From Planctomycetota bacterium (GTDB lineage: Bacteria > Planctomycetota > Phycisphaerae > UBA1845): a DNA stretch of 61,007 bases. The position numbers and the translations under genes are program-made. Where the stretch lies: the NCBI GenBank assembly GCA_024276605.1, contig JAJRWX010000011.1, positions 1 through 61,007 on the forward strand, written 5' to 3'. Below are positions 1-61,007 of the stretch, piece after piece (positions within the stretch are counted from its first letter, which is position 1; the number at the start of each line of letters is the position of its first letter). A model generated the notes under the pieces. That model was not told where the DNA came from. It was given only the letters and a program-made list of their open reading frames with translations, and made no database searches.

Positions 1-55
1 CCCGCAACGTATCGCGTTCTTCATCACTCAATCGAACCACGTACTTCTTCTGCAT
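1..55 (-). CDS. IS630-type transposase, N-terminal fragment (runs off left edge)
   Basis: Only the first 18 codons are present, reading MQKKYVVRLSDEERDTLR and continuing out of the window. An AAGGAGG ribosome binding site lies seven bases before the ATG. This opening, a short basic start followed by VRLSDEER, is typical of the helix-turn-helix region at the start of IS630-family transposases. No catalytic DDE residue is visible because the rest is missing. The right edge of the window begins the same protein in the opposite direction. Confidence 0.7.
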   Translation of the reverse strand, partial: MQKKYVVRLSDEERDTLR

Positions 56-98
56 CGGGAAACCTCCTTGTCTTCCGAAACGTCAAAAACAAGAAGAT

Positions 99-127
99 AG
101 GATAACCCCTATTCTTAGCTGTGACAA
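99..127 (-). promoter_or_regulatory. Candidate transposase promoter inside the left IS end
   Basis: On the minus strand TTGTCA (127-122) and TATCCT (104-99) are separated by 17 bases, matching five and four positions of the sigma-70 consensus. The -35 lies within the terminal inverted repeat, and the transposase ATG follows at 55. The same arrangement is at 60888-60916. It is predicted by inspection only. Confidence 0.4.
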
Positions 128-132
128 ACCAC

Positions 133-308
133 TAGTGCTTCGTCACATCTAAGAATTCGGGTGGCATGGGTAAGTCCCGATGTATCCCGATGTTACGTCG
201 GGATACATCGGGACTTACCCGTGTAGTTCCGGAGGCCGACACGGGCAAAAAAAACGTTGCCCATGCCACCCTGGATGAACCCGAACATGAAGCTGTGACG
301 CTGCACTA
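133..308. mobile_element. MITE-like non-autonomous element related to the flanking IS630
   Basis: This roughly 176-bp segment is bounded by TA on each side and has no coding capacity. Its ends are imperfect inverted repeats: TAGTGCTTCGTCACATCT from the left and TAGTGCAGCGTCACAGCT from the right, followed further in by the shared stretch TGGCATGGG on each arm. The left end matches the terminus of the neighbouring IS630-type element at about 25 of 29 positions, so the same transposase could plausibly move it. The interior holds a perfect 23-bp hairpin at 168-220 and a 7-bp stem at 218-224/239-245. The element lies just downstream of the che operon and could end its transcripts, but that is a guess. 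Confidence 0.65.
168..220. repeat. Perfect 23-bp inverted repeat with 7-base loop
   Basis: Positions 168-190 and 198-220 are exact reverse complements around the loop TGTTACG. The repeated core TCCCGATGTATCCCGA is itself partly iterative. The hairpin sits in the centre of the MITE-like element. No T-run follows it on either strand, so it is not a standard intrinsic terminator. Confidence 0.9.
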
Positions 309-399
309 GGGTCATGTATCATCCCGTAGACAACGACATCGCTCATGAAGAGGCCGCGAATGGCAGTCGTATTCGCATGTGAGTGTTATTTTCGGCGGT

Positions 400-1476
400 T
401 TAACTGATCGCTGGTTGGTTCGATCGACTCCGAAGGGCACAGATCACAGTGTTTGGAACTTCGCTGGGAGCCACGACATGTTGGACCGCCCCGAGATCGG
501 CAGCCACCTTCGGCATGCCATACACGACGCAAGATTCGTGATTCTGGGCGATTGTCACGGCACCGCGTTCTTTCATGTTGAGTAATCCTTCGGCTCCATC
601 AGCCCCCATGCCCGTTAAAAGAACGCCAACGGCATGGTTACCCACTTGCTGGGCGACCGAGTCGAACAAGACGTCGACGCTGGGACAGTGCCGATTGACC
701 AGTTCGTCAGTGCCATACACGATGCGTAATCGGTTACCCATTCGTTCGATACTCATTTGTATTCCCCCGCGTGCCACAAAGGCCCGGCCAGGCTCGAGCA
801 TGTCCCCATCGACGGCTTCAGTTACGGTCATGGCACTGAACTGATTCAATCGGTCCGCAAAGGATTTGGTGAACCCTGCCGGCATGTGTTGCACGATCGC
901 AACGGGTGGGAAATCCGCAGGGACATTCGACAACAATTCCTTAATCGCTTCCGTACCGCCGGTGGATGCGCCGATCGCCACAAGATAGCGCCCCGGGTCA
1001 ATCCCCACAGATTTCATGCATCGCCGATTCTTGACCGCAGCCGCCGGAATATGGGGTCGAACCGGCATGGCGATAGCCGCCGCTCGAATCTTATCTGCTA
1101 AATCCACGCCAAGGTATCGCAGCGCTTGGCTACCTCCCGAAGCCGGTTTGGCTACAAAGTCGATGGCACCTAATTCGATGGCCTTGAGGGCCGCGTGATT
1201 ATTGTTCGTCGCAACACCACTACACATGATAACCGGAACCGGATAGTGTGCTTGTAGCTTTTGGAGAAACGTCAACCCATCCATCCGAGGCATTTCTATA
1301 TCGAGGATGATGACGTTCGGTCGATATTCGATGATGAGTTCACGGGCTTCGTACGGATCCTTGGCCTCGCCGATGACGCTAATATCCGGTTCGTTGGAGA
1401 GTGCGCGCGAGAGAACCGTGCGAACGGTTGGAGAGTCATCCACGATCAATACCTTGATAGGTTTATTCACGCTCAT
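400..1476 (-). CDS. cheB: CheB, chemotaxis protein-glutamate methylesterase
   Basis: CheB removes methyl groups from chemoreceptors, and its activity is raised when CheA phosphorylates its receiver domain. The N-terminal receiver (about residues 7-125) has the acidic pair D13/D14 and phospho-acceptor D59 in IILDIEMPRMDG. The C-terminal methylesterase shows the three catalytic positions S171 in GASTGG, H197 in QHMP and D293 in GMGADG, so it should be active. I place the start at ATG 1476, preceded by GGAG at good spacing; a TTG twelve bases upstream is less likely. At 358 residues it has normal length. It is the last gene of the che operon, with cheR 71 bases upstream. Confidence 0.96.
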   Translation of the reverse strand: MSVNKPIKVLIVDDSPTVRTVLSRALSNEPDISVIGEAKDPYEARELIIEYRPNVIILDIEMPRMDGLTFLQKLQAHYPVPVIMCSGVATNNNHAALKAIELGAIDFVAKPASGGSQALRYLGVDLADKIRAAAIAMPVRPHIPAAAVKNRRCMKSVGIDPGRYLVAIGASTGGTEAIKELLSNVPADFPPVAIVQHMPAGFTKSFADRLNQFSAMTVTEAVDGDMLEPGRAFVARGGIQMSIERMGNRLRIVYGTDELVNRHCPSVDVLFDSVAQQVGNHAVGVLLTGMGADGAEGLLNMKERGAVTIAQNHESCVVYGMPKVAADLGAVQHVVAPSEVPNTVICALRSRSNQPAIS

Positions 1477-1547
1477 TCGGCACTCCAAGTCTACGGTGTA
1501 TGTCTTACCATCAATCTAATCATTCGCAACGCGCTTAGATTTTCGTT

Positions 1548-2396
1548 TCAATCTTTTCTATAGATGGTCGGCTCCACGTATATTAACGAATGGTCAATGC
1601 TGTTTAGGCTTTCAGAATGTCCGATCAACAAATACCCACCCGGGATCAAGTGTCTGGCATAACGGTCGACCAATGCTTTCTGGGTAGACTTGTCGAAGTA
1701 AATCATCACGTTACGGCAAAAGATTACGTGGAATCCGAATCGGAAGGGAAACGTCGGGGACATGAGATTAAAGCGCGTGAACGTGATCAGTTTTCTTATT
1801 TCGGGGGTGACCTGCAACATGGGGCCGTTGTCCGACTGGGTCTTACAAAGATAACGATTCCTAAGCGTAGACGGTACTGTTCCGACGCGGTGCGGTTCAA
1901 AGATGCCGCGCTTGGCCCGGCTGAGCATTTGCATGGAAATGTCGGTCGCTAGAATTTTCGGCTGGATTCGTGGATGGCCCTGTAGTGTATCGTGTACCAC
2001 CATGGCAATCGAGTACGGTTCTTCGCCACTAGAACAACCGGCGCTCCAAATACGTAGTGCCGTATTATCGGCACACCACTTCGAATCTTCAACCCATCGT
2101 TTGATGGCAGTCTTGAGGAAGCCGAAATGGTCCTCTTCACGGAACAGGTGTGTTGTATTCGTGGAGACGGCATCGAGTAGGGTGCTTAGCTCGTTACCTG
2201 TTTGATCCTTCACTACGTGGTCGTAGTATGCTTTGAAAGAGGAGAATCCACCCTGACGAAGCTTTTTGCCGAGGCGTGAACGCAGGAGTTGCATCTTCTC
2301 GCCGCCGAGGTTGATACCGCTCTCTTTGTATATGAGCTTGCGGAAGAGTTCGTATTCTCCCGGCGTCAAGTCCTTTATTTCTGCTTGCACTAACAT
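1548..2396 (-). CDS. cheR: CheR, chemotaxis protein methyltransferase
   Basis: CheR transfers methyl groups from S-adenosylmethionine to receptor glutamates and works against CheB. The 282-residue protein has the alpha-helical N-terminal domain (about 1-85, with the TNTTHLFRE stretch at its end) and the SAM-binding fold with IWSAGCSSGEEPYSIAM. The later FRFGFHVIFCRNVMIYFD segment is characteristic of the family. The ATG at 2396 is preceded by GGAG. No C-terminal pentapeptide-docking insertion or TPR extension is apparent. It lies 42 bases downstream of cheX in the same operon. Confidence 0.96.
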   Translation of the reverse strand: MLVQAEIKDLTPGEYELFRKLIYKESGINLGGEKMQLLRSRLGKKLRQGGFSSFKAYYDHVVKDQTGNELSTLLDAVSTNTTHLFREEDHFGFLKTAIKRWVEDSKWCADNTALRIWSAGCSSGEEPYSIAMVVHDTLQGHPRIQPKILATDISMQMLSRAKRGIFEPHRVGTVPSTLRNRYLCKTQSDNGPMLQVTPEIRKLITFTRFNLMSPTFPFRFGFHVIFCRNVMIYFDKSTQKALVDRYARHLIPGGYLLIGHSESLNSIDHSLIYVEPTIYRKD

Positions 2397-2438
2397 ACAC
2401 CGGCTCCCATTCGGTCAAACTTTCCTACGTGGTCTCGA

Positions 2439-2900
2439 CTATGCGCTCTGTATATGGAGTAACTGCATCCACTGGCCTTCCACAGACAGGAGTGCTACAT
2501 CCGGCGACTCTTCCTCCGAGTCTTCAAGCTCCGGGGTATCTGGTAGCTCCAGGACTTCGGGTATGCTCAGATTGAAAACATCCTCGGTTCCAAAGGCTGC
2601 GGTCACGTATTGTCCACACACGATGTTCATAAATTCTTTGACGGCATCGTGTGATTCTTGCTCGGTGGTTTCTTCACCCGACTCCATGCCCAGTAGATTG
2701 GCAGTCAGGTGTGCTGCGAAAGTATTCGTACACGTCAGTCGGAGCGAGCCTGACTCGGAGCCTTGGTAACTGATCGATGTATCCAGCCATCGTTCACCTA
2801 CGGGTGGATCAAACTCTCCGTCATCGGTAAACATGAAGGCAAGGTCCGCGAGAACCTCAGAAAGAACCGTCGTCAATATCGATGTTTTCTGAACCTGCAT
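2439..2900 (-). CDS. cheX: CheX-like phosphatase of CheY
   Basis: The 153-residue protein has the CheC/CheX/FliY fold signature. The helix KEFMNIVCGQ carries the E-x-x-N pair that in CheX and CheC positions the water attacking phospho-CheY. Only one such motif is visible, which fits CheX rather than the two-site CheC. An AGGAG site precedes the ATG at 2900, and the gene start overlaps the end of cheY by 44 bases, so the phosphatase and its substrate are translationally linked. No cheZ is present, so this is probably the system's signal-termination enzyme. The assignment as CheX over another CheC-type protein is an inference. Confidence 0.85.
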   Translation of the reverse strand: MQVQKTSILTTVLSEVLADLAFMFTDDGEFDPPVGERWLDTSISYQGSESGSLRLTCTNTFAAHLTANLLGMESGEETTEQESHDAVKEFMNIVCGQYVTAAFGTEDVFNLSIPEVLELPDTPELEDSEEESPDVALLSVEGQWMQLLHIQSA

Positions 2901-3282
2901 TTTGCGTTACTCCTAGTAATGGAATAAGTACTTCACGTAACTGTTCCGGTTGGAAGGGTTTGCGGATGTACCCGGCTACGCCGAGTTCGTGGAGCTGGTC
3001 GATCCGTTTCTGGCTTCCCTCCGTCGATGCGATGACGATGGGGATGTCCTTGAGTTTGTCGTTTTGCTTCATGCGCGTGAGCAGTTGTATGCCGCTCATC
3101 GTGGGCATATTGATATCCACAAGCATGACCGCTACTTCATGTTCACTGAGCCGGGCGAGAGCTTCAATGCCGTTGGCGGCCTCATAGATTTCTCCAACAT
3201 CCAGATCAATCATACGCACGGTTCGTTTCATCATTGAGCGGATGGTGGCGGAATCATCCACAATCAGAATGTCGTTATTCAT
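2857..3282 (-). CDS. cheY: CheY-type single-domain response regulator
   Basis: This 141-residue stand-alone receiver has the acidic pair D9/D10, phospho-acceptor D56 in MLVDINMP, and the conserved Lys in YIRKPF. It would take phosphate from CheA. I chose ATG 3282 (MNNDILIVDDS), which has an AGGAAT site upstream; an upstream extension of 25 codons is poorly supported. The last 44 bases overlap cheX, and the C-terminal tail ENIDIDDGSF is longer and more acidic than in a minimal CheY. The output target (flagellar motor, pili or other) cannot be told from the sequence, since no motility genes are present. Confidence 0.93.
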   Translation of the reverse strand: MNNDILIVDDSATIRSMMKRTVRMIDLDVGEIYEAANGIEALARLSEHEVAVMLVDINMPTMSGIQLLTRMKQNDKLKDIPIVIASTEGSQKRIDQLHELGVAGYIRKPFQPEQLREVLIPLLGVTQNAGSENIDIDDGSF

Positions 3283-3292
3283 GGTCTTATTC

Positions 3293-4165
3293 CTACTTGC
3301 GTCCGTGCGTCGTTTCAGTGGAGTCGTCGAAAAGACTCTCCACACGCTGAAGATCAATTATGGTTTGCGCGCTGATACACTCCAAATCAGTTTCGCTTAA
3401 CCCTCGCCGCTCAAGTACCACCGGGTCTGCACGGTAACATAAACCGTCCTCACCCAACCCAATGCCCAGCATCAGGCACACACAATTTGCCAGATAAATG
3501 GTATCTACTAACGCGTCAGGCGGATCCAATGCAGACGGTACATGATGAAACCGGATGCATTGAACGATGGCGGGAGGCAACTTCCACTTTTCCGCGATCA
3601 TGCCGCCCACCTCTTCGTGGGAGAATCCCAGAACTTGTTGTTCCGCCTCGACAAACGATAGATGCTCGTCCGTGACACGACGGATGATCTCGGCGAAGTC
3701 ATCGGCGACATACTCATTGAGGATGACCTTTCCGATGTCGTGCAGCAAACCTGCGGTGAATACGAGATTGGCATCCGGAAGTCGAAGGCGCTGTGCGAAT
3801 AGAGTCGAGGCAAGAGCCACTGCGACGGAGTGTTTCCATAGTACGCCAGGTTCCAGACCATAGCCTCGCTGCTCAGCGGATAGCATATTGTTCGTGTGGA
3901 CGGACATCACTAATTGCAGCACTTTGATTGTGCCAAGGCAGAGCATGGCATCATCCAAAGAGGTCACTTTGCGGGACAGGCCGAAGAAAGATGAATTACA
4001 AAGTTTCAACACTTGTCCCGTGACAACTTGGTCATACTTAATGGTATCGACGATATCGCCGAGCGTGCTACGTGGGTCGCTCATCACATTCATGAGCTTT
4101 AGCGCGGTGTCAGGTAGCGGCTTAACGGAATCGACACGATCGATGATATCTCTAACAGCGTTCAT
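3293..4165 (-). CDS. HDOD-domain signalling protein
   Basis: The 290-residue protein belongs to the HDOD family, related to HD phosphohydrolases. Typical features are the opening MNAVRDIIDRVDSVKPLP, the segment VTGQVLKLCNSSFFG and the HD-like block AGLLHDIGKVILNEY. HDOD proteins often act as scaffolds or regulators, and many have lost the metal-binding residues of true HD enzymes. Here an HD pair is retained, so activity cannot be excluded. A GGAGG site precedes the ATG at 4165, and its ATGA overlaps the stop of cheD, which implies translational coupling. It ends ten bases before the cheY start. Its role inside a che operon is not established. Confidence 0.88.
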   Translation of the reverse strand: MNAVRDIIDRVDSVKPLPDTALKLMNVMSDPRSTLGDIVDTIKYDQVVTGQVLKLCNSSFFGLSRKVTSLDDAMLCLGTIKVLQLVMSVHTNNMLSAEQRGYGLEPGVLWKHSVAVALASTLFAQRLRLPDANLVFTAGLLHDIGKVILNEYVADDFAEIIRRVTDEHLSFVEAEQQVLGFSHEEVGGMIAEKWKLPPAIVQCIRFHHVPSALDPPDALVDTIYLANCVCLMLGIGLGEDGLCYRADPVVLERRGLSETDLECISAQTIIDLQRVESLFDDSTETTHGRK

Positions 4166-4638
4166 AGCTCAACCTCCCGACCGCGGCTCTTGATAGTGAA
4201 GCGTCCGTTGCTGACGTCTAAACGCACCGTACGACTGAGCGATCCACCGACGTCCTCCGCTTCGATCAGCACACCGTTCTTCCAAAAAATCTTTCTGAGC
4301 ATGATATAGTTGCGTTTGCCGATGTTGAATGTTCCGTTGTCATCGAGGAGTTGTGATCCTCCGGCAATCTTTACAATGAGGCCTTTCTTCCCTGCTCCGA
4401 GTGCGTAGGTAGCTCGGAACAGGGCTGGGATTCCCGTATCGGCAAACATGGCTGGCTTGGCTTTGGCTTTGTCCGGCGATAGTGATGATTCCGGTAGCAT
4501 GTAATGGAGCATGCCGCCGACGTGAACTTTTGGATCCCAAATCGCAACACCAATACAGCTCCCAAGCGAGTATGTCACTAGCGTGGAGCGGGGATCATCG
4601 GTAACTTGCATATCTGCGATATCAACAATCTGATCCAT
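4162..4638 (-). CDS. cheD: CheD, chemoreceptor glutamine deamidase
   Basis: CheD deamidates receptor glutamines and in many bacteria also binds CheC/CheX to tune adaptation. The catalytic Cys28 lies in SLGSCIGVAIWD and the His45 in GGMLHYMLP, both in their usual context. I place the start at ATG 4638, which has the AAGGTGAG site just upstream; a GTG nine bases earlier lies within that site. The 158-residue product is of normal length. The stop overlaps the ATG of the HDOD gene. Presence of both CheD and CheX supports a CheC/CheD-like adaptation arm. Confidence 0.93.
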   Translation of the reverse strand: MDQIVDIADMQVTDDPRSTLVTYSLGSCIGVAIWDPKVHVGGMLHYMLPESSLSPDKAKAKPAMFADTGIPALFRATYALGAGKKGLIVKIAGGSQLLDDNGTFNIGKRNYIMLRKIFWKNGVLIEAEDVGGSLSRTVRLDVSNGRFTIKSRGREVEL

Positions 4639-4757
4639 TGCACTCACCTTGTCATAGGATCAACGGTGGTAGCTGTTTCTTGGGACGGCTGCACGTCCAC
4701 GATTCGTCGCGCCACATCTTACCCTGGAGGCGCCTACTCCTGGCTGCTTGTACTCCA

Positions 4758-5003
4758 TCAGCATCTCATGAAGCCCATTTTATCCATCTCACATATCGTT
4801 TCGTCCAACATCGTAGTTGTAGCGCCGACGTAGGTAATGATTGACTTAGCTGTTTTTCCATCGTGGCAACGCAGAAGCCGCAATCGGGTAAGTTCGTTGC
4901 TGGGCAAACTTTCGCTTTCCGGAACTTTTCGCTCCAACACTGCGTACGTAACCTGGGTGAGTTGCATCAAGGATTGCCATGTGCGGTTATTATCCATCAG
5001 CAT
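4758..5003 (-). CDS. Small helix-turn-helix-like protein of unknown function
   Basis: The 81-residue product is not recognised with certainty. The second half, from LPSNELTRLRLLRCHDG to LDETICEMDKMGFMRC, has the spacing of a small winged-helix domain, ending with a GF pair like that before the wing in MarR-like proteins. AAAGG lies seven bases before the ATG at 5003. It sits between cheW and cheD on the same strand, with 170 bases before it and 119 after it, which is looser than the rest of the operon. It may be a shortened regulator or a CheD-partner protein; neither can be shown here. Confidence 0.5.
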   Translation of the reverse strand: MLMDNNRTWQSLMQLTQVTYAVLERKVPESESLPSNELTRLRLLRCHDGKTAKSIITYVGATTTMLDETICEMDKMGFMRC

Positions 5004-5070
5004 GGATTTACCTTTTTTTGTAGGCCGACACTTTTGTGTAAGAGATTCCGTCCGGTGGTTTCCCCGAACC

Positions 5071-5105
5071 CCGCTACATCAGCATTCTCATTTATTGTGT
5101 AGCGG
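5071..5105. repeat. Eight-base-pair hairpin in the cheW-HTH gene gap
   Basis: CCGCTACA (5071-5078) and TGTAGCGG (5098-5105) are exact complements around a 19-base loop. It lies between the cheW stop and the small HTH-like gene, in the longest internal gap of the che operon. It could attenuate or stabilise the mRNA, but no T-run marks it as a terminator. Confidence 0.35.
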
Positions 5106-5173
5106 TGTATGCATAAACATCGCCGGAGCTATCTGACATTCAACCGTTACATAAAGTAGAGCTTGCTTGAGAA

Positions 5174-5698
5174 TTACCGATCAGCAACCGCCTCAAGTTG
5201 AACCAATTCTTCCGAGGTCAAGACTCTGTCAATGTCTAGGAGAATCTTGACACGCCCGTTGACCTTACCCATACCAAGAATGAATGTGGTATCTACAGAA
5301 GCTCCGAGTCTGGGAGGCTCCTCAATCTCAGTTGCGGGGATGTTGTGTACTTCCTGGACGGTATCAACGATAACACCCATAAGCACGCCGATATCAACGA
5401 CAATGACGCAGGTTTGATCGTTATACTGCGCGTCGGCCAGTCCAAACTTGGAGCGCAAGTCAATGACCGGTATCACCCTGCCGCGAAGATTAACTACGCC
5501 GCGTACGAAGTCCGGCGTCTGGGGTACTTTCGTGATGTCCATAATGCCGATAATTTCGCGCACCTTGAGAATCTCCAGTCCGTAGTCTTCTCCGGCTAAC
5601 GAAAACGTAAGATACTTAGCTCCAAATTCCGTGCTCGTATCCGGAGTGATGCCTCCTTCGTAAGCGGCGTCCTTTGATGTATCAAGCGTTGTCTGCAT
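5174..5698 (-). CDS. cheW: CheW coupling protein (operon copy)
   Basis: CheW links receptors to CheA in the signalling array. The 174-residue protein is a single CheW domain with the markers LTFSLAGEDYGLEILKVREI, VRGVVNLRGRVIPVIDLRSKF and FILGMGKVNGRVKILLDID. An AGGAGA site precedes ATG 5698, and it starts nine bases after the cheA stop. It is closely similar throughout to the second cheW at 11282-11845, including the MxTTL opening, so the two probably arose by duplication. Confidence 0.96.
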   Translation of the reverse strand: MQTTLDTSKDAAYEGGITPDTSTEFGAKYLTFSLAGEDYGLEILKVREIIGIMDITKVPQTPDFVRGVVNLRGRVIPVIDLRSKFGLADAQYNDQTCVIVVDIGVLMGVIVDTVQEVHNIPATEIEEPPRLGASVDTTFILGMGKVNGRVKILLDIDRVLTSEELVQLEAVADR

Positions 5699-5707
5699 GG
5701 CGCTCTC

Positions 5708-8185
5708 CTAAGCAGGGGACATGGTCATTTCATTCTTGACGACCGGATCTTTACGGTCATGCGAATCGGTTATATTTGAATGGCGATCCAAGGGTGTCAT
5801 TTTATTAACGGAGGGGGCTCGAACGGTTGATAACCGACTCATGTCATAAGCTGCTGCGATTCCCGAAACGTCTAGAATCAAGCCGACTCTTCCATCTCCG
5901 AGTATGGCTGCACCGGAGATGCCACGGAGGTTTTGGAACCGCTCTCCGAGCGACTTGATAACGACTTGCTGCTGTCCGAGAAGCTCATCCACCACAAGCC
6001 CGATCTCTCCACCAGCGTATTGAGCGATGACCACCATCGCTTCACAAGGCTCGATAGGTTTACCAAGGTTAAACAACGGTCCCAATGGAACTAGCGGAAT
6101 CAAACGCCCGCGAACATTGAGTACAGCCCCCTTATGTTGGACGGTCGTAATCTGCTGAGGTTCAGGACGAAGTGCCTTTTCGACCGTCACCGTTTGGATG
6201 ATGAAACGTTCAGTGCCCACACGAAACACCATACCATCAATGATCGCCAGCGTTAGCGGAAGACGAATCGAAAAGGTGCTACCCTTCCCCAGTGTCGAAT
6301 TTATGTCACACTTGCCTCTTAGATTTTCAATGTTGCGTCGGACGACATCCATTCCCACCCCACGCCCGGATACGCCCGTGACTGTTTCGGCGGTCGAAAA
6401 GCCGGGAGCAAAAATTAAGTTGTATGCCTGTTCGTCGGTGAGTTGTTCTTCTGGTTGGACGATTCCCTTTTCGATACCCTTTTTGATCAGTACCTTGGCA
6501 TCTAGCCCTTTCCCGTCGTCGGCTACTTCGATAACGATGTTGCCGCCGCTATGGTAGGCGGAGAGGGCTACGCTTCCCGAGCCGGGCTTTCCGACCGTAC
6601 GCCGCGTATCGGCAGATTCAATGCCATGATCCACGGCGTTGCGAACCATATGGACGAGTGGGTCGCCGATTTGTTGGATCACGTTTTTATCCAGTTCGGT
6701 ATCTTCTCCGGAGATAGTTAAATCTACGTTCTTTCCAACTTTCCGAGCGACATCGCGAACAAGACGTGCCATTTTTTGGAACGTAGGTCCGATGGGAATC
6801 ATGCGCATAGCCATGGCTGCGTCTTGGACATCACGAACGATTTTCGTCGCTTGTGTAACGTCCTTTGTGAGCTTCGTATCTATGCTGACTTGTGGATTCG
6901 AACTGACCTGCGTCTGCGCGATCACAAGTTCGCCGACCATATCGACTAACGCGTCGAGCTTGGCCGTGTCGATGCGAACGGATTGATCTGCGCCACTGGT
7001 CCCGGTTTTTCCAGAAGTTTTCGACGTACTTTTGCTTTGCGGACGAATGGCTTGACTTATTTGTTTGGGCGTCGCTACGCCCATATCGATCAGTGTCTCA
7101 CCTACTTTTTTTGCCTCGGGCTCACTACCTTGCTTGTCAACCGCAAAGTCCACCACCTCTTGCGGGACAGCGCCTTGTTCCACGAGGTTTTCACCTGTTT
7201 TTTTGTCAGCGTCTCCTGTGGCTGGAAGATCGCCGATCGGTTCAATTCGACCTGCGACCACATCACGGAGATTGGCGATCATATTCTCAATCGGCGGTTG
7301 TGGAACGGCTTGGTCTGTCGGGTTGGCTAGGTGGTTTCGAATGCCTTCAAACTGAACTTTCAGAATGTCCACTACTTCAAAAACCAGATCGATAAGCCCC
7401 GGCGTTACTTTTCGGCTTCCCTTACGAGCCTGATCGAGCAACGTTTCCGCCTCGTGCGTTAGGCTCACAATGTCGCGCATATTGAGGAATCCCGCTGCAC
7501 CTTTGATGGTATGGAACGGTCGAAACAGAGAATCGATCGCTTCCGTATCCTCCGGCGCACGCTCAACTTCTAAAACCGCGGCCTCTATAGCGTCGATATG
7601 TTCGCTCGCTTCTTCAACAAAACCAGCGACCATTTCCACCTCTTCATCGCTAATCATCAATGGTTCAGCCACATAGGGCGGCTGCGAAGGAGATGGTTCT
7701 GACGCAGGATCGTTAGGTGCAGGCTTATCCTCCGTAGCCTCACATACCGTTTCAGGCACATCGATGGCGACCTCCTGCGAAGGCTCTTGATCTTGCTGAG
7801 GCTCCTCATCTTCAAAGATACGGTCCATTTTTGCCGCGACCGACTCGTCGATTTGGGTATCTTGATCGAGAGCTTCTTCAGGCTCGGAAGAGAATGGAGC
7901 AACTAAACTTGTCAGCTTAGATATGGATTCATGTAGGCCATGTATGGCCGCGCCGGCGTCGTCGATCTGTCCAAGAATGAGCGCTTCAAGTGATTTAACT
8001 AAGTCTCGTGCTACGCCCAATCCGTCGGTCGACACTACGGTATCCCCTGCATCCACCAGTTCTGCACAGACTTCATGCATCATGGCCAACCCGGGTAGAT
8101 CGCTTTCGTCAATCCCATTGGATAGTTTGCTGAGTTTCTCAACGCATGTTTGTGCTGAAAAAGCGTTATTGGTCTCTTTGTTCAT
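5708..8185 (-). CDS. cheA: CheA, chemotaxis histidine kinase
   Basis: CheA phosphorylates itself at a histidine in the Hpt domain and passes phosphate to CheY and CheB. The 825-residue protein, from ATG 8185 (AAGGAG upstream), has a roughly 90-residue N-terminal helical region, an acidic Pro-rich linker and an Hpt domain with H225 in FHTIKGAAGF. Two short repeats (331-352 and 362-383) come next. After them are the dimerisation helices (RIDTAKLDALVDMVGELV), the ATPase domain with HMVRNAVDHGIES and GRGVGMDVV, and a CheW-like C-terminal domain. A classical P2 domain is not evident; the repeats occupy its place and resemble the GspE/MshEN N-terminal motif. It follows the Rrf2-like gene by 18 bases. 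Confidence 0.96.
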   Translation of the reverse strand: MNKETNNAFSAQTCVEKLSKLSNGIDESDLPGLAMMHEVCAELVDAGDTVVSTDGLGVARDLVKSLEALILGQIDDAGAAIHGLHESISKLTSLVAPFSSEPEEALDQDTQIDESVAAKMDRIFEDEEPQQDQEPSQEVAIDVPETVCEATEDKPAPNDPASEPSPSQPPYVAEPLMISDEEVEMVAGFVEEASEHIDAIEAAVLEVERAPEDTEAIDSLFRPFHTIKGAAGFLNMRDIVSLTHEAETLLDQARKGSRKVTPGLIDLVFEVVDILKVQFEGIRNHLANPTDQAVPQPPIENMIANLRDVVAGRIEPIGDLPATGDADKKTGENLVEQGAVPQEVVDFAVDKQGSEPEAKKVGETLIDMGVATPKQISQAIRPQSKSTSKTSGKTGTSGADQSVRIDTAKLDALVDMVGELVIAQTQVSSNPQVSIDTKLTKDVTQATKIVRDVQDAAMAMRMIPIGPTFQKMARLVRDVARKVGKNVDLTISGEDTELDKNVIQQIGDPLVHMVRNAVDHGIESADTRRTVGKPGSGSVALSAYHSGGNIVIEVADDGKGLDAKVLIKKGIEKGIVQPEEQLTDEQAYNLIFAPGFSTAETVTGVSGRGVGMDVVRRNIENLRGKCDINSTLGKGSTFSIRLPLTLAIIDGMVFRVGTERFIIQTVTVEKALRPEPQQITTVQHKGAVLNVRGRLIPLVPLGPLFNLGKPIEPCEAMVVIAQYAGGEIGLVVDELLGQQQVVIKSLGERFQNLRGISGAAILGDGRVGLILDVSGIAAAYDMSRLSTVRAPSVNKMTPLDRHSNITDSHDRKDPVVKNEMTMSPA

Positions 8186-8203
8186 CAACTTCTGGCTCCT
8201 TAA

Positions 8204-8527
8204 TTATAATGTAAACATGCGGGTAGGATCGCGATGGCACGTTGTGGGACGTAAGCATGCGTCATTCTCCGGTGGCTTTATTACGTCCAGGACGTCGACA
8301 ACCGAAATCTCATCAAGTTGTTTCGTCAGTTGGTATTCACCACGATGCCCACGACTCGACTGTACAAGCCCCGTATGATTAAGACTCTGCAGCACTGTAG
8401 CGGCTTGATCTTGGGGGATACCCAACGCTTTAGCCACTGCTGGAGATGAAAGCAATGTTTCATTCTCTGCATGGTTCAGATAACATAGCGTGTAGAATTC
8501 ATGTATAGCTGTTCGAGAGAACAACAT
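8204..8527 (-). CDS. Rrf2-family-like transcriptional regulator, short
   Basis: The 107-residue protein has the Rrf2 winged-helix pattern: an opening AIHEFYTLCYLNHAEN, the recognition-helix region SSPAVAKALGIPQDQAATVLQSL, and the wing GLVQSSRGHRGEYQLTK followed by EISVVDVLDVI. Rrf2 proteins usually reach 130-160 residues and many bind an iron-sulfur cluster through three cysteines. This one is shorter and has only two cysteines in its tail, so cluster binding is doubtful. AAAGGA precedes ATG 8527. As the first gene of the che operon, next to a 27-bp palindrome, it is a good candidate for an autoregulator of the locus. Confidence 0.75.
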   Translation of the reverse strand: MLFSRTAIHEFYTLCYLNHAENETLLSSPAVAKALGIPQDQAATVLQSLNHTGLVQSSRGHRGEYQLTKQLDEISVVDVLDVIKPPENDACLRPTTCHRDPTRMFTL

Positions 8528-8921
8528 CGTTGGTTCCTTTGGCCTACGTATTTAATTCTGGCTCAATACTAATACTGGCATCGTCGTTCGCCGAAACAGA
8601 GCTTAGTAAAATCCGGAGTTTGAAACTCCCGATTTAGGACTGATAACTAATCGACCAATGGGATAGGCGCCGCGTCACATCGATCTGCGATGGATGGAAA
8701 GAGGCAACGCGGTTGGTCCTTCGAAAGTCGTGTCTTAACGGGCCTCACCTTTCTCGTCAGTAAACTGCAATCGGAACATGCTAAAACTCTAGCACGTTTG
8801 CATGGAAACACGTGGCGTACTGCGTGTGGAGACAGGAGCTTGTGTTGGTCTCAACCAATCAGAAGGTATTGTGTGTAAATAAACAAACAGTGATTTGCGA
8901 AACAAGCAAGAGGTGATACAG
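8528..8921. other. Divergent intergenic region between the che operon and the chemoreceptor gene
   Basis: These 394 bases separate the minus-strand regulator/cheA operon from the plus-strand receptor gene and must hold both promoters. Apart from the palindrome at 8609-8635 and a small TGCTA/TAGCA hairpin near 8782, I see no convincing sigma-70 boxes. No credible gene is present. Confidence 0.5.
8609..8635. promoter_or_regulatory. 27-bp near-perfect palindrome, candidate operator
   Basis: Two 13-base arms surround a central G at 8622, with one mismatched pair (8614/8630). The inner GGAGTTTGAAACTCC is exact. It lies 82 bases upstream of the Rrf2-like regulator start and about 290 bases upstream of the receptor start, the position expected for a divergent operator. 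The size and symmetry suit a dimeric winged-helix regulator. Binding by the adjacent Rrf2-like protein is an inference; the site could also form an RNA hairpin. Confidence 0.5.
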
Positions 8922-11099
8922 ATGGTGAGAAATCAGGCGAGTTCTATGTCTCTTGGCGTGCGTCTAGGTATGATTATGGGCGTCTTTGCACTGCTGATTG
9001 TGGGCATCGTGGGCGTATCTTCTTGGGTGACCAGTGCCCAGAAGGCCAATGCGCAGGTAATCAATTTAGCCAGTCGGCAACGCATGCTTACACAGAAGTT
9101 CAACAAAGAATTTCTAGATGAGCTTAACGATCGGCAGCTAGTGGCCGCTGCTTAACAACGTGCTGCAACCGCTACCGCGCAGATTAAGGCGGATCGCACA
9201 TACTACACGAAAAATATTATCGGCAAACTCAAACAGGAGTCGAAGACGTTTCAGACGGGGGCTAACTACCATGAAGTGGAGGGATCCATTCCACTTCCAG
9301 CCACCTTTGTGCGGGAAGTTTCACAATCTCTCGATGCCTCCGCTAAATATCGGTATGACTTGTTGAGCAAGTTCAATATCAATAAAGACAAAGGACTACG
9401 CAACGAATTTGAGAATCGAGCGTGGGATGCTCTCTCTCAGGAACCACAAACACCATACATGGATTTGATTTCCATTGGTCAAGGTGTCGAAGTCCGCTAT
9501 GCGACTGCCGATGTGGCTGGCGCTAAAGCCTGTGTCTCGTGTCACAACAATCATGATGCAAGCCCCAAGAAGGATTTCAAGCTGGGTGATTTGATGGGTA
9601 TTTTGGTGGTGGCGGTCCCTGTCACGCAGGATGCAGGCCTAGCGAAAGAATTGCTCAACGCGAACGGTGTATCAAAAAATGACGCGATCGAAAAAACACG
9701 AACACTCTTTGAGGCTACGTTGAACGCGTTAAAAAACGGCGGCTCTACCTTCATAGATCTGGCCATGACGCAACCTGTTTCGATTGCTGCTAATACGGAC
9801 CCAAAGATCGTAGCTCAGTATGCCAAAGTGGGTGATCTGTGGGAGGAGTTGCAAGTAGCAGTCAATGCCACACGTGAGGATAATGCCGATTTCAGTTCAG
9901 GCCAATTTGTGGGACGTCTTCGTACTATTCGTGATCGTGGGATGGCCTGCCTCAAAGAAATGGATGCTGCGGTTACGATGCTACAGACAAACTCGAACTC
10001 ACGCACTGCGATGATGCAGAACATTCAGTATGGTGCGCTCGCATTAGCTGTCATCACGTTAGTCTTCGTGCTTTACTACATCCGACGACGAATCACCGGA
10101 CCAATCAATCGTATCATCACGAGTCTCAACGAAGGCGCAGACCAAGTCAACGACGCGGCATCTCAAGTGTCCACTGCCAGCCAACAATCCGCTGAAGGTG
10201 CGAGCGAACAGGCTTCCTCGTTGGAGGAAACCAGTTCGGCGTTGGAGCAAATGGCAGCCATGACGAGGACGAACGCAGAGAACGCCAAGGAAGCCAACAC
10301 GCTAAGTGCTCAGGCGAGAGACGCAGCGCAAACCGGCGATGCCACGATGCACAAGCTCAATGAAGCCATGACGGCCATCAACGAATCGTCCGGGCAGATC
10401 AGCAAAATCATCAAGGTGATCGAGGAGATCGCCTTCCAGACTAACCTGTTGGCGCTCAACGCGGCGGTGGAAGCGGCTCGCGCGGGTGAGCATGGCAAAG
10501 GATTTGCAGTGGTGGCCGATGAGGTGCGGAACCTGGCGCAGCGTGCGGCTATGGCGGCTGGTGAAACCACCGGGCTTATCGAGAACTCGGTGAACAGAGC
10601 CAAAGAGGGCACAGAGGTCGCCAGCGATGTGGGGCAGGCGCTCTCCGCCATCGTCGGTGATGTAACCAAGGTGACCGACTTGATCGATGGCATATCCAAG
10701 GCGAGCGAAGAACAGGCACAGGGTGTGGATCAAGTCAACACAGCCGTCTCCCAGATGGATAAGGTCACGCAACAGAATGCGGCAGGCGCCGAGGAGTCGG
10801 CAGCGGCTGCGGAACAGTTATCCGCCCAGGCAAATACGGTCAAAGGTGTAGTCAATGAACTTGCCATCCTTGTCAGTGGAAACCGAGCCATCGGTGCAGG
10901 CAACATGACAGGGCGTGGCTCGAATGTGAAAAAGCTGCGAATGGATCGCCTTGTGAACACCGCACAATTAAATCCTAAAAGAGTGAACACTCATTCGGAC
11001 GCTGGAAGTTTCACTACGGTAAGTCACGCCGGTGTCAGCGATGACAGTACAGAGGAGTTTATGTCGATGGGTGATGATTCCGGTTTGAAGGATTTTTAA
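8922..11099 (+). pseudogene. Methyl-accepting chemotaxis protein with PilJ-like and haem-c (DUF3365-like) sensor, interrupted by in-frame TAA
   Basis: The reading frame runs from ATG 8922 (AGAGGTGAT upstream) to 11099 and would encode 725 residues, but codon 78 is TAA (9153-9155); coding character continues unchanged after it. A first membrane segment lies at about 12-37. The motif NLASRQRMLTQKF marks a PilJ/NarX-type N-terminal domain. Further on, C204-V-S-C207-H208 followed by [21 protein letters not shown] fits the haem-binding DUF3365 (Tll0287-like) domain, suggesting redox or gas sensing in the periplasm. A second membrane segment is near 375, then a HAMP-like linker and a full MCP signalling domain with its [24 protein letters not shown] hairpin split across residues. 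The downstream part lacks a convincing own start. It may be a pseudogene, a readthrough gene or a sequence error. Confidence 0.85.
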
Positions 11100-11281
11100 C
11101 GCGTGTGCCATGGTCGTGAGTGGGCTTGGGTGGAGGCCTAACAGCTGTCTCTCATGATACGGTATCCATGTCGCCGACAGAAAGCCACGGTCGGACACGG
11201 GTATATTGCGGACAACGGGTGTACCGCTGAGGCACCTTTGCCCGCGTATCAAATGATCCAATTAGTAATGTGAGATATGAC

Positions 11282-11845
11282 ATGAAGACGACACTTCTCG
11301 ATAAGCAGTTAAACGATGCAACATCGGTGGAACGCGTAGGTTGCGAAGAAGATCACAAATACCTGACGTTCAAGCTGGCAAGCGAAGAGTATGGGGTGGA
11401 AATCCTCAAAGTGCGTGAAATTATCGGCGTGATGGACATCACCGCTGTTCCACGCATGCCCGTCTACATGAAGGGCGTGATTAACCTACGAGGTAAAGTC
11501 ATACCGGTAGTGGACCTTCGTCTAAAGTTCGGCTTGGATGAGCTTGCACATACCGAGCAGACCTGCATTATCGTGGTCGATGTCGGTAAGGAGATCGGTA
11601 TCATTGTAGATACCGTCTCTGAAGTGCTGGACATTCAAAGTGAATACGTCGAACCACCGCCTTCGATGGGCGGCTCAGTGGATACCTCGTTCATTCTCGG
11701 GATGGGTAAGGTCGCAGACGCCGTGAAGATTCTGCTTGACATAAACAAAGTGTTAACCACCGAAGAACTGCAGGTTGTCGCATCGGTAGCAAACACGGCG
11801 GAATCGACGGCAGGTGCTCAAGAGCCATTTGCACAGCCACTATAA
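11282..11845 (+). CDS. cheW: CheW coupling protein (second copy)
   Basis: A single CheW domain of 187 residues with the markers EEYGVEILKVREIIGVMDI, MKGVINLRGKVIPVVDLRLKF and FILGMGKVADAVKILLDIN. I prefer ATG 11282 because the resulting MKTTLLD matches the MQTTLDT start of the operon cheW; a GTG twelve bases upstream is possible. It lies 182 bases after the receptor gene on the same strand and probably couples that receptor to CheA. The C-terminal tail differs from the operon copy, so the two may serve different arrays. Confidence 0.95.
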   Translation: MKTTLLDKQLNDATSVERVGCEEDHKYLTFKLASEEYGVEILKVREIIGVMDITAVPRMPVYMKGVINLRGKVIPVVDLRLKFGLDELAHTEQTCIIVVDVGKEIGIIVDTVSEVLDIQSEYVEPPPSMGGSVDTSFILGMGKVADAVKILLDINKVLTTEELQVVASVANTAESTAGAQEPFAQPL

Positions 11846-12561
11846 CGATTGCCTTGGAGACATGTTTTATCGAGTGCTACGACACGTGATTCATGGTGCT
11901 TCCGACGGGTCGAGTTTACGGGGCAAAGCCTCTGTCTCGAACCAACGGACCCTCCGTTCCAATACGTAACGACATCTCACCGTGCATGCGTTGGGTACGC
12001 AGAAATTGTATTCACAGGCTGACGCCAACGAATCTGATATGGCCCGATATCGAGTTCTGTCATGTATTCGTCACTAAGCGGCCATGCTTGGTTTAGCAGA
12101 GTTGTCGTGTTCTGGCTCGTCGTGAGAAAACGAAGGTCGCAACGGCGGATCCTATCGGACACTCATGTAACCTGTCGATTCATGCTCTGTGGTTGAATTC
12201 AGGTGCCATGTAATCATGTCGATGGGACTATACAGGCATATTGTCTTGCGGCGATGCATAGCCGTTTATTACGCGCGCGGTGTGCGCCCATCTATCGGAG
12301 GCCGGGAGCAGGCGATGCAGATCCGACCCACTGGTCGCGTAACCAACGGTCGTTTCGACCCGGTGCTGGTGATTACAACACTTCGTCGACATTGCCTGAG
12401 ACAATAATCGCCGTGATGGAAAGCACATGCAGAGGAGCTGAATGTGGTCGGCTCCATTCAGATGCTGTTGTTTGGCATGATCGAGCCGAGCGTGGGGACG
12501 GGCGCGGCCCACGTAGACAGGTGATGGGCCGAGGATGTTGAATTGATGGAGATCAAGTAAG
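11846..12561. other. 716-bp region without a recognisable gene
   Basis: All frames between cheW and the hybrid kinase are broken by stops, and the open stretches on either strand resemble nothing I know. A weak candidate is the frame around 12437-12518 (reading ELNVVGSIQMLLFGMIEP) that ends in a stop shortly before the kinase start, which might be a decayed gene. The segment GATGGAGATC at about 12546-12555 supplies the kinase ribosome binding site. No clear promoter or terminator was found. Confidence 0.4.
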
Positions 12562-15327
12562 GTGACTGTTACGCCCGTTGACATCCTTACACCGAGAGAC
12601 CTTTCGCGGAACCTGACGTTTCGTTTTTCTGCACTGCTCCTCTTGTCTCTCATCTTGTCGGGCGGCACTTACTTCGTCGTTTTAACTGCGTTAACCGCTA
12701 AAGAGCATGATAGTATCGACTTGAACCTCGCAGGTCGCCAGCGGATGCTGACCCAGAAATACGCCAACGACATCGATCAGATTCTCATCGCCCTCGCGGG
12801 ATCTGACCGGGAATTTGTAATAGAGATGAAGGAAGCTGCGTCTCGCACGGCTGAACTTTATGAGGCGACCCTCACGGCGTTTCTAGAGGGTGGAGAGGTA
12901 GATGCCGGCGTGGAGGGACGAATCTGGATTCCCCCGGTGCAGGACGATAACATTGTTCAACACCTTGGAAAAGCCAGGGCTGCATGGGAAGAGTTACAAA
13001 AAACCGCTATGCAGGCCGTGCAATCCGGCAATGCGTCTCTGGCGAGAAACGACAATATCAGAGACATTCAGATTCAGACAGCCAAAGCCGTTGCGGAGAT
13101 GGATCATGCCGTCTTTTTGATGCAGAAGCAGAGCGAAGTGAAACTTCGCCGGGTTGAGTCGTATATGGCCTGTGCATTTATAATCGGCGTTGTGCTGTAC
13201 GTCGGTACTGTGATGTTCGTCCGCAGGAAAATAGTCGTGCCATTAGCCAGTTCAATGGTGGCGTTGGATGCCCAAAAGTATGCCATGGACGAACACACTA
13301 TCGTCGCCAGCACCGATCCGTTCGGCAAGATCACCTACGCCAACGACAAGTTTTGCCGCATCAGTCAATATTCACGGGAGGAGTTGATCGGGCAGGATCA
13401 CCGAATTGTCAATTCAGGTCATCACCCCCACGATTTTTTTGCTAAGTTGTGGAGGACGATCGCGGCGGGGAAAGTCTGGCATGGTGAGGTTTGCAACCGG
13501 GCGAAGGATGGCTCTCTGTACTGGGTGGATACGACGATTGTCCCTTTCAGAGACGAGACTGGTCGTATCACACAATATGTGGCCGTTCGGACGTGCATCA
13601 ACGAGCGTAAACTAGCGGAAATGGAACTGATAAATGCCAAAGAGATAGCCGAAGTCGCTAATCGCGCCAAGAGTGAGTTCTTGGCCAACATGAGCCACGA
13701 GATCCGTACGCCCATGACAGCTATTCTTGGATTCGCCGAGAACATGCTTGATGTCGACCAAACTGAATCGGAGAAGCTCAGCTGTATCCATACGATTAGG
13801 CGAAATGGCGAGAGCCTACTGGGCATCATCAACGACATCCTCGATCTGTCCAAGATCGAATCAGGCAAGATGGAAGCGGAACTGATCTCCTGTGAGCCAT
13901 GCGCTATTATCGCCGATGTATCTTCTCTCGTTCGGGTTCAAGCAGACGCGAAAGGGTTGCCTCTTAACATTGAATACGATGGAGCCATCCCAAAGACGAT
14001 CCACACTGACCCAGTCCGACTGCGGCAGATACTCATCAACTTGGTCGGAAATGCCATTAAATTCACGCAGGCGGGATCCATCCGCCTTGTAACCCGTTTC
14101 GTCGATGATGGCGTCGCACCGTGCATGCAATTCGATGTGATCGACACAGGACAAGGTATACCGGAGGAAGAGAAAAAGAGGCTGTTTCAGCCCTTTGCGC
14201 AAGTGGACACTTCCTCGACGAGAAAGATCGGAGGCACGGGGCTTGGTTTGACCATTAGCAGACGCTTCGCCGAGATGCTTGGCGGTGATATCACGGTTGT
14301 TGAAAGCAAGTTAGGCGTGGGATCGACTTTCCGCGCCTCCGTGGCCACTGGAAGGCTCGACGGTGTGAAGATGCTCGAAGACCCGTTGTCGGCGACCATT
14401 GTGGCGGATGGCGACAACGTAGTTGCGCAGGCTCCCCGGTCAGACCTACACGGCCTACGCATTCTGTTTGCCGAAGACGGCCCTGATAACCAACGGCTTA
14501 TCTCGTTCGTTTTGAAGAAGGCGGGGGCTGATGTGACAATCAAAGAAAATGGCAAGCTCGCGTTGGACGTTGCATTGGCGGCTATGAATGGAAAACGCGA
14601 ATGTGATCCCAAACGTCCGTTTGATCTCATCATAATGGACATGCAGATGCCAGAGATGGATGGCTATGAGGCTACGGCGCAGCTTCGCCGGAATGGTTAC
14701 ACTGGACCGATCATTGCACTCACTGCCCACGCGGTGGAGGGCGACCGCGAGAAGTGCATTAGCGCGGGGTGCAACGACTACGCGACTAAGCCTATCGACC
14801 GGAAGAAGCTTGTGAATTTGATCCTGGAGCATGTGCAAGACAATCGATTGAATCCCGACACCGGTTTAACCAAAGCGATTCAGCAGCTGCCGTTACGGGG
14901 TTGTCGTATCCTGCTGGCTGAGGACAACTTGTCCAACCAAGTTCTTGTGGTTGGCATTCTCAAGAAGGTGGGAGCAGAAGTTACCGCTGTCAAAGACGGA
15001 AATCTTGCTGTTGATACCGCGCTGGCTGCACGCGATGGTGGAAAACCTTTTGACATCATTCTCATGGACATTCAAATGCCCATGATGGGTGGCGACGAAG
15101 CGACTGAGATGTTACGCGAGAAGGCATACTCCGGAACAATCATCGCCCTGACTGCACACGCGATGGAGGGCGATCGGCAAAAATACCTCAAGGTCGGGTT
15201 CGATGACTATACAACCAAGCCTATCAATCGGGTGAAGCTAATTAAGACAATTCAGACATACTTTCGAAATGGAGATAGCCAAGTATCATCGGACGACAAC
15301 GCGCACGAATCCTTGTTGATGACCTGA
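12562..15327 (+). CDS. Hybrid sensor histidine kinase: PilJ-like sensor, PAS, HisKA, HATPase, two receivers
   Basis: A 921-residue membrane kinase. Membrane segments at about 22-42 and 200-225 enclose a periplasmic region that begins NLAGRQRMLTQKYAND, the same PilJ/NarX-type motif as in the nearby receptor. A PAS domain follows (about 245-355, with VASTDPFGKITYANDKF), then the HisKA helix with H379 in ANMSHEIRTPM, the ATPase domain with GTGLGLTISRRFAEMLGG, and two receiver domains with phospho-acceptors D693 and D836. There is no terminal Hpt domain, so a separate Hpt protein is needed for a full relay. GTG start 12562 has GGAG upstream. Sharing a sensor type with the receptor suggests that both read related signals. 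Confidence 0.93.
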   Translation: MTVTPVDILTPRDLSRNLTFRFSALLLLSLILSGGTYFVVLTALTAKEHDSIDLNLAGRQRMLTQKYANDIDQILIALAGSDREFVIEMKEAASRTAELYEATLTAFLEGGEVDAGVEGRIWIPPVQDDNIVQHLGKARAAWEELQKTAMQAVQSGNASLARNDNIRDIQIQTAKAVAEMDHAVFLMQKQSEVKLRRVESYMACAFIIGVVLYVGTVMFVRRKIVVPLASSMVALDAQKYAMDEHTIVASTDPFGKITYANDKFCRISQYSREELIGQDHRIVNSGHHPHDFFAKLWRTIAAGKVWHGEVCNRAKDGSLYWVDTTIVPFRDETGRITQYVAVRTCINERKLAEMELINAKEIAEVANRAKSEFLANMSHEIRTPMTAILGFAENMLDVDQTESEKLSCIHTIRRNGESLLGIINDILDLSKIESGKMEAELISCEPCAIIADVSSLVRVQADAKGLPLNIEYDGAIPKTIHTDPVRLRQILINLVGNAIKFTQAGSIRLVTRFVDDGVAPCMQFDVIDTGQGIPEEEKKRLFQPFAQVDTSSTRKIGGTGLGLTISRRFAEMLGGDITVVESKLGVGSTFRASVATGRLDGVKMLEDPLSATIVADGDNVVAQAPRSDLHGLRILFAEDGPDNQRLISFVLKKAGADVTIKENGKLALDVALAAMNGKRECDPKRPFDLIIMDMQMPEMDGYEATAQLRRNGYTGPIIALTAHAVEGDREKCISAGCNDYATKPIDRKKLVNLILEHVQDNRLNPDTGLTKAIQQLPLRGCRILLAEDNLSNQVLVVGILKKVGAEVTAVKDGNLAVDTALAARDGGKPFDIILMDIQMPMMGGDEATEMLREKAYSGTIIALTAHAMEGDRQKYLKVGFDDYTTKPINRVKLIKTIQTYFRNGDSQVSSDDNAHESLLMT

Positions 15328-15453
15328 CCGACGACATGATCATTCCCTGACAGTGTAAACCGCTTTCACTGCACCGTTGCAGGGCGTGCTCCTGCAGCGA
15401 GCTAAGCAGTCGTGAGCGATTCAGTCAACCAATCACCCGATGCCTCACACAAC

Positions 15454-15527
15454 AGGCGGCGGTGGGATTCGAACCCACGAATAACGGATTTGCAATCCGC
15501 CCCCTTAGTCCACTTGGGCACGCCGCC
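15454..15527 (-). tRNA. tRNA-Cys(GCA)
   Basis: The minus strand from 15527 folds into a standard cloverleaf. The acceptor arm GGCGGCG pairs with CGCCGCC, the anticodon loop TTGCAAA gives anticodon GCA, and the T arm holds GGTTCGAATCC. The discriminator base is U73, the known identity element for cysteine. No CCA is encoded. It stands alone, 127 bases after the hybrid kinase stop and on the opposite strand. Confidence 0.95.
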
Positions 15528-16443
15528 GTGCTATGTTCTATCGGCATATGCGATTCGGATTAGCGTCGATAATGACGCCCGTCTACGCCGCGAAACGACC
15601 ATCTATATCATCATCCAATGCAGACTGCAAGTCGAAGACGTCCGCGGGTATGGGCTTGGGAGTGTGATGATACCTGAGGGCTGAATACGCCGAATCAGGG
15701 CCGCCGACGCGAGCTTGCGGACCCACTTAACTTTTCGCAGTTTCTACTACTTTTTCCATGTCCAATTCCTTAGGAGACATTTCTCCAATCGAATCAATCG
15801 TACTACCAACGGTGCTGCTTTCCCGTCGAAAAGCTGGGTAGGTGGCGTTCCTCACTGCGATCCTGTTATACGATTACATTCTGTGTTTGATATACAAAAG
15901 ACAACTTGGATTCATTACTGACCGTGACATGTTATTGTTCAAGTTGAGTCATTTTTTTTGTACCGTTGTGTAAGTCACGCGGCACGTACATTCACGTCGA
16001 TATGCCAATTCTGCCAGCGTACAACGCGTTCATAGTACCTTTATCTCTGGAAGCTCAGCCCCGCCTGTTGGGGCAGATTTATATGAAATGCAATTGAATT
16101 CCATCCCCAGGCGATACAAACAAGGCATAGGATGGTCGTCGTGTTGTGCGGGTGCATTAAAACAGTGCAGGAGGGAGTATGTCAGGGTTATCGATTATAA
16201 TATGAAACATTGTTTTGACAGGTCGACTTCATTATAATTGGTAGGGAGGTTCAAACCGGTACGGCTTTTTACAGTATGGGGTGGGTTTTTACCGCACAAA
16301 CGTGTGGTTTCGATGGTCGATAGTTCGAACTCCATTGTAGTTCGGACGGTTGTGCAGGCATGTTTGCTCGTAATATAGCAACGTGTTAACTAAAATGTGT
16401 TGGGATCTACTGAGTTTTGGGTTGCCAAATACAAAAGGGGTTG
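15528..16443. other. 916-bp intergenic region upstream of the secreted SBBP protein
   Basis: No gene is supported here. A/T-rich segments include TTGACA near 16216 and TATAAT-like words at about 16195 and 16233, but their spacing (12 bases in one case) does not make a good sigma-70 promoter. GCCCC (16058-16062) and GGGGC (16070-16074) form a short hairpin around a 7-base loop, followed by ATTTAT. The long region probably contains the promoter of the SBBP gene. Confidence 0.4.
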
Positions 16444-18969
16444 ATGTATGGGGGGGAATTTTTGATCTGGTACGGACAAAACAATTTCTGTAAATTTTTT
16501 TCGACTCGTGGATTATGGCGAGGGTTCTTGATGTGCGCGTGGATCCTTTGCTTCGGGTTAGTATGTATGGCGGGCTCCGTTCGAGCTGCTCATCCTGCGG
16601 CGGAACTGACGCTATCCTCCTTCTTGGGCGGTAGCGGCGAAGATACGGCTAGAGATGTTTTCGTTGATGATGCAGGCTTCATCTATGTTACGGGCGGAAC
16701 CGCATCATCAAATTTTCCGACGACTGCCGGTGCTTATGACCGAACGCTGAATACTTCCGGTTCTCCGATCCATGATGTTTTTGTAACCAAGCTTTCGCCA
16801 AGCGGAAACATTGTTTGGTCCACACTGCTCGGTGGGCCTAACTACGATCGAGCCTATGCCATCGAGGTCGATCAAGCCGGTTTCGTGTATGTAGGCGGTC
16901 GAGCGGGTGCAGGATTTCCAACGACAAGTGGCGTTTTGCAGACCAATTTTGCCGGCGACGTTAATCCGAATTCACGTTACGGTAGGCAGGATGGATTTGT
17001 AGCTAAGTTATCGCCCGATGGTTCTAGTTTAATCTGGGCCACTTATTTTGGCGACGATGATCGTTCATTTATTCGGGATTTTGACATTGATAGCCAGGGT
17101 TTTGTGTATCTCGTATTGACGGACGGTGCTCGAACGAATTCACATGTTACGGCTGGTGCGTTCCAGACAATTCCCGGGGGTTCCAAAGATGGTGTGATTG
17201 CGAAGTTATCCACCGATGCTTCGCAGGTCATCTGGGCTAGTTATCTGGGAGGTTCAGGTATCGACGTGGGTACGCCGAGCATACGTGTAAATACCGCCGG
17301 GCAGCCTCATGTTTTGGGTTATACGAACTCGAGCAATATGCCCACGACCAACGGTGCATATAACCGTACCTATAACGGCGGCAACGGAGATGTTCATCTG
17401 GCCAAGTTTTCCGCTGATGGTTCACAACTGCTCTACGGTACATTTCTTGGTGGCTCTGCTGTTGAGTTTACCGAGACGCATGGTCTTGCGCTGGATTCAT
17501 CCGGCAATGCTATTGTCGCAGTGACAACCAAGTCTACGAACTTTCCAACAACCAACGGTGCCTTCCAACGAACGTATGGTGGAACGGGTGGTTCTGGAAC
17601 GGGAAGTGGTACGAACTATAACGGCGATGGTTTTATTGCCAAAATTTCCGCCGATGGTTCCACGTTGATGGCCGCTACCTATCTTGGCGGTCGCTATGGT
17701 GATGGGCTGGAAGGAGTTTCCGTGGCCGGAGACGGTACCATTGTCGTAAGCGGTGCTACCTTCTCAGACGATTTTCCCGTGACGGGCGATGCCTTTCAAC
17801 CACTCAATATGGGGAATGGTGATTTTTTTGTCGTGCGCATGACTTCGGACCTCCAGCGTATGGTGTATGGTACGTTGATCGGTGGTTCGAGTGTTGATTT
17901 TGGGCGTTCTTCTACGACAGATGACAATGGTAACATCTTTGCGATAGGGCACACGAAATCGAATGATTGGCCAACGTTGAATGCGGTGCAATCACAGAAA
18001 GCTGGAGGTATTGACGTTGTTTTCACTGTGTTAGGTTCGCTAAATCCTTGTGTAAAGGCCGGCGATGTCTGTGATGATGGCGATGCGTGTACGGAATTTG
18101 ATACGTGCGATGACGTGGGCATATGCGCGGGGACACCCCTGTTAGATTGTATGCTTTGCGTCAGCGATGCTGACTGTGATGATGCATTATCTTGTACGAA
18201 TGATATGTGTATAGCAGGAAAGTGTCATAATGTCGGCACTTGCCTTGATGATGGCGATCCTTGTAACGGCCAAGAATTATGTGACCCTCTCATAGGCGCC
18301 TGTCGCAGTACAGGCAATCCCTGCCCCGGCGTGTGTGATGCACTTCTGGGCTGTCCCTGTCAAACACCCATCGTCAGCGCTGCTGGTTCGAGATATATTA
18401 AAATCGAACCGTTACCGGTGGATTCGAATCAACCCGTACGAATTTTTGTGCAATCGGATACATTTCCCTGCATTGGAAAATATGTAGGCGTGCCAACGCC
18501 TATCGATCTGAACCACGATTTCATCGATGACGGTACCGTCGCTGTGTTGGTCGATAACCCACAGGACGCAGCTGAGCTGACGCCTATACAGTGGGGTCTG
18601 GCGCTATATGTGACCGGGCCGGACATTATTCCCTCGGATGCATCGCCTTCGGTGTACCGCATCCGGGCGGAGTGCGGTTATGTGTCGGCGGATGCAACAA
18701 CCACTATGCGTAAATGGGGTGATACGGATGGTAATGGCATTGACAGCGCTGCCGACATCTTGGCAGTCGTGAAGGGTTTTCAGCTTGAGTACGGTCCTCA
18801 GGCCAGTTGGACGTTGGTCTCAGACGATGTAACCGGTTCTTTGCTCTGCTCGCCGGATGGCTTTTTGACATCCGCGGATATACTGCGCATAGTCCAGGCC
18901 TTTCAGGGGGCGGACTACCTTGGCGAACTAGCGGCTGATGTGCCGAATTGTCAACTACCTTGCCAATAA
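16444..18969 (+). CDS. Large secreted SBBP beta-propeller protein with Cys-rich region and dockerin-like C-terminus
   Basis: The 841-residue product has a long N-terminal export signal: a basic stretch (STRGLWRGF), a hydrophobic core and cleavage probably after SVRA. ATG 16444 keeps the basic region and has an AAGGGG stretch just upstream; ATG 16531 (AGGG upstream) would lose it. From about 45 to 535 there are repeated SBBP units of roughly 60-65 residues, each with a GFIYVTGGTxSxNFPTTxGA block and a DxFVxKLSxxGxxxxWSTxLGG block. A Cys-rich segment (about 540-640, DGDACTEFDTCDD type) follows, then a beta-rich domain. Last is a dockerin-like pair with the calcium-loop-like DTDGNGIDSAADIL (about 759) and a second ADIL helix. 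This build is frequent in planctomycete surface proteins. Ligand and partner are unknown. Confidence 0.88.
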   Translation: MYGGEFLIWYGQNNFCKFFSTRGLWRGFLMCAWILCFGLVCMAGSVRAAHPAAELTLSSFLGGSGEDTARDVFVDDAGFIYVTGGTASSNFPTTAGAYDRTLNTSGSPIHDVFVTKLSPSGNIVWSTLLGGPNYDRAYAIEVDQAGFVYVGGRAGAGFPTTSGVLQTNFAGDVNPNSRYGRQDGFVAKLSPDGSSLIWATYFGDDDRSFIRDFDIDSQGFVYLVLTDGARTNSHVTAGAFQTIPGGSKDGVIAKLSTDASQVIWASYLGGSGIDVGTPSIRVNTAGQPHVLGYTNSSNMPTTNGAYNRTYNGGNGDVHLAKFSADGSQLLYGTFLGGSAVEFTETHGLALDSSGNAIVAVTTKSTNFPTTNGAFQRTYGGTGGSGTGSGTNYNGDGFIAKISADGSTLMAATYLGGRYGDGLEGVSVAGDGTIVVSGATFSDDFPVTGDAFQPLNMGNGDFFVVRMTSDLQRMVYGTLIGGSSVDFGRSSTTDDNGNIFAIGHTKSNDWPTLNAVQSQKAGGIDVVFTVLGSLNPCVKAGDVCDDGDACTEFDTCDDVGICAGTPLLDCMLCVSDADCDDALSCTNDMCIAGKCHNVGTCLDDGDPCNGQELCDPLIGACRSTGNPCPGVCDALLGCPCQTPIVSAAGSRYIKIEPLPVDSNQPVRIFVQSDTFPCIGKYVGVPTPIDLNHDFIDDGTVAVLVDNPQDAAELTPIQWGLALYVTGPDIIPSDASPSVYRIRAECGYVSADATTTMRKWGDTDGNGIDSAADILAVVKGFQLEYGPQASWTLVSDDVTGSLLCSPDGFLTSADILRIVQAFQGADYLGELAADVPNCQLPCQ

Positions 18970-18993
18970 GCTAATTCTTGCCGCACGTAACCA

Positions 18994-20793
18994 TCAGCTA
19001 GGGAGCTTGGCATTACGTTTAATAGTGAAGTTTACACGCTTGGGGTACAACGACGGCGCAGCTTCAGGATTGAATGTCATAGTCTCTTTGCGTTCGTACA
19101 AGTATAACGTTCTCTGGGAGACATCGTAGCTAGCGATGCGAACGGGATATCTGGCGGCAGAAAGGTCGACGGGGTACTTCCGCACTAGTCTAAATTCGTT
19201 CATCCCGATCACCGTATCGATAGCCTGCTTGATGTCCATATCTTGACGCTGATCAACCATGTATGTTGGCCACTCGATGAGGATGTATTTGACGTTCCAT
19301 TCCTTTAGTGACTTGGACAAGGCCTCTGCATCTTCCCCACGCGACTTCCAATTGCGGAGTAATTGTTCCGCACGCAGTATACTACCGTGTGCGAATATGT
19401 TCGGTGTAACATTACGATGTGATTCTATCGAGAGGCGATATAAAACGGCCATGCGCGCTGGTTCTGATGGGGCAAATGATAAGCAAGCAAACGGGCCCAT
19501 TTGGGCGCTTAGTTCATCGGCCACTTGGCGATAAACTGTAGCTTGGTGCGGTACGCGAACTTGAAACGCATCATACAGTTGGTAACCGAGCAATAGCAAT
19601 ATCGCTACCGTCGAGAGATACTTTCGAGATTTTTCTAAGGGCCTGACGTTTCCTATTAATGAAAGAGCATGTCGAATGCCTAATGTAGCTAGTAGGCATA
19701 TAGGTGGGATAACCATGCACGCGTAACGAGTGGCCTGAGCTTTCATGTATGAGTGCATAAAGTAGAACGAGATGATCCATACAATTAGCGTGGAGCCTTG
19801 TCGGACTCGACGAAGTAATACAACTACCACACCCACCGCGCTGAGTATAATGACAGGCCAACTAAATAGGTGCGTTAATCGATGGATGTAATAAGTCCAT
19901 TGAGCTAAATTAAATCGATCGAATACATGCTGTTTAGTAAATCCAACGGAGTGCCCTACCGCATCGCCGCCAATGAATTTGAGCATGACAAATACTTGTC
20001 CGACGGATGCCGCTACGATAATCAGGATCGACACCAGGATGGCCGGGTGTTTGAGTTTTGACCATTGTTTTGTCGTAATCACACTGAATGCGTAGATGGG
20101 GAGCAGCATGAGCGCGTGTTGTTTCGTCCAGATGGCCAATGCGGTCAGGACTGCCCACCAGAGGCTTACCAACCAACGAGGCTTGTTGGATTGGAGAAGT
20201 ATCTCGAATAGCCACATAGCACCGGTGACAAATGCTAATACCGGTACTTCGATCATGATGTCTCGGCCCCAGTAGACCAGATAAGGCGTTGATATGATTA
20301 ACAACGTACCAGCGGCGGCCCACCAGGTAGACAACCTGATAATCAGCCAGTTGAATGTAAAGTAGGTAAGTAGAACCGCAAACAGTAACACAGTGATTTG
20401 TGCAGAAACGCTGGAGATGCCGCAGACGGCCATCACCATCGCTTCGCATACGTAAAAAACCGGTGGGTAATAACCCAGGTTCACGGCTGGGTAGTGGCTA
20501 TAATACTCCATGGCATAACCAATAGGGTCAGACATAGCTTCAGATCGAGATTGAAGCGCATCTAATAGGAAAATGCCGTTGATTATGTGGTGGGGGGCAT
20601 CTGAGGCGTCTCCGTGGCTGAGTGTGATGCGTTGCCCATAAAGTAATACCGTGACTACTATCAGCAAAGCAAACAAACGGCGCCATTGTCTAGGCATAGA
20701 CGCGGTGTCGTTACGAGTAGATATCAGCTCTTCGTGGTCGTTGGTTTGCTGCATGGCTGCTCGATGTGCTAAGTTGTTAGTCGTTTCACTCAA
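18994..20793 (-). CDS. GT39/ArnT-type membrane glycosyltransferase
   Basis: A 599-residue multi-pass protein of the GT-C fold. The first external loop carries the acidic pair HGDASDAPHH, the usual catalytic and metal-contact site in PMT/ArnT-like enzymes, and PYLVYWGRDIMIEVP is typical for the family. About eleven hydrophobic segments precede a soluble tail of roughly 170 residues. Such enzymes move a sugar from a polyprenyl phosphate carrier to protein or lipid outside the membrane. The start is probably TTG 20793 (GAAGG upstream); ATG 20754 is an alternative. It converges on the SBBP protein gene with only 24 bases between them and might glycosylate that or another surface protein. The acceptor is a guess. 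Confidence 0.85.
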   Translation of the reverse strand: MSETTNNLAHRAAMQQTNDHEELISTRNDTASMPRQWRRLFALLIVVTVLLYGQRITLSHGDASDAPHHIINGIFLLDALQSRSEAMSDPIGYAMEYYSHYPAVNLGYYPPVFYVCEAMVMAVCGISSVSAQITVLLFAVLLTYFTFNWLIIRLSTWWAAAGTLLIISTPYLVYWGRDIMIEVPVLAFVTGAMWLFEILLQSNKPRWLVSLWWAVLTALAIWTKQHALMLLPIYAFSVITTKQWSKLKHPAILVSILIIVAASVGQVFVMLKFIGGDAVGHSVGFTKQHVFDRFNLAQWTYYIHRLTHLFSWPVIILSAVGVVVVLLRRVRQGSTLIVWIISFYFMHSYMKAQATRYACMVIPPICLLATLGIRHALSLIGNVRPLEKSRKYLSTVAILLLLGYQLYDAFQVRVPHQATVYRQVADELSAQMGPFACLSFAPSEPARMAVLYRLSIESHRNVTPNIFAHGSILRAEQLLRNWKSRGEDAEALSKSLKEWNVKYILIEWPTYMVDQRQDMDIKQAIDTVIGMNEFRLVRKYPVDLSAARYPVRIASYDVSQRTLYLYERKETMTFNPEAAPSLYPKRVNFTIKRNAKLPS

Positions 20794-21432
20794 ATTCGCC
20801 GCCTTCGCAACATATAATATAGGTATTTCGGAGATATTTTAGTGGACGCTTAACCACCGTGACTTTTGTATATACCGTCATCAGGATATCCAGTTCAGGT
20901 CATATGGCTATTGCGTACCATATACATTGTTGTACCGATAACAATAGGATGAGGCCTTAGGAGTCGTAGCATGCCATCCTATGTCTGGTGGCCGGAATTA
21001 CGGCTATATCAATTCTGGGGTATGTACTTATCGTTAAGCTTGCGGCATGTCGAAATGTAATCTGACATTCAGCAGAATAATGGGAACAATGACAAGATTG
21101 TCCATGTGTACAATTAGACGCGACTATCCGGACTAAAACCGCATATGCACCTGTTATGATCCTTGCCATATTTGGTCGATTAAGCGTATACTCTGCGGCA
21201 GTTCTGTGCGGTTTATGGTAGCGTCAATCGGGTCGTAGATATAGCTGACGCGTCAAGACTACGAGGTAGTGTCTAATTCATCTTTCCACGAGGATGACTC
21301 AGCCTTCAAATGGGTGTCTGGTCTAACTGCCGAGGGCAAAGACTAGGCAATAGTGGGAGGTAACGGGGATTCGGGCACGTCACGGGGACGGAGTCTACCC
21401 TGATAAGGACTCCCTAACAGGATGGTTCGCCT
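20794..21432. other. 639-bp divergent intergenic region before the glycan operon
   Basis: This region separates the minus-strand GT39 gene from the 19-gene plus-strand operon. It holds the candidate promoter at 21163-21192. A GGAGTC/GACTCC pair with a 12-base loop lies in the leader (21391-21414), some 20 bases before the first gene's start. No coding sequence is supported. Confidence 0.45.
21163..21192 (+). promoter_or_regulatory. Candidate sigma-70 promoter of the glycan operon
   Basis: TTGCCA (21163-21168) and TATACT (21187-21192) each match five of six consensus bases and are 18 bases apart. Transcription would start near 21199 and leave an untranslated leader of about 235 bases before the first gene. 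It is the only good match I see ahead of the operon, but it has no experimental support. Confidence 0.42.
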
Positions 21433-23280
21433 TTGCATGCGGAAACAAAAGATGCCATTGTCATAGGTGCAGGTCCGGCGGGACTTACCGCATCCTATGA
21501 GCTAGCCAAGCACGGAATTCGTTCGACGATTCTAGAAGCGGATCAGCTCGTTGGTGGCATTTCGCGTACGGTAAACTACAAAGGGTATCGTTTCGACATT
21601 GGGGGACACCGATTCTTCTCAAAAGTTCCTTTAATCAACGAAGTATGGGACGAAATCATCGATGAAGACATGCTGATTCGGCCACGTCTATCTCGTATTC
21701 ATTATCGAGGCCACTTTTTTGATTATCCCCTACAAGCAGGAAATGCACTATCCGGTCTTGGGTTAATTGAGGCCTGTTTGATTGGTCTAAGTTATGCTCG
21801 TACCAAGGTGTTTCCTTCTCGCCAGGAGCGGAATTTTGAGGAGTGGGTGGCCAACCGCTTTGGATATCGCCTATACAACATCTTCTTCAAGACCTACACC
21901 GAAAAGGTTTGGGGTATACCATGCACGGAGATTTCCGCCGACTGGGCGGCGCAGCGAATTAAAAATCTTTCGCTCGTTGAAGCTGTGCGCAACGCGCTGT
22001 TGGGTGGGAGTGGAAAAACCAAAGACGGCAAGATCATCACTACGCTGATCGACAAGTTCAAATACCCGCGTTTGGGACCGGGGATGATGTGGGAATGTTG
22101 CGAATCACGTCTTGAAGCACAGGGCAACCATACCCTACGGGGGAGACGTGTGGAGCGTATTCGACATACCCAAGGAAGGGTCGAATGTGTCTACGCACGT
22201 ACCAATGAGGGTGAGTTGGAGGAATTCTCCGGCGATCAGTTTTTCTCCACCATGCCGCTTCGGGAATTGATCTCCGCGTTGGATCCTGCGCCGCCGGACG
22301 AGGTGCTGCGCGCTGCCAATAGCCTAGCTTATCGTGATTACTTGACGGTCGTCTTGATGGTTAAGCGCGACAAGGTTTTCCCGGATAACTGGATATACAT
22401 TCATTCACCCGAAGTCAAAATGGGGCGCATCCAAAATTATAAAAACTGGAGCCCCGAGATGGTGCCTGACTCCACGCGTACCTCGTTGGGGCTTGAATAT
22501 TTTCTTTGGGATGTGGATGATGAATGGAATTGGTCCAAGGATCGGCTAATTGACCTCGGTATGAAAGAAACTATTGCGCTGAAGCTGATCGAAGAGAATG
22601 AAGTAGAGGATGGTACGGTTGTACGTATGAAGAAAGCGTATCCTATCTACGATCAGTTCTATAAGGAACATCTCGACGTAATACGTCGATATCTGGCGAC
22701 GATTACGAATCTACAAACGATCGGTCGCAATGGCCAACATCGTTACAACAACCAAGATCATTCGATGTTGACCGGCATTTACGCGGCCCGCAATGTGGTT
22801 GGGGCAAATTATGACATCTGGTCGGTCAACGTCGAGCAGGAGTATCACGAAGAGACCGTCAGTGATGAAAAGGCCACAGGCGACCGCTTGATTCCCCAGA
22901 GAGTCGAACCGGATATAGATGCCGAAAAAGTGGCACCCGACGCTGTGATTCGTGCCGCCTTTGCCAAAATGGACCCATTCGCATTAGGCGTTGCTATGGG
23001 GCTTGTTTTTGCCATAAGTTTGTTCATGGCCACGGCTGCGTTACTTGTTAAAGGTGGTGACGTAGTCGGCCCGCACTTATCCTTGCTAGGCCATTTTTTC
23101 ATTGGCTACGAAGTTACTTGGCTAGGTGCGCTGTTGGGACTGATAGAGGCGGGGATTGGCGGGTTTATGATAGGATATGTTGGCGCCGGGCTTAGGAATT
23201 GGACGATGTCAACGTACACCAAACTATTGAAGCGACGGGCTGAAATGGATCAGAGCAAGGATTTGTTGGACAAAGTATAG
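21433..23280 (+). CDS. UDP-galactopyranose-mutase-like flavoprotein with C-terminal membrane module
   Basis: The N-terminal 490 residues form an FAD-binding protein of the COG1232/UGM-like group: the dinucleotide motif [16 protein letters not shown], then [22 protein letters not shown] and a later [17 protein letters not shown]. These enzymes rearrange or oxidise nucleotide-linked sugars, or are flavin oxidases of unclear role. The remaining part (about 520-615) is unusual: a hydrophobic segment, then [16 protein letters not shown] and a second hydrophobic segment, clearly related to the separate 102-residue protein encoded next. Start is TTG 21433 with AGGATGG upstream; no ATG in frame fits. 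It is the first gene of the operon. Confidence 0.82.
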
Positions 23281-23387
23281 AGCAAGCTCTATGGTTACGT
23301 AGCGGTTGAAACTCGGATAGCCCCCAGCGTTTTCTGTGAAAATGCTTTACATGAATGAGGGTGTTATAATCCAAGGAGGAGGTCGTC

Positions 23388-23696
23388 ATGTCGACACAAA
23401 ACGCCGATCAAGAAGTCAGCCGCGCGATTGCCCGGATGAAAGCTGGAATACTTGCGTTTATTTTTGCTATCATTGGTGGCGGCGGTTTATTTGTGATGAC
23501 CGCGTGGCTGCTAGTGAAGGGGGGGCCGCAGGTTGGTAAAACACTCAACCTTCTCGGCCATTTTTTCATAGGCTATGAAGTTACTTGGCTAGGTGCATTT
23601 GTGGGGTTGATCTACGGTGCCTTAACCGGCGGTATCATCGGGTGGTGCATTGGTATTGTGTATAACCGTATCGTTGGTATCCCTTCAACGTCATAG
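23388..23696 (+). CDS. Small two-segment membrane protein, paralogue of the flavoprotein tail
   Basis: A 102-residue protein with a strong AGGAGGAGG site before ATG 23388. It has two hydrophobic segments flanking [16 protein letters not shown], a 16-residue block identical to the tail of the preceding flavoprotein, and the earlier LLVKGG is shared as well. The second segment is glycine-rich (GALTGGIIGWCIGIVYNRIVG). I know no named family for it. The arrangement suggests a duplicated membrane module, perhaps pairing with the flavoprotein to hold it near a membrane complex. That role is inferred only from similarity and adjacency. Confidence 0.75.
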   Translation: MSTQNADQEVSRAIARMKAGILAFIFAIIGGGGLFVMTAWLLVKGGPQVGKTLNLLGHFFIGYEVTWLGAFVGLIYGALTGGIIGWCIGIVYNRIVGIPSTS

Positions 23697-23790
23697 CATA
23701 TAGTCGTTCATTGTGTGACGAGAGTACATTCGCCGTGCAGGCTACACCCTGCGGCTCGGTTCGTTTTATACAATCCAGCACTGTTATACT

Positions 23791-24969
23791 ATGCACATCG
23801 GACTTGATGCCACATGCACGGCTAATCGTCGTGGATTCGGGCGGTTTGCACGCGAATTGTTTCACGCGCTCGCCACTTTAGACACCGGCGATGAATATAC
23901 GCTTTTTTGTGATCGACCATATGCCGACAGCGATCAACTTCCGAAAGATTGGCGTGTTGTTATAGCCGAGACGCGGGTAGCGGCTACTGAGGCCGCCTCA
24001 GCGGATGGTCGGCGATCGATTGGTGATATGTTAGCCATGCGCAAAGCGGTTAGCCGTGAGCGAATTGACTTGATGTATTTTCCTGCGGTCTACACGTACT
24101 TTCCGGTCGCGGGAAAGTTTCCTTGTCTCGTGACGTTCCATGATGTCATCGCAGAGACGCTGCCACATTTGATCTTTCATAATAAGCGTAGTCAATTCTT
24201 CTGGAATTTGAAAAGTCGGTTAGCCATTCGTCGAGCGTCGAAAATTGTGACAGTTTCACAAGCGTCGAAAGAAGGTCTGATGCGTCACTTCAAACTCGGC
24301 GAAGATCGAATGCGGGTGATATCGGAGGCACCGGGTGCCGCGTTTAGTCCTGTAGACGTCGCCTCGGGTGCGCATCAGCAGGCGATTAAACGATATGACC
24401 TGTCCGACCAAGATCGATACTTCATTTATGTGGGAGGTATAAGTCCGCACAAGAACCTACATTCACTCGTCGAGGGTTTTTCCCTGGTTGGTGAATTAGG
24501 TAAAGACGTACAACTGCTGCTGGTGGGAGATTACCAGGGCGATGTATTTCGTACCTGTTATGAAGAGTTAATGGTTGTCGTACGAAAATACAATCTTGCG
24601 TCGCGCGTGCGATTTCTTGGTTATGTGCCTGACGATGATCTGGCACATCTTTACGCGGGTTCGATGGCTTTAGTGTTCCCTTCCTATTTAGAGGGTTTTG
24701 GTCTGCCGGCCGTAGAGGCTATGAAGTGTGGAACGGCGGTCATTGCCAGCGATCGAGGTTCCTTGCCGGAAGTGCTCGGCGGCGCAGGTTTGCTCTTTGA
24801 TCCTGATAGTCCTCAATCTTTGGCTGATGCGCTCACGACATTCCTCTCCAGCGAATCATACCGTAACCAAATAACTACGCAGTGCGTAAGGCGAGGGCAG
24901 GATTTTTCCTGGGAAACCGCGGCCCGCCAGCTTGTGGAAGTGTTTCATGAGTTTAAGCCTTTTATCTGA
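23791..24969 (+). CDS. GT4-family glycosyltransferase
   Basis: A 392-residue cytoplasmic glycosyltransferase of the GT-B fold. The N-terminus MHIGLDATCTANRRGFGRFARELF is the glycine-rich acceptor-side loop, split here across a longer helix. The donor-side domain has YVGGISPHKNLHSLVEGF, then LVFPSYLEGFGLPAVEAMKCGTAVIAS, the GPGTP-type E-x7-E block that grips the nucleotide sugar. The ATG at 23791 has no clear ribosome binding site. It is 94 bases after the small membrane protein and 12 bases before the next GT4 gene. The sugar is unknown. Confidence 0.92.
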   Translation: MHIGLDATCTANRRGFGRFARELFHALATLDTGDEYTLFCDRPYADSDQLPKDWRVVIAETRVAATEAASADGRRSIGDMLAMRKAVSRERIDLMYFPAVYTYFPVAGKFPCLVTFHDVIAETLPHLIFHNKRSQFFWNLKSRLAIRRASKIVTVSQASKEGLMRHFKLGEDRMRVISEAPGAAFSPVDVASGAHQQAIKRYDLSDQDRYFIYVGGISPHKNLHSLVEGFSLVGELGKDVQLLLVGDYQGDVFRTCYEELMVVVRKYNLASRVRFLGYVPDDDLAHLYAGSMALVFPSYLEGFGLPAVEAMKCGTAVIASDRGSLPEVLGGAGLLFDPDSPQSLADALTTFLSSESYRNQITTQCVRRGQDFSWETAARQLVEVFHEFKPFI

Positions 24970-24981
24970 ACGGACTAGTTC

Positions 24982-26277
24982 GTGCGTTTTTGTATCGTTT
25001 CCACCTTTTATCCGCCATACAATTTCGGCGGTGATGGTATATACGCCTATCGTCTAGCCAATGGATTGGCGAGATTGGGGCACGATGTCACTGTGCTGCA
25101 TAGTCCGACCGCGTATGAGCAATTAGCACGTCGGCAACCCACGGCTGATTACGACGACCATAACAATATTCACGTTCACCCAATCCGCACCCCCCTGGGT
25201 AAACTTGGACTGTTGGCTGTGCAACAGTTGGGTAGCCCTTGTTTTCAAGGTCCGGCGCTACGCCGTATATTTAACGAACACGAATTCGATGTTATTCACT
25301 ATAACAACGTATCGCTTCTTGGTGGTCCTCATGTCTTTCGTTACGGGCAGGCGCTAAAGCTTTGCACGTTGATCGAGCATTGGCTGGTATGCCCAATGCA
25401 TGTGTTGTGGAAGTTTGATCGGGAGGTGTGTACGAAACCAAGTTGCTTGGCGTGTACGTTGCATGGCCGACGACCGCCGCAATTGTGGCGATACACCGGA
25501 CTCATGCGGCGGGCGACGCGAAGTATTGATGCGTTCATCGGGCCGAGCCTGTTCACCATGAACATGCACCGCGAGCGAGGCCTTCAAGGGACGATGATCC
25601 AATTGCCACTTTTTCATCCGCAACCCGTTACGACAGGCAAAACCAAACCGTTACCCAATGCCGACAAACCGTATTTCTTTTTTGTGGGTAGGCTAGAGAA
25701 AATAAAAGGCGTGCAAACGCTAATCCCCACCTTTCGTGAATTGCCAGATGTAGATTTGCTTATTGCCGGAGACGGCAATTATGGACAAGCATTGCGAACT
25801 CAGGCCCAGGGTGCATCCAATATCAAGTTTATTGGCAGGCTTAGTGCTAACGAGCTTCACACTTATTATCAACATGCATTAGCCACGCTAGTTCCGTCAC
25901 TTTGTTATGAAACATTTGGGATCATTGTCGCGGAATCGTTTTGTGCTTCTACGCCGGTGGTTGTTTTTGCGCAAAGTTCATTGAAGGAACTGGTTGAAAC
26001 GTATGGTGGTGGACTAACGTATGATAATCCGCGAGATTTGAAAGTAGCGATACATAGAATATCTTCCGATGCCGGATTGCGCCGCACGCTAGGCCGGCAA
26101 GGGAGGCGCGCGTACGAAAAAGAATTTGCTGAGGACGCTTTTCTGGCGCATTACATGGAAGTTGTAAGCGAATTACTGTCCGGAAAACGAGCCGGGCAGC
26201 TAGATAATGTCGACCATGCCGGTCAGGATGGTTTGTTTGCCGGTCGGCCCACTTTTTTTACTGGGCCTATTGGTTAG
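24982..26277 (+). CDS. GT4-family glycosyltransferase
   Basis: A 431-residue GT-B enzyme. The start FYPPYNFGGDGIYAYRLANGL is the usual acceptor-domain loop, and the second domain has FVGRLEKIKGVQTLI and ATLVPSLCYETFGIIVAESFCASTP for nucleotide-sugar binding. A middle segment with four cysteines (CPMHVLWKFDREVCTKPSCLAC) is noteworthy and could bind a metal; similar Cys clusters occur in some GT4 enzymes of polysaccharide loci. GTG 24982 is the likely start. It follows the previous gene by 12 bases. Confidence 0.92.
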   Translation: MRFCIVSTFYPPYNFGGDGIYAYRLANGLARLGHDVTVLHSPTAYEQLARRQPTADYDDHNNIHVHPIRTPLGKLGLLAVQQLGSPCFQGPALRRIFNEHEFDVIHYNNVSLLGGPHVFRYGQALKLCTLIEHWLVCPMHVLWKFDREVCTKPSCLACTLHGRRPPQLWRYTGLMRRATRSIDAFIGPSLFTMNMHRERGLQGTMIQLPLFHPQPVTTGKTKPLPNADKPYFFFVGRLEKIKGVQTLIPTFRELPDVDLLIAGDGNYGQALRTQAQGASNIKFIGRLSANELHTYYQHALATLVPSLCYETFGIIVAESFCASTPVVVFAQSSLKELVETYGGGLTYDNPRDLKVAIHRISSDAGLRRTLGRQGRRAYEKEFAEDAFLAHYMEVVSELLSGKRAGQLDNVDHAGQDGLFAGRPTFFTGPIG

Positions 26278-26296
26278 GTATATTGCGATCGAATAG

Positions 26297-27367
26297 ATGA
26301 CAGATTCTGCCAAACAATCCGTACATCGACATGGACCATATCTTTCGGTAGTTGTGCCTGTGTACAATTCCAGCGCCGATCTTCGACGTTGCCTGGAAGG
26401 ACTTGCCGCATCGAGCTACAAAGATTTTGATGTGCTGGTCGTCGATGATGGATCGACGGAACCAATTGAGCCGATCGTCATCGAACACGGATTCACATAT
26501 ATGCGCATCGACGGACCCAGCGGACCTGCGCAAGCGCGCAATAGGGGTGTAGCGGTGGTCGGCGGGCAGTATGTCGTTTTTATCGATGCCGATGTCGTGG
26601 TGCATGATGATACCCTCGCGCGGTTTGCCGAGGCACTGGCCGGGGATGACTCTATTGACGCAGTGATTGGCACCTATGACGATGATCCCGCAGATCCGGG
26701 TTTTATTTCTCAATACAAAAACATCTTTCACCATTTTGTGCATCAGGAAGCCCACGGAGATGTGAGTTCGTTTTGGAGTGGTTGTGGGGCGATGCGTCGA
26801 GAATTGTTTTTGAAATTTGGCGGGTTTGATGAAGTGCGATACCGTCGGCCCGCGATTGAAGATATCGAGTTAGGCACATGGCTTACGGCGGCGGGGCATC
26901 GTATCGTGCTGGATAGTCGCGTGAAGTGTAAACATCTAAAACGCTGGACCTTCAAAAATCTTCTTAAAACGGATATTTTCGATCGAGCTATTCCCTGGAC
27001 CAAGCTGACATTACGTGCCCGCGATTTACCGAATTCACTGAATGTATCCAACGCGCAACGATTATATGTAGCCCTTGCTTTTGTGTCCCTGTTTTTCGCA
27101 CTAGGCACGCTATGGATGCCCCTACTAGGTTGGGTGTCGTTAGGTATATTATGCCTGATATGTTTCCTGAATATTCGGTTCTATCGTTATTTTGCGGCCA
27201 GGCGAGGATGGTTCTTTGCGTTGGGTGTCATGCCACTGCATTGGTTATATCTGTTGTATTGTGGATTTGGATTTGTAGTGGGTAATATGGCTCATCGTTT
27301 GGAAGGTGCTCCGCGCGGATCATGGCGGGATCTCAAACCCTTAACCTCTGATACAACTGTTGGCTGA
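26297..27367 (+). CDS. GT2-family glycosyltransferase with C-terminal membrane segments
   Basis: A 356-residue inverting GT-A enzyme. LSVVVPVYNSSADLRRCL, VLVVDDGSTE and FIDADVVVHDD (the metal-binding DxD equivalent) lie in the first 110 residues, and the acceptor-side FGGFDEVRYRRPAIEDIELG motif follows. Two to three hydrophobic segments occupy about 255-335, so the active domain is tethered to the cytoplasmic membrane. Its last eight bases overlap the next gene. Confidence 0.92.
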   Translation: MTDSAKQSVHRHGPYLSVVVPVYNSSADLRRCLEGLAASSYKDFDVLVVDDGSTEPIEPIVIEHGFTYMRIDGPSGPAQARNRGVAVVGGQYVVFIDADVVVHDDTLARFAEALAGDDSIDAVIGTYDDDPADPGFISQYKNIFHHFVHQEAHGDVSSFWSGCGAMRRELFLKFGGFDEVRYRRPAIEDIELGTWLTAAGHRIVLDSRVKCKHLKRWTFKNLLKTDIFDRAIPWTKLTLRARDLPNSLNVSNAQRLYVALAFVSLFFALGTLWMPLLGWVSLGILCLICFLNIRFYRYFAARRGWFFALGVMPLHWLYLLYCGFGFVVGNMAHRLEGAPRGSWRDLKPLTSDTTVG

Positions 27368-28322
27368 ATCTTCCCATGATTGCCTAGCCCTCTCGATCGT
27401 CGTTACGGTTGTTAGCGGGAAAACGTCGCTCCGTGAGTGCCTGGCTAGTATTACAGCTCAACAAATTGAGGGCGGCGTCGAGATCATTGTGCCGTATGAT
27501 CGATTTTGCCAAGATGTGGTCACATTATCAAGCGAATTTCCTAGTGTCGTATTTCACGAAATCTCAGATTTGGGACGTGCGGCTGATAGTACGATCACAG
27601 CTCATGCCCATCGTTTATATGATCGTAGACGAGCGGTAGGATTAGGATTGTGCAAGGGACGCATTGTCGCAATGACCGAAGATCACGCCGTTCCGGCAGA
27701 TGATTGGTGTTCGCAGATTTTAGTATGTCATACTCAGCCCTATGCAGCTATTGGTGGTGCCATTGAAAACGGTGTAGATCGTCCGATGAATTGGGCGTGG
27801 TACTATTGCGATTTCGGTAGGTACGGTCGACCGATGGAGCCTGCCACGAGCGATTATATTTCCGATGTCAACGTAGCTTATAAACGCGAAGGGCTGGAAG
27901 CGGTTCGGGATGCATGGCAACAAGCGTACCACGAAACCACCGTACATTGGCTGATGCAGCAACGCGGCTATCAAACGTATCGCGATCCACGCATGGTAGT
28001 AGCACAACATCGACCTGAGCTGGGTTTCGTCGAAACATTGAAAGAGCGATGGCAATGGGCCGGTGTGTTCGCCGAGACACGATTATCCTATATACATTTT
28101 TTTCATCGCTTGGTGCTTATTCTAGGTGCGCCTCTTCTGCCGATGGTTCTAACGATGCGGGCAGTTAGATATATGTTACGTCAACGGCGGGGACTGAGGC
28201 AAATGTTGTCTATCGTTCCGCTCGTGGTCATGCTGACAACGGTATGGTCTATGGGTGAGTGTTTTGTCTATTGTTTTGGTTCTACAGGTTCACGTGGGCA
28301 TGAATCCACATGCTCTCATTAG
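27360..28322 (+). CDS. GT2-family glycosyltransferase-like protein
   Basis: A 320-residue protein with a GT-A-like start (LSIVVTVVSGKTSLRECLASI), a short IIVPYD in place of the usual VVDDGS, and MTEDHAVPADDWC at the expected position of the metal site. These replacements make it a divergent member, and its substrate use is uncertain. Hydrophobic segments lie near 240-300. TTG 27360 is the start because it overlaps the upstream stop region by eight bases and no ATG lies before the conserved core. It probably acts with the preceding GT2. Confidence 0.8.
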   Translation: MAESSHDCLALSIVVTVVSGKTSLRECLASITAQQIEGGVEIIVPYDRFCQDVVTLSSEFPSVVFHEISDLGRAADSTITAHAHRLYDRRRAVGLGLCKGRIVAMTEDHAVPADDWCSQILVCHTQPYAAIGGAIENGVDRPMNWAWYYCDFGRYGRPMEPATSDYISDVNVAYKREGLEAVRDAWQQAYHETTVHWLMQQRGYQTYRDPRMVVAQHRPELGFVETLKERWQWAGVFAETRLSYIHFFHRLVLILGAPLLPMVLTMRAVRYMLRQRRGLRQMLSIVPLVVMLTTVWSMGECFVYCFGSTGSRGHESTCSH

Positions 28323-28359
28323 CGTAAGCTCTATTGGATTACTTCGACGTTAATCACGC

Positions 28360-29130
28360 ATGACCGCGCTACATGCCAAAACCAAACTTGCGATTCTGAT
28401 GTATCATTCGATCGATGATAGTGGTTCGGTTGTTTCTGTTTCGCCACACCTTTTTCGTCAACAAATGAAGTGCTTGTTTGCGATGGGATGGCAAGCGCAG
28501 CGGTTGTGTGATGCGGTTGAATACCGTCGAGCAAACGGCCAGTATCCTGATCGCACGGTTGTGATCACTTTTGACGACGGTTTCGCCAACCTTTATGAGC
28601 ACGCATTACCCACGCTTACGGAGTTAGATTTTGTGGCGACTGTTTTCGTCGTCACAGATCATATCGGAGAGAACAATAATTGGGCGTCTCCTCCCCCCGG
28701 GCTTGGTGTACAACGCTTACTGTCCTGGTCTCAACTAAAGGAATTACGCAAAGCCGGATGGGAAATCGGCGCTCATTCGAGAACGCATCCTGATCTTCGC
28801 CAATGCGATCAAGTAGCACTTGAGTCAGAGATTATAGGTTCAGCCAAGGATGTCGAGGATTATTTTGGTGAACCAGTAAGGTCATTTGCTTACCCCTATG
28901 GTTATCATTCACTTACCGCAAGCGAGATCACGGTGTGTACTTTCCAGGCGGCATGTACGACATTATTGCGGCGTACCTGCAACGAGCCTGCACATTTATT
29001 GCCGCGCGTTGACGCATATTATGTTCGGACCTTGGATGATATGCGAAGCTTAGTGACTGGAAAGTGGGATTATTATCTGACTTGGCGACGATGGGCACGT
29101 CACGTTCGCGCCGGTTTATCAAGCAGTTAG
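28360..29130 (+). CDS. NodB-type polysaccharide deacetylase
   Basis: A carbohydrate esterase 4 protein of 256 residues. Motif 1 is TFDDG with D72 and D73, motif 2 is HSRTH with H139 and H143 that together with Asp hold the catalytic metal, and motif 3 appears as FAYPYGYH. It would remove N-acetyl groups from a glycan. No signal peptide or membrane anchor is visible, so it may act in the cytoplasm on a lipid-linked intermediate, like PIG-L- or XrtA-cluster-type deacetylases, or be exported by another route. Confidence 0.9.
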   Translation: MTALHAKTKLAILMYHSIDDSGSVVSVSPHLFRQQMKCLFAMGWQAQRLCDAVEYRRANGQYPDRTVVITFDDGFANLYEHALPTLTELDFVATVFVVTDHIGENNNWASPPPGLGVQRLLSWSQLKELRKAGWEIGAHSRTHPDLRQCDQVALESEIIGSAKDVEDYFGEPVRSFAYPYGYHSLTASEITVCTFQAACTTLLRRTCNEPAHLLPRVDAYYVRTLDDMRSLVTGKWDYYLTWRRWARHVRAGLSSS

Positions 29131-29230
29131 GGACAGCCCCATCTTGCCATTTGGCTTACTATTGCGTATGTTGTACGTAGAACTAAGCGCCATATCGAAG
29201 GCATTCTTTTAGTCATTAGGGTAGGGGTAT

Positions 29231-30385
29231 ATGAATCTCATCAACCGAGTAGCCAAGCACGCTAGATTGAACTGGCAATCTTTAGCCGTTCCTGATGCAC
29301 CGCTACCCCCGTTCTTGATATTGTTCATTAACTCAATCTGCAACATGAAATGCGAGCACTGCTTTTATTGGCAGGAGCTTAATCAGCCCGACGACTTGAC
29401 ATTCGAAGAAATTGTTTCGCTGTCTAATGAACTCGGACCCATCCAAAATCTGAATCTTTCCGGTGGCGAACCATTTTTGCGTAAGGATTTTGCAGCCGTG
29501 TGTCGTCAGTTCATTCGTCAAAACGGCGTGAAGGAGATTTACGTTCCCACGAATGGTTATTATACGGAAAAGACCATCACACAGATCAGCGAAACACTGG
29601 AAGATAAAAGTCTTGAGATGTTTGTAGCTGAGCTGTCGTTGGATGGTATGCCGGAGTTTCACGATACATTTCGGGTGACTAAAGACGCTTTCAAGCACGC
29701 CATGGAAACCTACGATGCGCTAGCTGAATTGCAGTGTAAGGATGCTCGCTTACATATTCATGCTATATCCACGGCAACTTCAGATAATATGAACGAAATC
29801 AAGAGGCTGACTACGCTTCTTTATGAACGTTGTCCGCAAATGTCGCACCATAATCTCGCATTGATTCGTGGTGATAGAAAGAATCCGACACTACAGGGAC
29901 CAAAACTGCTTGAATACGAAGAGTTATATACTTACGTTCAACGACTCTGGGCGCCGCGTGAGGAGTCGCGATACGGCGCAGTCGTTGAACCCATGTTGCA
30001 ATGGGCGAAAGTGAAAACAGCCAAGGAGCAGCGACAGGTTGTACCTTGCCTGGCGGGAAAATTGACCGTGGTGGTTCATGCCAATGGCGATGTCAGTCTG
30101 TGTGAGCAGCACTCACCGTTGGATAATCTTAGAAAACGAAGTTTTAGAGACATTTGGTATTCCCAACAGGCCCGCGATCTGCGCGCGTCTATCAAAGCCA
30201 AGCAGTGTTACTGCACAAACGAAATCTTCTTATGGCCTAGCATTACATACCAACCGCTGCAACTAGCTCGTGCGATGACGCAGGCCAAGGTTTGGTCGAA
30301 ACCTAAAGCCATGCGTGAGGATGAGCGCGTCGAGTGGAATGATCACATTGGCGACCTGCAACTTCCTGTGATTCAGTCCGGATAG
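29231..30385 (+). CDS. Radical SAM protein with SPASM-like C-terminus
   Basis: A 384-residue protein whose cluster motif CNMKCEHC (C37, C41, C44) binds the iron-sulfur cluster that cleaves S-adenosylmethionine. [13 protein letters not shown] follows as the SAM-contact motif. The C-terminus has C[19 protein letters not shown] and later KQCYCTNE, a reduced SPASM-type set of cysteines. ATG 29231 has AGGGG upstream. Relatives act on peptides or on sugar moieties. Its place in a glycan operon points to sugar or lipid modification, but no substrate can be named. The gene is 100 bases from the deacetylase. Confidence 0.9.
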
Positions 30386-30549
30386 CTGTTCTGATCCACG
30401 CGACCAACCGTTGAAATATACCGTAATCAACGCCAAAGCTTGTTGCGCTATCAATCTTTTTGTATCGCTCATTCATGACACAACTTCAATGGTTGCCAAG
30501 CACGCATGAAGCTTACGCCCGCCATGCCCGTAGGTAACGGATTATCCAT

Positions 30550-31944
30550 TTGAAACTGGTCGGCAATTTTCTTTCCTTAGCCAGCGCAGAAGTCCTAAGC
30601 AAATTAGCCACTTTTGCCGCCTTCGCTTTCATCGCCCGTAAGACCGGCGCCGTGGGTCTAGGTTACGTAGAGTTCGCCTATGCGATTATCATGATTGGTT
30701 CATTGGTTGTAGATCAAGGCTTCGATGCACTTGGCGCACGCGAGATAGCCAAAGCCCCGTCTACCGTGCCGCAACTGGTATCGCAAATTGTTTTCATCCG
30801 GTTTCTGTTAGCGGCTTTTACCATCGTAGTCATCCTGGCTATGGCATGGATGTTACACCGTCCGGCCATCCAAACTCAGTTGCTGGTGATATTGTCATTA
30901 AGTCTTGTGGGTATGCCCTTGATCCTGAAATGGGTATTTCAGGGATTAGAAAAAATGCCTATTGCTGCGGGTATTCAGGTCATTCGACAGTTTGGCTTTG
31001 CCTTGGTTGTGTTCCTGGGTTTGCGCAGTATCGATACCATTTGGGTTATTGGGCTAGCTGAAATAGGCGGTGTTTTCGCCGGTGCAGTCTTTGGGTGGTG
31101 GATGTATGTCCGAGTATTGAGGTATCCATTTCGATTACATCTCGGTGCGTCAAAAAAAATCCTTAAGGACGGTTTGGTCATCGGCCTGTCACAAATGCTC
31201 TGGTCAGTGAAGATGTTCGGTGCGACCATCGTGTTCGGCCTCATTGCCGACAGCGAAGAGATGGGTTATTTCGGGGGAGCTATGCGCATTTTGATCGCCC
31301 TGCACATGTTCATCTTTCTTTACTACATTAATTTGCTTCCATCTCTGTCAAGAACATGGCAGCAAGAACCGGAGTCATTTCACAAGCTTGTGTCTCGATC
31401 TATGCGGGTTGTAGGATGGTTGGCTATCGGCGGCGGGCTTTTATGGGTTGTCATCGCTGATGTTGTTATTCGTGTGTGTTATGGCGAAAGTTTTTTCCCA
31501 GCAGTGGTTGTGTTGCAAATTTTAGCTGGCGTCGGCGTCATGTCGGCGCTAAGTGGCCATTTTCGATTCGGCCTTATCGGGACAGGTTTCCAAAAAGCGG
31601 AGATGTGGACGCAGGCGGTTGGTGCGATTGTCGCGGTGGTGATGCTGCCCATAGGTTACGCATACTACGGTATCGTCGGTGCGGCGCTTTCGCTGGTCAT
31701 GGCAGAAACTATGGTTTGGTTAACCTCTTGGGTGGCTGCCCGCAAGATACTCCGCGTAGACGGCCATTCACTTTCTCTCATAAAACCATGCTTGGCCGTG
31801 GCCCTGATTTCCGCATGGTTAGTCGGCCTTGGTTCAGCAGGGCCTATACTAACCGTCATCATTGCAGCCGTGAGCATCGTTTGCTTGGCCTATGTTAGTG
31901 ATGCCGGCATTAGAAGTTGGGTGAAAAACCTTATCTTTTCATAA
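30550..31944 (+). CDS. Wzx-like polysaccharide flippase
   Basis: A 464-residue protein with about 12-14 hydrophobic segments over its full length. The opening GNFLSLASAEVLSKLATFAAFAFIARKTGAVGLG, with an early glycine-rich turn, and the segment GLGSALGAREIAKA-like block match the MATE/Wzx (polysaccharide biosynthesis) superfamily. It would move undecaprenyl-linked oligosaccharide units to the outer face of the inner membrane. The start is probably TTG 30550. No Wzy polymerase is obvious, though one of the membrane proteins downstream might fill that role. Confidence 0.88.
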   Translation: MKLVGNFLSLASAEVLSKLATFAAFAFIARKTGAVGLGYVEFAYAIIMIGSLVVDQGFDALGAREIAKAPSTVPQLVSQIVFIRFLLAAFTIVVILAMAWMLHRPAIQTQLLVILSLSLVGMPLILKWVFQGLEKMPIAAGIQVIRQFGFALVVFLGLRSIDTIWVIGLAEIGGVFAGAVFGWWMYVRVLRYPFRLHLGASKKILKDGLVIGLSQMLWSVKMFGATIVFGLIADSEEMGYFGGAMRILIALHMFIFLYYINLLPSLSRTWQQEPESFHKLVSRSMRVVGWLAIGGGLLWVVIADVVIRVCYGESFFPAVVVLQILAGVGVMSALSGHFRFGLIGTGFQKAEMWTQAVGAIVAVVMLPIGYAYYGIVGAALSLVMAETMVWLTSWVAARKILRVDGHSLSLIKPCLAVALISAWLVGLGSAGPILTVIIAAVSIVCLAYVSDAGIRSWVKNLIFS

Positions 31945-31956
31945 TCTCACCGAGCT

Positions 31957-33516
31957 GTGGGCTTCAGCCCGTGTCTCGTATGGAAATATATCATCACGTT
32001 GAAAAAATCAATTTCCATCAGATTGTTTATAACCTGCTGGCTAGTCTACGGCTGTCACTTCGCCACCAACACCGTGCGTGAAATCTATCCTGCATTAAGC
32101 CTGGCTGACAACGGCAGCTTTGATGTATCGGCGTATCAAGGTTTACACCCCGACATTTTTGAAATCCCTGGGCGCGGTTCTTTTATTAATAATAATCCCG
32201 GCGCATCCATACTTGGTGCCGTACCGTATTTTTTGGCTAGACCAGTAACAGATCGTCTCATCGACCGCGTACTTCAACAGCGCGAGCAAGCACGACTTGC
32301 CGGTGTAGAACCACCAACACTGGATTCGCCCTGGCCTATGGCGCGGGAGTTTTTTCGTAAATCATACGAGAGAGGTCTGGATATCAAGTTCGGCTTGGGA
32401 GCAGGATTGATGCAGGCTGGACTCATGGCACCGCTATCGGCGTTATGTGTCGTTGTGATGTTTCGGGTGTTATTTTCACTGACGAAATGTATGCGCACGG
32501 CGCTATGGCTTTCCGTGTTGTACGCCTTTGCGACGCCGATTTTCTATCGCACCGCACAACTCAACCAAAATTTAATAGTTATGCACTGTGCTTTCTTTGC
32601 GTGGGTCTTGTTATGGCAACCGGGTGCAACTACCCAACAACCATCCAAGCCGTGGTATTTGTTAGCGGGTTTGTTGAGTGGTTGGGCGGTCGTATGTGAT
32701 TACAGTGGTCTTATCGTACCCCTCGTCATCGGAGTTTACGGATTACTACATCGACGGACTTTGCCTGAAAGTGTGCGATCATCAACAGACGCACTACGGT
32801 TCGTCATGGGGGTAGTAATTAGTGGTGCTGTATTGATGTACTATCAATGGTTATGTTTTGGTCACCCGCTCTATCCCGCCCAACATTACATGCCCGCTGC
32901 CAATTTCACGGATCAAGGCTACCAAGGTTTGAGCTTGCCGCAGTGGGACTTGCTTTGGGCAACTGCTTTCAATGCTCGTTACGGCCTATTCGTGGCTGCA
33001 CCATTGCTATCTCTGGCGTTGTTTTTCCCTTCATGGACGGCCATGCGACGTATTGTGGGGAAATTGGAACTGCGAACGATCTTGGTGTTTTGCGCCGCAT
33101 TCTTCATATTCTGTAGTGCCAATCAGTACGGACGCATGCAGTTTAATACGGGCGTAAGACATATCGTACCTGTGATACCATTTCTTTACCTATTAACGGC
33201 TGGCACACTTTTACATGGGCCTCGACGATTGGCGATAACCTTTGGCGTAGCGGCTACCATGTGGTCGTGGTGCTTAGCCATGTACCGCGAGGTCGAATCA
33301 GGCCCATACGGTGTGTTCGACTCGATCATTGCGATATTTACCCAAGGCGTACAATTTCCATGGTTAGTGACACTGCATCGCATGTCCATTTCGTTGCCCG
33401 GGCCGTTGCAGTATGTACTATCCCCGTGGTTTATCTTAACTGTATTGGTTATGGCTATTGTTCTTGTGTGGACAGTCGGACGTGGACCTCGCAAGAGCCA
33501 TCAAACCGTTGTCTGA
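31957..33516 (+). CDS. Multi-pass membrane protein, GT-C glycosyltransferase-like
   Basis: A roughly 519-residue membrane protein with about ten hydrophobic segments. The early external loop has REIYPALSLADNGSFDVS and FINNNPGASILGAVPYFLARPV, a pattern found in large GT-C-like bacterial proteins of surface glycan loci. No soluble C-terminal domain is present. The start is uncertain: GTG 31957 gives the longest form, while TTG 31999 gives MKKSISIRLFITCWLVYG, a better membrane start. It follows the flippase by 12 bases. It could be a glycosyltransferase or a polymerase. Confidence 0.65.
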   Translation: MGFSPCLVWKYIITLKKSISIRLFITCWLVYGCHFATNTVREIYPALSLADNGSFDVSAYQGLHPDIFEIPGRGSFINNNPGASILGAVPYFLARPVTDRLIDRVLQQREQARLAGVEPPTLDSPWPMAREFFRKSYERGLDIKFGLGAGLMQAGLMAPLSALCVVVMFRVLFSLTKCMRTALWLSVLYAFATPIFYRTAQLNQNLIVMHCAFFAWVLLWQPGATTQQPSKPWYLLAGLLSGWAVVCDYSGLIVPLVIGVYGLLHRRTLPESVRSSTDALRFVMGVVISGAVLMYYQWLCFGHPLYPAQHYMPAANFTDQGYQGLSLPQWDLLWATAFNARYGLFVAAPLLSLALFFPSWTAMRRIVGKLELRTILVFCAAFFIFCSANQYGRMQFNTGVRHIVPVIPFLYLLTAGTLLHGPRRLAITFGVAATMWSWCLAMYREVESGPYGVFDSIIAIFTQGVQFPWLVTLHRMSISLPGPLQYVLSPWFILTVLVMAIVLVWTVGRGPRKSHQTVV

Positions 33517-33534
33517 CCGGGCGCCCATCGAAGC

Positions 33535-35337
33535 ATGAATGACAAGACAAAGATGCCGAGTATTATTACATCTCCACCCGATGAGCCGTTATTGATGCAA
33601 CAATCCCACATACAGTCTCGTGCAACATCGCTGGCGCACTCAGGTTTATTAGTCGTGCTATTATCGTCAGTGTTTGTCGGCCCGATGTTGTGGTTTCATC
33701 GTGATAGTCTGCGTAATCTCATCTCCTTCCATGGCACATTGCATGTCGCGATTGCCCAGCAGTTCAGTCAGGGACAGTTTCCACCGGAAAACCCTTTTTA
33801 CGCAGGTGAACCGGTCGGATACTATTGGTTCTTTCATTATATTAGTTATCTTCTAGCCAACGTCCTACAGACGGACCTACTGCATGCGATCGAACTGTTA
33901 AGTCTTATCGCGTTGGTTGGTCTAGTGATCATCGCGGTTGCCTTGGGTCGTCGATTGTGGGGAACGGCCACAGCCGGTGCTTGTCTAGGCTACCTTGTGC
34001 TGGTAGGTGCCAACGGATTCGGTTGGCTTATATTACTAGCTAAAATCATCCGTGACGGGCCGCAAATTATGGGTGCCCCGGCTACAGCGGTCATCAGGCC
34101 GTTGCTGTTACAGGTTCAGTTTGGGGACCATAGGTTCGGGCCAAACTTTACGTACTATTTCCACATGACCTCTCGCCCCGTAGCATTAACACTTACCTTG
34201 GCTATGGTTGCTTGTCTATACTGGCTTTTACTAAGACGATCGGTCATAGCAGGTCTTTCGCTTTCTGTGGTGACGGCATTGTGCGTAGCCTTTAATCCAT
34301 TGATCGGACTCGCAGCTGGTGGAGCGTTGGTTGGTGGTTTGATTATTAACATGGCGATCAAACCATACGTATCAAAAAAAAGTTTAATTGGGTATGAGAC
34401 TTCGAATACGACTTTGGCATCTTGTGGAGCGATTGCCTTTGGTGCAGCCTGTGCATGGCCGACGTTTAGTCACCTATTGTTCGGAGGCAGTAGCGCTGGC
34501 ATCCATTTCGCCCCATTTCGATGGAAACTGTACGGCATCGTCGTTGCCAATGTGTTTGTGATCGCCATATTGGCAGGCGTTGGCTATCGTCATCTATCCA
34601 CCCGATGGCTGGGATTGGGGCGTATAACGATCATAGCTGGTGTTATACTCATGTTGGCTACTGTACTTTTTGCGATGCCGGGCACTCTCGGTGAAACCGG
34701 ACGTACGGGTAATGAACACAATTTGTTCAACACAGCTATGGTTCTTTTAGCTGTCCCCGCTTCCGGCGCTGTCATGCGATCGAGATCGTGTAATCATATC
34801 GACAGTCGTTCCACCCTGGTAACGTGGCGTGGGGTCGCGTTGGTTCTGTTTTTCGTGCCAACCACGCTCCTCATTATGTATTCGTATCACGGTCGAGCTC
34901 CCGTAGCCGTTGCACTAGATCGAACCAATATGAGATGGTTAGACCAATCATTACCGATAGCCAAGTATTACGAGTGGGTCAATACCGAGACCCAGGCAGA
35001 TGCAGTATTCGTCGTATCTCCCGATCAAGCCCCGCAGCGACTATGTAATGTGTCCGACTTCCCCGCCTTCACGAAGCGAACCTTATTTACCGATCAACGC
35101 TCTTACATGACGGACACTTATGCGGATGCGCCGTATCGAACGGAACTTTCTAAAAATGTAGCATTGGGCAAAGCCATGACGTTAGAGGATCGAGATTATT
35201 TACGGAATTTAGCTCGACCGGTTTATTTGACCTCTTACGAAGCTGATAACACGCAGCGCCTCGAAGCACTTCGTCGAACCTATGGTAAGCCTTTGTTTGT
35301 TGTTGATCATATAGCTACATTTCTATTGATGCCTTAA
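33535..35337 (+). CDS. Large multi-pass membrane protein, GT-C-like
   Basis: A 600-residue membrane protein. After one hydrophobic segment it has HGTLHVAIAQQFSQGQFP and GEPVGYYWFFHYISYL, which resemble the first external loop of GT-C enzymes with a YYWFFHY stretch known from uncharacterised membrane proteins of bacteria and archaea. Some ten further hydrophobic segments and a soluble tail (about 470-600) follow. No DxD pair is clear in the first loop, so an active glycosyltransferase role is unproven. ATG 33535 begins 18 bases after the previous stop. Confidence 0.6.
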   Translation: MNDKTKMPSIITSPPDEPLLMQQSHIQSRATSLAHSGLLVVLLSSVFVGPMLWFHRDSLRNLISFHGTLHVAIAQQFSQGQFPPENPFYAGEPVGYYWFFHYISYLLANVLQTDLLHAIELLSLIALVGLVIIAVALGRRLWGTATAGACLGYLVLVGANGFGWLILLAKIIRDGPQIMGAPATAVIRPLLLQVQFGDHRFGPNFTYYFHMTSRPVALTLTLAMVACLYWLLLRRSVIAGLSLSVVTALCVAFNPLIGLAAGGALVGGLIINMAIKPYVSKKSLIGYETSNTTLASCGAIAFGAACAWPTFSHLLFGGSSAGIHFAPFRWKLYGIVVANVFVIAILAGVGYRHLSTRWLGLGRITIIAGVILMLATVLFAMPGTLGETGRTGNEHNLFNTAMVLLAVPASGAVMRSRSCNHIDSRSTLVTWRGVALVLFFVPTTLLIMYSYHGRAPVAVALDRTNMRWLDQSLPIAKYYEWVNTETQADAVFVVSPDQAPQRLCNVSDFPAFTKRTLFTDQRSYMTDTYADAPYRTELSKNVALGKAMTLEDRDYLRNLARPVYLTSYEADNTQRLEALRRTYGKPLFVVDHIATFLLMP

Positions 35338-35343
35338 TCTATC

Positions 35344-37425
35344 ATGTATATGAATAATCGATCATCAATCGCTGAAGGGTCAACCTCTATCAAGCTCACT
35401 TTCTTTACGGGCTTGATACAAGGGGCCGTTTTTGGTGTGGTGACCGGTGCCTATGATATTATCTTTCGGGCACCAATACTGTCGGTAGATTTTGTTGTCG
35501 TTGTTTTGTTACACTACATGATTCTCGGGAGTGTCCTGGGTATCGTCATAGCATCTGTATCGTTGTGTATCTTACGCTGCACGCGTTGTCCGGCGACGTG
35601 TCGGCAGACGGTTGCCTTGATGACGGGCATGCTGTTGTGCTTTGGCGTGCTGATTATTTGTGGTCGCAAAATGACACTCTTGGCACTGCCCGTGTCAATG
35701 ATGGTTGCACTCTTAATCATACGTGGTTGGCCAAAGGTTAATTGGTCAGCCGCTATCGCTTGGTCGTTCCTGAGTATGTGTGTCGCAACCACGTTGAGTG
35801 TATGTCGCGTTTCCGGTGTTTTACCACAGAATAACATGCTCATGGCTGTTATTTCACTAGCTATCGCTGGTGTTGTACTCACTATAGGAAGGCGCATCTG
35901 TCAGCAAGCAGCTATACGTATAACTGTGGTTTGTACGGTATGTTTTTTAGCCATGTCCATCTGGTCGGTATGGGCCTTCAATCAACCTTTGCGTATGTTA
36001 CCTGAGGTTCCGAATCATCGCGGCACCGGACATCCTAACGTTGTACTAGTTGTGTTGGATACCATGCGACAGGATTATCTTGGCGTCTATGGTCATAAAG
36101 GTGGCTTGACGCCTAATTTGGATCGATTGGCCTCTGAAAGCACAGTGTACGAGGAGGCATTTTCCACAGCCCCCTGGACACTTCCATCTCACGGCTCCAT
36201 GTTTACGGGCTATTACCCGAAAACACACGGCACTTCCTCCGAAGATCATCTGTGGATGGATGACGCATTTCTGACTTTACCGGAGAGTTTGCAAGCCCAA
36301 GGATTTCAAACCGTATCCATTACAGCCAATGTGACCATAGAAATCGCAAATTTCGATCAGGGTTTCGACCATCACATATACACGCGTCGCTCAAGGTCTA
36401 ACGGTTCGCTCCTGCTCACACCGTTGTTACAGCAGCTCGGCTTTCCCTCGCGGTGGATGGACAAGGGTTCTGCGACTTCCGTAGTCGAACTGGGGAATTG
36501 GTTTCAATCCGGCTACGACCCTTCGAAACCTTTTTTTCTGTTTGTTAATGTCATGGAGCCTCACCATCCTTATCAGCCACCCTTGAAGCAGCGCATCGCG
36601 CAGCTTCCTGCGGGGCGAAGATATCTCGAAATTTCTCGACTTGCAAAACAAAAAATTGACGGGTTCGCATGGCATGGAAGTCAGGAGGATGATCCCCGGC
36701 GGATCGAGTTGGCGCGGGCCTTGTACGCAGCGGAAGTAGCTTATCAGGATGAGCAGATGGGCCAATTGACTGAATTGCTCAGTCGTTGGGTCGATCTTGA
36801 TGAGACCATGGTGATTGTGACTTCCGACCACGGCGAAAATCTCGGTGAAGCCAAACGGTGGAGCCATCTCTTTGCCGTCAATGATTATTTATTGCGCGTG
36901 ATCATGCTCATTCGATATCCCAACCAATTTCCCGCAGCTATGCGCGTTAAGGGTTTATGTCAATTGACCGATCTCATTCCTACGATTTTTGACGTACTGA
37001 ACGTGGCATGTCCCATCGAAAACTTACCGGGAAGATCAATTGTTCCTGCGTCGTTCACACCGGCTGATGCGATTTATGCGCAATGGTGGCCGCATCAGAT
37101 GGGACTGCGCACGATTATGGGGTCACTTGGACGTGGGGCACCGCTGGCTTCGTGGACCGCACACCAGCGTGTCATACGAACGCAGGACTACAAATACATT
37201 TGGTCGTCCGATGGTCATCATAGTTTGTACGACGTTAAACACGACCGGGACGAGGCGTTCAATATCATTGCGCAGGAACCCGCTATCGCCAAACAGCTCG
37301 ATGAGCGATTGTGGAAGTGGTGGCACGATCAGCCGGATTATCATCATGCGGAGACACAGGACAACACACCGTTAGATTCGCATGCGATTGAAATGCTCAA
37401 AAGTATTGGATACATTGGAAATTAG
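35344..37425 (+). CDS. Membrane-anchored sulfatase-fold enzyme with Thr at the nucleophile position
   Basis: About 225 N-terminal residues form six or so hydrophobic segments. The rest is an alkaline-phosphatase/sulfatase fold with VVLVVLDTMRQDYLGVYG, the nucleophile region APWTLPSHGSMFTG (T279) and the metal motif VTSDHGENLGEA. True sulfatases carry Cys or Ser in C/S-x-P-x-R for formylglycine; here the position is Thr and the Arg is His. That is nearer to phosphotransferases such as EptA and LtaS, which use Thr and also have a membrane domain. It may add or remove a phospho group on the glycan or lipid. A paralogue lies at 40332-42431. Confidence 0.82.
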   Translation: MYMNNRSSIAEGSTSIKLTFFTGLIQGAVFGVVTGAYDIIFRAPILSVDFVVVVLLHYMILGSVLGIVIASVSLCILRCTRCPATCRQTVALMTGMLLCFGVLIICGRKMTLLALPVSMMVALLIIRGWPKVNWSAAIAWSFLSMCVATTLSVCRVSGVLPQNNMLMAVISLAIAGVVLTIGRRICQQAAIRITVVCTVCFLAMSIWSVWAFNQPLRMLPEVPNHRGTGHPNVVLVVLDTMRQDYLGVYGHKGGLTPNLDRLASESTVYEEAFSTAPWTLPSHGSMFTGYYPKTHGTSSEDHLWMDDAFLTLPESLQAQGFQTVSITANVTIEIANFDQGFDHHIYTRRSRSNGSLLLTPLLQQLGFPSRWMDKGSATSVVELGNWFQSGYDPSKPFFLFVNVMEPHHPYQPPLKQRIAQLPAGRRYLEISRLAKQKIDGFAWHGSQEDDPRRIELARALYAAEVAYQDEQMGQLTELLSRWVDLDETMVIVTSDHGENLGEAKRWSHLFAVNDYLLRVIMLIRYPNQFPAAMRVKGLCQLTDLIPTIFDVLNVACPIENLPGRSIVPASFTPADAIYAQWWPHQMGLRTIMGSLGRGAPLASWTAHQRVIRTQDYKYIWSSDGHHSLYDVKHDRDEAFNIIAQEPAIAKQLDERLWKWWHDQPDYHHAETQDNTPLDSHAIEMLKSIGYIGN

Positions 37426-37516
37426 CGCAAACTGTTTTGCTCTGTAGCATTTGATGTTTTGTTGTTGACTGCATATTTCGTGAAGACGCCGCTACCTTGA
37501 ATTTGAGAATGGTGAA

Positions 37517-38725
37517 TTGGGTCAAGAAATAGCTATACCTGATGACAAGCATGAGGTCGACGCGTCTCGGTCTGGGCGTCGATGGATGTTTCGCCTTACC
37601 GCCGCTGGCATGTCGATTTTGTGTTTCATCGCCTTCTTAGAGGTATTGGCATTAACCAAGCTGGTTGATTACCGACTCGTGTTTGCCACACCTTATGGTA
37701 AGGCGTGGGAGAGTCCACGAAATCGACTCGATCCGGAATTGATCCACGTGCATCAATCGTATGATTCTTTCGAGGGATTGATTAGTGGAGACTTGGCCGT
37801 TTGGTTCGGCATGGATACGGGCCTGCGTTATCCGGTGGCCGTGCAATATGATCAGCACGGTTTTCGCAATGACACAGATATGACATCCGCAGACATGGTA
37901 GTCGTGGGTGATTCGTTCGTGGAAGCTCCCATTGTTCTCAAAGAGAAAATCACTACTTCTCTATTGGCTAAGTCACTATCTATGGATGTGTATAATCTCG
38001 GCCAATACGGGTATGCACCGCAACAGGAGCTTATTGCGTTCAAGCGATATGGACTTGCGGTAAACCCAAAAGTAGTCGTTTGGATCATATTCGAGGGCAA
38101 CGATTTAACGCATGATGTTCGAAGGTATGAGCGACATGCGAAAAATTGGGATCGATTCATCTCACAGACGCATGGCTTTCGTAAACGAAGCTTTTCACGA
38201 AATATATATCATCTGGTCGCTCGTACAATACGACCCAAACGACATGATAAACGGTTCGGATGGGAACGTTCCGGCGTGTTGACCGGCCCGGGCCAACTTG
38301 CAGGCGAGCGTATGTATTTCGGTTATGATGCTACGGAAATTAGCCTAGAGGATAAGAAAGCGATTACGATTGGGCTGGCGGTCATTGATGAGGCAGCACG
38401 AATATGTCAAGAACGTGGCATTAAATTACTCGTAGCTTTCGCGCCGATCAAGTATCGCGTCTATCATGATATGTGCACCTTTGAACCGGGGTCCAAGGCC
38501 TCAACATGGATGCCGTCTTCCATGACGGATATCGTAGCCTCGTGGGCACGAGACAGCCAGATTGAATTTCTCGATCTGACCAACGCGCTTCGTGCTAAAG
38601 CAAAGTCGGGGCAATTGGTCTACTTTTTGGACGACGGTCATTGGAATGCCAACGGTCACGCTGCCGCTGCCCAGGCTATTGAACGATTTTTGCAAGAAAA
38701 CCATTGGCTATCAAACATCCCATGA
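37517..38725 (+). CDS. SGNH-hydrolase/AlgJ-like protein with N-terminal membrane anchor
   Basis: A 402-residue protein with one membrane segment (about 25-46) and an external SGNH domain. The nucleophile block is VVVGDSFVE (S133), block III is IFEGNDLTHD, and the C-terminal catalytic pair is D372-x-x-H375 in FLDDGHWNANGH. These features match AlgJ/AlgX- and DltD-like proteins that transfer or remove O-acetyl groups on exported polysaccharides. No MBOAT acetyl donor protein is encoded nearby, which weakens the acetyltransferase reading. TTG 37517 is the likely start. The stop overlaps the next gene by ATGA. Confidence 0.82.
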   Translation: MGQEIAIPDDKHEVDASRSGRRWMFRLTAAGMSILCFIAFLEVLALTKLVDYRLVFATPYGKAWESPRNRLDPELIHVHQSYDSFEGLISGDLAVWFGMDTGLRYPVAVQYDQHGFRNDTDMTSADMVVVGDSFVEAPIVLKEKITTSLLAKSLSMDVYNLGQYGYAPQQELIAFKRYGLAVNPKVVVWIIFEGNDLTHDVRRYERHAKNWDRFISQTHGFRKRSFSRNIYHLVARTIRPKRHDKRFGWERSGVLTGPGQLAGERMYFGYDATEISLEDKKAITIGLAVIDEAARICQERGIKLLVAFAPIKYRVYHDMCTFEPGSKASTWMPSSMTDIVASWARDSQIEFLDLTNALRAKAKSGQLVYFLDDGHWNANGHAAAAQAIERFLQENHWLSNIP

Positions 38726-40335
38726 GTGAAAGCTCTCCTCTAACTGCTGACGAACCGACTCAACCAAACGCGTTGATTTTGATAGGGCTTGTAGCCATCA
38801 TCGCGCTGTATCTATGGCATGCACTAAGCGTGGGCTACGTGGTGGATGATGCCTACATATCCCTGCGTTATGCTCATAATTTTGCAGAAGGTCATGGGTT
38901 GGTCTACAACATCTCAGAGCGCGTCGAGGGATATACCAATTTCCTATGGGTCATGTGTTTGGGGATTATCGCATGGGCTATACGCGGTGTTGATCTTTTA
39001 GTCGTAGCGCAAGGTATTTCGTTGGCGTTCGGCGCGGCAACGCTCATATTAATGTTCATTCTCGCGCGGCGCAGCTTTGCGAAGTCGCCGTGGTTGTGGC
39101 TAGCTGGACCGATAATGCTCGCCGGAAACTCATCCTTTTGCGCCTGGTCCACAGGCGGCTTAGCCGGCACGGTTTATGCGTTTTTGATTCTTCTCGCTCT
39201 GGTCATGCACGATAGAGAATTCCGCATAGGCCAGGGTGCACTAGCTTCGGTCATACCTATTGTTCTATTATCATTAGTGCGGGGTGACGGATTTATCTGG
39301 TTTGCCATATTCAGTGTATTTCGGTTTGTTGAACATTTTCGACGCGGTCAGTCAGTGCTTAACCGGCGCACGCTGATTTGGGTTGGTGTATTCTTGGCCG
39401 TGCTCGGACCCTATATTGCCTGGCGCGTATGGTACTATGGCTATCCGTTACCCAATACATATTACGCCAAAGTTGGAGGCAGCATCGATTTGTATGTACG
39501 CGGTTTCCGCTATTCGAAACATTTTTTTGAGCAATGTGGCGGTGCGTTATGGTTGCCTCTCATCGGTATATCGTGGATAAAACGCGACAGTCCGACGTGG
39601 ATACGAGGCGGCCATTGGATCTTGCTGGGATGGTTCGCTTATATCATAAAGGTAGGCGGGGATGGGTTAGCTTTTTTTAGATTCTTTAGCTACATCGTGC
39701 CGGTCATGTATATGCTTGCCGTTGCTGGCTTGTATGACATGATAGTGTGGGCAAAAGAAAATACGCGGAAAATCTCATGGTGGAGGTATCGTCTTGCCAT
39801 GAGTACCGTTGTACTGATGCTTGCGGGTCTGGGTGCACAGCTATCGAATCAGGTGTTGAGACGCCCTGATCCATCGATCGCGCCATACCATCATTTTGAT
39901 AACTATTTTGTTGCTCGTTGCGCGGCTGCGGGGAGGTGGTTGGCAGCGAATGCTCACGAAGATGATGTCATTGCCTCGACTCCGGCTGGTGCGATTGCTT
40001 ACTTTACAGACCGAACCGTGATCGACATGCTGGGGCTAACCGATCAACATATTGCCCGCGTGCCTACCGTAAAACCTGGCCGAGGTCGCGCCGGGCATGA
40101 AAAGGGCGATGGTGTGTATGTATTGTCCCGCGAGCCGGCGTTTATTTTGTTGGGCAATGTCGCGGTGGGGCCTAAGCCGATGAATGCAGAGGATATAGAG
40201 CGTGATCTTTGTCAGCGATCCGAACATGAGATTTGGGCGGACCCGGTGTTTCACAAGACATACGAATTGCAGTCGGTTCGACTTAGCGACAGCGGGCCGT
40301 TCCAGTATTTTACGTTTTATCGGAAGAAGTCATGA
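38722..40335 (+). CDS. GT39-like membrane glycosyltransferase
   Basis: A 537-residue multi-pass protein. The first external loop reads VDDAYISLRYAHNFAEGHGLVYN followed by ERVEGYTNFLW, a strongly conserved pattern with the acidic DD pair expected for GT-C catalysis. About nine hydrophobic segments and a soluble tail (from about 400) follow. ATG 38722 overlaps the upstream TGA as ATGA, which I take over a TTG 18 bases earlier. Its stop overlaps the next ATG in the same way, so three genes in a row are translationally coupled. Confidence 0.8.
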   Translation: MSESSPLTADEPTQPNALILIGLVAIIALYLWHALSVGYVVDDAYISLRYAHNFAEGHGLVYNISERVEGYTNFLWVMCLGIIAWAIRGVDLLVVAQGISLAFGAATLILMFILARRSFAKSPWLWLAGPIMLAGNSSFCAWSTGGLAGTVYAFLILLALVMHDREFRIGQGALASVIPIVLLSLVRGDGFIWFAIFSVFRFVEHFRRGQSVLNRRTLIWVGVFLAVLGPYIAWRVWYYGYPLPNTYYAKVGGSIDLYVRGFRYSKHFFEQCGGALWLPLIGISWIKRDSPTWIRGGHWILLGWFAYIIKVGGDGLAFFRFFSYIVPVMYMLAVAGLYDMIVWAKENTRKISWWRYRLAMSTVVLMLAGLGAQLSNQVLRRPDPSIAPYHHFDNYFVARCAAAGRWLAANAHEDDVIASTPAGAIAYFTDRTVIDMLGLTDQHIARVPTVKPGRGRAGHEKGDGVYVLSREPAFILLGNVAVGPKPMNAEDIERDLCQRSEHEIWADPVFHKTYELQSVRLSDSGPFQYFTFYRKKS

Positions 40336-42431
40336 GTGAACCGGCTCAAGCACAAAGCCATTCAACGCGTTTACTATCGCAGTCTATCAACTTTGTAGAT
40401 GTGCTAGGCGCTGGTATCGGTGTGGGTGGCGTGTTCGGCGCCTTCTTTTTATGCGTGGATGTGCTCGTTCATGGCAATGCCATGCCATCATCTGAAGCTT
40501 CACAGCTAATCCTATTCTTTGCAGGATTGGGGGCGATGATAGGCATACCTGCCATGGCCATACTAGCTTTATTGGCTCGATTCATTAAACCGCGACCAAA
40601 ACTTTCTGCCTTGGTTGCTGTGGCCTGCGGTTTGGCTGCGCAACTCGTATTTATCAAGATCATGACCGGTCGACAACTAATAGCGACTATCCCTGTGCCC
40701 TGGTTGCTAGCGTGGACCATGTACCGATTTGATGATCAACGCGGCGTAAACGTGCTCAAACGAGGTCTGGCCATTATTGCTGGTGCTGCATGGTTGGTGC
40801 CTCTCATTGTGGCTGGTGGGCTAACGGGAAAAGGCGCGATGGTGCGCATGGTTGTCATTGCGGTGGCGCTGGCGATTGTATACCTAGCCCAGCGATTGTC
40901 ACTGGTGAGATTTTATACCGTGCTCGGTGCTCAAGTTGTTGTGCTGATGGTTATCCAGTTTCTCGGCACCGCTTCTCCGGCATGGACCAGTTACGCTATT
41001 GCAGGCGGTGACGAATCTTCTCAACAGGTTGAGCAAGATAGTGCGCCGCCCAATATCGTTATCGTTGTGTTGGATACCACGCGGCGCGATCATTTTGGTT
41101 GTTATGGTGATGATCGTGGCCTGACACCAATCGTCGATAAGATCGCAGATGAAGGCGTAGTGTACGAAGATATGATTAGTCCCTCTCCGTGGACCGTGCC
41201 GTCACATGCCTCGTTATTTACTGGTTTATACCCAAAAACACATGGATGTAGTTTTGAACATCACCGCTGGTTGGATAGCGGATTCTTGACCTTGGCTGAG
41301 ATGCTCAGTGCGACGGGTTATCAAACCGTTTCACTGGTGGCTAATGTGTATCTAAAAAATAGTAATCAGTTGCAGGGTTTTACGGATCATTTAGAAACCT
41401 GGGATCGTGTACGCGGTACTGCGTTTCATGAGATGCTGATGAAGATTGGTGCACCGGCGAAGTGGGCGGATCATGGTGTGATCGAAACGGCACAGGTGTT
41501 ACAAGAATGGTTTGACGAAAAATACGATGCGAAAAAACCGTTTTTTCTCTTTATCAATTTAATGGAGGCGCATTGGCCTCTATATGCTCCCATGACTTGG
41601 CGCCAGAAGCATTTGCCGTCTTGTGCCGGTTATATGTCGGCTACGCGGGCATCGGGACGTTATTATGGTCCTCATTGGTTAGCCGGTGCGTCACATTCCA
41701 AGTGCGAGGCTGATTGTATTCGCGCGATGTATGCGGCGAGTGTGGCTTATCAGGATCATAAGTTACAGTCCGTTTTAGATTTGCTTGATGAGCGGGCAGG
41801 CCTTGAGGATACGATACTGATTGTCACGTCCGACCACGGTGAAAATCTTGGCGAGGCTGGTCGGTGGGATCATGTTTTTGCCGTGAATGATCACCTCATC
41901 CATGTTCCGTTTATTATTCGATATCCAAAGTTATTTCCGGCTGGTACCCGCGTCAGCGGTCAATGTCAGATGGTGGATATTGTTCCGACGATCTTCAATA
42001 CACTCGGGCATGGTCCAACCATGAGTGAATTACCGGGGCGATCACTGGTGCCGTCACAATTCGAACCGCGTGAGCATACGATAGCTCAAGTGCATCCTTA
42101 TTACGGTCACCTTGAGCGTATGGCCGGGGTCGTGGGACTGCGCAGAGATACAGGTGAATTCACTTCATCTTTGCGTTGCGTCCGCACGGATCAATATAAG
42201 TTTGTATGGTCTTCCGGGGGGAAGCATCAGCTTTATGATTTGTCGTATGACCCGGATGAAACCACAAATATTTTGGATAAGGAACCTCAGATCGGTGAGA
42301 AGCTTCGACAAGTTCTTGAACAGCAGTGGTCGTTACAGCCTGACTATGTTTCACGCGAGAGCGAAAACAGTGATTCATTTAGTGCCGAAGAATTGCACAA
42401 GCTTCAGTCATTAGGTTATCTCGGAAATTAG
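40332..42431 (+). CDS. Membrane-anchored sulfatase-fold enzyme with Thr at the nucleophile position (second copy)
   Basis: A 699-residue paralogue of 35344-37425 with the same layout: about six N-terminal hydrophobic segments, then NIVIVVLDTTRRDHFGCYG, PSPWTVPSHASLFTGLYP with T288, and VTSDHGENLGEAGRWDHVFAVNDH. C-terminal residues QSLGYLGN match the KSIGYIGN end of the first copy. Thr again replaces the formylglycine Cys/Ser. Two such enzymes in one operon suggest two related decorations or one addition and one removal. The start overlaps the preceding stop as ATGA. Substrate is unknown. Confidence 0.82.
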   Translation: MSEPAQAQSHSTRLLSQSINFVDVLGAGIGVGGVFGAFFLCVDVLVHGNAMPSSEASQLILFFAGLGAMIGIPAMAILALLARFIKPRPKLSALVAVACGLAAQLVFIKIMTGRQLIATIPVPWLLAWTMYRFDDQRGVNVLKRGLAIIAGAAWLVPLIVAGGLTGKGAMVRMVVIAVALAIVYLAQRLSLVRFYTVLGAQVVVLMVIQFLGTASPAWTSYAIAGGDESSQQVEQDSAPPNIVIVVLDTTRRDHFGCYGDDRGLTPIVDKIADEGVVYEDMISPSPWTVPSHASLFTGLYPKTHGCSFEHHRWLDSGFLTLAEMLSATGYQTVSLVANVYLKNSNQLQGFTDHLETWDRVRGTAFHEMLMKIGAPAKWADHGVIETAQVLQEWFDEKYDAKKPFFLFINLMEAHWPLYAPMTWRQKHLPSCAGYMSATRASGRYYGPHWLAGASHSKCEADCIRAMYAASVAYQDHKLQSVLDLLDERAGLEDTILIVTSDHGENLGEAGRWDHVFAVNDHLIHVPFIIRYPKLFPAGTRVSGQCQMVDIVPTIFNTLGHGPTMSELPGRSLVPSQFEPREHTIAQVHPYYGHLERMAGVVGLRRDTGEFTSSLRCVRTDQYKFVWSSGGKHQLYDLSYDPDETTNILDKEPQIGEKLRQVLEQQWSLQPDYVSRESENSDSFSAEELHKLQSLGYLGN

Positions 42432-42439
42432 GTAATCAT

Positions 42440-44203
42440 ATGTCTTCACTAGATCAAGTTACGCGACGTTCACAGCCCGGCCTTATCGTGGCCGGAGTGT
42501 TGCTGGTTATTGCGGGGGGATTGTTTTCGAGTGCGTCAATCGAGCAATTTTTATTGGGTAAAACCGAGGGACAACTTGCTTGGGGGCCTGCGCTTTTTCG
42601 TATACTGCTGGTGTTTCATGGGTTGGTGTTGTTGCTTTTTGGTTGGTTAGGTTGGGAGAAAAGTTGCGAGCCTGCGGAAGGTTATTTGCAAAAACAATCA
42701 AACCTCAATCATAGTGTAACGCGCGGTGTGATGTTGACGATGCTTGGTTTGCTTGTCGTCGCTACGGCCCTGCGCCTATATCGATTGAATACTTGTCTAT
42801 GGTTTGATGAGGTGCTGACGGTTGTGGATTTTTTACGACTACCGTTAAGTGAGGTTGTGGCGACGTTTCCCTCGCAGAATCAGCATATGTTTTATTCCGT
42901 GTTGGGTAGTCTGTCTTTCAGTCTATTCGGTGAAAGTGCGGCTGCCGCTCGTGTCCCGGCTGTGATGTTTGGCGTGGCTGGAATCGCTGCGTTGTTTTTG
43001 TTGGGGCGAAAAGTAGTGGGGACGCGCGAGTCGTTGTTAGCCTCTGCGCTGATGACTTTCTCATATCATCACGTTTGGTTTTCGCAAAACGCCCGTGGTT
43101 ATTCCGGTTTATTGTTTTTTTCCATACTATCGAGCTGGTTATTTCTTGAAGCTTTAGACAGTGATCGCCGGCGATGGTGGGGGTGGTATGGCGTTAGTTT
43201 AAGCCTGGGATTATGGGTTCATATGACCATGGCCTTTGTCGTGGCCGCACAGGTTGGCGTCTATGCGATAATGGTATTATTCCGTATGTTTGGACGTCAA
43301 CGACACGCATCACAGGCAATCAATCCAAGATTTGCGATAAGAGGCATCGTGACTTATGTGTTAGCTGCGACGGTTACGTTGCAACTTCATGCGTTATCAC
43401 TGCCGGAGTTCTTTCGGAGCGCGTTGCATGAAGAATCACGAGATTCCGAATGGACGAATTTAATGTGGGTCGTGCGTGAGACGATGCGCCGTTTGGCGGA
43501 TACAGGCGTCGTAGGTCTGGGCCTCGTGGCCTGTCTGTTGGTGATGCTCGTTGGTTGGTGGAGCATGGCCCGGCGTGATTGGCGAGCGGCGTTGCTTATG
43601 GTATTACCTGCATTACTGGGTGGGGCTACCATGATCGCGCTAAAGCATAATCTCTGGCCAAGATTCTTCTTCTTCTGTATGGGGTTTATCTTGCTAGTGG
43701 CTATTCGCGGCGGCTTTGTTTTGGTCGATGCTGTCGTGGGATTGTTGGTGAGTTCGACAAATCGCCGACCATGGAGTTTGCGTTTGGCGACCTGTGCGGC
43801 GATGATCGTGATTGCAGGGTCGGCGTATACCTTGCCTCGCTGTTATGCGCTGCCTAAGCAGGATTATATCGGGGCTAGGGAATATGTAGAAAGCACGCGA
43901 GTAGCGAATGAAAAGGTAGTGGCTGTGGGGCTGGCTGGTAAAGCGTATCGCGATTACTTTGCCCCCCAATGGACTTGGCCTGAGACTGCTAGTGAGTTGC
44001 GGGCGCTGATGGAAAAACACGATCGCTTGCGGTTAGTCTACACACTTGACCCACAGCTTAAAGCGTTCGTCCCCGAAATATGGGAAGTGATCCAGCAGGA
44101 ATTTGAGGTCGAAAAGACCTTTTTCGGTACTTTGGGAGGCGGGGAAATAAATGTGTGTCGTCGCAAGCTTTCCGGGTCGATAACTGTATCTCAGGTTCAT
44201 TGA
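42440..44203 (+). CDS. GT39-type membrane glycosyltransferase
   Basis: A 587-residue PMT-like protein with two leading hydrophobic segments and then ALRLYRLNTCLWFDEVLTVV, the first-loop DE motif of the family, followed by LLGRKVVGTRESLLASALM and SYHHVWFSQNARGYS. These are standard for bacterial GT39 enzymes that take sugar from polyprenyl phosphate. About eleven hydrophobic segments precede a short soluble end. It begins eight bases after the second sulfatase-fold gene. Confidence 0.87.
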   Translation: MSSLDQVTRRSQPGLIVAGVLLVIAGGLFSSASIEQFLLGKTEGQLAWGPALFRILLVFHGLVLLLFGWLGWEKSCEPAEGYLQKQSNLNHSVTRGVMLTMLGLLVVATALRLYRLNTCLWFDEVLTVVDFLRLPLSEVVATFPSQNQHMFYSVLGSLSFSLFGESAAAARVPAVMFGVAGIAALFLLGRKVVGTRESLLASALMTFSYHHVWFSQNARGYSGLLFFSILSSWLFLEALDSDRRRWWGWYGVSLSLGLWVHMTMAFVVAAQVGVYAIMVLFRMFGRQRHASQAINPRFAIRGIVTYVLAATVTLQLHALSLPEFFRSALHEESRDSEWTNLMWVVRETMRRLADTGVVGLGLVACLLVMLVGWWSMARRDWRAALLMVLPALLGGATMIALKHNLWPRFFFFCMGFILLVAIRGGFVLVDAVVGLLVSSTNRRPWSLRLATCAAMIVIAGSAYTLPRCYALPKQDYIGAREYVESTRVANEKVVAVGLAGKAYRDYFAPQWTWPETASELRALMEKHDRLRLVYTLDPQLKAFVPEIWEVIQQEFEVEKTFFGTLGGGEINVCRRKLSGSITVSQVH

Positions 44204-44282
44204 ACCATTGGCCGGGGTCTACGGGACTTGCATCTTAGTGAGAAACAATACACTCTAACGAACTTACAGATTTACAAATACC

Positions 44283-45242
44283 ATGTCGACACCCATTAGT
44301 ATCATCATACCAGCTTACAACGAAGGTCCGGCGGTTGCGCCTGTTCTGGAAGAACTCAAAGATACCTTAGACAAACAGGGCATTACGGCGTAAATCATTG
44401 TTGTGGACGATGGATCGGCGGATGATACCGGAAAAAACGCGTATGCTGCTGGTGCGCGGGTGATTCGTCATCGTCGCAATCGCGGATATGGTGCTTCATT
44501 AAAAACAGGTATCGCAGCTGCGACGCATGACATCGTGGCTATTACCGATGCAGATGGAACGTATCCAGCGAGATATCTGCCCGAAATGATTAAGGCGCTT
44601 GAGCGAGCGGATATGGTCGTTGGTGCGAGAACCGGGGACAATGTACATATCCCACTGATTCGCAGGCCTGCGAAGTGGTGTTTGAATATGGTGGCTAATT
44701 ATGTGACGGCGTTTCGTATTCAAGACCTTAACAGTGGTCTGAGAGTTTTTCGTCGCAACATCGTCATGCAGTACTTTTCTATTCTACCGGATCAGTTCAG
44801 TTGGACGACGACGATTACGATGGCCATGCTTTGCGATAGGTACTCATTGGAGTATATCCCGATCGATTACTTACCGCGCAAGGGGAAATCCAAGATCGTC
44901 GCTATGGATGCTGGTAATTTTCTGGTTCTGATCCTTCGCATGGCTATTTTGTTTCGACCGTTACGTGTATTTCTGCCCATCGTAGGTATATGTTTTTCTT
45001 ATGGCGTGGTTAAAACCTGCATCGACATGTGGGTGACGGGAGATAAAAACATATCGATTACCGCGATCTTGGGATTACTTAGTGCCCTGTTGGTATTGCT
45101 GATTGGTATGCTCGGAGATGCGCTGGCGACACGGCTTGGTAGACTCAACGCTAACAATTTAGCCGGTGTGGATACCAAGGAAGCTTTTGAATATCACCAG
45201 GATTCACCAACGGAAGATGAAACTTCCGTCAGCCCTTCTTAA
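44283..45242 (+). pseudogene. DPM1-like GT2 glycosyltransferase with C-terminal membrane segments, interrupted by in-frame TAA
   Basis: The frame from ATG 44283 reads MSTPISIIIPAYNEGPAV and continues to codon 37, which is TAA (44391-44393). After it the same frame goes on at once with IIVVDDGSADDTG, the metal-site core, and runs to 45242. Homologues read E or another residue there (as in YEIIVVDDGS), so a single change such as GAA to TAA is the simplest cause. The rest looks intact: ITDADGTYPARYL, FRIQDLNSGLRVFRR and two C-terminal membrane segments. The GTG at 44403 is too far inside the fold to serve as a true start. The enzyme class makes polyprenyl-phosphate hexoses that GT-C enzymes use. 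Confidence 0.85.
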
Positions 45243-45248
45243 CACCCC

Positions 45249-45860
45249 ATGAACCTAATCATGATACATCGTGCGTTTCTGCTAGCCGGCCTGATCGGGC
45301 ATAAGCTTGTGTGGATCGTGTTGAAGCGGCGGCAAGGTGGCCGGCACGTGAAAAACGCCGAACCATTGCCATTGAAAACCAAGATTGTAAAGACCTGCAA
45401 ATTGGCGATTTTGCTGGGTATCTTAGCTCAGACATTGATTCCAGAGTCATGGTTAGCCGACCAAGCGTTATTATCGCATCTATTGATTGCCAATGATTCA
45501 TTCAATTTAGTCGTGGTTGGCACCGTCTTGTTCACGATCGGTTTGACGGTAGCCATCCTGGGGCGTACGCAGTTAGGTGATAATTGGTCTGACATTGAAA
45601 CGGCTCAAGTACTTGAGAAACAGCGTGTGGTGTCACGCGGATTGTATCGATTCATCCGACATCCTATATATACAGGTGATCTATTGCTGCTGTGCGGATT
45701 GGAACTCGCCTTAAACAATTGGTTGGTACTCGGTGTCATCGTTCTGATGCCGATCGTGTTGCGCAAAGCTGTTCAAGAAGAGACTATGTTGATGGATGAG
45801 CTTGAAGGCTATGGCGAGTATTGTACTACGACCAAACGATTCATACCTTTCGTAGTGTGA
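45249..45860 (+). CDS. Isoprenylcysteine-methyltransferase-like membrane protein
   Basis: A 203-residue protein with four or five hydrophobic segments. The C-terminal core RGLYRFIRHPIYTGDLLLLCGLELALNNW and the later QEETMLMDELEGYGEYCTTTKRFIPFV are the SAM-binding signature of the ICMT/phospholipid methyltransferase family; I split them here at their natural boundary. Bacterial members usually methylate lipids or act on unknown substrates, so a prenylated protein target should not be assumed. It may modify a glycan or lipid carrier. ATG 45249 lies six bases after the broken GT2. Confidence 0.85.
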   Translation: MNLIMIHRAFLLAGLIGHKLVWIVLKRRQGGRHVKNAEPLPLKTKIVKTCKLAILLGILAQTLIPESWLADQALLSHLLIANDSFNLVVVGTVLFTIGLTVAILGRTQLGDNWSDIETAQVLEKQRVVSRGLYRFIRHPIYTGDLLLLCGLELALNNWLVLGVIVLMPIVLRKAVQEETMLMDELEGYGEYCTTTKRFIPFVV

Positions 45861-45907
45861 AACATCTTCAACGATAGAACATCTATTGAGTGTTGTCGGG
45901 GCATTTA

Positions 45908-47326
45908 ATGAATAAGCCAACGGTAGTGATGATTGGTGCCGGTCCAGCCGGGTTGGGAGCGGCGTGGCAACTCTGTCGTCAGCAGAAGGGGGATGCCATT
46001 GTCCTTGAGAAACTCGGTCAGCTTGGCGGCAACACAGGTAGTATGGAAATAGCCGGTATTCCGGTGGATTTTGGTAGTCATCGCCTCCATCCAGCCTGCG
46101 ATACACATATTCTTAATGACTTGCGTAAGCTTTTAGGCGATGACTTGCTCGATCGACCGCGCCATGGTCGTATTCGGCTGCGTGGTCGATGGATTCACTT
46201 TCCGCTCAAGCCGATCGATCTTGTGATGCGTTTACCCTGGTCATTCGGGTTTGGCGTAGCTTGCGACTCATTGAAGAAGTTTTTTTCCAGCGGCCATGTT
46301 CAGGGAGCGGAATCTTTTGCCACGGTACTTCACGCTGGTTTAGGACATACCATCTGCGAGGATTTTTATTTTCCTTATGCACGCAAAATTTGGGGAGAAG
46401 AGCCTGAAGCGTTATCAGCCATTCAGGCTCGACGCCGTGTATCTGCGGGTTCGCTGGGTAAAATGGTGCGTAAGGTGCTCTCCGCTGTGCCGGGTCTCAA
46501 ACCGCCGGGGGCGGGTCGCTTTTATTATTTGCGAAAAGGTTTTGGACAGATTTGCGATTCGATCGCACAAGCTGCGAAAGATGAGGGTGCCGACATACGA
46601 TTGAACGCATCTGTGAATAAAATAGAAGTGGGAAGACCGCATCAAATACATGTGCGCAAGGACAAAGCAGATGTCATTATCGAAGCCGATTATGTGTGGT
46701 CAACGATCCCCTTGGGCATATTGTCGAAAATCGTTTCCCCCACGCCTGACGAGACCGTCCGAAAAGCGGCTGATAGTTTACAATCGCGTGCCATGGTGTT
46801 GGTCTATCTGGTACTCGAACAATCCCAGTTTACGCCCTTCGATGCGCATTATTTTCCGGAAGCACATATCAAATTGACGCGCCTCTCTGAACCGAAAAAC
46901 TATAGCGCACGATCAGAACCATCCGATTGTACGGTACTATGCGGTGAGGTTCCCTGTCGGTTGGGTGATGAGGTGTGGAGCGCGACGGATGATAATCTTG
47001 GCGACATGATGCGAGATGCGCTGGATCGATCCGGCCTGCCGGTTCGATGTCGGGTTCGCCAAGTTGTGACGCGCCGTTTACCCCATGCTTACCCTATCTA
47101 TCTGTCAGGTTACGAAAATCATTTCCAAACGCTCGATGATTGGTCAAGTACTTTAGAACATGTCTTAACGTTTGGTAGGCAAGGTCTTTTTGCCCACGAT
47201 AATACCCACCATGCGCTGGCTATGGCTTACGCCGCAGTTGATTGCCTGTCTTCCGACGGCGCATTCGACAAAACGCGCTGGGCCTCATATCGCGAAGCGT
47301 TTCGGTCCCACGTAGTTGAAGATTAG
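45908..47326 (+). CDS. UDP-galactopyranose-mutase-like FAD protein
   Basis: A 472-residue flavoprotein related to the one at 21433 but without the membrane tail. It starts with the FAD motif [16 protein letters not shown], then GGNTGSMEIAGIPVDFGSHRLHP and RGRWIHFPLKPIDL. The last, FPL, is the substrate-loop type seen in this group. ATG 45908 has a GGGG stretch upstream; TTG 45890 would lengthen it by six residues. It ends the plus-strand operon and converges on the UbiA gene, 145 bases away. Substrate is probably a nucleotide- or lipid-linked sugar. Confidence 0.82.
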   Translation: MNKPTVVMIGAGPAGLGAAWQLCRQQKGDAIVLEKLGQLGGNTGSMEIAGIPVDFGSHRLHPACDTHILNDLRKLLGDDLLDRPRHGRIRLRGRWIHFPLKPIDLVMRLPWSFGFGVACDSLKKFFSSGHVQGAESFATVLHAGLGHTICEDFYFPYARKIWGEEPEALSAIQARRRVSAGSLGKMVRKVLSAVPGLKPPGAGRFYYLRKGFGQICDSIAQAAKDEGADIRLNASVNKIEVGRPHQIHVRKDKADVIIEADYVWSTIPLGILSKIVSPTPDETVRKAADSLQSRAMVLVYLVLEQSQFTPFDAHYFPEAHIKLTRLSEPKNYSARSEPSDCTVLCGEVPCRLGDEVWSATDDNLGDMMRDALDRSGLPVRCRVRQVVTRRLPHAYPIYLSGYENHFQTLDDWSSTLEHVLTFGRQGLFAHDNTHHALAMAYAAVDCLSSDGAFDKTRWASYREAFRSHVVED

Positions 47327-47471
47327 TCCAAGCTCTGGCAAACGCCACCAGGCCGAAGGTTTTTCTGCTGACGATAGGCCACAAGCTTGGGCGTACATGT
47401 GCCGATTGCTTGATTCCGATTCCAGAGAATGAACAAGCATCGGTAACGCGTAACTGATGCTACAGGAACGA

Positions 47472-48458
47472 CTACTTGATTACGGGATCCCAAACGAATT
47501 GTTCGAGGCCAACAGCTCTGATGATAGGGTCGTGGTAGGCGATAAACAGTGCGATGGTGAGCCAGAGTATGATACTTGCAATCATCATTTTGTCTTTGAG
47601 TATAATCTCCGTTGGGCCGGCGAACTTGCCGAGTTCTGCACACATGGTGTATCGAAAGATGCCATAGACCACAATGGGCAGGGTGTAGAACAAATGCTCT
47701 TTGTGGAAAGGGGTCGGATTTCGTCCGGGTTCCATGGTGTACAAGAGAAAGGTCATCACGGCTACGGCTGCGGAGGTCGTAAGTAAATGACTTAGCAGGC
47801 GCGGTGTGTAGCGAATGAGTGTGGCCCGGTGTTTGGCTGCTGATTTGTCGTTGCCGAGCATGGATAGTTCACATTGCCTTTTTCCGAATCCAAAGAAGAG
47901 GCAGAGTGTGAATACGCATCCGATCAACCATTGTGAGGCGACCACATCAACCGAAGCTGCGCCGGCCCACGCGCGAAGAACAAAACCCGTGGCTAAGACG
48001 ATTACATCCAATATCGCTTGGTTTTTCAACGTGATGGAGTAGGCCATCATTAAAATAAAGTAAGTGCCGAGGATGGCTGTAACAGTTGAGTTAATAAAGG
48101 TGGTCGCAATGAACAAGGCACCACTGATCAAGACTGCAGATAGTGCCAGGCCCGTGGCCGGAGAAATAGCGCCGCGGGCGATGGGGCGATCACGTTTTGT
48201 CGGATGACAAGCATCCGCTTTTCGATCGATGGCGTCGTTGATGGCGTAAATCGAGCTGGCGGCCAAGCAGAATGAAACAAAAGCTAAGATAGCGTCGAGC
48301 AGTGATTGGGGGGACGATAACTTCAGGCTGGCAGCCGGTCCTGCGAAGATGATGATGTTCTTGACCCATTGATGCGGTCGAAGCAGTGATACAAGATCGC
48401 CGAAGGAAAAGTGTGAAGTAGATTTGGCGTTCTCGTTGCTAGATTCAATAGTAGTCAT
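47472..48458 (-). CDS. UbiA-family decaprenyl-phosphate phosphoribosyltransferase-like protein
   Basis: A 328-residue membrane prenyltransferase with about nine segments. The motifs RPHQWVKNIIIFAGP and NDAIDRKADACHPTKRDRPIA match the DPPR-synthase branch (Rv3806c type), which attaches 5-phosphoribosyl to a polyprenyl phosphate, and differ from menaquinone or haem branches. In mycobacteria the product leads to the arabinose donor for wall glycans. Here no DprE1/DprE2 pair is present, so the sugar may stay ribose or be changed by another enzyme. It is the last gene of the exosortase operon, 32 bases after the TPR gene. Confidence 0.85.
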   Translation of the reverse strand: MTTIESSNENAKSTSHFSFGDLVSLLRPHQWVKNIIIFAGPAASLKLSSPQSLLDAILAFVSFCLAASSIYAINDAIDRKADACHPTKRDRPIARGAISPATGLALSAVLISGALFIATTFINSTVTAILGTYFILMMAYSITLKNQAILDVIVLATGFVLRAWAGAASVDVVASQWLIGCVFTLCLFFGFGKRQCELSMLGNDKSAAKHRATLIRYTPRLLSHLLTTSAAVAVMTFLLYTMEPGRNPTPFHKEHLFYTLPIVVYGIFRYTMCAELGKFAGPTEIILKDKMMIASIILWLTIALFIAYHDPIIRAVGLEQFVWDPVIK

Positions 48459-48490
48459 GATAGGGTCGAAACCTTACTGTTGGCTCACGG

Positions 48491-51400
48491 CTATGGGGAT
48501 GCTTCCTCGCCTAACACATTTTCAATGATGGTTTTTTCCTTCTCACTTAACCCCCCCAGACGTTTGTTTAGGATGAGTGCTTCTCGATATCGCCGTTCCA
48601 CCTGATTAACCTCTTGAGCCTGTGCGAGTACCATGCCCAAGTGGTATGTCGCGGCAGTTAAGGTTGAGGTTTGGCCTGCCATGCGGATGCACTTTCGCAA
48701 CACTGTTTTGGCCCGAGCGGTTTGACCTAATTTGGACAAAATAACACCGTGTGTGTCGAGCATTTCTGCGTTGGGTCGGCCGCCTGAACCTATATAGCGA
48801 TCTATCAGATGGGAAGCCTGCTCTGCTTTATTCATATGTTCGCTATAAAGCCAAGCCAGCGCGTTAACCGCTTGGGCGGAGTTGGGATTCATACCGATCG
48901 CTTGAAGGAAGTGTGATTCGGCGTCGGTATACTGCTCGGATTGATAGTAACATAAACCTAGGCGGTAGATGGCGTCTGCGCTATGGGAAGCGTAGGTCTG
49001 TGCGATCTCTCGAAGCCAGGCCATGCCGGCGGACCTTGCCTGGGGAGCATCTTGGCGAAGGCCCAGTATTTGCGCGGCAAATATCCACGAGTCGACGTCT
49101 TGTGGAAAAGCGTCTCGGCGGTCTTGAACTAGGGCTTGCATATCTGCCCAATTTTTTTGTCGCGCATGAAATCGTATAAGTGCCTGTATGGCGGCACTTG
49201 ATTTAGTAGTAGCAGAATCGATCTGATCCCAAAAATGTTGTGCTTGACTTACGTTGCCCATAGATTCATGTAGTCTCGCTAAGGCAACGATAGCCCCTAT
49301 CGCAGGGCGATTTTTCGAAGTGATTTGCTGAATGAACTGTATAGCCCGTGTACGCTGTCCTAACGCTATGTAAGACGTCGCCAATAAATCTAACGCCGTG
49401 TAATCGTCCACTCGTTTTTCCAAGACTTGCTGAAGAGGTGCTATAGCGCGTGCATGCTGACCTCGATATACAGCCAATTCCGCAGAGGCAAGTAGCAGGT
49501 CTGTATCGTCAGGATCAATGGCTAGTCCGGCTGAGACCGTCTTGTCTGCTGCAGAAAGTTTACCTTGACGAATTTGAACTGAGGCAAGCGTGTGATGAAC
49601 TTGCGGTACTGTCGAATCGGAGGCAATAGCTTTTAGAAGCCATCGTTCAGCAGCGTCATAGTCTGGTGGACGGTTGATACTCGCTAGTTGCCCTTTAATG
49701 GCCAGCGCTTGGGCATCGTCAGGTGCTTGCTCAAGTCTGTTTTGTACAATATCGGTTGTGCGGCGTAAGTCTTCCGGTGAGCCGTTTGATAAATAGAGTC
49801 TGGCCAGACGGATCGAAGAATTCGGATCTTCGCCACCGGCGATGAGTGCTCGTTCCATCAAGGTGCGCTGTTTGTCCGGTTGACCGTGCATGGCCCAAAA
49901 TTGAGCACATGAGGCTAGCAACGTGGCGTTGTCAGGTTCCAATTCCAGTGCTTTGGTGACTGATGCTTTGGCTTTATCAAATTGTTTTAAGCCCGCGTAT
50001 AGTTGTGCGAGCAGGACGTACAGTTCGCCATGATTATTGGTTCGTGCTGCTTGTTGAAGCGATGAGATAGCAGTCTCTTCTTTTCCCTGGGCGACTAATG
50101 CACGTGTTAATGACCACCATAGCGCGGGTTCTTGTGGGTGTCGTTGAAGATAATCACGCGCAATGGATTCCGCACGCTCATTGTTTCCACTGCGCCAATG
50201 TAGGCTGGCGGTAGTGGCAGCCCATGCGGGGTCATGGCCGCTGGCGGCAAGGAGTCGTTCGGCTGTTTCTATGGCAGCGGAGATGTCTTGAGTACGTACG
50301 TAATACTTCGTGCGAAGGCGCAGTACCGCAGGTTCATCCGGATTAGAACGAGTTAGATCACTCAAGACGGCGTCTGCTTCAATGAATCGTCCTAATTTAT
50401 TGAGCGATGTCACAAGACGTGCTGCAACAGGGCCTTCACCTAGCTCGGGTTGTTCGGAAATAGCGGAACGATAAATATCTATGGATTGGTCTAGTTCACC
50501 GCCTAATGCCAGCGCATCTCCGAGCCATATGCGAGGCGTTACCCAACGGGGACGTTGGTTAATACAATATTGCAATAGTTGTATGGCTTCTTGAAGATCC
50601 TTCTCATAACCGTTTGATCTGAGCAATGCGGCTGCACGAACTATGCGCCACTGTAAATCATCATCTCCCAAACGCAGGCGCAAGTGGTTGGCCATATCTA
50701 ACGATTCGTTGCGATCTGTTGTTAACTCAGCGAGTAACGAAGTCGCCGTCGAGTCGTCCGGGTTTAGTTGGATAGCTTGGCGAAGGGTTACGCAGGCGTT
50801 GTCGATTTGACCTTTAGCACGCTGCATGGCAGCCAGACCACGCAATAGTACGCCCATGGATTGAGGTGGCAGGTGCAAGGCGTCGATGTATTGTCGAATA
50901 TTTTCCGATTGATTCTTAGATAGCATCGTGCGCAATTGTAGAAGGTGAGCGCGCGGCGATTCCGGGTGAGCGCTAATGATCTTTTGTTGTAATTGTTGGC
51001 TACTTTCTGCTTGATTTGTTTGTAAGTAATCTGCATATCTCAGTGCCAGTATCAGGCCGAATTCGTTTTCTTGAAGGTGTTCGTTAACCCATGCAGCACA
51101 GGCCGGCGCAAAGCTGGTTAAGGCAAAACAATCCGCTAGGATTTGAGCGGCCATACTATTGGCTGTTACATCGTTAGCGTATGTGATGAGTTGTTGTTGA
51201 ATGTCAAGTTGGCGTTGTTGCGGTAGCGTTGCAAAAGGTGTGGTGGCTAGGTCGGCAGCCAGACTGAGCAGGGCATGCAATTGGTGTTGCTGATCCGTCG
51301 TAGGATGCGCACTATCGAGCCACGTATGCAAATGGTCTCGCCTACCGTGAATCCAGTCAATTTGGGCTAATCCATGTCTGGCAATAGCTGAGTGTTCGTC

Positions 51401-52672
51401 AGTCAATAGCAAGCGACGGTACATGTTGGAGGCCGCGCCGAAGTTGCTCGATTGTCGATAAGCAAGCGCGGCTAGTTCAAGTGTTTTTATATCGTTCGGT
51501 GCTAGTTTGAGAACTAATTCGAATGCTCGGGCGGCTTCAACCGGTTTTTTATCCAGCAATGCGCGTGTTCCCTTTAACGCATGGAGCCAAATTTGCACAC
51601 GGGGTGAGCGAGAGCGTGCTTGGGAAATGATCTCAATACAACTACCCGCTTTATCCGACTGTCGAGCGTCCAGGTAAAGTTCAGCGGCGCGAGCCATGAG
51701 ATTCATATCGATACCGTTGGCCCGTTCGACCATTTCATCTGCCACTTTGATCAGACTATCAGCTGAATTTGTGGTGCGTGCCCATGAGGCGAGAAGCTGC
51801 AAGCGTCCACGATGAGAGGGTTCTATGGCTTTGATTCGATCTAGGTACGCTTTGCTGATGTTGGTATGGCCTCGATCAAGCTCGTTATGGGCCGCGGCCA
51901 GAAGTATGGGGACATGCCGTGGTCCTAGCGCTAACGCCTGGTCCAAATGTTTTTGGGCGCTGTCGGTGTCTTGCTCGTGACGGAAGAAAGTAAAGGCCGC
52001 CAGATGGATTTCAGGTGCTTGCGGTTTTGCTTGAAGACCTCGCTGCATCCAGTAGCGTGCCAATTTTGTGTCATTCAAATCAATCAGGTAAGTAGATACG
52101 AGTAAGGGATACAAGGTGCCCGCTTGCGGCATCTGTTCGACGGCTTCAATCAAGCCAGCCACGGCGCGATCGAATGCGCCCAAACCGTGTCGCGCTGCGG
52201 CTAAGATGGTATGGGCTTCGGGGTTATCGGGGGCTGATATAACCCACTGCTGGGCAAGCTGCTCGGCGGGCCGGTATTCTCGAAGCGCAATATATAACTT
52301 AGCTAGTTCCGCAATGCCGAATAAGTTCTTGGGGGAGACGCGGTTGAGCTTCTTTAGGGTTTCGAGTGTGCGACCAATGACTCTTGGATCGTCTTTGGCC
52401 AATTCGATCAACGACTTGGCATAGCGGGATAACACATCCGGCGCTGACGGTACGCGGAGCAGATATTGACGATAACCCTGGGCGGCGTGACGCCAGTTTT
52501 GCTTGTCAGCTGCGTTATCCGCAGCGGCTAGCACGCGCTGTGTATTTTGTTGTCTTTGATACGCATAGAGTTTGTAGGCGCCGGTAAACATGACGGTAAG
52601 ACCAATGATGCCCCCAAATAGCCACCGTAGGCGAAAACGACGTTTTCGTGATGATGGTGCACCCCTTGCCAT
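48491..52672 (-). CDS. Giant TPR-repeat protein with N-terminal membrane anchor (PrsT-like)
   Basis: A 1393-residue protein with a basic N-terminus (SSRKRRFRLRW), one membrane segment (about 20-42) and then tetratricopeptide repeats to the end. Repeat cores such as ALELEPDNATLLAS, AIGMNPNSAQAVNALAWLYS and AIQLNPDDSTATSLL recur at 34-residue spacing. ATG 52672 has GGAG ten bases upstream and is preferred to GTG 52696. Very large TPR proteins (PrsT) accompany exosortase/PEP-CTERM exopolysaccharide loci, where they may organise export or assembly. It lies in the periplasm if the single anchor is oriented in the usual way. Homology to PrsT in particular is inferred from context and size. Confidence 0.85.
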   Translation of the reverse strand: MARGAPSSRKRRFRLRWLFGGIIGLTVMFTGAYKLYAYQRQQNTQRVLAAADNAADKQNWRHAAQGYRQYLLRVPSAPDVLSRYAKSLIELAKDDPRVIGRTLETLKKLNRVSPKNLFGIAELAKLYIALREYRPAEQLAQQWVISAPDNPEAHTILAAARHGLGAFDRAVAGLIEAVEQMPQAGTLYPLLVSTYLIDLNDTKLARYWMQRGLQAKPQAPEIHLAAFTFFRHEQDTDSAQKHLDQALALGPRHVPILLAAAHNELDRGHTNISKAYLDRIKAIEPSHRGRLQLLASWARTTNSADSLIKVADEMVERANGIDMNLMARAAELYLDARQSDKAGSCIEIISQARSRSPRVQIWLHALKGTRALLDKKPVEAARAFELVLKLAPNDIKTLELAALAYRQSSNFGAASNMYRRLLLTDEHSAIARHGLAQIDWIHGRRDHLHTWLDSAHPTTDQQHQLHALLSLAADLATTPFATLPQQRQLDIQQQLITYANDVTANSMAAQILADCFALTSFAPACAAWVNEHLQENEFGLILALRYADYLQTNQAESSQQLQQKIISAHPESPRAHLLQLRTMLSKNQSENIRQYIDALHLPPQSMGVLLRGLAAMQRAKGQIDNACVTLRQAIQLNPDDSTATSLLAELTTDRNESLDMANHLRLRLGDDDLQWRIVRAAALLRSNGYEKDLQEAIQLLQYCINQRPRWVTPRIWLGDALALGGELDQSIDIYRSAISEQPELGEGPVAARLVTSLNKLGRFIEADAVLSDLTRSNPDEPAVLRLRTKYYVRTQDISAAIETAERLLAASGHDPAWAATTASLHWRSGNNERAESIARDYLQRHPQEPALWWSLTRALVAQGKEETAISSLQQAARTNNHGELYVLLAQLYAGLKQFDKAKASVTKALELEPDNATLLASCAQFWAMHGQPDKQRTLMERALIAGGEDPNSSIRLARLYLSNGSPEDLRRTTDIVQNRLEQAPDDAQALAIKGQLASINRPPDYDAAERWLLKAIASDSTVPQVHHTLASVQIRQGKLSAADKTVSAGLAIDPDDTDLLLASAELAVYRGQHARAIAPLQQVLEKRVDDYTALDLLATSYIALGQRTRAIQFIQQITSKNRPAIGAIVALARLHESMGNVSQAQHFWDQIDSATTKSSAAIQALIRFHARQKNWADMQALVQDRRDAFPQDVDSWIFAAQILGLRQDAPQARSAGMAWLREIAQTYASHSADAIYRLGLCYYQSEQYTDAESHFLQAIGMNPNSAQAVNALAWLYSEHMNKAEQASHLIDRYIGSGGRPNAEMLDTHGVILSKLGQTARAKTVLRKCIRMAGQTSTLTAATYHLGMVLAQAQEVNQVERRYREALILNKRLGGLSEKEKTIIENVLGEEASP

Positions 52673-52773
52673 ACCTTGTGATCTCCGCGTATTCACTGTT
52701 CTATTTGTTTTTATCGGCTAATCGGAAAGTAATCAATGACTGCTGTTGTGGCGGGCGCCGTGTGATCGTCACC

Positions 52774-54231
52774 TTAGGTTAGCTGTTGCTCAGCCCGTTT
52801 GGCACGATTCGAATGTGCGCAAATACCTCGATTTCCCAAATACAAAGCGAGCGAGTTGACAAACTGTGGTAGGAACATGGTAAGCGGCGTACAAAAAATG
52901 ATCACGGTGTCCAGCCAGAACGACTGGTGTTTCACATATTCTACGTCGTAATAGATCCATTCTTGAAAATCTGACTGGTTTTCAACGCGTAGACGTAAAA
53001 CCTGCCAAAGTCCTGTGATACCCGGTTGAACCGATAGTCTAGTACGACGCCAACCGGGACACAATTGATTCTCACGGTCAGGAGAAGGACGTGGTCCCAC
53101 CATGCTCATTTGCCCCAGTAGAACGTTCCACAGTTGCGGAAGTTCGTCTATGTTGTAGCGACGCAGAAGGATACCGATTTTTGTCAGTCGTGGGTCGTTG
53201 TCGATTTTGAATTGTGGACCATCCACTTCGTTTTGGCAACGCAAAGAAGCCTGCATTTGAGCGGCATCTGCCACCATTGTACGAAACTTATAACAACGAA
53301 ACTCTCGCCCAGCCAACCCTTGACGTACATCCCCGTAAAATATCGGGCCGCGCGATGTCGTCTTAATCCAAATGGCCGTCATGACCAGAAGAGGAAAATT
53401 AATCATCAAGCCTATGAGTGCGTATATGATATCAAATGCGCGCTTGGTGAAATGATAAAGCCGGCTCTTTCGAGATGGTAAAATGGTGGGGTCTTCACCT
53501 TTTGTTGGCTGGCGAGATGATATCGGTGCTTTCGTAGTACGGATGCTACCGTTGATGGGCTTGGGTGAGTCTAGCGCCTGGTCGCACGGCGAAGCCATCG
53601 TAGACAATACGCAATGTGAGCGTGACCAACGCAAAGGTATTGCTGATTCCATGGCCCGCATACTATCTACGCCCCAACCGTGTTGCACTATATGTCGAAG
53701 GGTAGTTTCACTCACCGACGGGGGGGCATAAATAAAGTAGGATGGCCCGAAAATCAACGAATGGCTATCGCGGGAATCGCAATAGTGTCGTTCGATTTTT
53801 ACGACGGATCCGGAATCATCGATGAGAAGCGTTTCGGGGTATCGTGTCCGTGTGGAGGATCCTGGTGGACCGAAGATGAGCGCTTCGCGTTGTAATGGTC
53901 GTGTCACCGCATGGGCCGCGTCCCAATCGAGAATAGGCAATGCGCCCGCGTTGACCAACCAAATGGGGGATGTATCGGGTACGTTGAGGTCAACATGTCC
54001 ATCTGTCTGATCGTACCAACTGAAACGGTTTGAACCGATGCGTTTGGCAAAACGATCTTCGGCATTTTGTAAGGAGACAGGCAGCAAGATGGTAATTGGC
54101 TCAGTCCAACCATTGGCTGAACGCGTATACCAAGCGAGTTTATGACCGAAGAGGTTACGTTCGCTCTTCGGCGTGGACTCATCTAGGAGAATCCTATCGG
54201 CGCTGTGTTTGTCAAAGTGCAAGAATACCAT
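52774..54231 (-). CDS. Bacterial sugar-phosphate transferase (WcaJ/EpsL-like) with extra N-terminal domain
   Basis: The C-terminal half (about 255-470) is the initiating enzyme domain of bacterial sugar transferases: one membrane segment, then GPIFYGDVRQGLAGREFRCYKFRTM, LLRRYNIDELPQLWNVLLGQMSMVGPRP and PGITGLWQV, split here. It transfers a sugar phosphate to undecaprenyl phosphate, the first step of repeat-unit synthesis. The N-terminal 250 residues have no membrane segments typical of WbaP/WcaJ and do not form a domain I recognise; the run from ALPILDWDAAHAVTRPLQREALIFGPPGSS resembles a sugar-nucleotide-like fold. The ATG 54231 has only a weak ribosome binding site. It follows the BY-kinase by 69 bases. 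Confidence 0.88.
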   Translation of the reverse strand: MVFLHFDKHSADRILLDESTPKSERNLFGHKLAWYTRSANGWTEPITILLPVSLQNAEDRFAKRIGSNRFSWYDQTDGHVDLNVPDTSPIWLVNAGALPILDWDAAHAVTRPLQREALIFGPPGSSTRTRYPETLLIDDSGSVVKIERHYCDSRDSHSLIFGPSYFIYAPPSVSETTLRHIVQHGWGVDSMRAMESAIPLRWSRSHCVLSTMASPCDQALDSPKPINGSIRTTKAPISSRQPTKGEDPTILPSRKSRLYHFTKRAFDIIYALIGLMINFPLLVMTAIWIKTTSRGPIFYGDVRQGLAGREFRCYKFRTMVADAAQMQASLRCQNEVDGPQFKIDNDPRLTKIGILLRRYNIDELPQLWNVLLGQMSMVGPRPSPDRENQLCPGWRRTRLSVQPGITGLWQVLRLRVENQSDFQEWIYYDVEYVKHQSFWLDTVIIFCTPLTMFLPQFVNSLALYLGNRGICAHSNRAKRAEQQLT

Positions 54232-54300
54232 CGTCTAACTGTTCGTTTTGTTATGGTCGCAGTTGGTGCTTCTTCCCACTACGTGTTAACGACATCGTGT

Positions 54301-56436
54301 TTAAGAGCTATTATTCTCTACGCCCTGATCGCTATAAGCGTAGCCATAGCCATACGCATAGCCATAAAGGTGCTGTCGCGCATCTATGCCATTGAGTACC
54401 GCTCCGACAACATTGGCACCTACGGTGCTGAGATACTTATAAGCGGCTCGTGCTTCCGCTTGGTCGCATTGCCCGGACCTGAGAACCAGCATTGTTTCAT
54501 CAGCGAGCACAGCCAGGATCACCGCATGACTGTTGGCCAATACCGGTGGTGAATCGATCACAATGTTATCGTACTTGTCAAATACCTTGCATAACAATTC
54601 CTGCGCATCACGATTCATGAGCAAAGAGCCGAATTCTTCTGATCGATCACCTGCAGGCAAGACATCGAGATTGGAAATGTAGTCCTCGTGAATCGCTTGT
54701 TTGACGGGAACGATATTTGCCAGGGTTTCCTGCAGGCCAACTGTTCCGAATAAGTCAAGTCGGCGGGTTAGACCTTGTCGGTCGTTATCACCATCGATAA
54801 TCAGAACGCGCCGTCCGCTGGTAGCGAAACTTCGCGCAAGGTTCCATGCCATGGACGATTTACCACTCCCCGATGTTGGGCTAGTGATCAATAACGTTCG
54901 TGGACCGTCTTTCTTGCAGCTTGTGGTTAACGCGGCAGATAAGCTACGCGCGGGCTCGGTCATAACATTGTCAAGCTCTTCTTTTGAGCCTTTAATTGAA
55001 CGAACTTGTTGGATGGTTCCCAGTAGTGGTACACCAAGCTGCTGCGTGACATGATTGGGATGTCTGACAAGTGTATCCATACGGCTGCGGACCAGCGCGA
55101 CGCCAACTCCACATGAAAGGCTCAACAACAAAGCCACCGCAGCGTATTTGAGGCGTTTGTCGATGTTAGGTTTTGTAGGGGCGACGGCTTTTGATCGAAG
55201 CGTAACACGCGGCATTCGGTTCTGTTCAACTTCTACGGTCCATATTTTATTGCGGACCTGAAACAACGATCGTTCGACTTGCTCTCGTTCGTGTTTGATG
55301 TCTTCCACCAGGAAGGCTTGTCGCACCGCCCCCGCTCGTTCTTCGGCGGCGGAGCCGAGTGCATCTGAGACGATCGTTTCCGTGATGGCGGCCTCATCGA
55401 TCGTGGCTTCTAAGTCTCGAATCATCCGAGCGATAAATTCGTCGCGTAATACTTGCTTTCGAGTTTCAATCGATTGACTCAGTGCAGTGACCATATGCGG
55501 ACGTGACCGTACTTCCGGGTGAGAGGTGCCCCGTCCCATGGCTTCGTCTGTATGTGCAGCGAGTTGTATAGAGCGAAGTTGTTGTTTGAGTTCGAGTAAT
55601 TCCGGGTCACTACCGGTGAATTCCTCCAAACCGGGCAACCGTAAATTCTCCACGCCTTTTTCGTTGAGTGCCTTATTAACTGCGGCTAACTGTGCTTTAG
55701 CGAAGGCATTGTCTCTCTTAGCCGTTGTGAGCATAGTGTGGTAATCAGGCAATCCCAACCATGCAGTAGAAGAATCATCCGAGGTATTCATAAGCCCACC
55801 GTCAGCAAGTTGTCGTAACTCTTCGCTTTTAAGTTTTAGGCGGTTTTCCAATTCAGCTTCTTCTCGGCGTAGTGAACTAAGTGCACGCTCATCTTCTAGT
55901 CTTTTTTCATCCTCATGGTGATCGAGGTATACCTGTACGATGCGATTAACGACATCAGTCAAGTCCTGGGGAAACTGCCCTGTCAAAGAAACACGGAGAT
56001 GTTCGGAATTACGAAGGTGTGTGACATTTATAGACTTGAGAACGAGTTGCACTGGATCTTCCGCTTCCGCTAACCATACACAGGATTTGATGCTCGGGTG
56101 ATTAACCGCTTCGTCAATAATGGCCGGGCTTGTAATAACACCGCGCTGCGTGGCTACATAACTATTATAATTGCGTGAGATATCCGTATCGAGATCGCCG
56201 GATATGATGGGGCGGACGATGGGTGCCACATGGACGAGTGCCCGAACCTCATATCCAGGCTTGATGGCCAGCGCAATGGCACCGAGTGATAACAAGGCAG
56301 TTAAACCGGCACACAATAGCATACATCGCCATCTGTCGAGTAGAGCATTGGCTAGATTCTCACCCTCATTCACCATGGCGGTGACTTCTACAGTCTCCGC
56401 TACGTGAGAGGGTATGATGTCATGTGTGCTTGCCAT
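54301..56436 (-). CDS. Fused Wzz/BY-kinase: chain-length regulator and tyrosine autokinase
   Basis: A 711-residue inner-membrane protein. The Wzz part has two membrane segments (about 37-58 and 431-449) around a long coiled-coil-rich periplasmic domain. The kinase part has Walker A SPTSGSGKSS with K526, Walker A' VLIIDGDNDR and Walker B NIVIDSPPV. The C-terminus ends in a Tyr-rich cluster with six alternating tyrosines from Y691 to Y701, expected to be autophosphorylated and to control polymer length. It lies 31 bases after epsI. In one-component BY-kinases this fused form is usual for Gram-negative bacteria. Confidence 0.93.
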   Translation of the reverse strand: MASTHDIIPSHVAETVEVTAMVNEGENLANALLDRWRCMLLCAGLTALLSLGAIALAIKPGYEVRALVHVAPIVRPIISGDLDTDISRNYNSYVATQRGVITSPAIIDEAVNHPSIKSCVWLAEAEDPVQLVLKSINVTHLRNSEHLRVSLTGQFPQDLTDVVNRIVQVYLDHHEDEKRLEDERALSSLRREEAELENRLKLKSEELRQLADGGLMNTSDDSSTAWLGLPDYHTMLTTAKRDNAFAKAQLAAVNKALNEKGVENLRLPGLEEFTGSDPELLELKQQLRSIQLAAHTDEAMGRGTSHPEVRSRPHMVTALSQSIETRKQVLRDEFIARMIRDLEATIDEAAITETIVSDALGSAAEERAGAVRQAFLVEDIKHEREQVERSLFQVRNKIWTVEVEQNRMPRVTLRSKAVAPTKPNIDKRLKYAAVALLLSLSCGVGVALVRSRMDTLVRHPNHVTQQLGVPLLGTIQQVRSIKGSKEELDNVMTEPARSLSAALTTSCKKDGPRTLLITSPTSGSGKSSMAWNLARSFATSGRRVLIIDGDNDRQGLTRRLDLFGTVGLQETLANIVPVKQAIHEDYISNLDVLPAGDRSEEFGSLLMNRDAQELLCKVFDKYDNIVIDSPPVLANSHAVILAVLADETMLVLRSGQCDQAEARAAYKYLSTVGANVVGAVLNGIDARQHLYGYAYGYGYAYSDQGVENNSS

Positions 56437-56467
56437 GGTTGTTAAATGCCCTCGTCGGGTAGTTGAT

Positions 56468-57175
56468 CTAGTTATCGGACGAATTATCCATCCCTGGTAG
56501 TATCTCTGATAGTTCGGGGATAAGCGACTCCATGAATACTAAGATATCAGATTCTGTCGCATCCCAGCCACCTCGCTCCGGTATCGCGGAAACATGGACC
56601 TGGGCCAAATACCTCACGGAACCGGATGAGGTGGATCTTGGCTCATGCCAGAAAAAACCGACAGACGAACTGTGGAATTGTCCACCGATAATGGCCACAA
56701 ACCCTACGGCCCGACGTCGAATACCCTCCGGGTCTGCTCGCACAAAACGATGCATAGCGATCTTAATGGTTTTTTTATCTGCCACGTTTGACACGGGCAA
56801 AGGAACCTCTGTAGCGGGCTGATCAATACTCCATCCGGATGCGGGATAACAGACCTCCGGACCGTGACTCATGCCTGTATTTTCACGTCCCCAGTATCCT
56901 ATGTAGACGCCGAAACGTAGTCTGGACTTTTGAGAGAAGTATTCACGATGGACGTAGCTATCCACGTTGGCCGCATCAAGCACCTCCAAGCTAAGTGGGA
57001 TGTCCTTCCCCTTATAGTCACCAATGGATAACGGCAACGTCGTGAGCGACTGAGACAACGGGGTAAGTTCCATCGCATAGAATGCACGGGAGACGCGAAC
57101 CCATCGAGACAAGCCTCCCGCAGCCAACAGCATGATAGTTACGACCAGGATGATTGGTGTTTTACGCGTATACAT
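56468..57175 (-). CDS. epsI: EpsI-family exosortase-associated protein
   Basis: A 235-residue protein with one N-terminal membrane segment (about 7-26) and an external domain holding the EpsI markers: LPLSIGDYKGKDIPL, then VYIGYWGRENTGMSHGPEVCYPASGW. The Cys in HGPEVCYP is the conserved one. EpsI proteins occur next to exosortases or as their C-terminal domain; their biochemical task is not known. It starts 23 bases after the exosortase stop, so the two are expressed together. Confidence 0.92.
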   Translation of the reverse strand: MYTRKTPIILVVTIMLLAAGGLSRWVRVSRAFYAMELTPLSQSLTTLPLSIGDYKGKDIPLSLEVLDAANVDSYVHREYFSQKSRLRFGVYIGYWGRENTGMSHGPEVCYPASGWSIDQPATEVPLPVSNVADKKTIKIAMHRFVRADPEGIRRRAVGFVAIIGGQFHSSSVGFFWHEPRSTSSGSVRYLAQVHVSAIPERGGWDATESDILVFMESLIPELSEILPGMDNSSDN

Positions 57176-57198
57176 GAATTTGTAGCTTGCTCTTCATC

Positions 57199-59160
57199 CT
57201 AGCGTCCAGCTAATGAAGAGGTTGTTTCAGTTAAAGGTCCACTTTGTGATTCGGGTGAAAAAGGAAATTGCAAGTTAGATAGTAACTTAATTTCTAGCAT
57301 AATTAACACCACGGCAAATGGCATCATCATCAGTCCCGCGCCGTCATGGAAAAAACCTTGAGCTAAGCTATCCTGACCTAGATTATATAAGTAAGCCGTT
57401 CCCACGATGCGTGCGACATTACAAGCAAGGGCGATCGGTATGCTGGATAAAATAATAAAAAGTTTTTGCCATCTAGGCCGCTGAACGACGAAGGCTACAA
57501 TGCATGTGACGATGAGAAAAGCAAGGGCCATGCGTAACCCATTGCATGCTTCAGCGACGGCGACATTTTTGCCAGATACAACTAGAATATGGCCTGTACG
57601 AGCTACCGCCACACCGATTATTTCTAGAATAGTTGCGGAAATGCGTGCGCCGAAATCCTGTAGCGGTAGCATCATGCTGTCATGCACGCGGTTGGGTAAC
57701 GGCATCATCAGAAACAACAAGGCGAATGGTTGCCAAAGCCGACGGAATCCACGCCAGCCTACTATGGTCATTGTCAACCCGCTGGCGCATACAATCATGC
57801 CCGCATTGGATATGGACGCGTACAGATAGTAGGCTCCCCAAAGATTCATCAATAAGCCTGCGGAAAACAAGGCTACACCCAACGGTGAAAAGCGCTTGCG
57901 CTCGATGTTCAGTGCGCTACGCCGTGTGAATAGCATATACAAAGCCGCCAGCGGAACCAGCATGCCGGCACTATAATCGGGTCGTGACTGCCACGTTTCC
58001 CATAATGACGAAAAGTTATCTGAGAATGACCACACAAAACCGCAAACCACTGCGATCGCCGAGAACATCGTCGTATAGGATAGTTTCTGATCTTGTTGAC
58101 TAGTTAAGTTGGCGTCGTTTGTCTTAGACGCGGATGCATGAGATTGGTGATGACTCGCGCTGCTCTTTAGTACAGGTAGGTGAGGCTGTCGAACAAAGCT
58201 ATCACTGAGGGAAGAACCGCTATAAAAAGTCATCTGCGAACGCGCAACCGATCGAATGACCCAAGCGCCTCGCTCGAGATGGCAACCTTCCGCCAAATAG
58301 GTTGGCCCCATGAGTACCGATCCAGCGTCCAATCGGCATCCATGATCGATGAATGCGGGACCAACGATGCGAGCGTCAGGAGCTATCTCAACATTGCGGC
58401 CTACCCAAATTGCCGGCGCGATTTGGTGGTAATCGTTTTCTCTATCAGGACCATTAGATAACGTACGCGTAATCGCATGCAGATAACTTGGCCAATCGGT
58501 AACTTGTTGTGTTTGACCACGGAGTCTTACCGCACCGACACGTTGACCGGCATGCTGCAAAGAAGGAATGAGTTGTTCCTTCAAATCAACATAACCGCTG
58601 TTGGGAATGTGCTTGAAAACTTCAGGCTCACAGCAGTAAATACCGGCAGGGCGAAGTCGGGTCTCGTGAACATCATGAGCACTCACTTCCTGAGCCATGC
58701 AAAATACAGTAAGGGCATTACCCCCAGCGCGATGTTGCTCAAGCATCCAGGAGACATCGTCTTCCAGCCAAACTGCACCACCAATGACAATGGTTGTACC
58801 TGAGGAAAGGTCTTTTTCGCAAAGTTTGAGACAACCGGCTGTGCCACGCGGAAGTCGGTCTGTTTCGACGCGTAGTTGTAAGCTGTCAGGGTACTGAATG
58901 GATGCATGTTTATTGAATATTTCAGCTTGTTCATTAACGACCAATAAAGCTTCACCATCAACATGAGGTGCTAACTGCTGTTGTAAGTGATCGAGCAGTG
59001 TGCTGTTCGGGAGAGGAAGTAGTGGGAACGGTATGCCATCGGACCAGGAATCGTCGAGACCAACACTACCAGCCAAAATCAACAGGTTGGTGCGATCACG
59101 CGACATACGATCCGCAGGTGTATCTATAGCACTGGTATCATGAGTTGACGATACGTGCAC
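57199..59160 (-). CDS. Fusion protein: degenerate nucleotidyltransferase, beta-helix and exosortase
   Basis: A 653-residue continuous frame joins two unrelated parts. Residues 25-235 resemble a sugar nucleotidyltransferase: LLILAG, PFPLLPLPNSTLLDHLQ and RLPRGTAG keep its layout, but the GxGxR loop and the catalytic Lys are missing. Residues 245-325 form left-handed beta-helix turns (VEIAPDARIVGPAFIDHG). From about 360 the protein is an exosortase with eight or so membrane segments and the catalytic set C539 (EACNGLRM), R584 (NVARIVG) and H605 (FFHDGAG). Exosortases cleave and anchor sorted exported proteins. GTG 59160 is preceded by AAAGGTGG. It is the first gene of the minus-strand operon. 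I know no named family with this fusion. Confidence 0.85.
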   Translation of the reverse strand: MHVSSTHDTSAIDTPADRMSRDRTNLLILAGSVGLDDSWSDGIPFPLLPLPNSTLLDHLQQQLAPHVDGEALLVVNEQAEIFNKHASIQYPDSLQLRVETDRLPRGTAGCLKLCEKDLSSGTTIVIGGAVWLEDDVSWMLEQHRAGGNALTVFCMAQEVSAHDVHETRLRPAGIYCCEPEVFKHIPNSGYVDLKEQLIPSLQHAGQRVGAVRLRGQTQQVTDWPSYLHAITRTLSNGPDRENDYHQIAPAIWVGRNVEIAPDARIVGPAFIDHGCRLDAGSVLMGPTYLAEGCHLERGAWVIRSVARSQMTFYSGSSLSDSFVRQPHLPVLKSSASHHQSHASASKTNDANLTSQQDQKLSYTTMFSAIAVVCGFVWSFSDNFSSLWETWQSRPDYSAGMLVPLAALYMLFTRRSALNIERKRFSPLGVALFSAGLLMNLWGAYYLYASISNAGMIVCASGLTMTIVGWRGFRRLWQPFALLFLMMPLPNRVHDSMMLPLQDFGARISATILEIIGVAVARTGHILVVSGKNVAVAEACNGLRMALAFLIVTCIVAFVVQRPRWQKLFIILSSIPIALACNVARIVGTAYLYNLGQDSLAQGFFHDGAGLMMMPFAVVLIMLEIKLLSNLQFPFSPESQSGPLTETTSSLAGR

Positions 59161-60196
59161 CTTATGCCACCTTTCCCTTTAACACCGCTAAAGTCGACCA
59201 ACACTGCTGGACGTGACCTATATATGGAATAACTCCAGATGTTGCGATTCGCGCTGCGACGCCGGGTGCCTAAATTCACGTGACCGTAGGCACTATGACC
59301 AGCACACTGAACTTTACCGAATAAAGGGCGACTGTCAACGGGTGATAACAATAATATGGCTATGTTAACTTAGAAATGTCACAACTTTTATGGACGTTTA
59401 ACTCCGTTTACAGTAAGCTTTTACATGACCGGTGGCTACTTAGGTATGAGACCATTATTCACAGGTTGGCCGTCTTTGTTTCGTCGTGTATTGACGGTCA
59501 GGGTTTGAATGTATCAAAAGCATGTTTTCGGCAAGATTTTCGAGCTTATTATTCACCGTAGTGGGATGTGAATTTCTTTAATTGGTTATCTGCGGTACTT
59601 GTTAACACTATTCCCAAATTGTTACAATCGGACTCACTTGTGGGTTTACCGAATGTTATCGATCCCAGGGAGAACAGGCATCACAAGAGTCGCATTCCTC
59701 AATGACTTCATCAAAAGACTAGATGCCTGTAGATTGCAACCAAGTTGTGAATATTTTCGTTGGTTACGAGGTCCGAAATGGTCGGATCATCGCAGTATTT
59801 CGATTTAGTTATGTCGATTATCGAATCCATGTGCATCGATTTTTCGCAGACAGATGAGACTTGTAACGAAGTGATTGAACATGTCAATGTTAGGCCCACG
59901 GTATGTTGTTACGGTGATTTGGGGCGGGGAAAGATAATTTAGGGGCATGACGCGGGTGTCGGTAATCGATAGGGGGGCTGCCTAAGAACTGTGGCCGTCC
60001 ACCATAACTTTGTGACGATACTTGCTCAACCATTTATGCCTCAATAACCTTCGCACGGTAGGATATTGAGATCAAGCCCTTTCGTCTTTCCATACCTCCA
60101 TTCGCTAGTTAGCATGAAATGGAGTCGTTGGTTTAACTGTAAGAGAAATGTGGGGCCATGAGAACTGTTTGTTATCGGATGGTGTAAGATAGCCAT
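59161..60196. other. 1036-bp intergenic region between the exosortase operon and the last GT2 gene
   Basis: Both neighbours read outward from this region, so it must contain two promoters. The candidate for the exosortase operon is at 59311-59338. For the plus strand, TTGTTA (59599-59604) and TACAAT (59623-59628) are 18 bases apart, but lie about 570 bases before the GT2 start. All open frames are short and lack recognisable features. Confidence 0.4.
59311..59338 (-). promoter_or_regulatory. Candidate promoter of the exosortase operon
   Basis: On the minus strand TTGACA (59338-59333) is a perfect -35, followed after 16 bases by TAAAGT (59316-59311), which matches four of six -10 bases. It points toward the exosortase gene, whose GTG lies about 145 bases downstream of the predicted start. 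Confidence 0.42.
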
Positions 60197-60883
60197 ATGA
60201 CATTGTCTGTTATTATCCCTGTATACAATGAAGCTTCTACCATTGATGAGCTAATCCAGCGTGTCAGGGCTGTACCGATAGACAAAGAGCTTATCATTGT
60301 TGATGACTTTTCAACCGACGCTACGCGTGATCGATTGCAGGTTTACCGTGATAAGGACGACATCAAACTGCACTATCACGATTGTAACCAGGGCAAAGGT
60401 GCCGCGTTACGCACTGGTATAGCCGCAGCGACTTGCGACATTGTGGTCATTCAAGACGCTGATTTGGAGTACGATCCACGCGAATACCCGAAGTTGATTC
60501 AACCCATTCTCGATGGCAAAGCCGACGTGGTGTACGGCTCGAGATTTGTCGGAGGTCAATCTCACCGTGTCCTCTATTATTGGCATCGACTCGGCAATCA
60601 ATTTCTCACGCAATTATCCAACATGATGACAAACTTGAACCTGACGGATATGGAAACCTGCTATAAAGTATTCCGTCGCGAGATCATCCAGGATATTCGC
60701 ATCGAGGAAAATCGATTCGGCTTTGAACCTGAAATTACCGCTAAAATTGCCCGACGTCGATGTCGTCTTTACGAAGTCGGCATCTCATACGCCGGGCGTA
60801 CTTACGATGAGGGTAAGAAAATCAACTGGAAAGACGGCGTTAAGGCTATCTGGTGTATTCTTAAATACAACCTCTGGCACTAG
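60197..60883 (+). CDS. DPM1-like GT2 glycosyltransferase, last codon shared with IS insertion site
   Basis: A 228-residue GT-A enzyme of the dolichol/polyprenyl-phosphate hexose synthase group: [60 protein letters not shown] (split by domains) and YGSRF. The end, [17 protein letters not shown], is the normal family terminus. No membrane segments follow, unlike the broken copy at 44283. It probably makes the lipid-linked sugar used by GT-C enzymes. Its TAG stop (60881-60883) uses the TA at the outer edge of the right IS, so the original end could have been one or more codons longer. The ATG is preceded by only a weak ribosome binding site. Confidence 0.88.
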
Positions 60884-60887
60884 TGCT

Positions 60888-60916
60888 TTGTCACAGCTAA
60901 GAATAGGGGTTATCCT
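60888..60916 (+). promoter_or_regulatory. Candidate transposase promoter inside the right IS end
   Basis: TTGTCA (60888-60893), 17 bases of spacer and TATCCT (60911-60916) lie ahead of the transposase ATG at 60960. The -35 is part of the terminal repeat. The same site appears in the left copy. Confidence 0.4.
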
Positions 60917-60959
60917 ATCTTCTTGTTTTTGACGTTTCGGAAGACAAGGAGGTTTCCCG

Positions 60960-61007
60960 ATGCAGAAGAAGTACGTGGTTCGATTGAGTGATGAAGAACG
61001 CGATACG
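60960..61007 (+). CDS. IS630-type transposase, N-terminal fragment (runs off right edge)
   Basis: Sixteen codons, MQKKYVVRLSDEERDT, with a strong AAGGAGG site seven bases before the ATG. It is the same protein start as at the left edge, in the opposite direction. The catalytic region lies outside the window. Confidence 0.7.
   Translation, partial: MQKKYVVRLSDEERDT

Follow-up and report, generated by a model that had tools for sequence, protein, structure and literature searches.

A conserved exosortase architecture of Planctomycetota with a nucleotidyltransferase-like pseudoenzyme module at the N terminus

One reading frame in the DNA analysed here (the window, i.e. the whole stretch of 61,007 nucleotides) encodes a single fused protein, in which a nucleotidyltransferase-like domain and a left-handed beta-helix are joined to a complete exosortase. 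The fusion is retained across many planctomycete families and is a conserved exosortase architecture of Planctomycetota. Our preferred reading, to which we give a probability of about 50%, is that the front ~325 residues are a cytosolic adaptor that couples the exosortase to exopolysaccharide priming.

Results

Architecture of the fusion protein

The features of the fusion protein are as follows; the three residues of the triad are each invariant in 35/35 aligned fusions, the window included.

57199..59160, minus strand: fusion protein (pseudo-nucleotidyltransferase, beta-helix and exosortase), 653 aa, GTG start
58453..59091, minus strand: residues 24-236, GT-A type nucleotidyltransferase fold without the catalytic Lys (F45), the GxGxR Arg and the first metal Asp (A129), D222 kept (Pfam, AlphaFold2 model, alignment, fold search)
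58195..58428, minus strand: residues 245-322, left-handed beta-helix (hexapeptide) turns, about four (AlphaFold2 model; Pfam hexapeptide match under the cut-off)
58090..58182, minus strand: residues 327-357, disordered, fast-evolving linker (pLDDT below 50; pN/pS 0.65-0.83)
57271..58077, minus strand: residues 362-630, exosortase with about eight putative transmembrane helices (Pfam, NCBIfam, AlphaFold2 model)
57544..57546, minus strand: exosortase catalytic Cys539
57409..57411, minus strand: exosortase Arg584
57346..57348, minus strand: exosortase His605

The original prediction, made by inspection of the DNA, described an uninterrupted 653-codon frame with a nucleotidyltransferase-like front, beta-helix turns and a complete exosortase (C539, R584, H605), and all of this was borne out. 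The frame has no internal stop, and its start site is kept in both congeneric genomes compared (n=2). In the Pfam search NTP_transferase (PF00483) matched residues 45-161 with 26.6 bits (cut-off 21.2) and Exosortase_EpsH (PF09721) matched residues 373-626 with 196.9 bits (cut-off 25.7, E 4.9e-58), while a single hexapeptide repeat match at residues 270-301 was under its cut-off (22.6 bits, cut-off 27).

The AlphaFold2 model, built from a 45-sequence alignment, has a mean pLDDT of 87.1 and consists of a nucleotidyltransferase fold, a beta-helix and a helical bundle. Runs of at least three residues with pLDDT below 50 are found at 1-7, 327-357, 639-641 and 644-653. The relative placement of the two halves is not interpreted because the pTM is 0.57. 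The fold-search matches listed for the model cover mainly the N-terminal part, which structure prediction thus makes nucleotidyltransferase-like. The best match is 8x7s, a UTP-glucose-1-phosphate uridylyltransferase (Z 27.8, 306 residues, 3.4 A), followed by eIF2B epsilon, plant VTC1 and human GMPPA/GMPPB (Z 26.7-27.4; 7d72, Z 26.7). The relationship of this part to nucleotidyltransferases is seen by sequence too.

The exosortase half also passed the cut-off of the general NCBIfam exosortase model TIGR02602 (136.4 bits, cut-off 105.55). Among the best 25 of 32 rows no named subtype (XrtA, XrtD, XrtW, others) reached its cut-off, the best scores being 159.2 for XrtD (cut-off 400) and 137.2 for XrtA (cut-off 208). 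Cleavage and transfer of the C terminus of its substrates is the predicted activity of this half, and candidate PEP-CTERM proteins occur at seven places over the cut-off in the same genome. The exosortase matches of the genome are two; the second (L116, G000:C44:33206-34012) is unfused, has 28% identity and lies beside another Wzc gene.

The membrane part has nine candidate transmembrane helices, of which 490-515 is amphipathic-looking, yet its mean hydropathy of 0.38 equals that of 469-485. Before residue 339 there is no 19-residue stretch with a mean hydropathy above 0.93. With flanks included, loop 413-425 has five K/R, loop 559-562 three and loop 468 two, and between these charged loops of the exosortase lie less charged ones; the outer loop 516-540 also holds three K/R. 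By this positive-inside pattern the N terminus of the fusion would be cytosolic and the Cys/Arg/His triad outside, which agrees with the cytosolic front domain of the original prediction.

Lost and conserved residues of the front module

The active site was compared in an alignment of 65 members of the module (35 exosortase-fused including the window protein, 25 solo and 5 transferase-fused) and nine nucleotidyltransferases picked as intact by motif, one of which (L138) is poorly aligned outside the loop. Inclusion required coverage of 230 or more profile positions. Excluded were solo matches with an E value above 1e-40, transferase matches lacking the front part, and split or partial copies (G017, G061:C33).

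At the positions scored, which we take to be the catalytic and metal positions by the example of RmlA-type enzymes, the catalytic Lys and the first metal Asp (F45 and A129 in the window protein) are each kept in one member and lost in 64/65, a fraction which describes a family defined by similarity to the module, since intact nucleotidyltransferases match the profile weakly, and which is not an independent sample. The Arg of the G-loop (GxGxR) is kept in two members and lost in 63/65, including the window protein; the second Asp (D222) is kept in 29/65, the window protein among them. Both Lys and Arg are present in 9/9 intact nucleotidyltransferases, and this comparison confirms the predicted loss of the GxGxR loop and of the catalytic Lys. 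The Lys position is occupied by Arg in 24/25 solo copies versus 12/35 fused ones. In 18/26 fusions of the second clade (e.g. L118:7352-9334) the G-loop is replaced by a DFGRCP motif that is absent from the window clade.

The segment T151-G173, where intact enzymes have their sugar-binding EKP motif, is 14-27 residues long in 60/60 fused and solo rows. In the nine intact enzymes its length is 16-46 residues (median 41), and EKP is present in 7/9. It is about 20 residues shorter in the window protein than in the intact enzymes. EKP was found within the segment in none of the 60 rows (L124 has those letters further on). In the five transferase-fused rows the segment has 24-47 residues.

Other positions are strictly conserved: G106, G109, H143, D192, K194, Y226 and G285 are invariant in 60/60 fused and solo rows, and G109, H143, D192 and K194 are different in the intact enzymes. 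G106 belongs to a PRGxAG loop which is kept in the module and which resembles the base-contact loop, lying where intact enzymes hold the base. Comparison of three congeneric genomes gives the linker a pN/pS of 0.65-0.83, whereas the nucleotidyltransferase part has 0.08-0.19, the beta-helix 0.16-0.19 and the exosortase 0.15-0.17; the values are rough, the synonymous sites being near saturation. In other words, the dead domain is under purifying selection of much the same strength as the exosortase half. As the residues are lost family-wide and selection is nevertheless similar to that on the exosortase half, we infer that the front module has lost its activity and is a pseudoenzyme that is being conserved rather than left to decay. 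The same genome has five other NTP_transferase matches; the four that were aligned all have Arg and Lys, so the supply of nucleotide sugars is probably independent of the fusion protein.

Distribution and origin of the fusion

A search with the full-length fusion profile and a hand count gave the full fusion in at least 52/397 genomes of the class. All 52 have an open frame of at least 626 aa, and 8/52 rows were flagged for a stop in the matched stretch. The phylum-wide search found the fusion in at least 9/392 genomes, three of them outside the class. Within the family the module occurs at E 1e-20 or better in 37/51 genomes. The full fusion is present in nine genomes of the family, and in a tenth (G017) it is divided between two contig ends. 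In the order the module reaches E 1e-30 or better in at least 72/114 genomes, and outside the family no fusion-length frame was found among the matches listed. The class and phylum searches scored 3-5 candidates per genome and the order search up to 18, i.e. these counts are lower bounds. The sequences of 35/55 fusions, the window included, were examined. A contig scan for the fusion matched two genomes of the same genus as the window, and the nearest records are a Phycisphaerae MAG and a Planctomycetota MAG.

A single MAG contig alone would permit the view that the fusion is an artefact or a neutral, functionless join, a view to which we give practically no weight. An artefact of sequencing or assembly is ruled out because dozens of further genomes carry the fusion, and both the distribution (at least 52/397 genomes of the class and three outside it) and the purifying selection argue against a neutral join; the distribution refutes it.

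All trees were made by quick searches. The exosortase tree (36 fused and 29 solo rows) is compatible with a single clade made up of both fused groups (AU p 0.779; the constrained tree was better by 17 log units). In the module tree one clade of all fused rows is rejected (p 7.5e-5) because the solo copies L041, L042 and L085 fall among the fused rows; the fused rows together with these three copies lie on one side of a branch with support 0. The trees would fit either two independent fusion events or one event after which some copies lost the exosortase half.

The operon and its neighbourhood

The window operon runs in the order fusion, EpsI, Wzc, PGT (phosphoglycosyl transferase), PrsT-like, UbiA. 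Its further genes are:

56468..57175, minus strand: EpsI/DUF3485 exosortase-associated protein, the next operon gene (PF11984, 70.5 bits; same place in first-clade relatives)
54301..56436, minus strand: Wzc-type chain-length protein/tyrosine autokinase (TIGR01007, 118 bits, over the cut-off of 108.05)
52774..54231, minus strand: monotopic PGT, Bac_transf at residues 263-453, which would start exopolysaccharide synthesis (PF02397, 205 bits; DELPQ motif at residue 362)
53593..54231, minus strand: residues 1-213 of the PGT, a second nucleotidyltransferase-like domain, without beta-helix (model with mean pLDDT 71.2; fold search, Z up to 9.2)
48491..52696, minus strand: PrsT-like TPR protein (TIGR02917, 270.4 bits, under the cut-off of 312.2; same place in relatives)
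47472..48458, minus strand: UbiA-type prenyltransferase, end of the operon (PF01040; same place in L034 and L039)

The order fusion-EpsI-Wzc-PGT-PrsT is found in six further genomes of the family (G001, G002, G011, G013, G020, G060); in G003 the PGT gene comes immediately after the fusion, with neither EpsI nor Wzc between. In the second clade the fusion, Wzc, PGT and PrsT genes are contiguous in 20/26 loci, and of the other six, five run past the available sequence and one (L131) is without a PrsT match. In one genome a single frame of 1384 aa comprises module, exosortase and Wzc (L117:2-4153); the join is short and the contig has 4154 bases, and a lost stop or a sequencing error is possible.

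Besides the window, 34 fusions were examined, and all 22 of those with a downstream flank of at least 6 kb are followed by a PGT gene on the same strand. The solo loci are a subset that we chose from those found in the family, order and class searches, and with the same flank 20/21 have the downstream PGT on the same strand while 6/21 have a downstream exosortase. The exception to the former is L089 (9038-10183), a solo module with a Wzc and a TPR protein downstream instead. The module thus tracks the PGT more closely than the exosortase. The solo copies that belong to the window clade and are closest to the fused ones (L041, L042) lie directly upstream of a short-type PGT, and the exosortases are elsewhere in the genome.

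Elsewhere in the window there is a chemotaxis-type cluster (400-8188 and 9276-15327) with CheB, CheR, CheW, CheA, a methyl-accepting protein, a hybrid kinase and an HDOD protein. A polysaccharide cluster occupies 23791-47326 on the plus strand and contains glycosyltransferases, a Wzx-like flippase, two sulfatase-family proteins, an AlgX-like protein, a radical SAM/SPASM protein and a deacetylase. Frames at 27360-28322, 31957-33516, 33535-35337 and 38704-40335 had no Pfam match at 1e-5.

N-terminal domains of the phosphoglycosyl transferases

The PGT scored 250.9 bits against TIGR03025, under the cut-off of 295.55. The Asp-Glu motif, sought as one fixed pattern, was found in 43/60 PGTs and is claimed here for the window protein. 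The N termini of 54 downstream PGTs fall into two types: 44 are of the beta-helix type (often matched over the beta-helix alone) and 10 are of the short type, to which the window protein belongs. Profile comparison shows the beta-helix type to be homologous to the module (A1 versus A2: 99.5%, E 2.5e-23). The match between profiles A2 and A3, the latter being the N-terminal domain of the short-type transferase, is weak (probability 10%, E 0.003), so the assignment of A3 rests on the fold search and on two PGTs, L135 and L136, which match both N-terminal profiles and bridge them. These two suggest that the short type lost its beta-helix.

Modelled alone, the short-type domain has a mean pLDDT of 71.2, with values below 50 solely from residue 214 on. 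Its best fold matches are nucleotidyltransferases, and the top one, GMPPA/GMPPB, is moderate (Z 9.2, 176 residues, 4.1 A); the rmsd is 3.5-4.7 A in most rows and 6-9 A in several, and other GT-A-type enzymes are also listed. The short type goes with the window clade only, i.e. with one lineage and few independent events.

In five proteins the module is fused directly to a PGT (L100:8240-9979, L101:8527-10518, L102:3019-5130, L110:6583-8679 and L113:5589-7472). One of these copies (L110) keeps the Lys and another (L113) the metal Asp, and PGT-fused modules may for this reason be nearer to an active ancestor. The pseudoenzyme module is reusable, occurring exosortase-fused, solo or PGT-fused. The solo and PGT-fused copies, like the second nucleotidyltransferase-like domain on the PGT, the loss of the first metal Asp (A129) and the shortened EKP segment, go beyond the original prediction.

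Discussion

Possible roles of the module

Computation shows the fusion and its fold, the absence of active-site residues, the purifying selection, the conserved operon and the second nucleotidyltransferase-like domain on the PGT; we infer physical contact with the PGT and a direction of regulation. The adaptor reading is suggested by the fact that the module lives with or on the PGT and that the PGT carries a similar-looking domain. The dead nucleotidyltransferase and its beta-helix would act from the cytosolic face of the exosortase and would hold together, or switch, the exosortase and the PGT encoded three genes downstream, which is expected to put the first sugar phosphate onto undecaprenyl phosphate. 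Processing of surface proteins at the outer face would in this manner be tied, both spatially and temporally, to the onset of exopolysaccharide synthesis by the same operon. There are points against this. The neighbourhood indicates a shared pathway, not contact; the PGT domain in the window has no beta-helix, which excludes a simple mixed beta-helix trimer in this case; the A2-A3 profile match taken by itself is weak; the change at the Lys position is milder (Arg) in 24/25 solo copies; EpsI and Wzc are missing between fusion and PGT in G003; and the link between PGT type and module clade is largely that of a single lineage. A direct contact of a comparable kind has been described for the small protein EpsW, which activates the PGT EpsZ (PMC12802240), and the archaeosortase ArtA is described as working with PssA and PssD, the presumed producers of its lipid anchor (PMC7157517). 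Loss of EpsH is reported to have left methanolan unaffected (PMC1569441), which speaks against a direct role in polysaccharide making. A bolder version, which we consider improbable, is that the dead modules on exosortase and PGT form one cytosolic complex and that the exosortase is thereby handed fresh undecaprenyl-linked sugar and links surface proteins to an acceptor that is the exopolysaccharide or its lipid-linked precursor.

The module could instead be a sensor, i.e. the dead domain would still bind a nucleotide or nucleotide sugar and switch the exosortase on when precursors are plentiful, much as GMPPA reports GDP-mannose to GMPPB. The original prediction was of this kind, and we now hold it to be rather unlikely, if less so than the other alternatives. 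The kept PRGxAG loop (G106 in 60/60 fused and solo rows), D222 in 29/65 members including the window protein, and GMPPA/GMPPB among the top fold matches (7d72, Z 26.7) are consistent with it, GMPPA being described as a non-catalytic paralogue able to bind GDP-mannose (PMC11228364). The G-loop Arg, the Lys and the first metal Asp are lost, however, the EKP segment is cut down to 14-27 residues from a median of 41, and the invariant G109, H143, D192 and K194 are not the residues of intact enzymes; the predicted binding of a sugar nucleotide or glycan by the front part is thus uncertain. Of the predicted link between surface anchoring and exopolysaccharide supply the association with exopolysaccharide genes stands, but since the module also occurs solo or PGT-fused and the PGT carries a second such domain, the likeliest role moves from a sensor for the exosortase to an adaptor or regulator shared with the PGT. 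That it regulates exopolysaccharide priming only, the exosortase being a mere membrane anchor or sharing its dosage, appears unlikely to us: solo copies do adjoin a PGT without exosortase and other copies are fused to one, but the exosortase fusion is kept over many families, the linker varies while both domains stay constrained, and any transmembrane helix could serve as anchor. Least probable among the functional readings, and by a wide step, is an active enzyme with an unusual site, e.g. a transferase acting via the beta-helix or a shifted catalytic residue. DFGRCP in place of the G-loop in 18/26 second-clade fusions and Arg at the Lys position in 24/25 solo copies mean that some site is conserved within groups; against this, the window clade has no DFGRCP, Phe takes the Lys position in the window protein and Arg does so in only 12/35 fusions, and the beta-helix is short, with about four turns.

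Relation to known systems

The exosortase half resembles EpsH (PF09721/TIGR02602) in passing both cut-offs, in its triad, in its exopolysaccharide operon with EpsI, Wzc and PrsT-like neighbours, and in the PEP-CTERM proteins of the genome; it differs in having the nucleotidyltransferase-like and beta-helix N terminus and in reaching no named subtype among the best 25 of 32 rows. Haft and colleagues report EpsH fused to a CAAX-protease-like domain in four cases (PMC1569441). The literature searched, which lay mostly outside the subscription journals, yielded no description of an exosortase-nucleotidyltransferase fusion, and the search for transferase fusions returned no nucleotidyltransferase-type PGT fusion.

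In eukaryotes GMPPA and eIF2B epsilon/gamma are soluble subunits, and the nucleotidyltransferase modules of eIF2B epsilon/gamma are catalytically dead. They share with the front module the nucleotidyltransferase fold and left-handed beta-helix (Z 26.7-27.4), and the front of the fusion is without catalytic residues; here, however, the module sits on a membrane protein-sorting enzyme and the EKP hairpin is lost. GMPPA is described as a catalytically dead nucleotidyltransferase that acts as a regulator (PMC11228364). By architecture the front part would be a GMPPA-like regulatory pseudoenzyme, with putative binding of nucleotide sugar and of an active partner. Sugar-1-phosphate nucleotidyltransferases (8x7s, RmlA, GlmU) have the same fold and order of elements, but the catalytic and metal residues are missing from the window protein and nearly all its relatives. 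The large monotopic PGTs WbaP and EpsZ likewise have a Bac_transf domain and lie in exopolysaccharide loci (the WbaP and EpsZ models match under their cut-offs), whereas the PGTs described here have a nucleotidyltransferase-like N terminus, with or without beta-helix.

In one published account the substrates of exosortases are joined to "an unidentified compound" (PMC7468200), and a second source leaves it undecided whether the acceptor is the outer membrane, a polysaccharide or both (PMC12188702). In archaea, synteny with lipid-synthesis genes is described as having led to the proof that these are needed in archaeosortase processing (PMC7157517). ArtA with PssA/PssD is similar to the present case in that a sorting enzyme is tied to the presumed makers of its acceptor; in contrast, that acceptor is a lipid and not a glycan, and the genes are separate, with no fusion (PMC7157517).

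The fusion described here is a natural one, retained in many planctomycete families, and elsewhere its front module accompanies the priming PGT or is joined to it, which points to the exopolysaccharide pathway as the partner of the exosortase. The module is a bacterial pseudoenzyme family that is reused on two kinds of membrane enzyme in one pathway, and the presence of similar modules on exosortase and priming transferase hints at a coupling of surface-protein sorting and slime-sugar synthesis.
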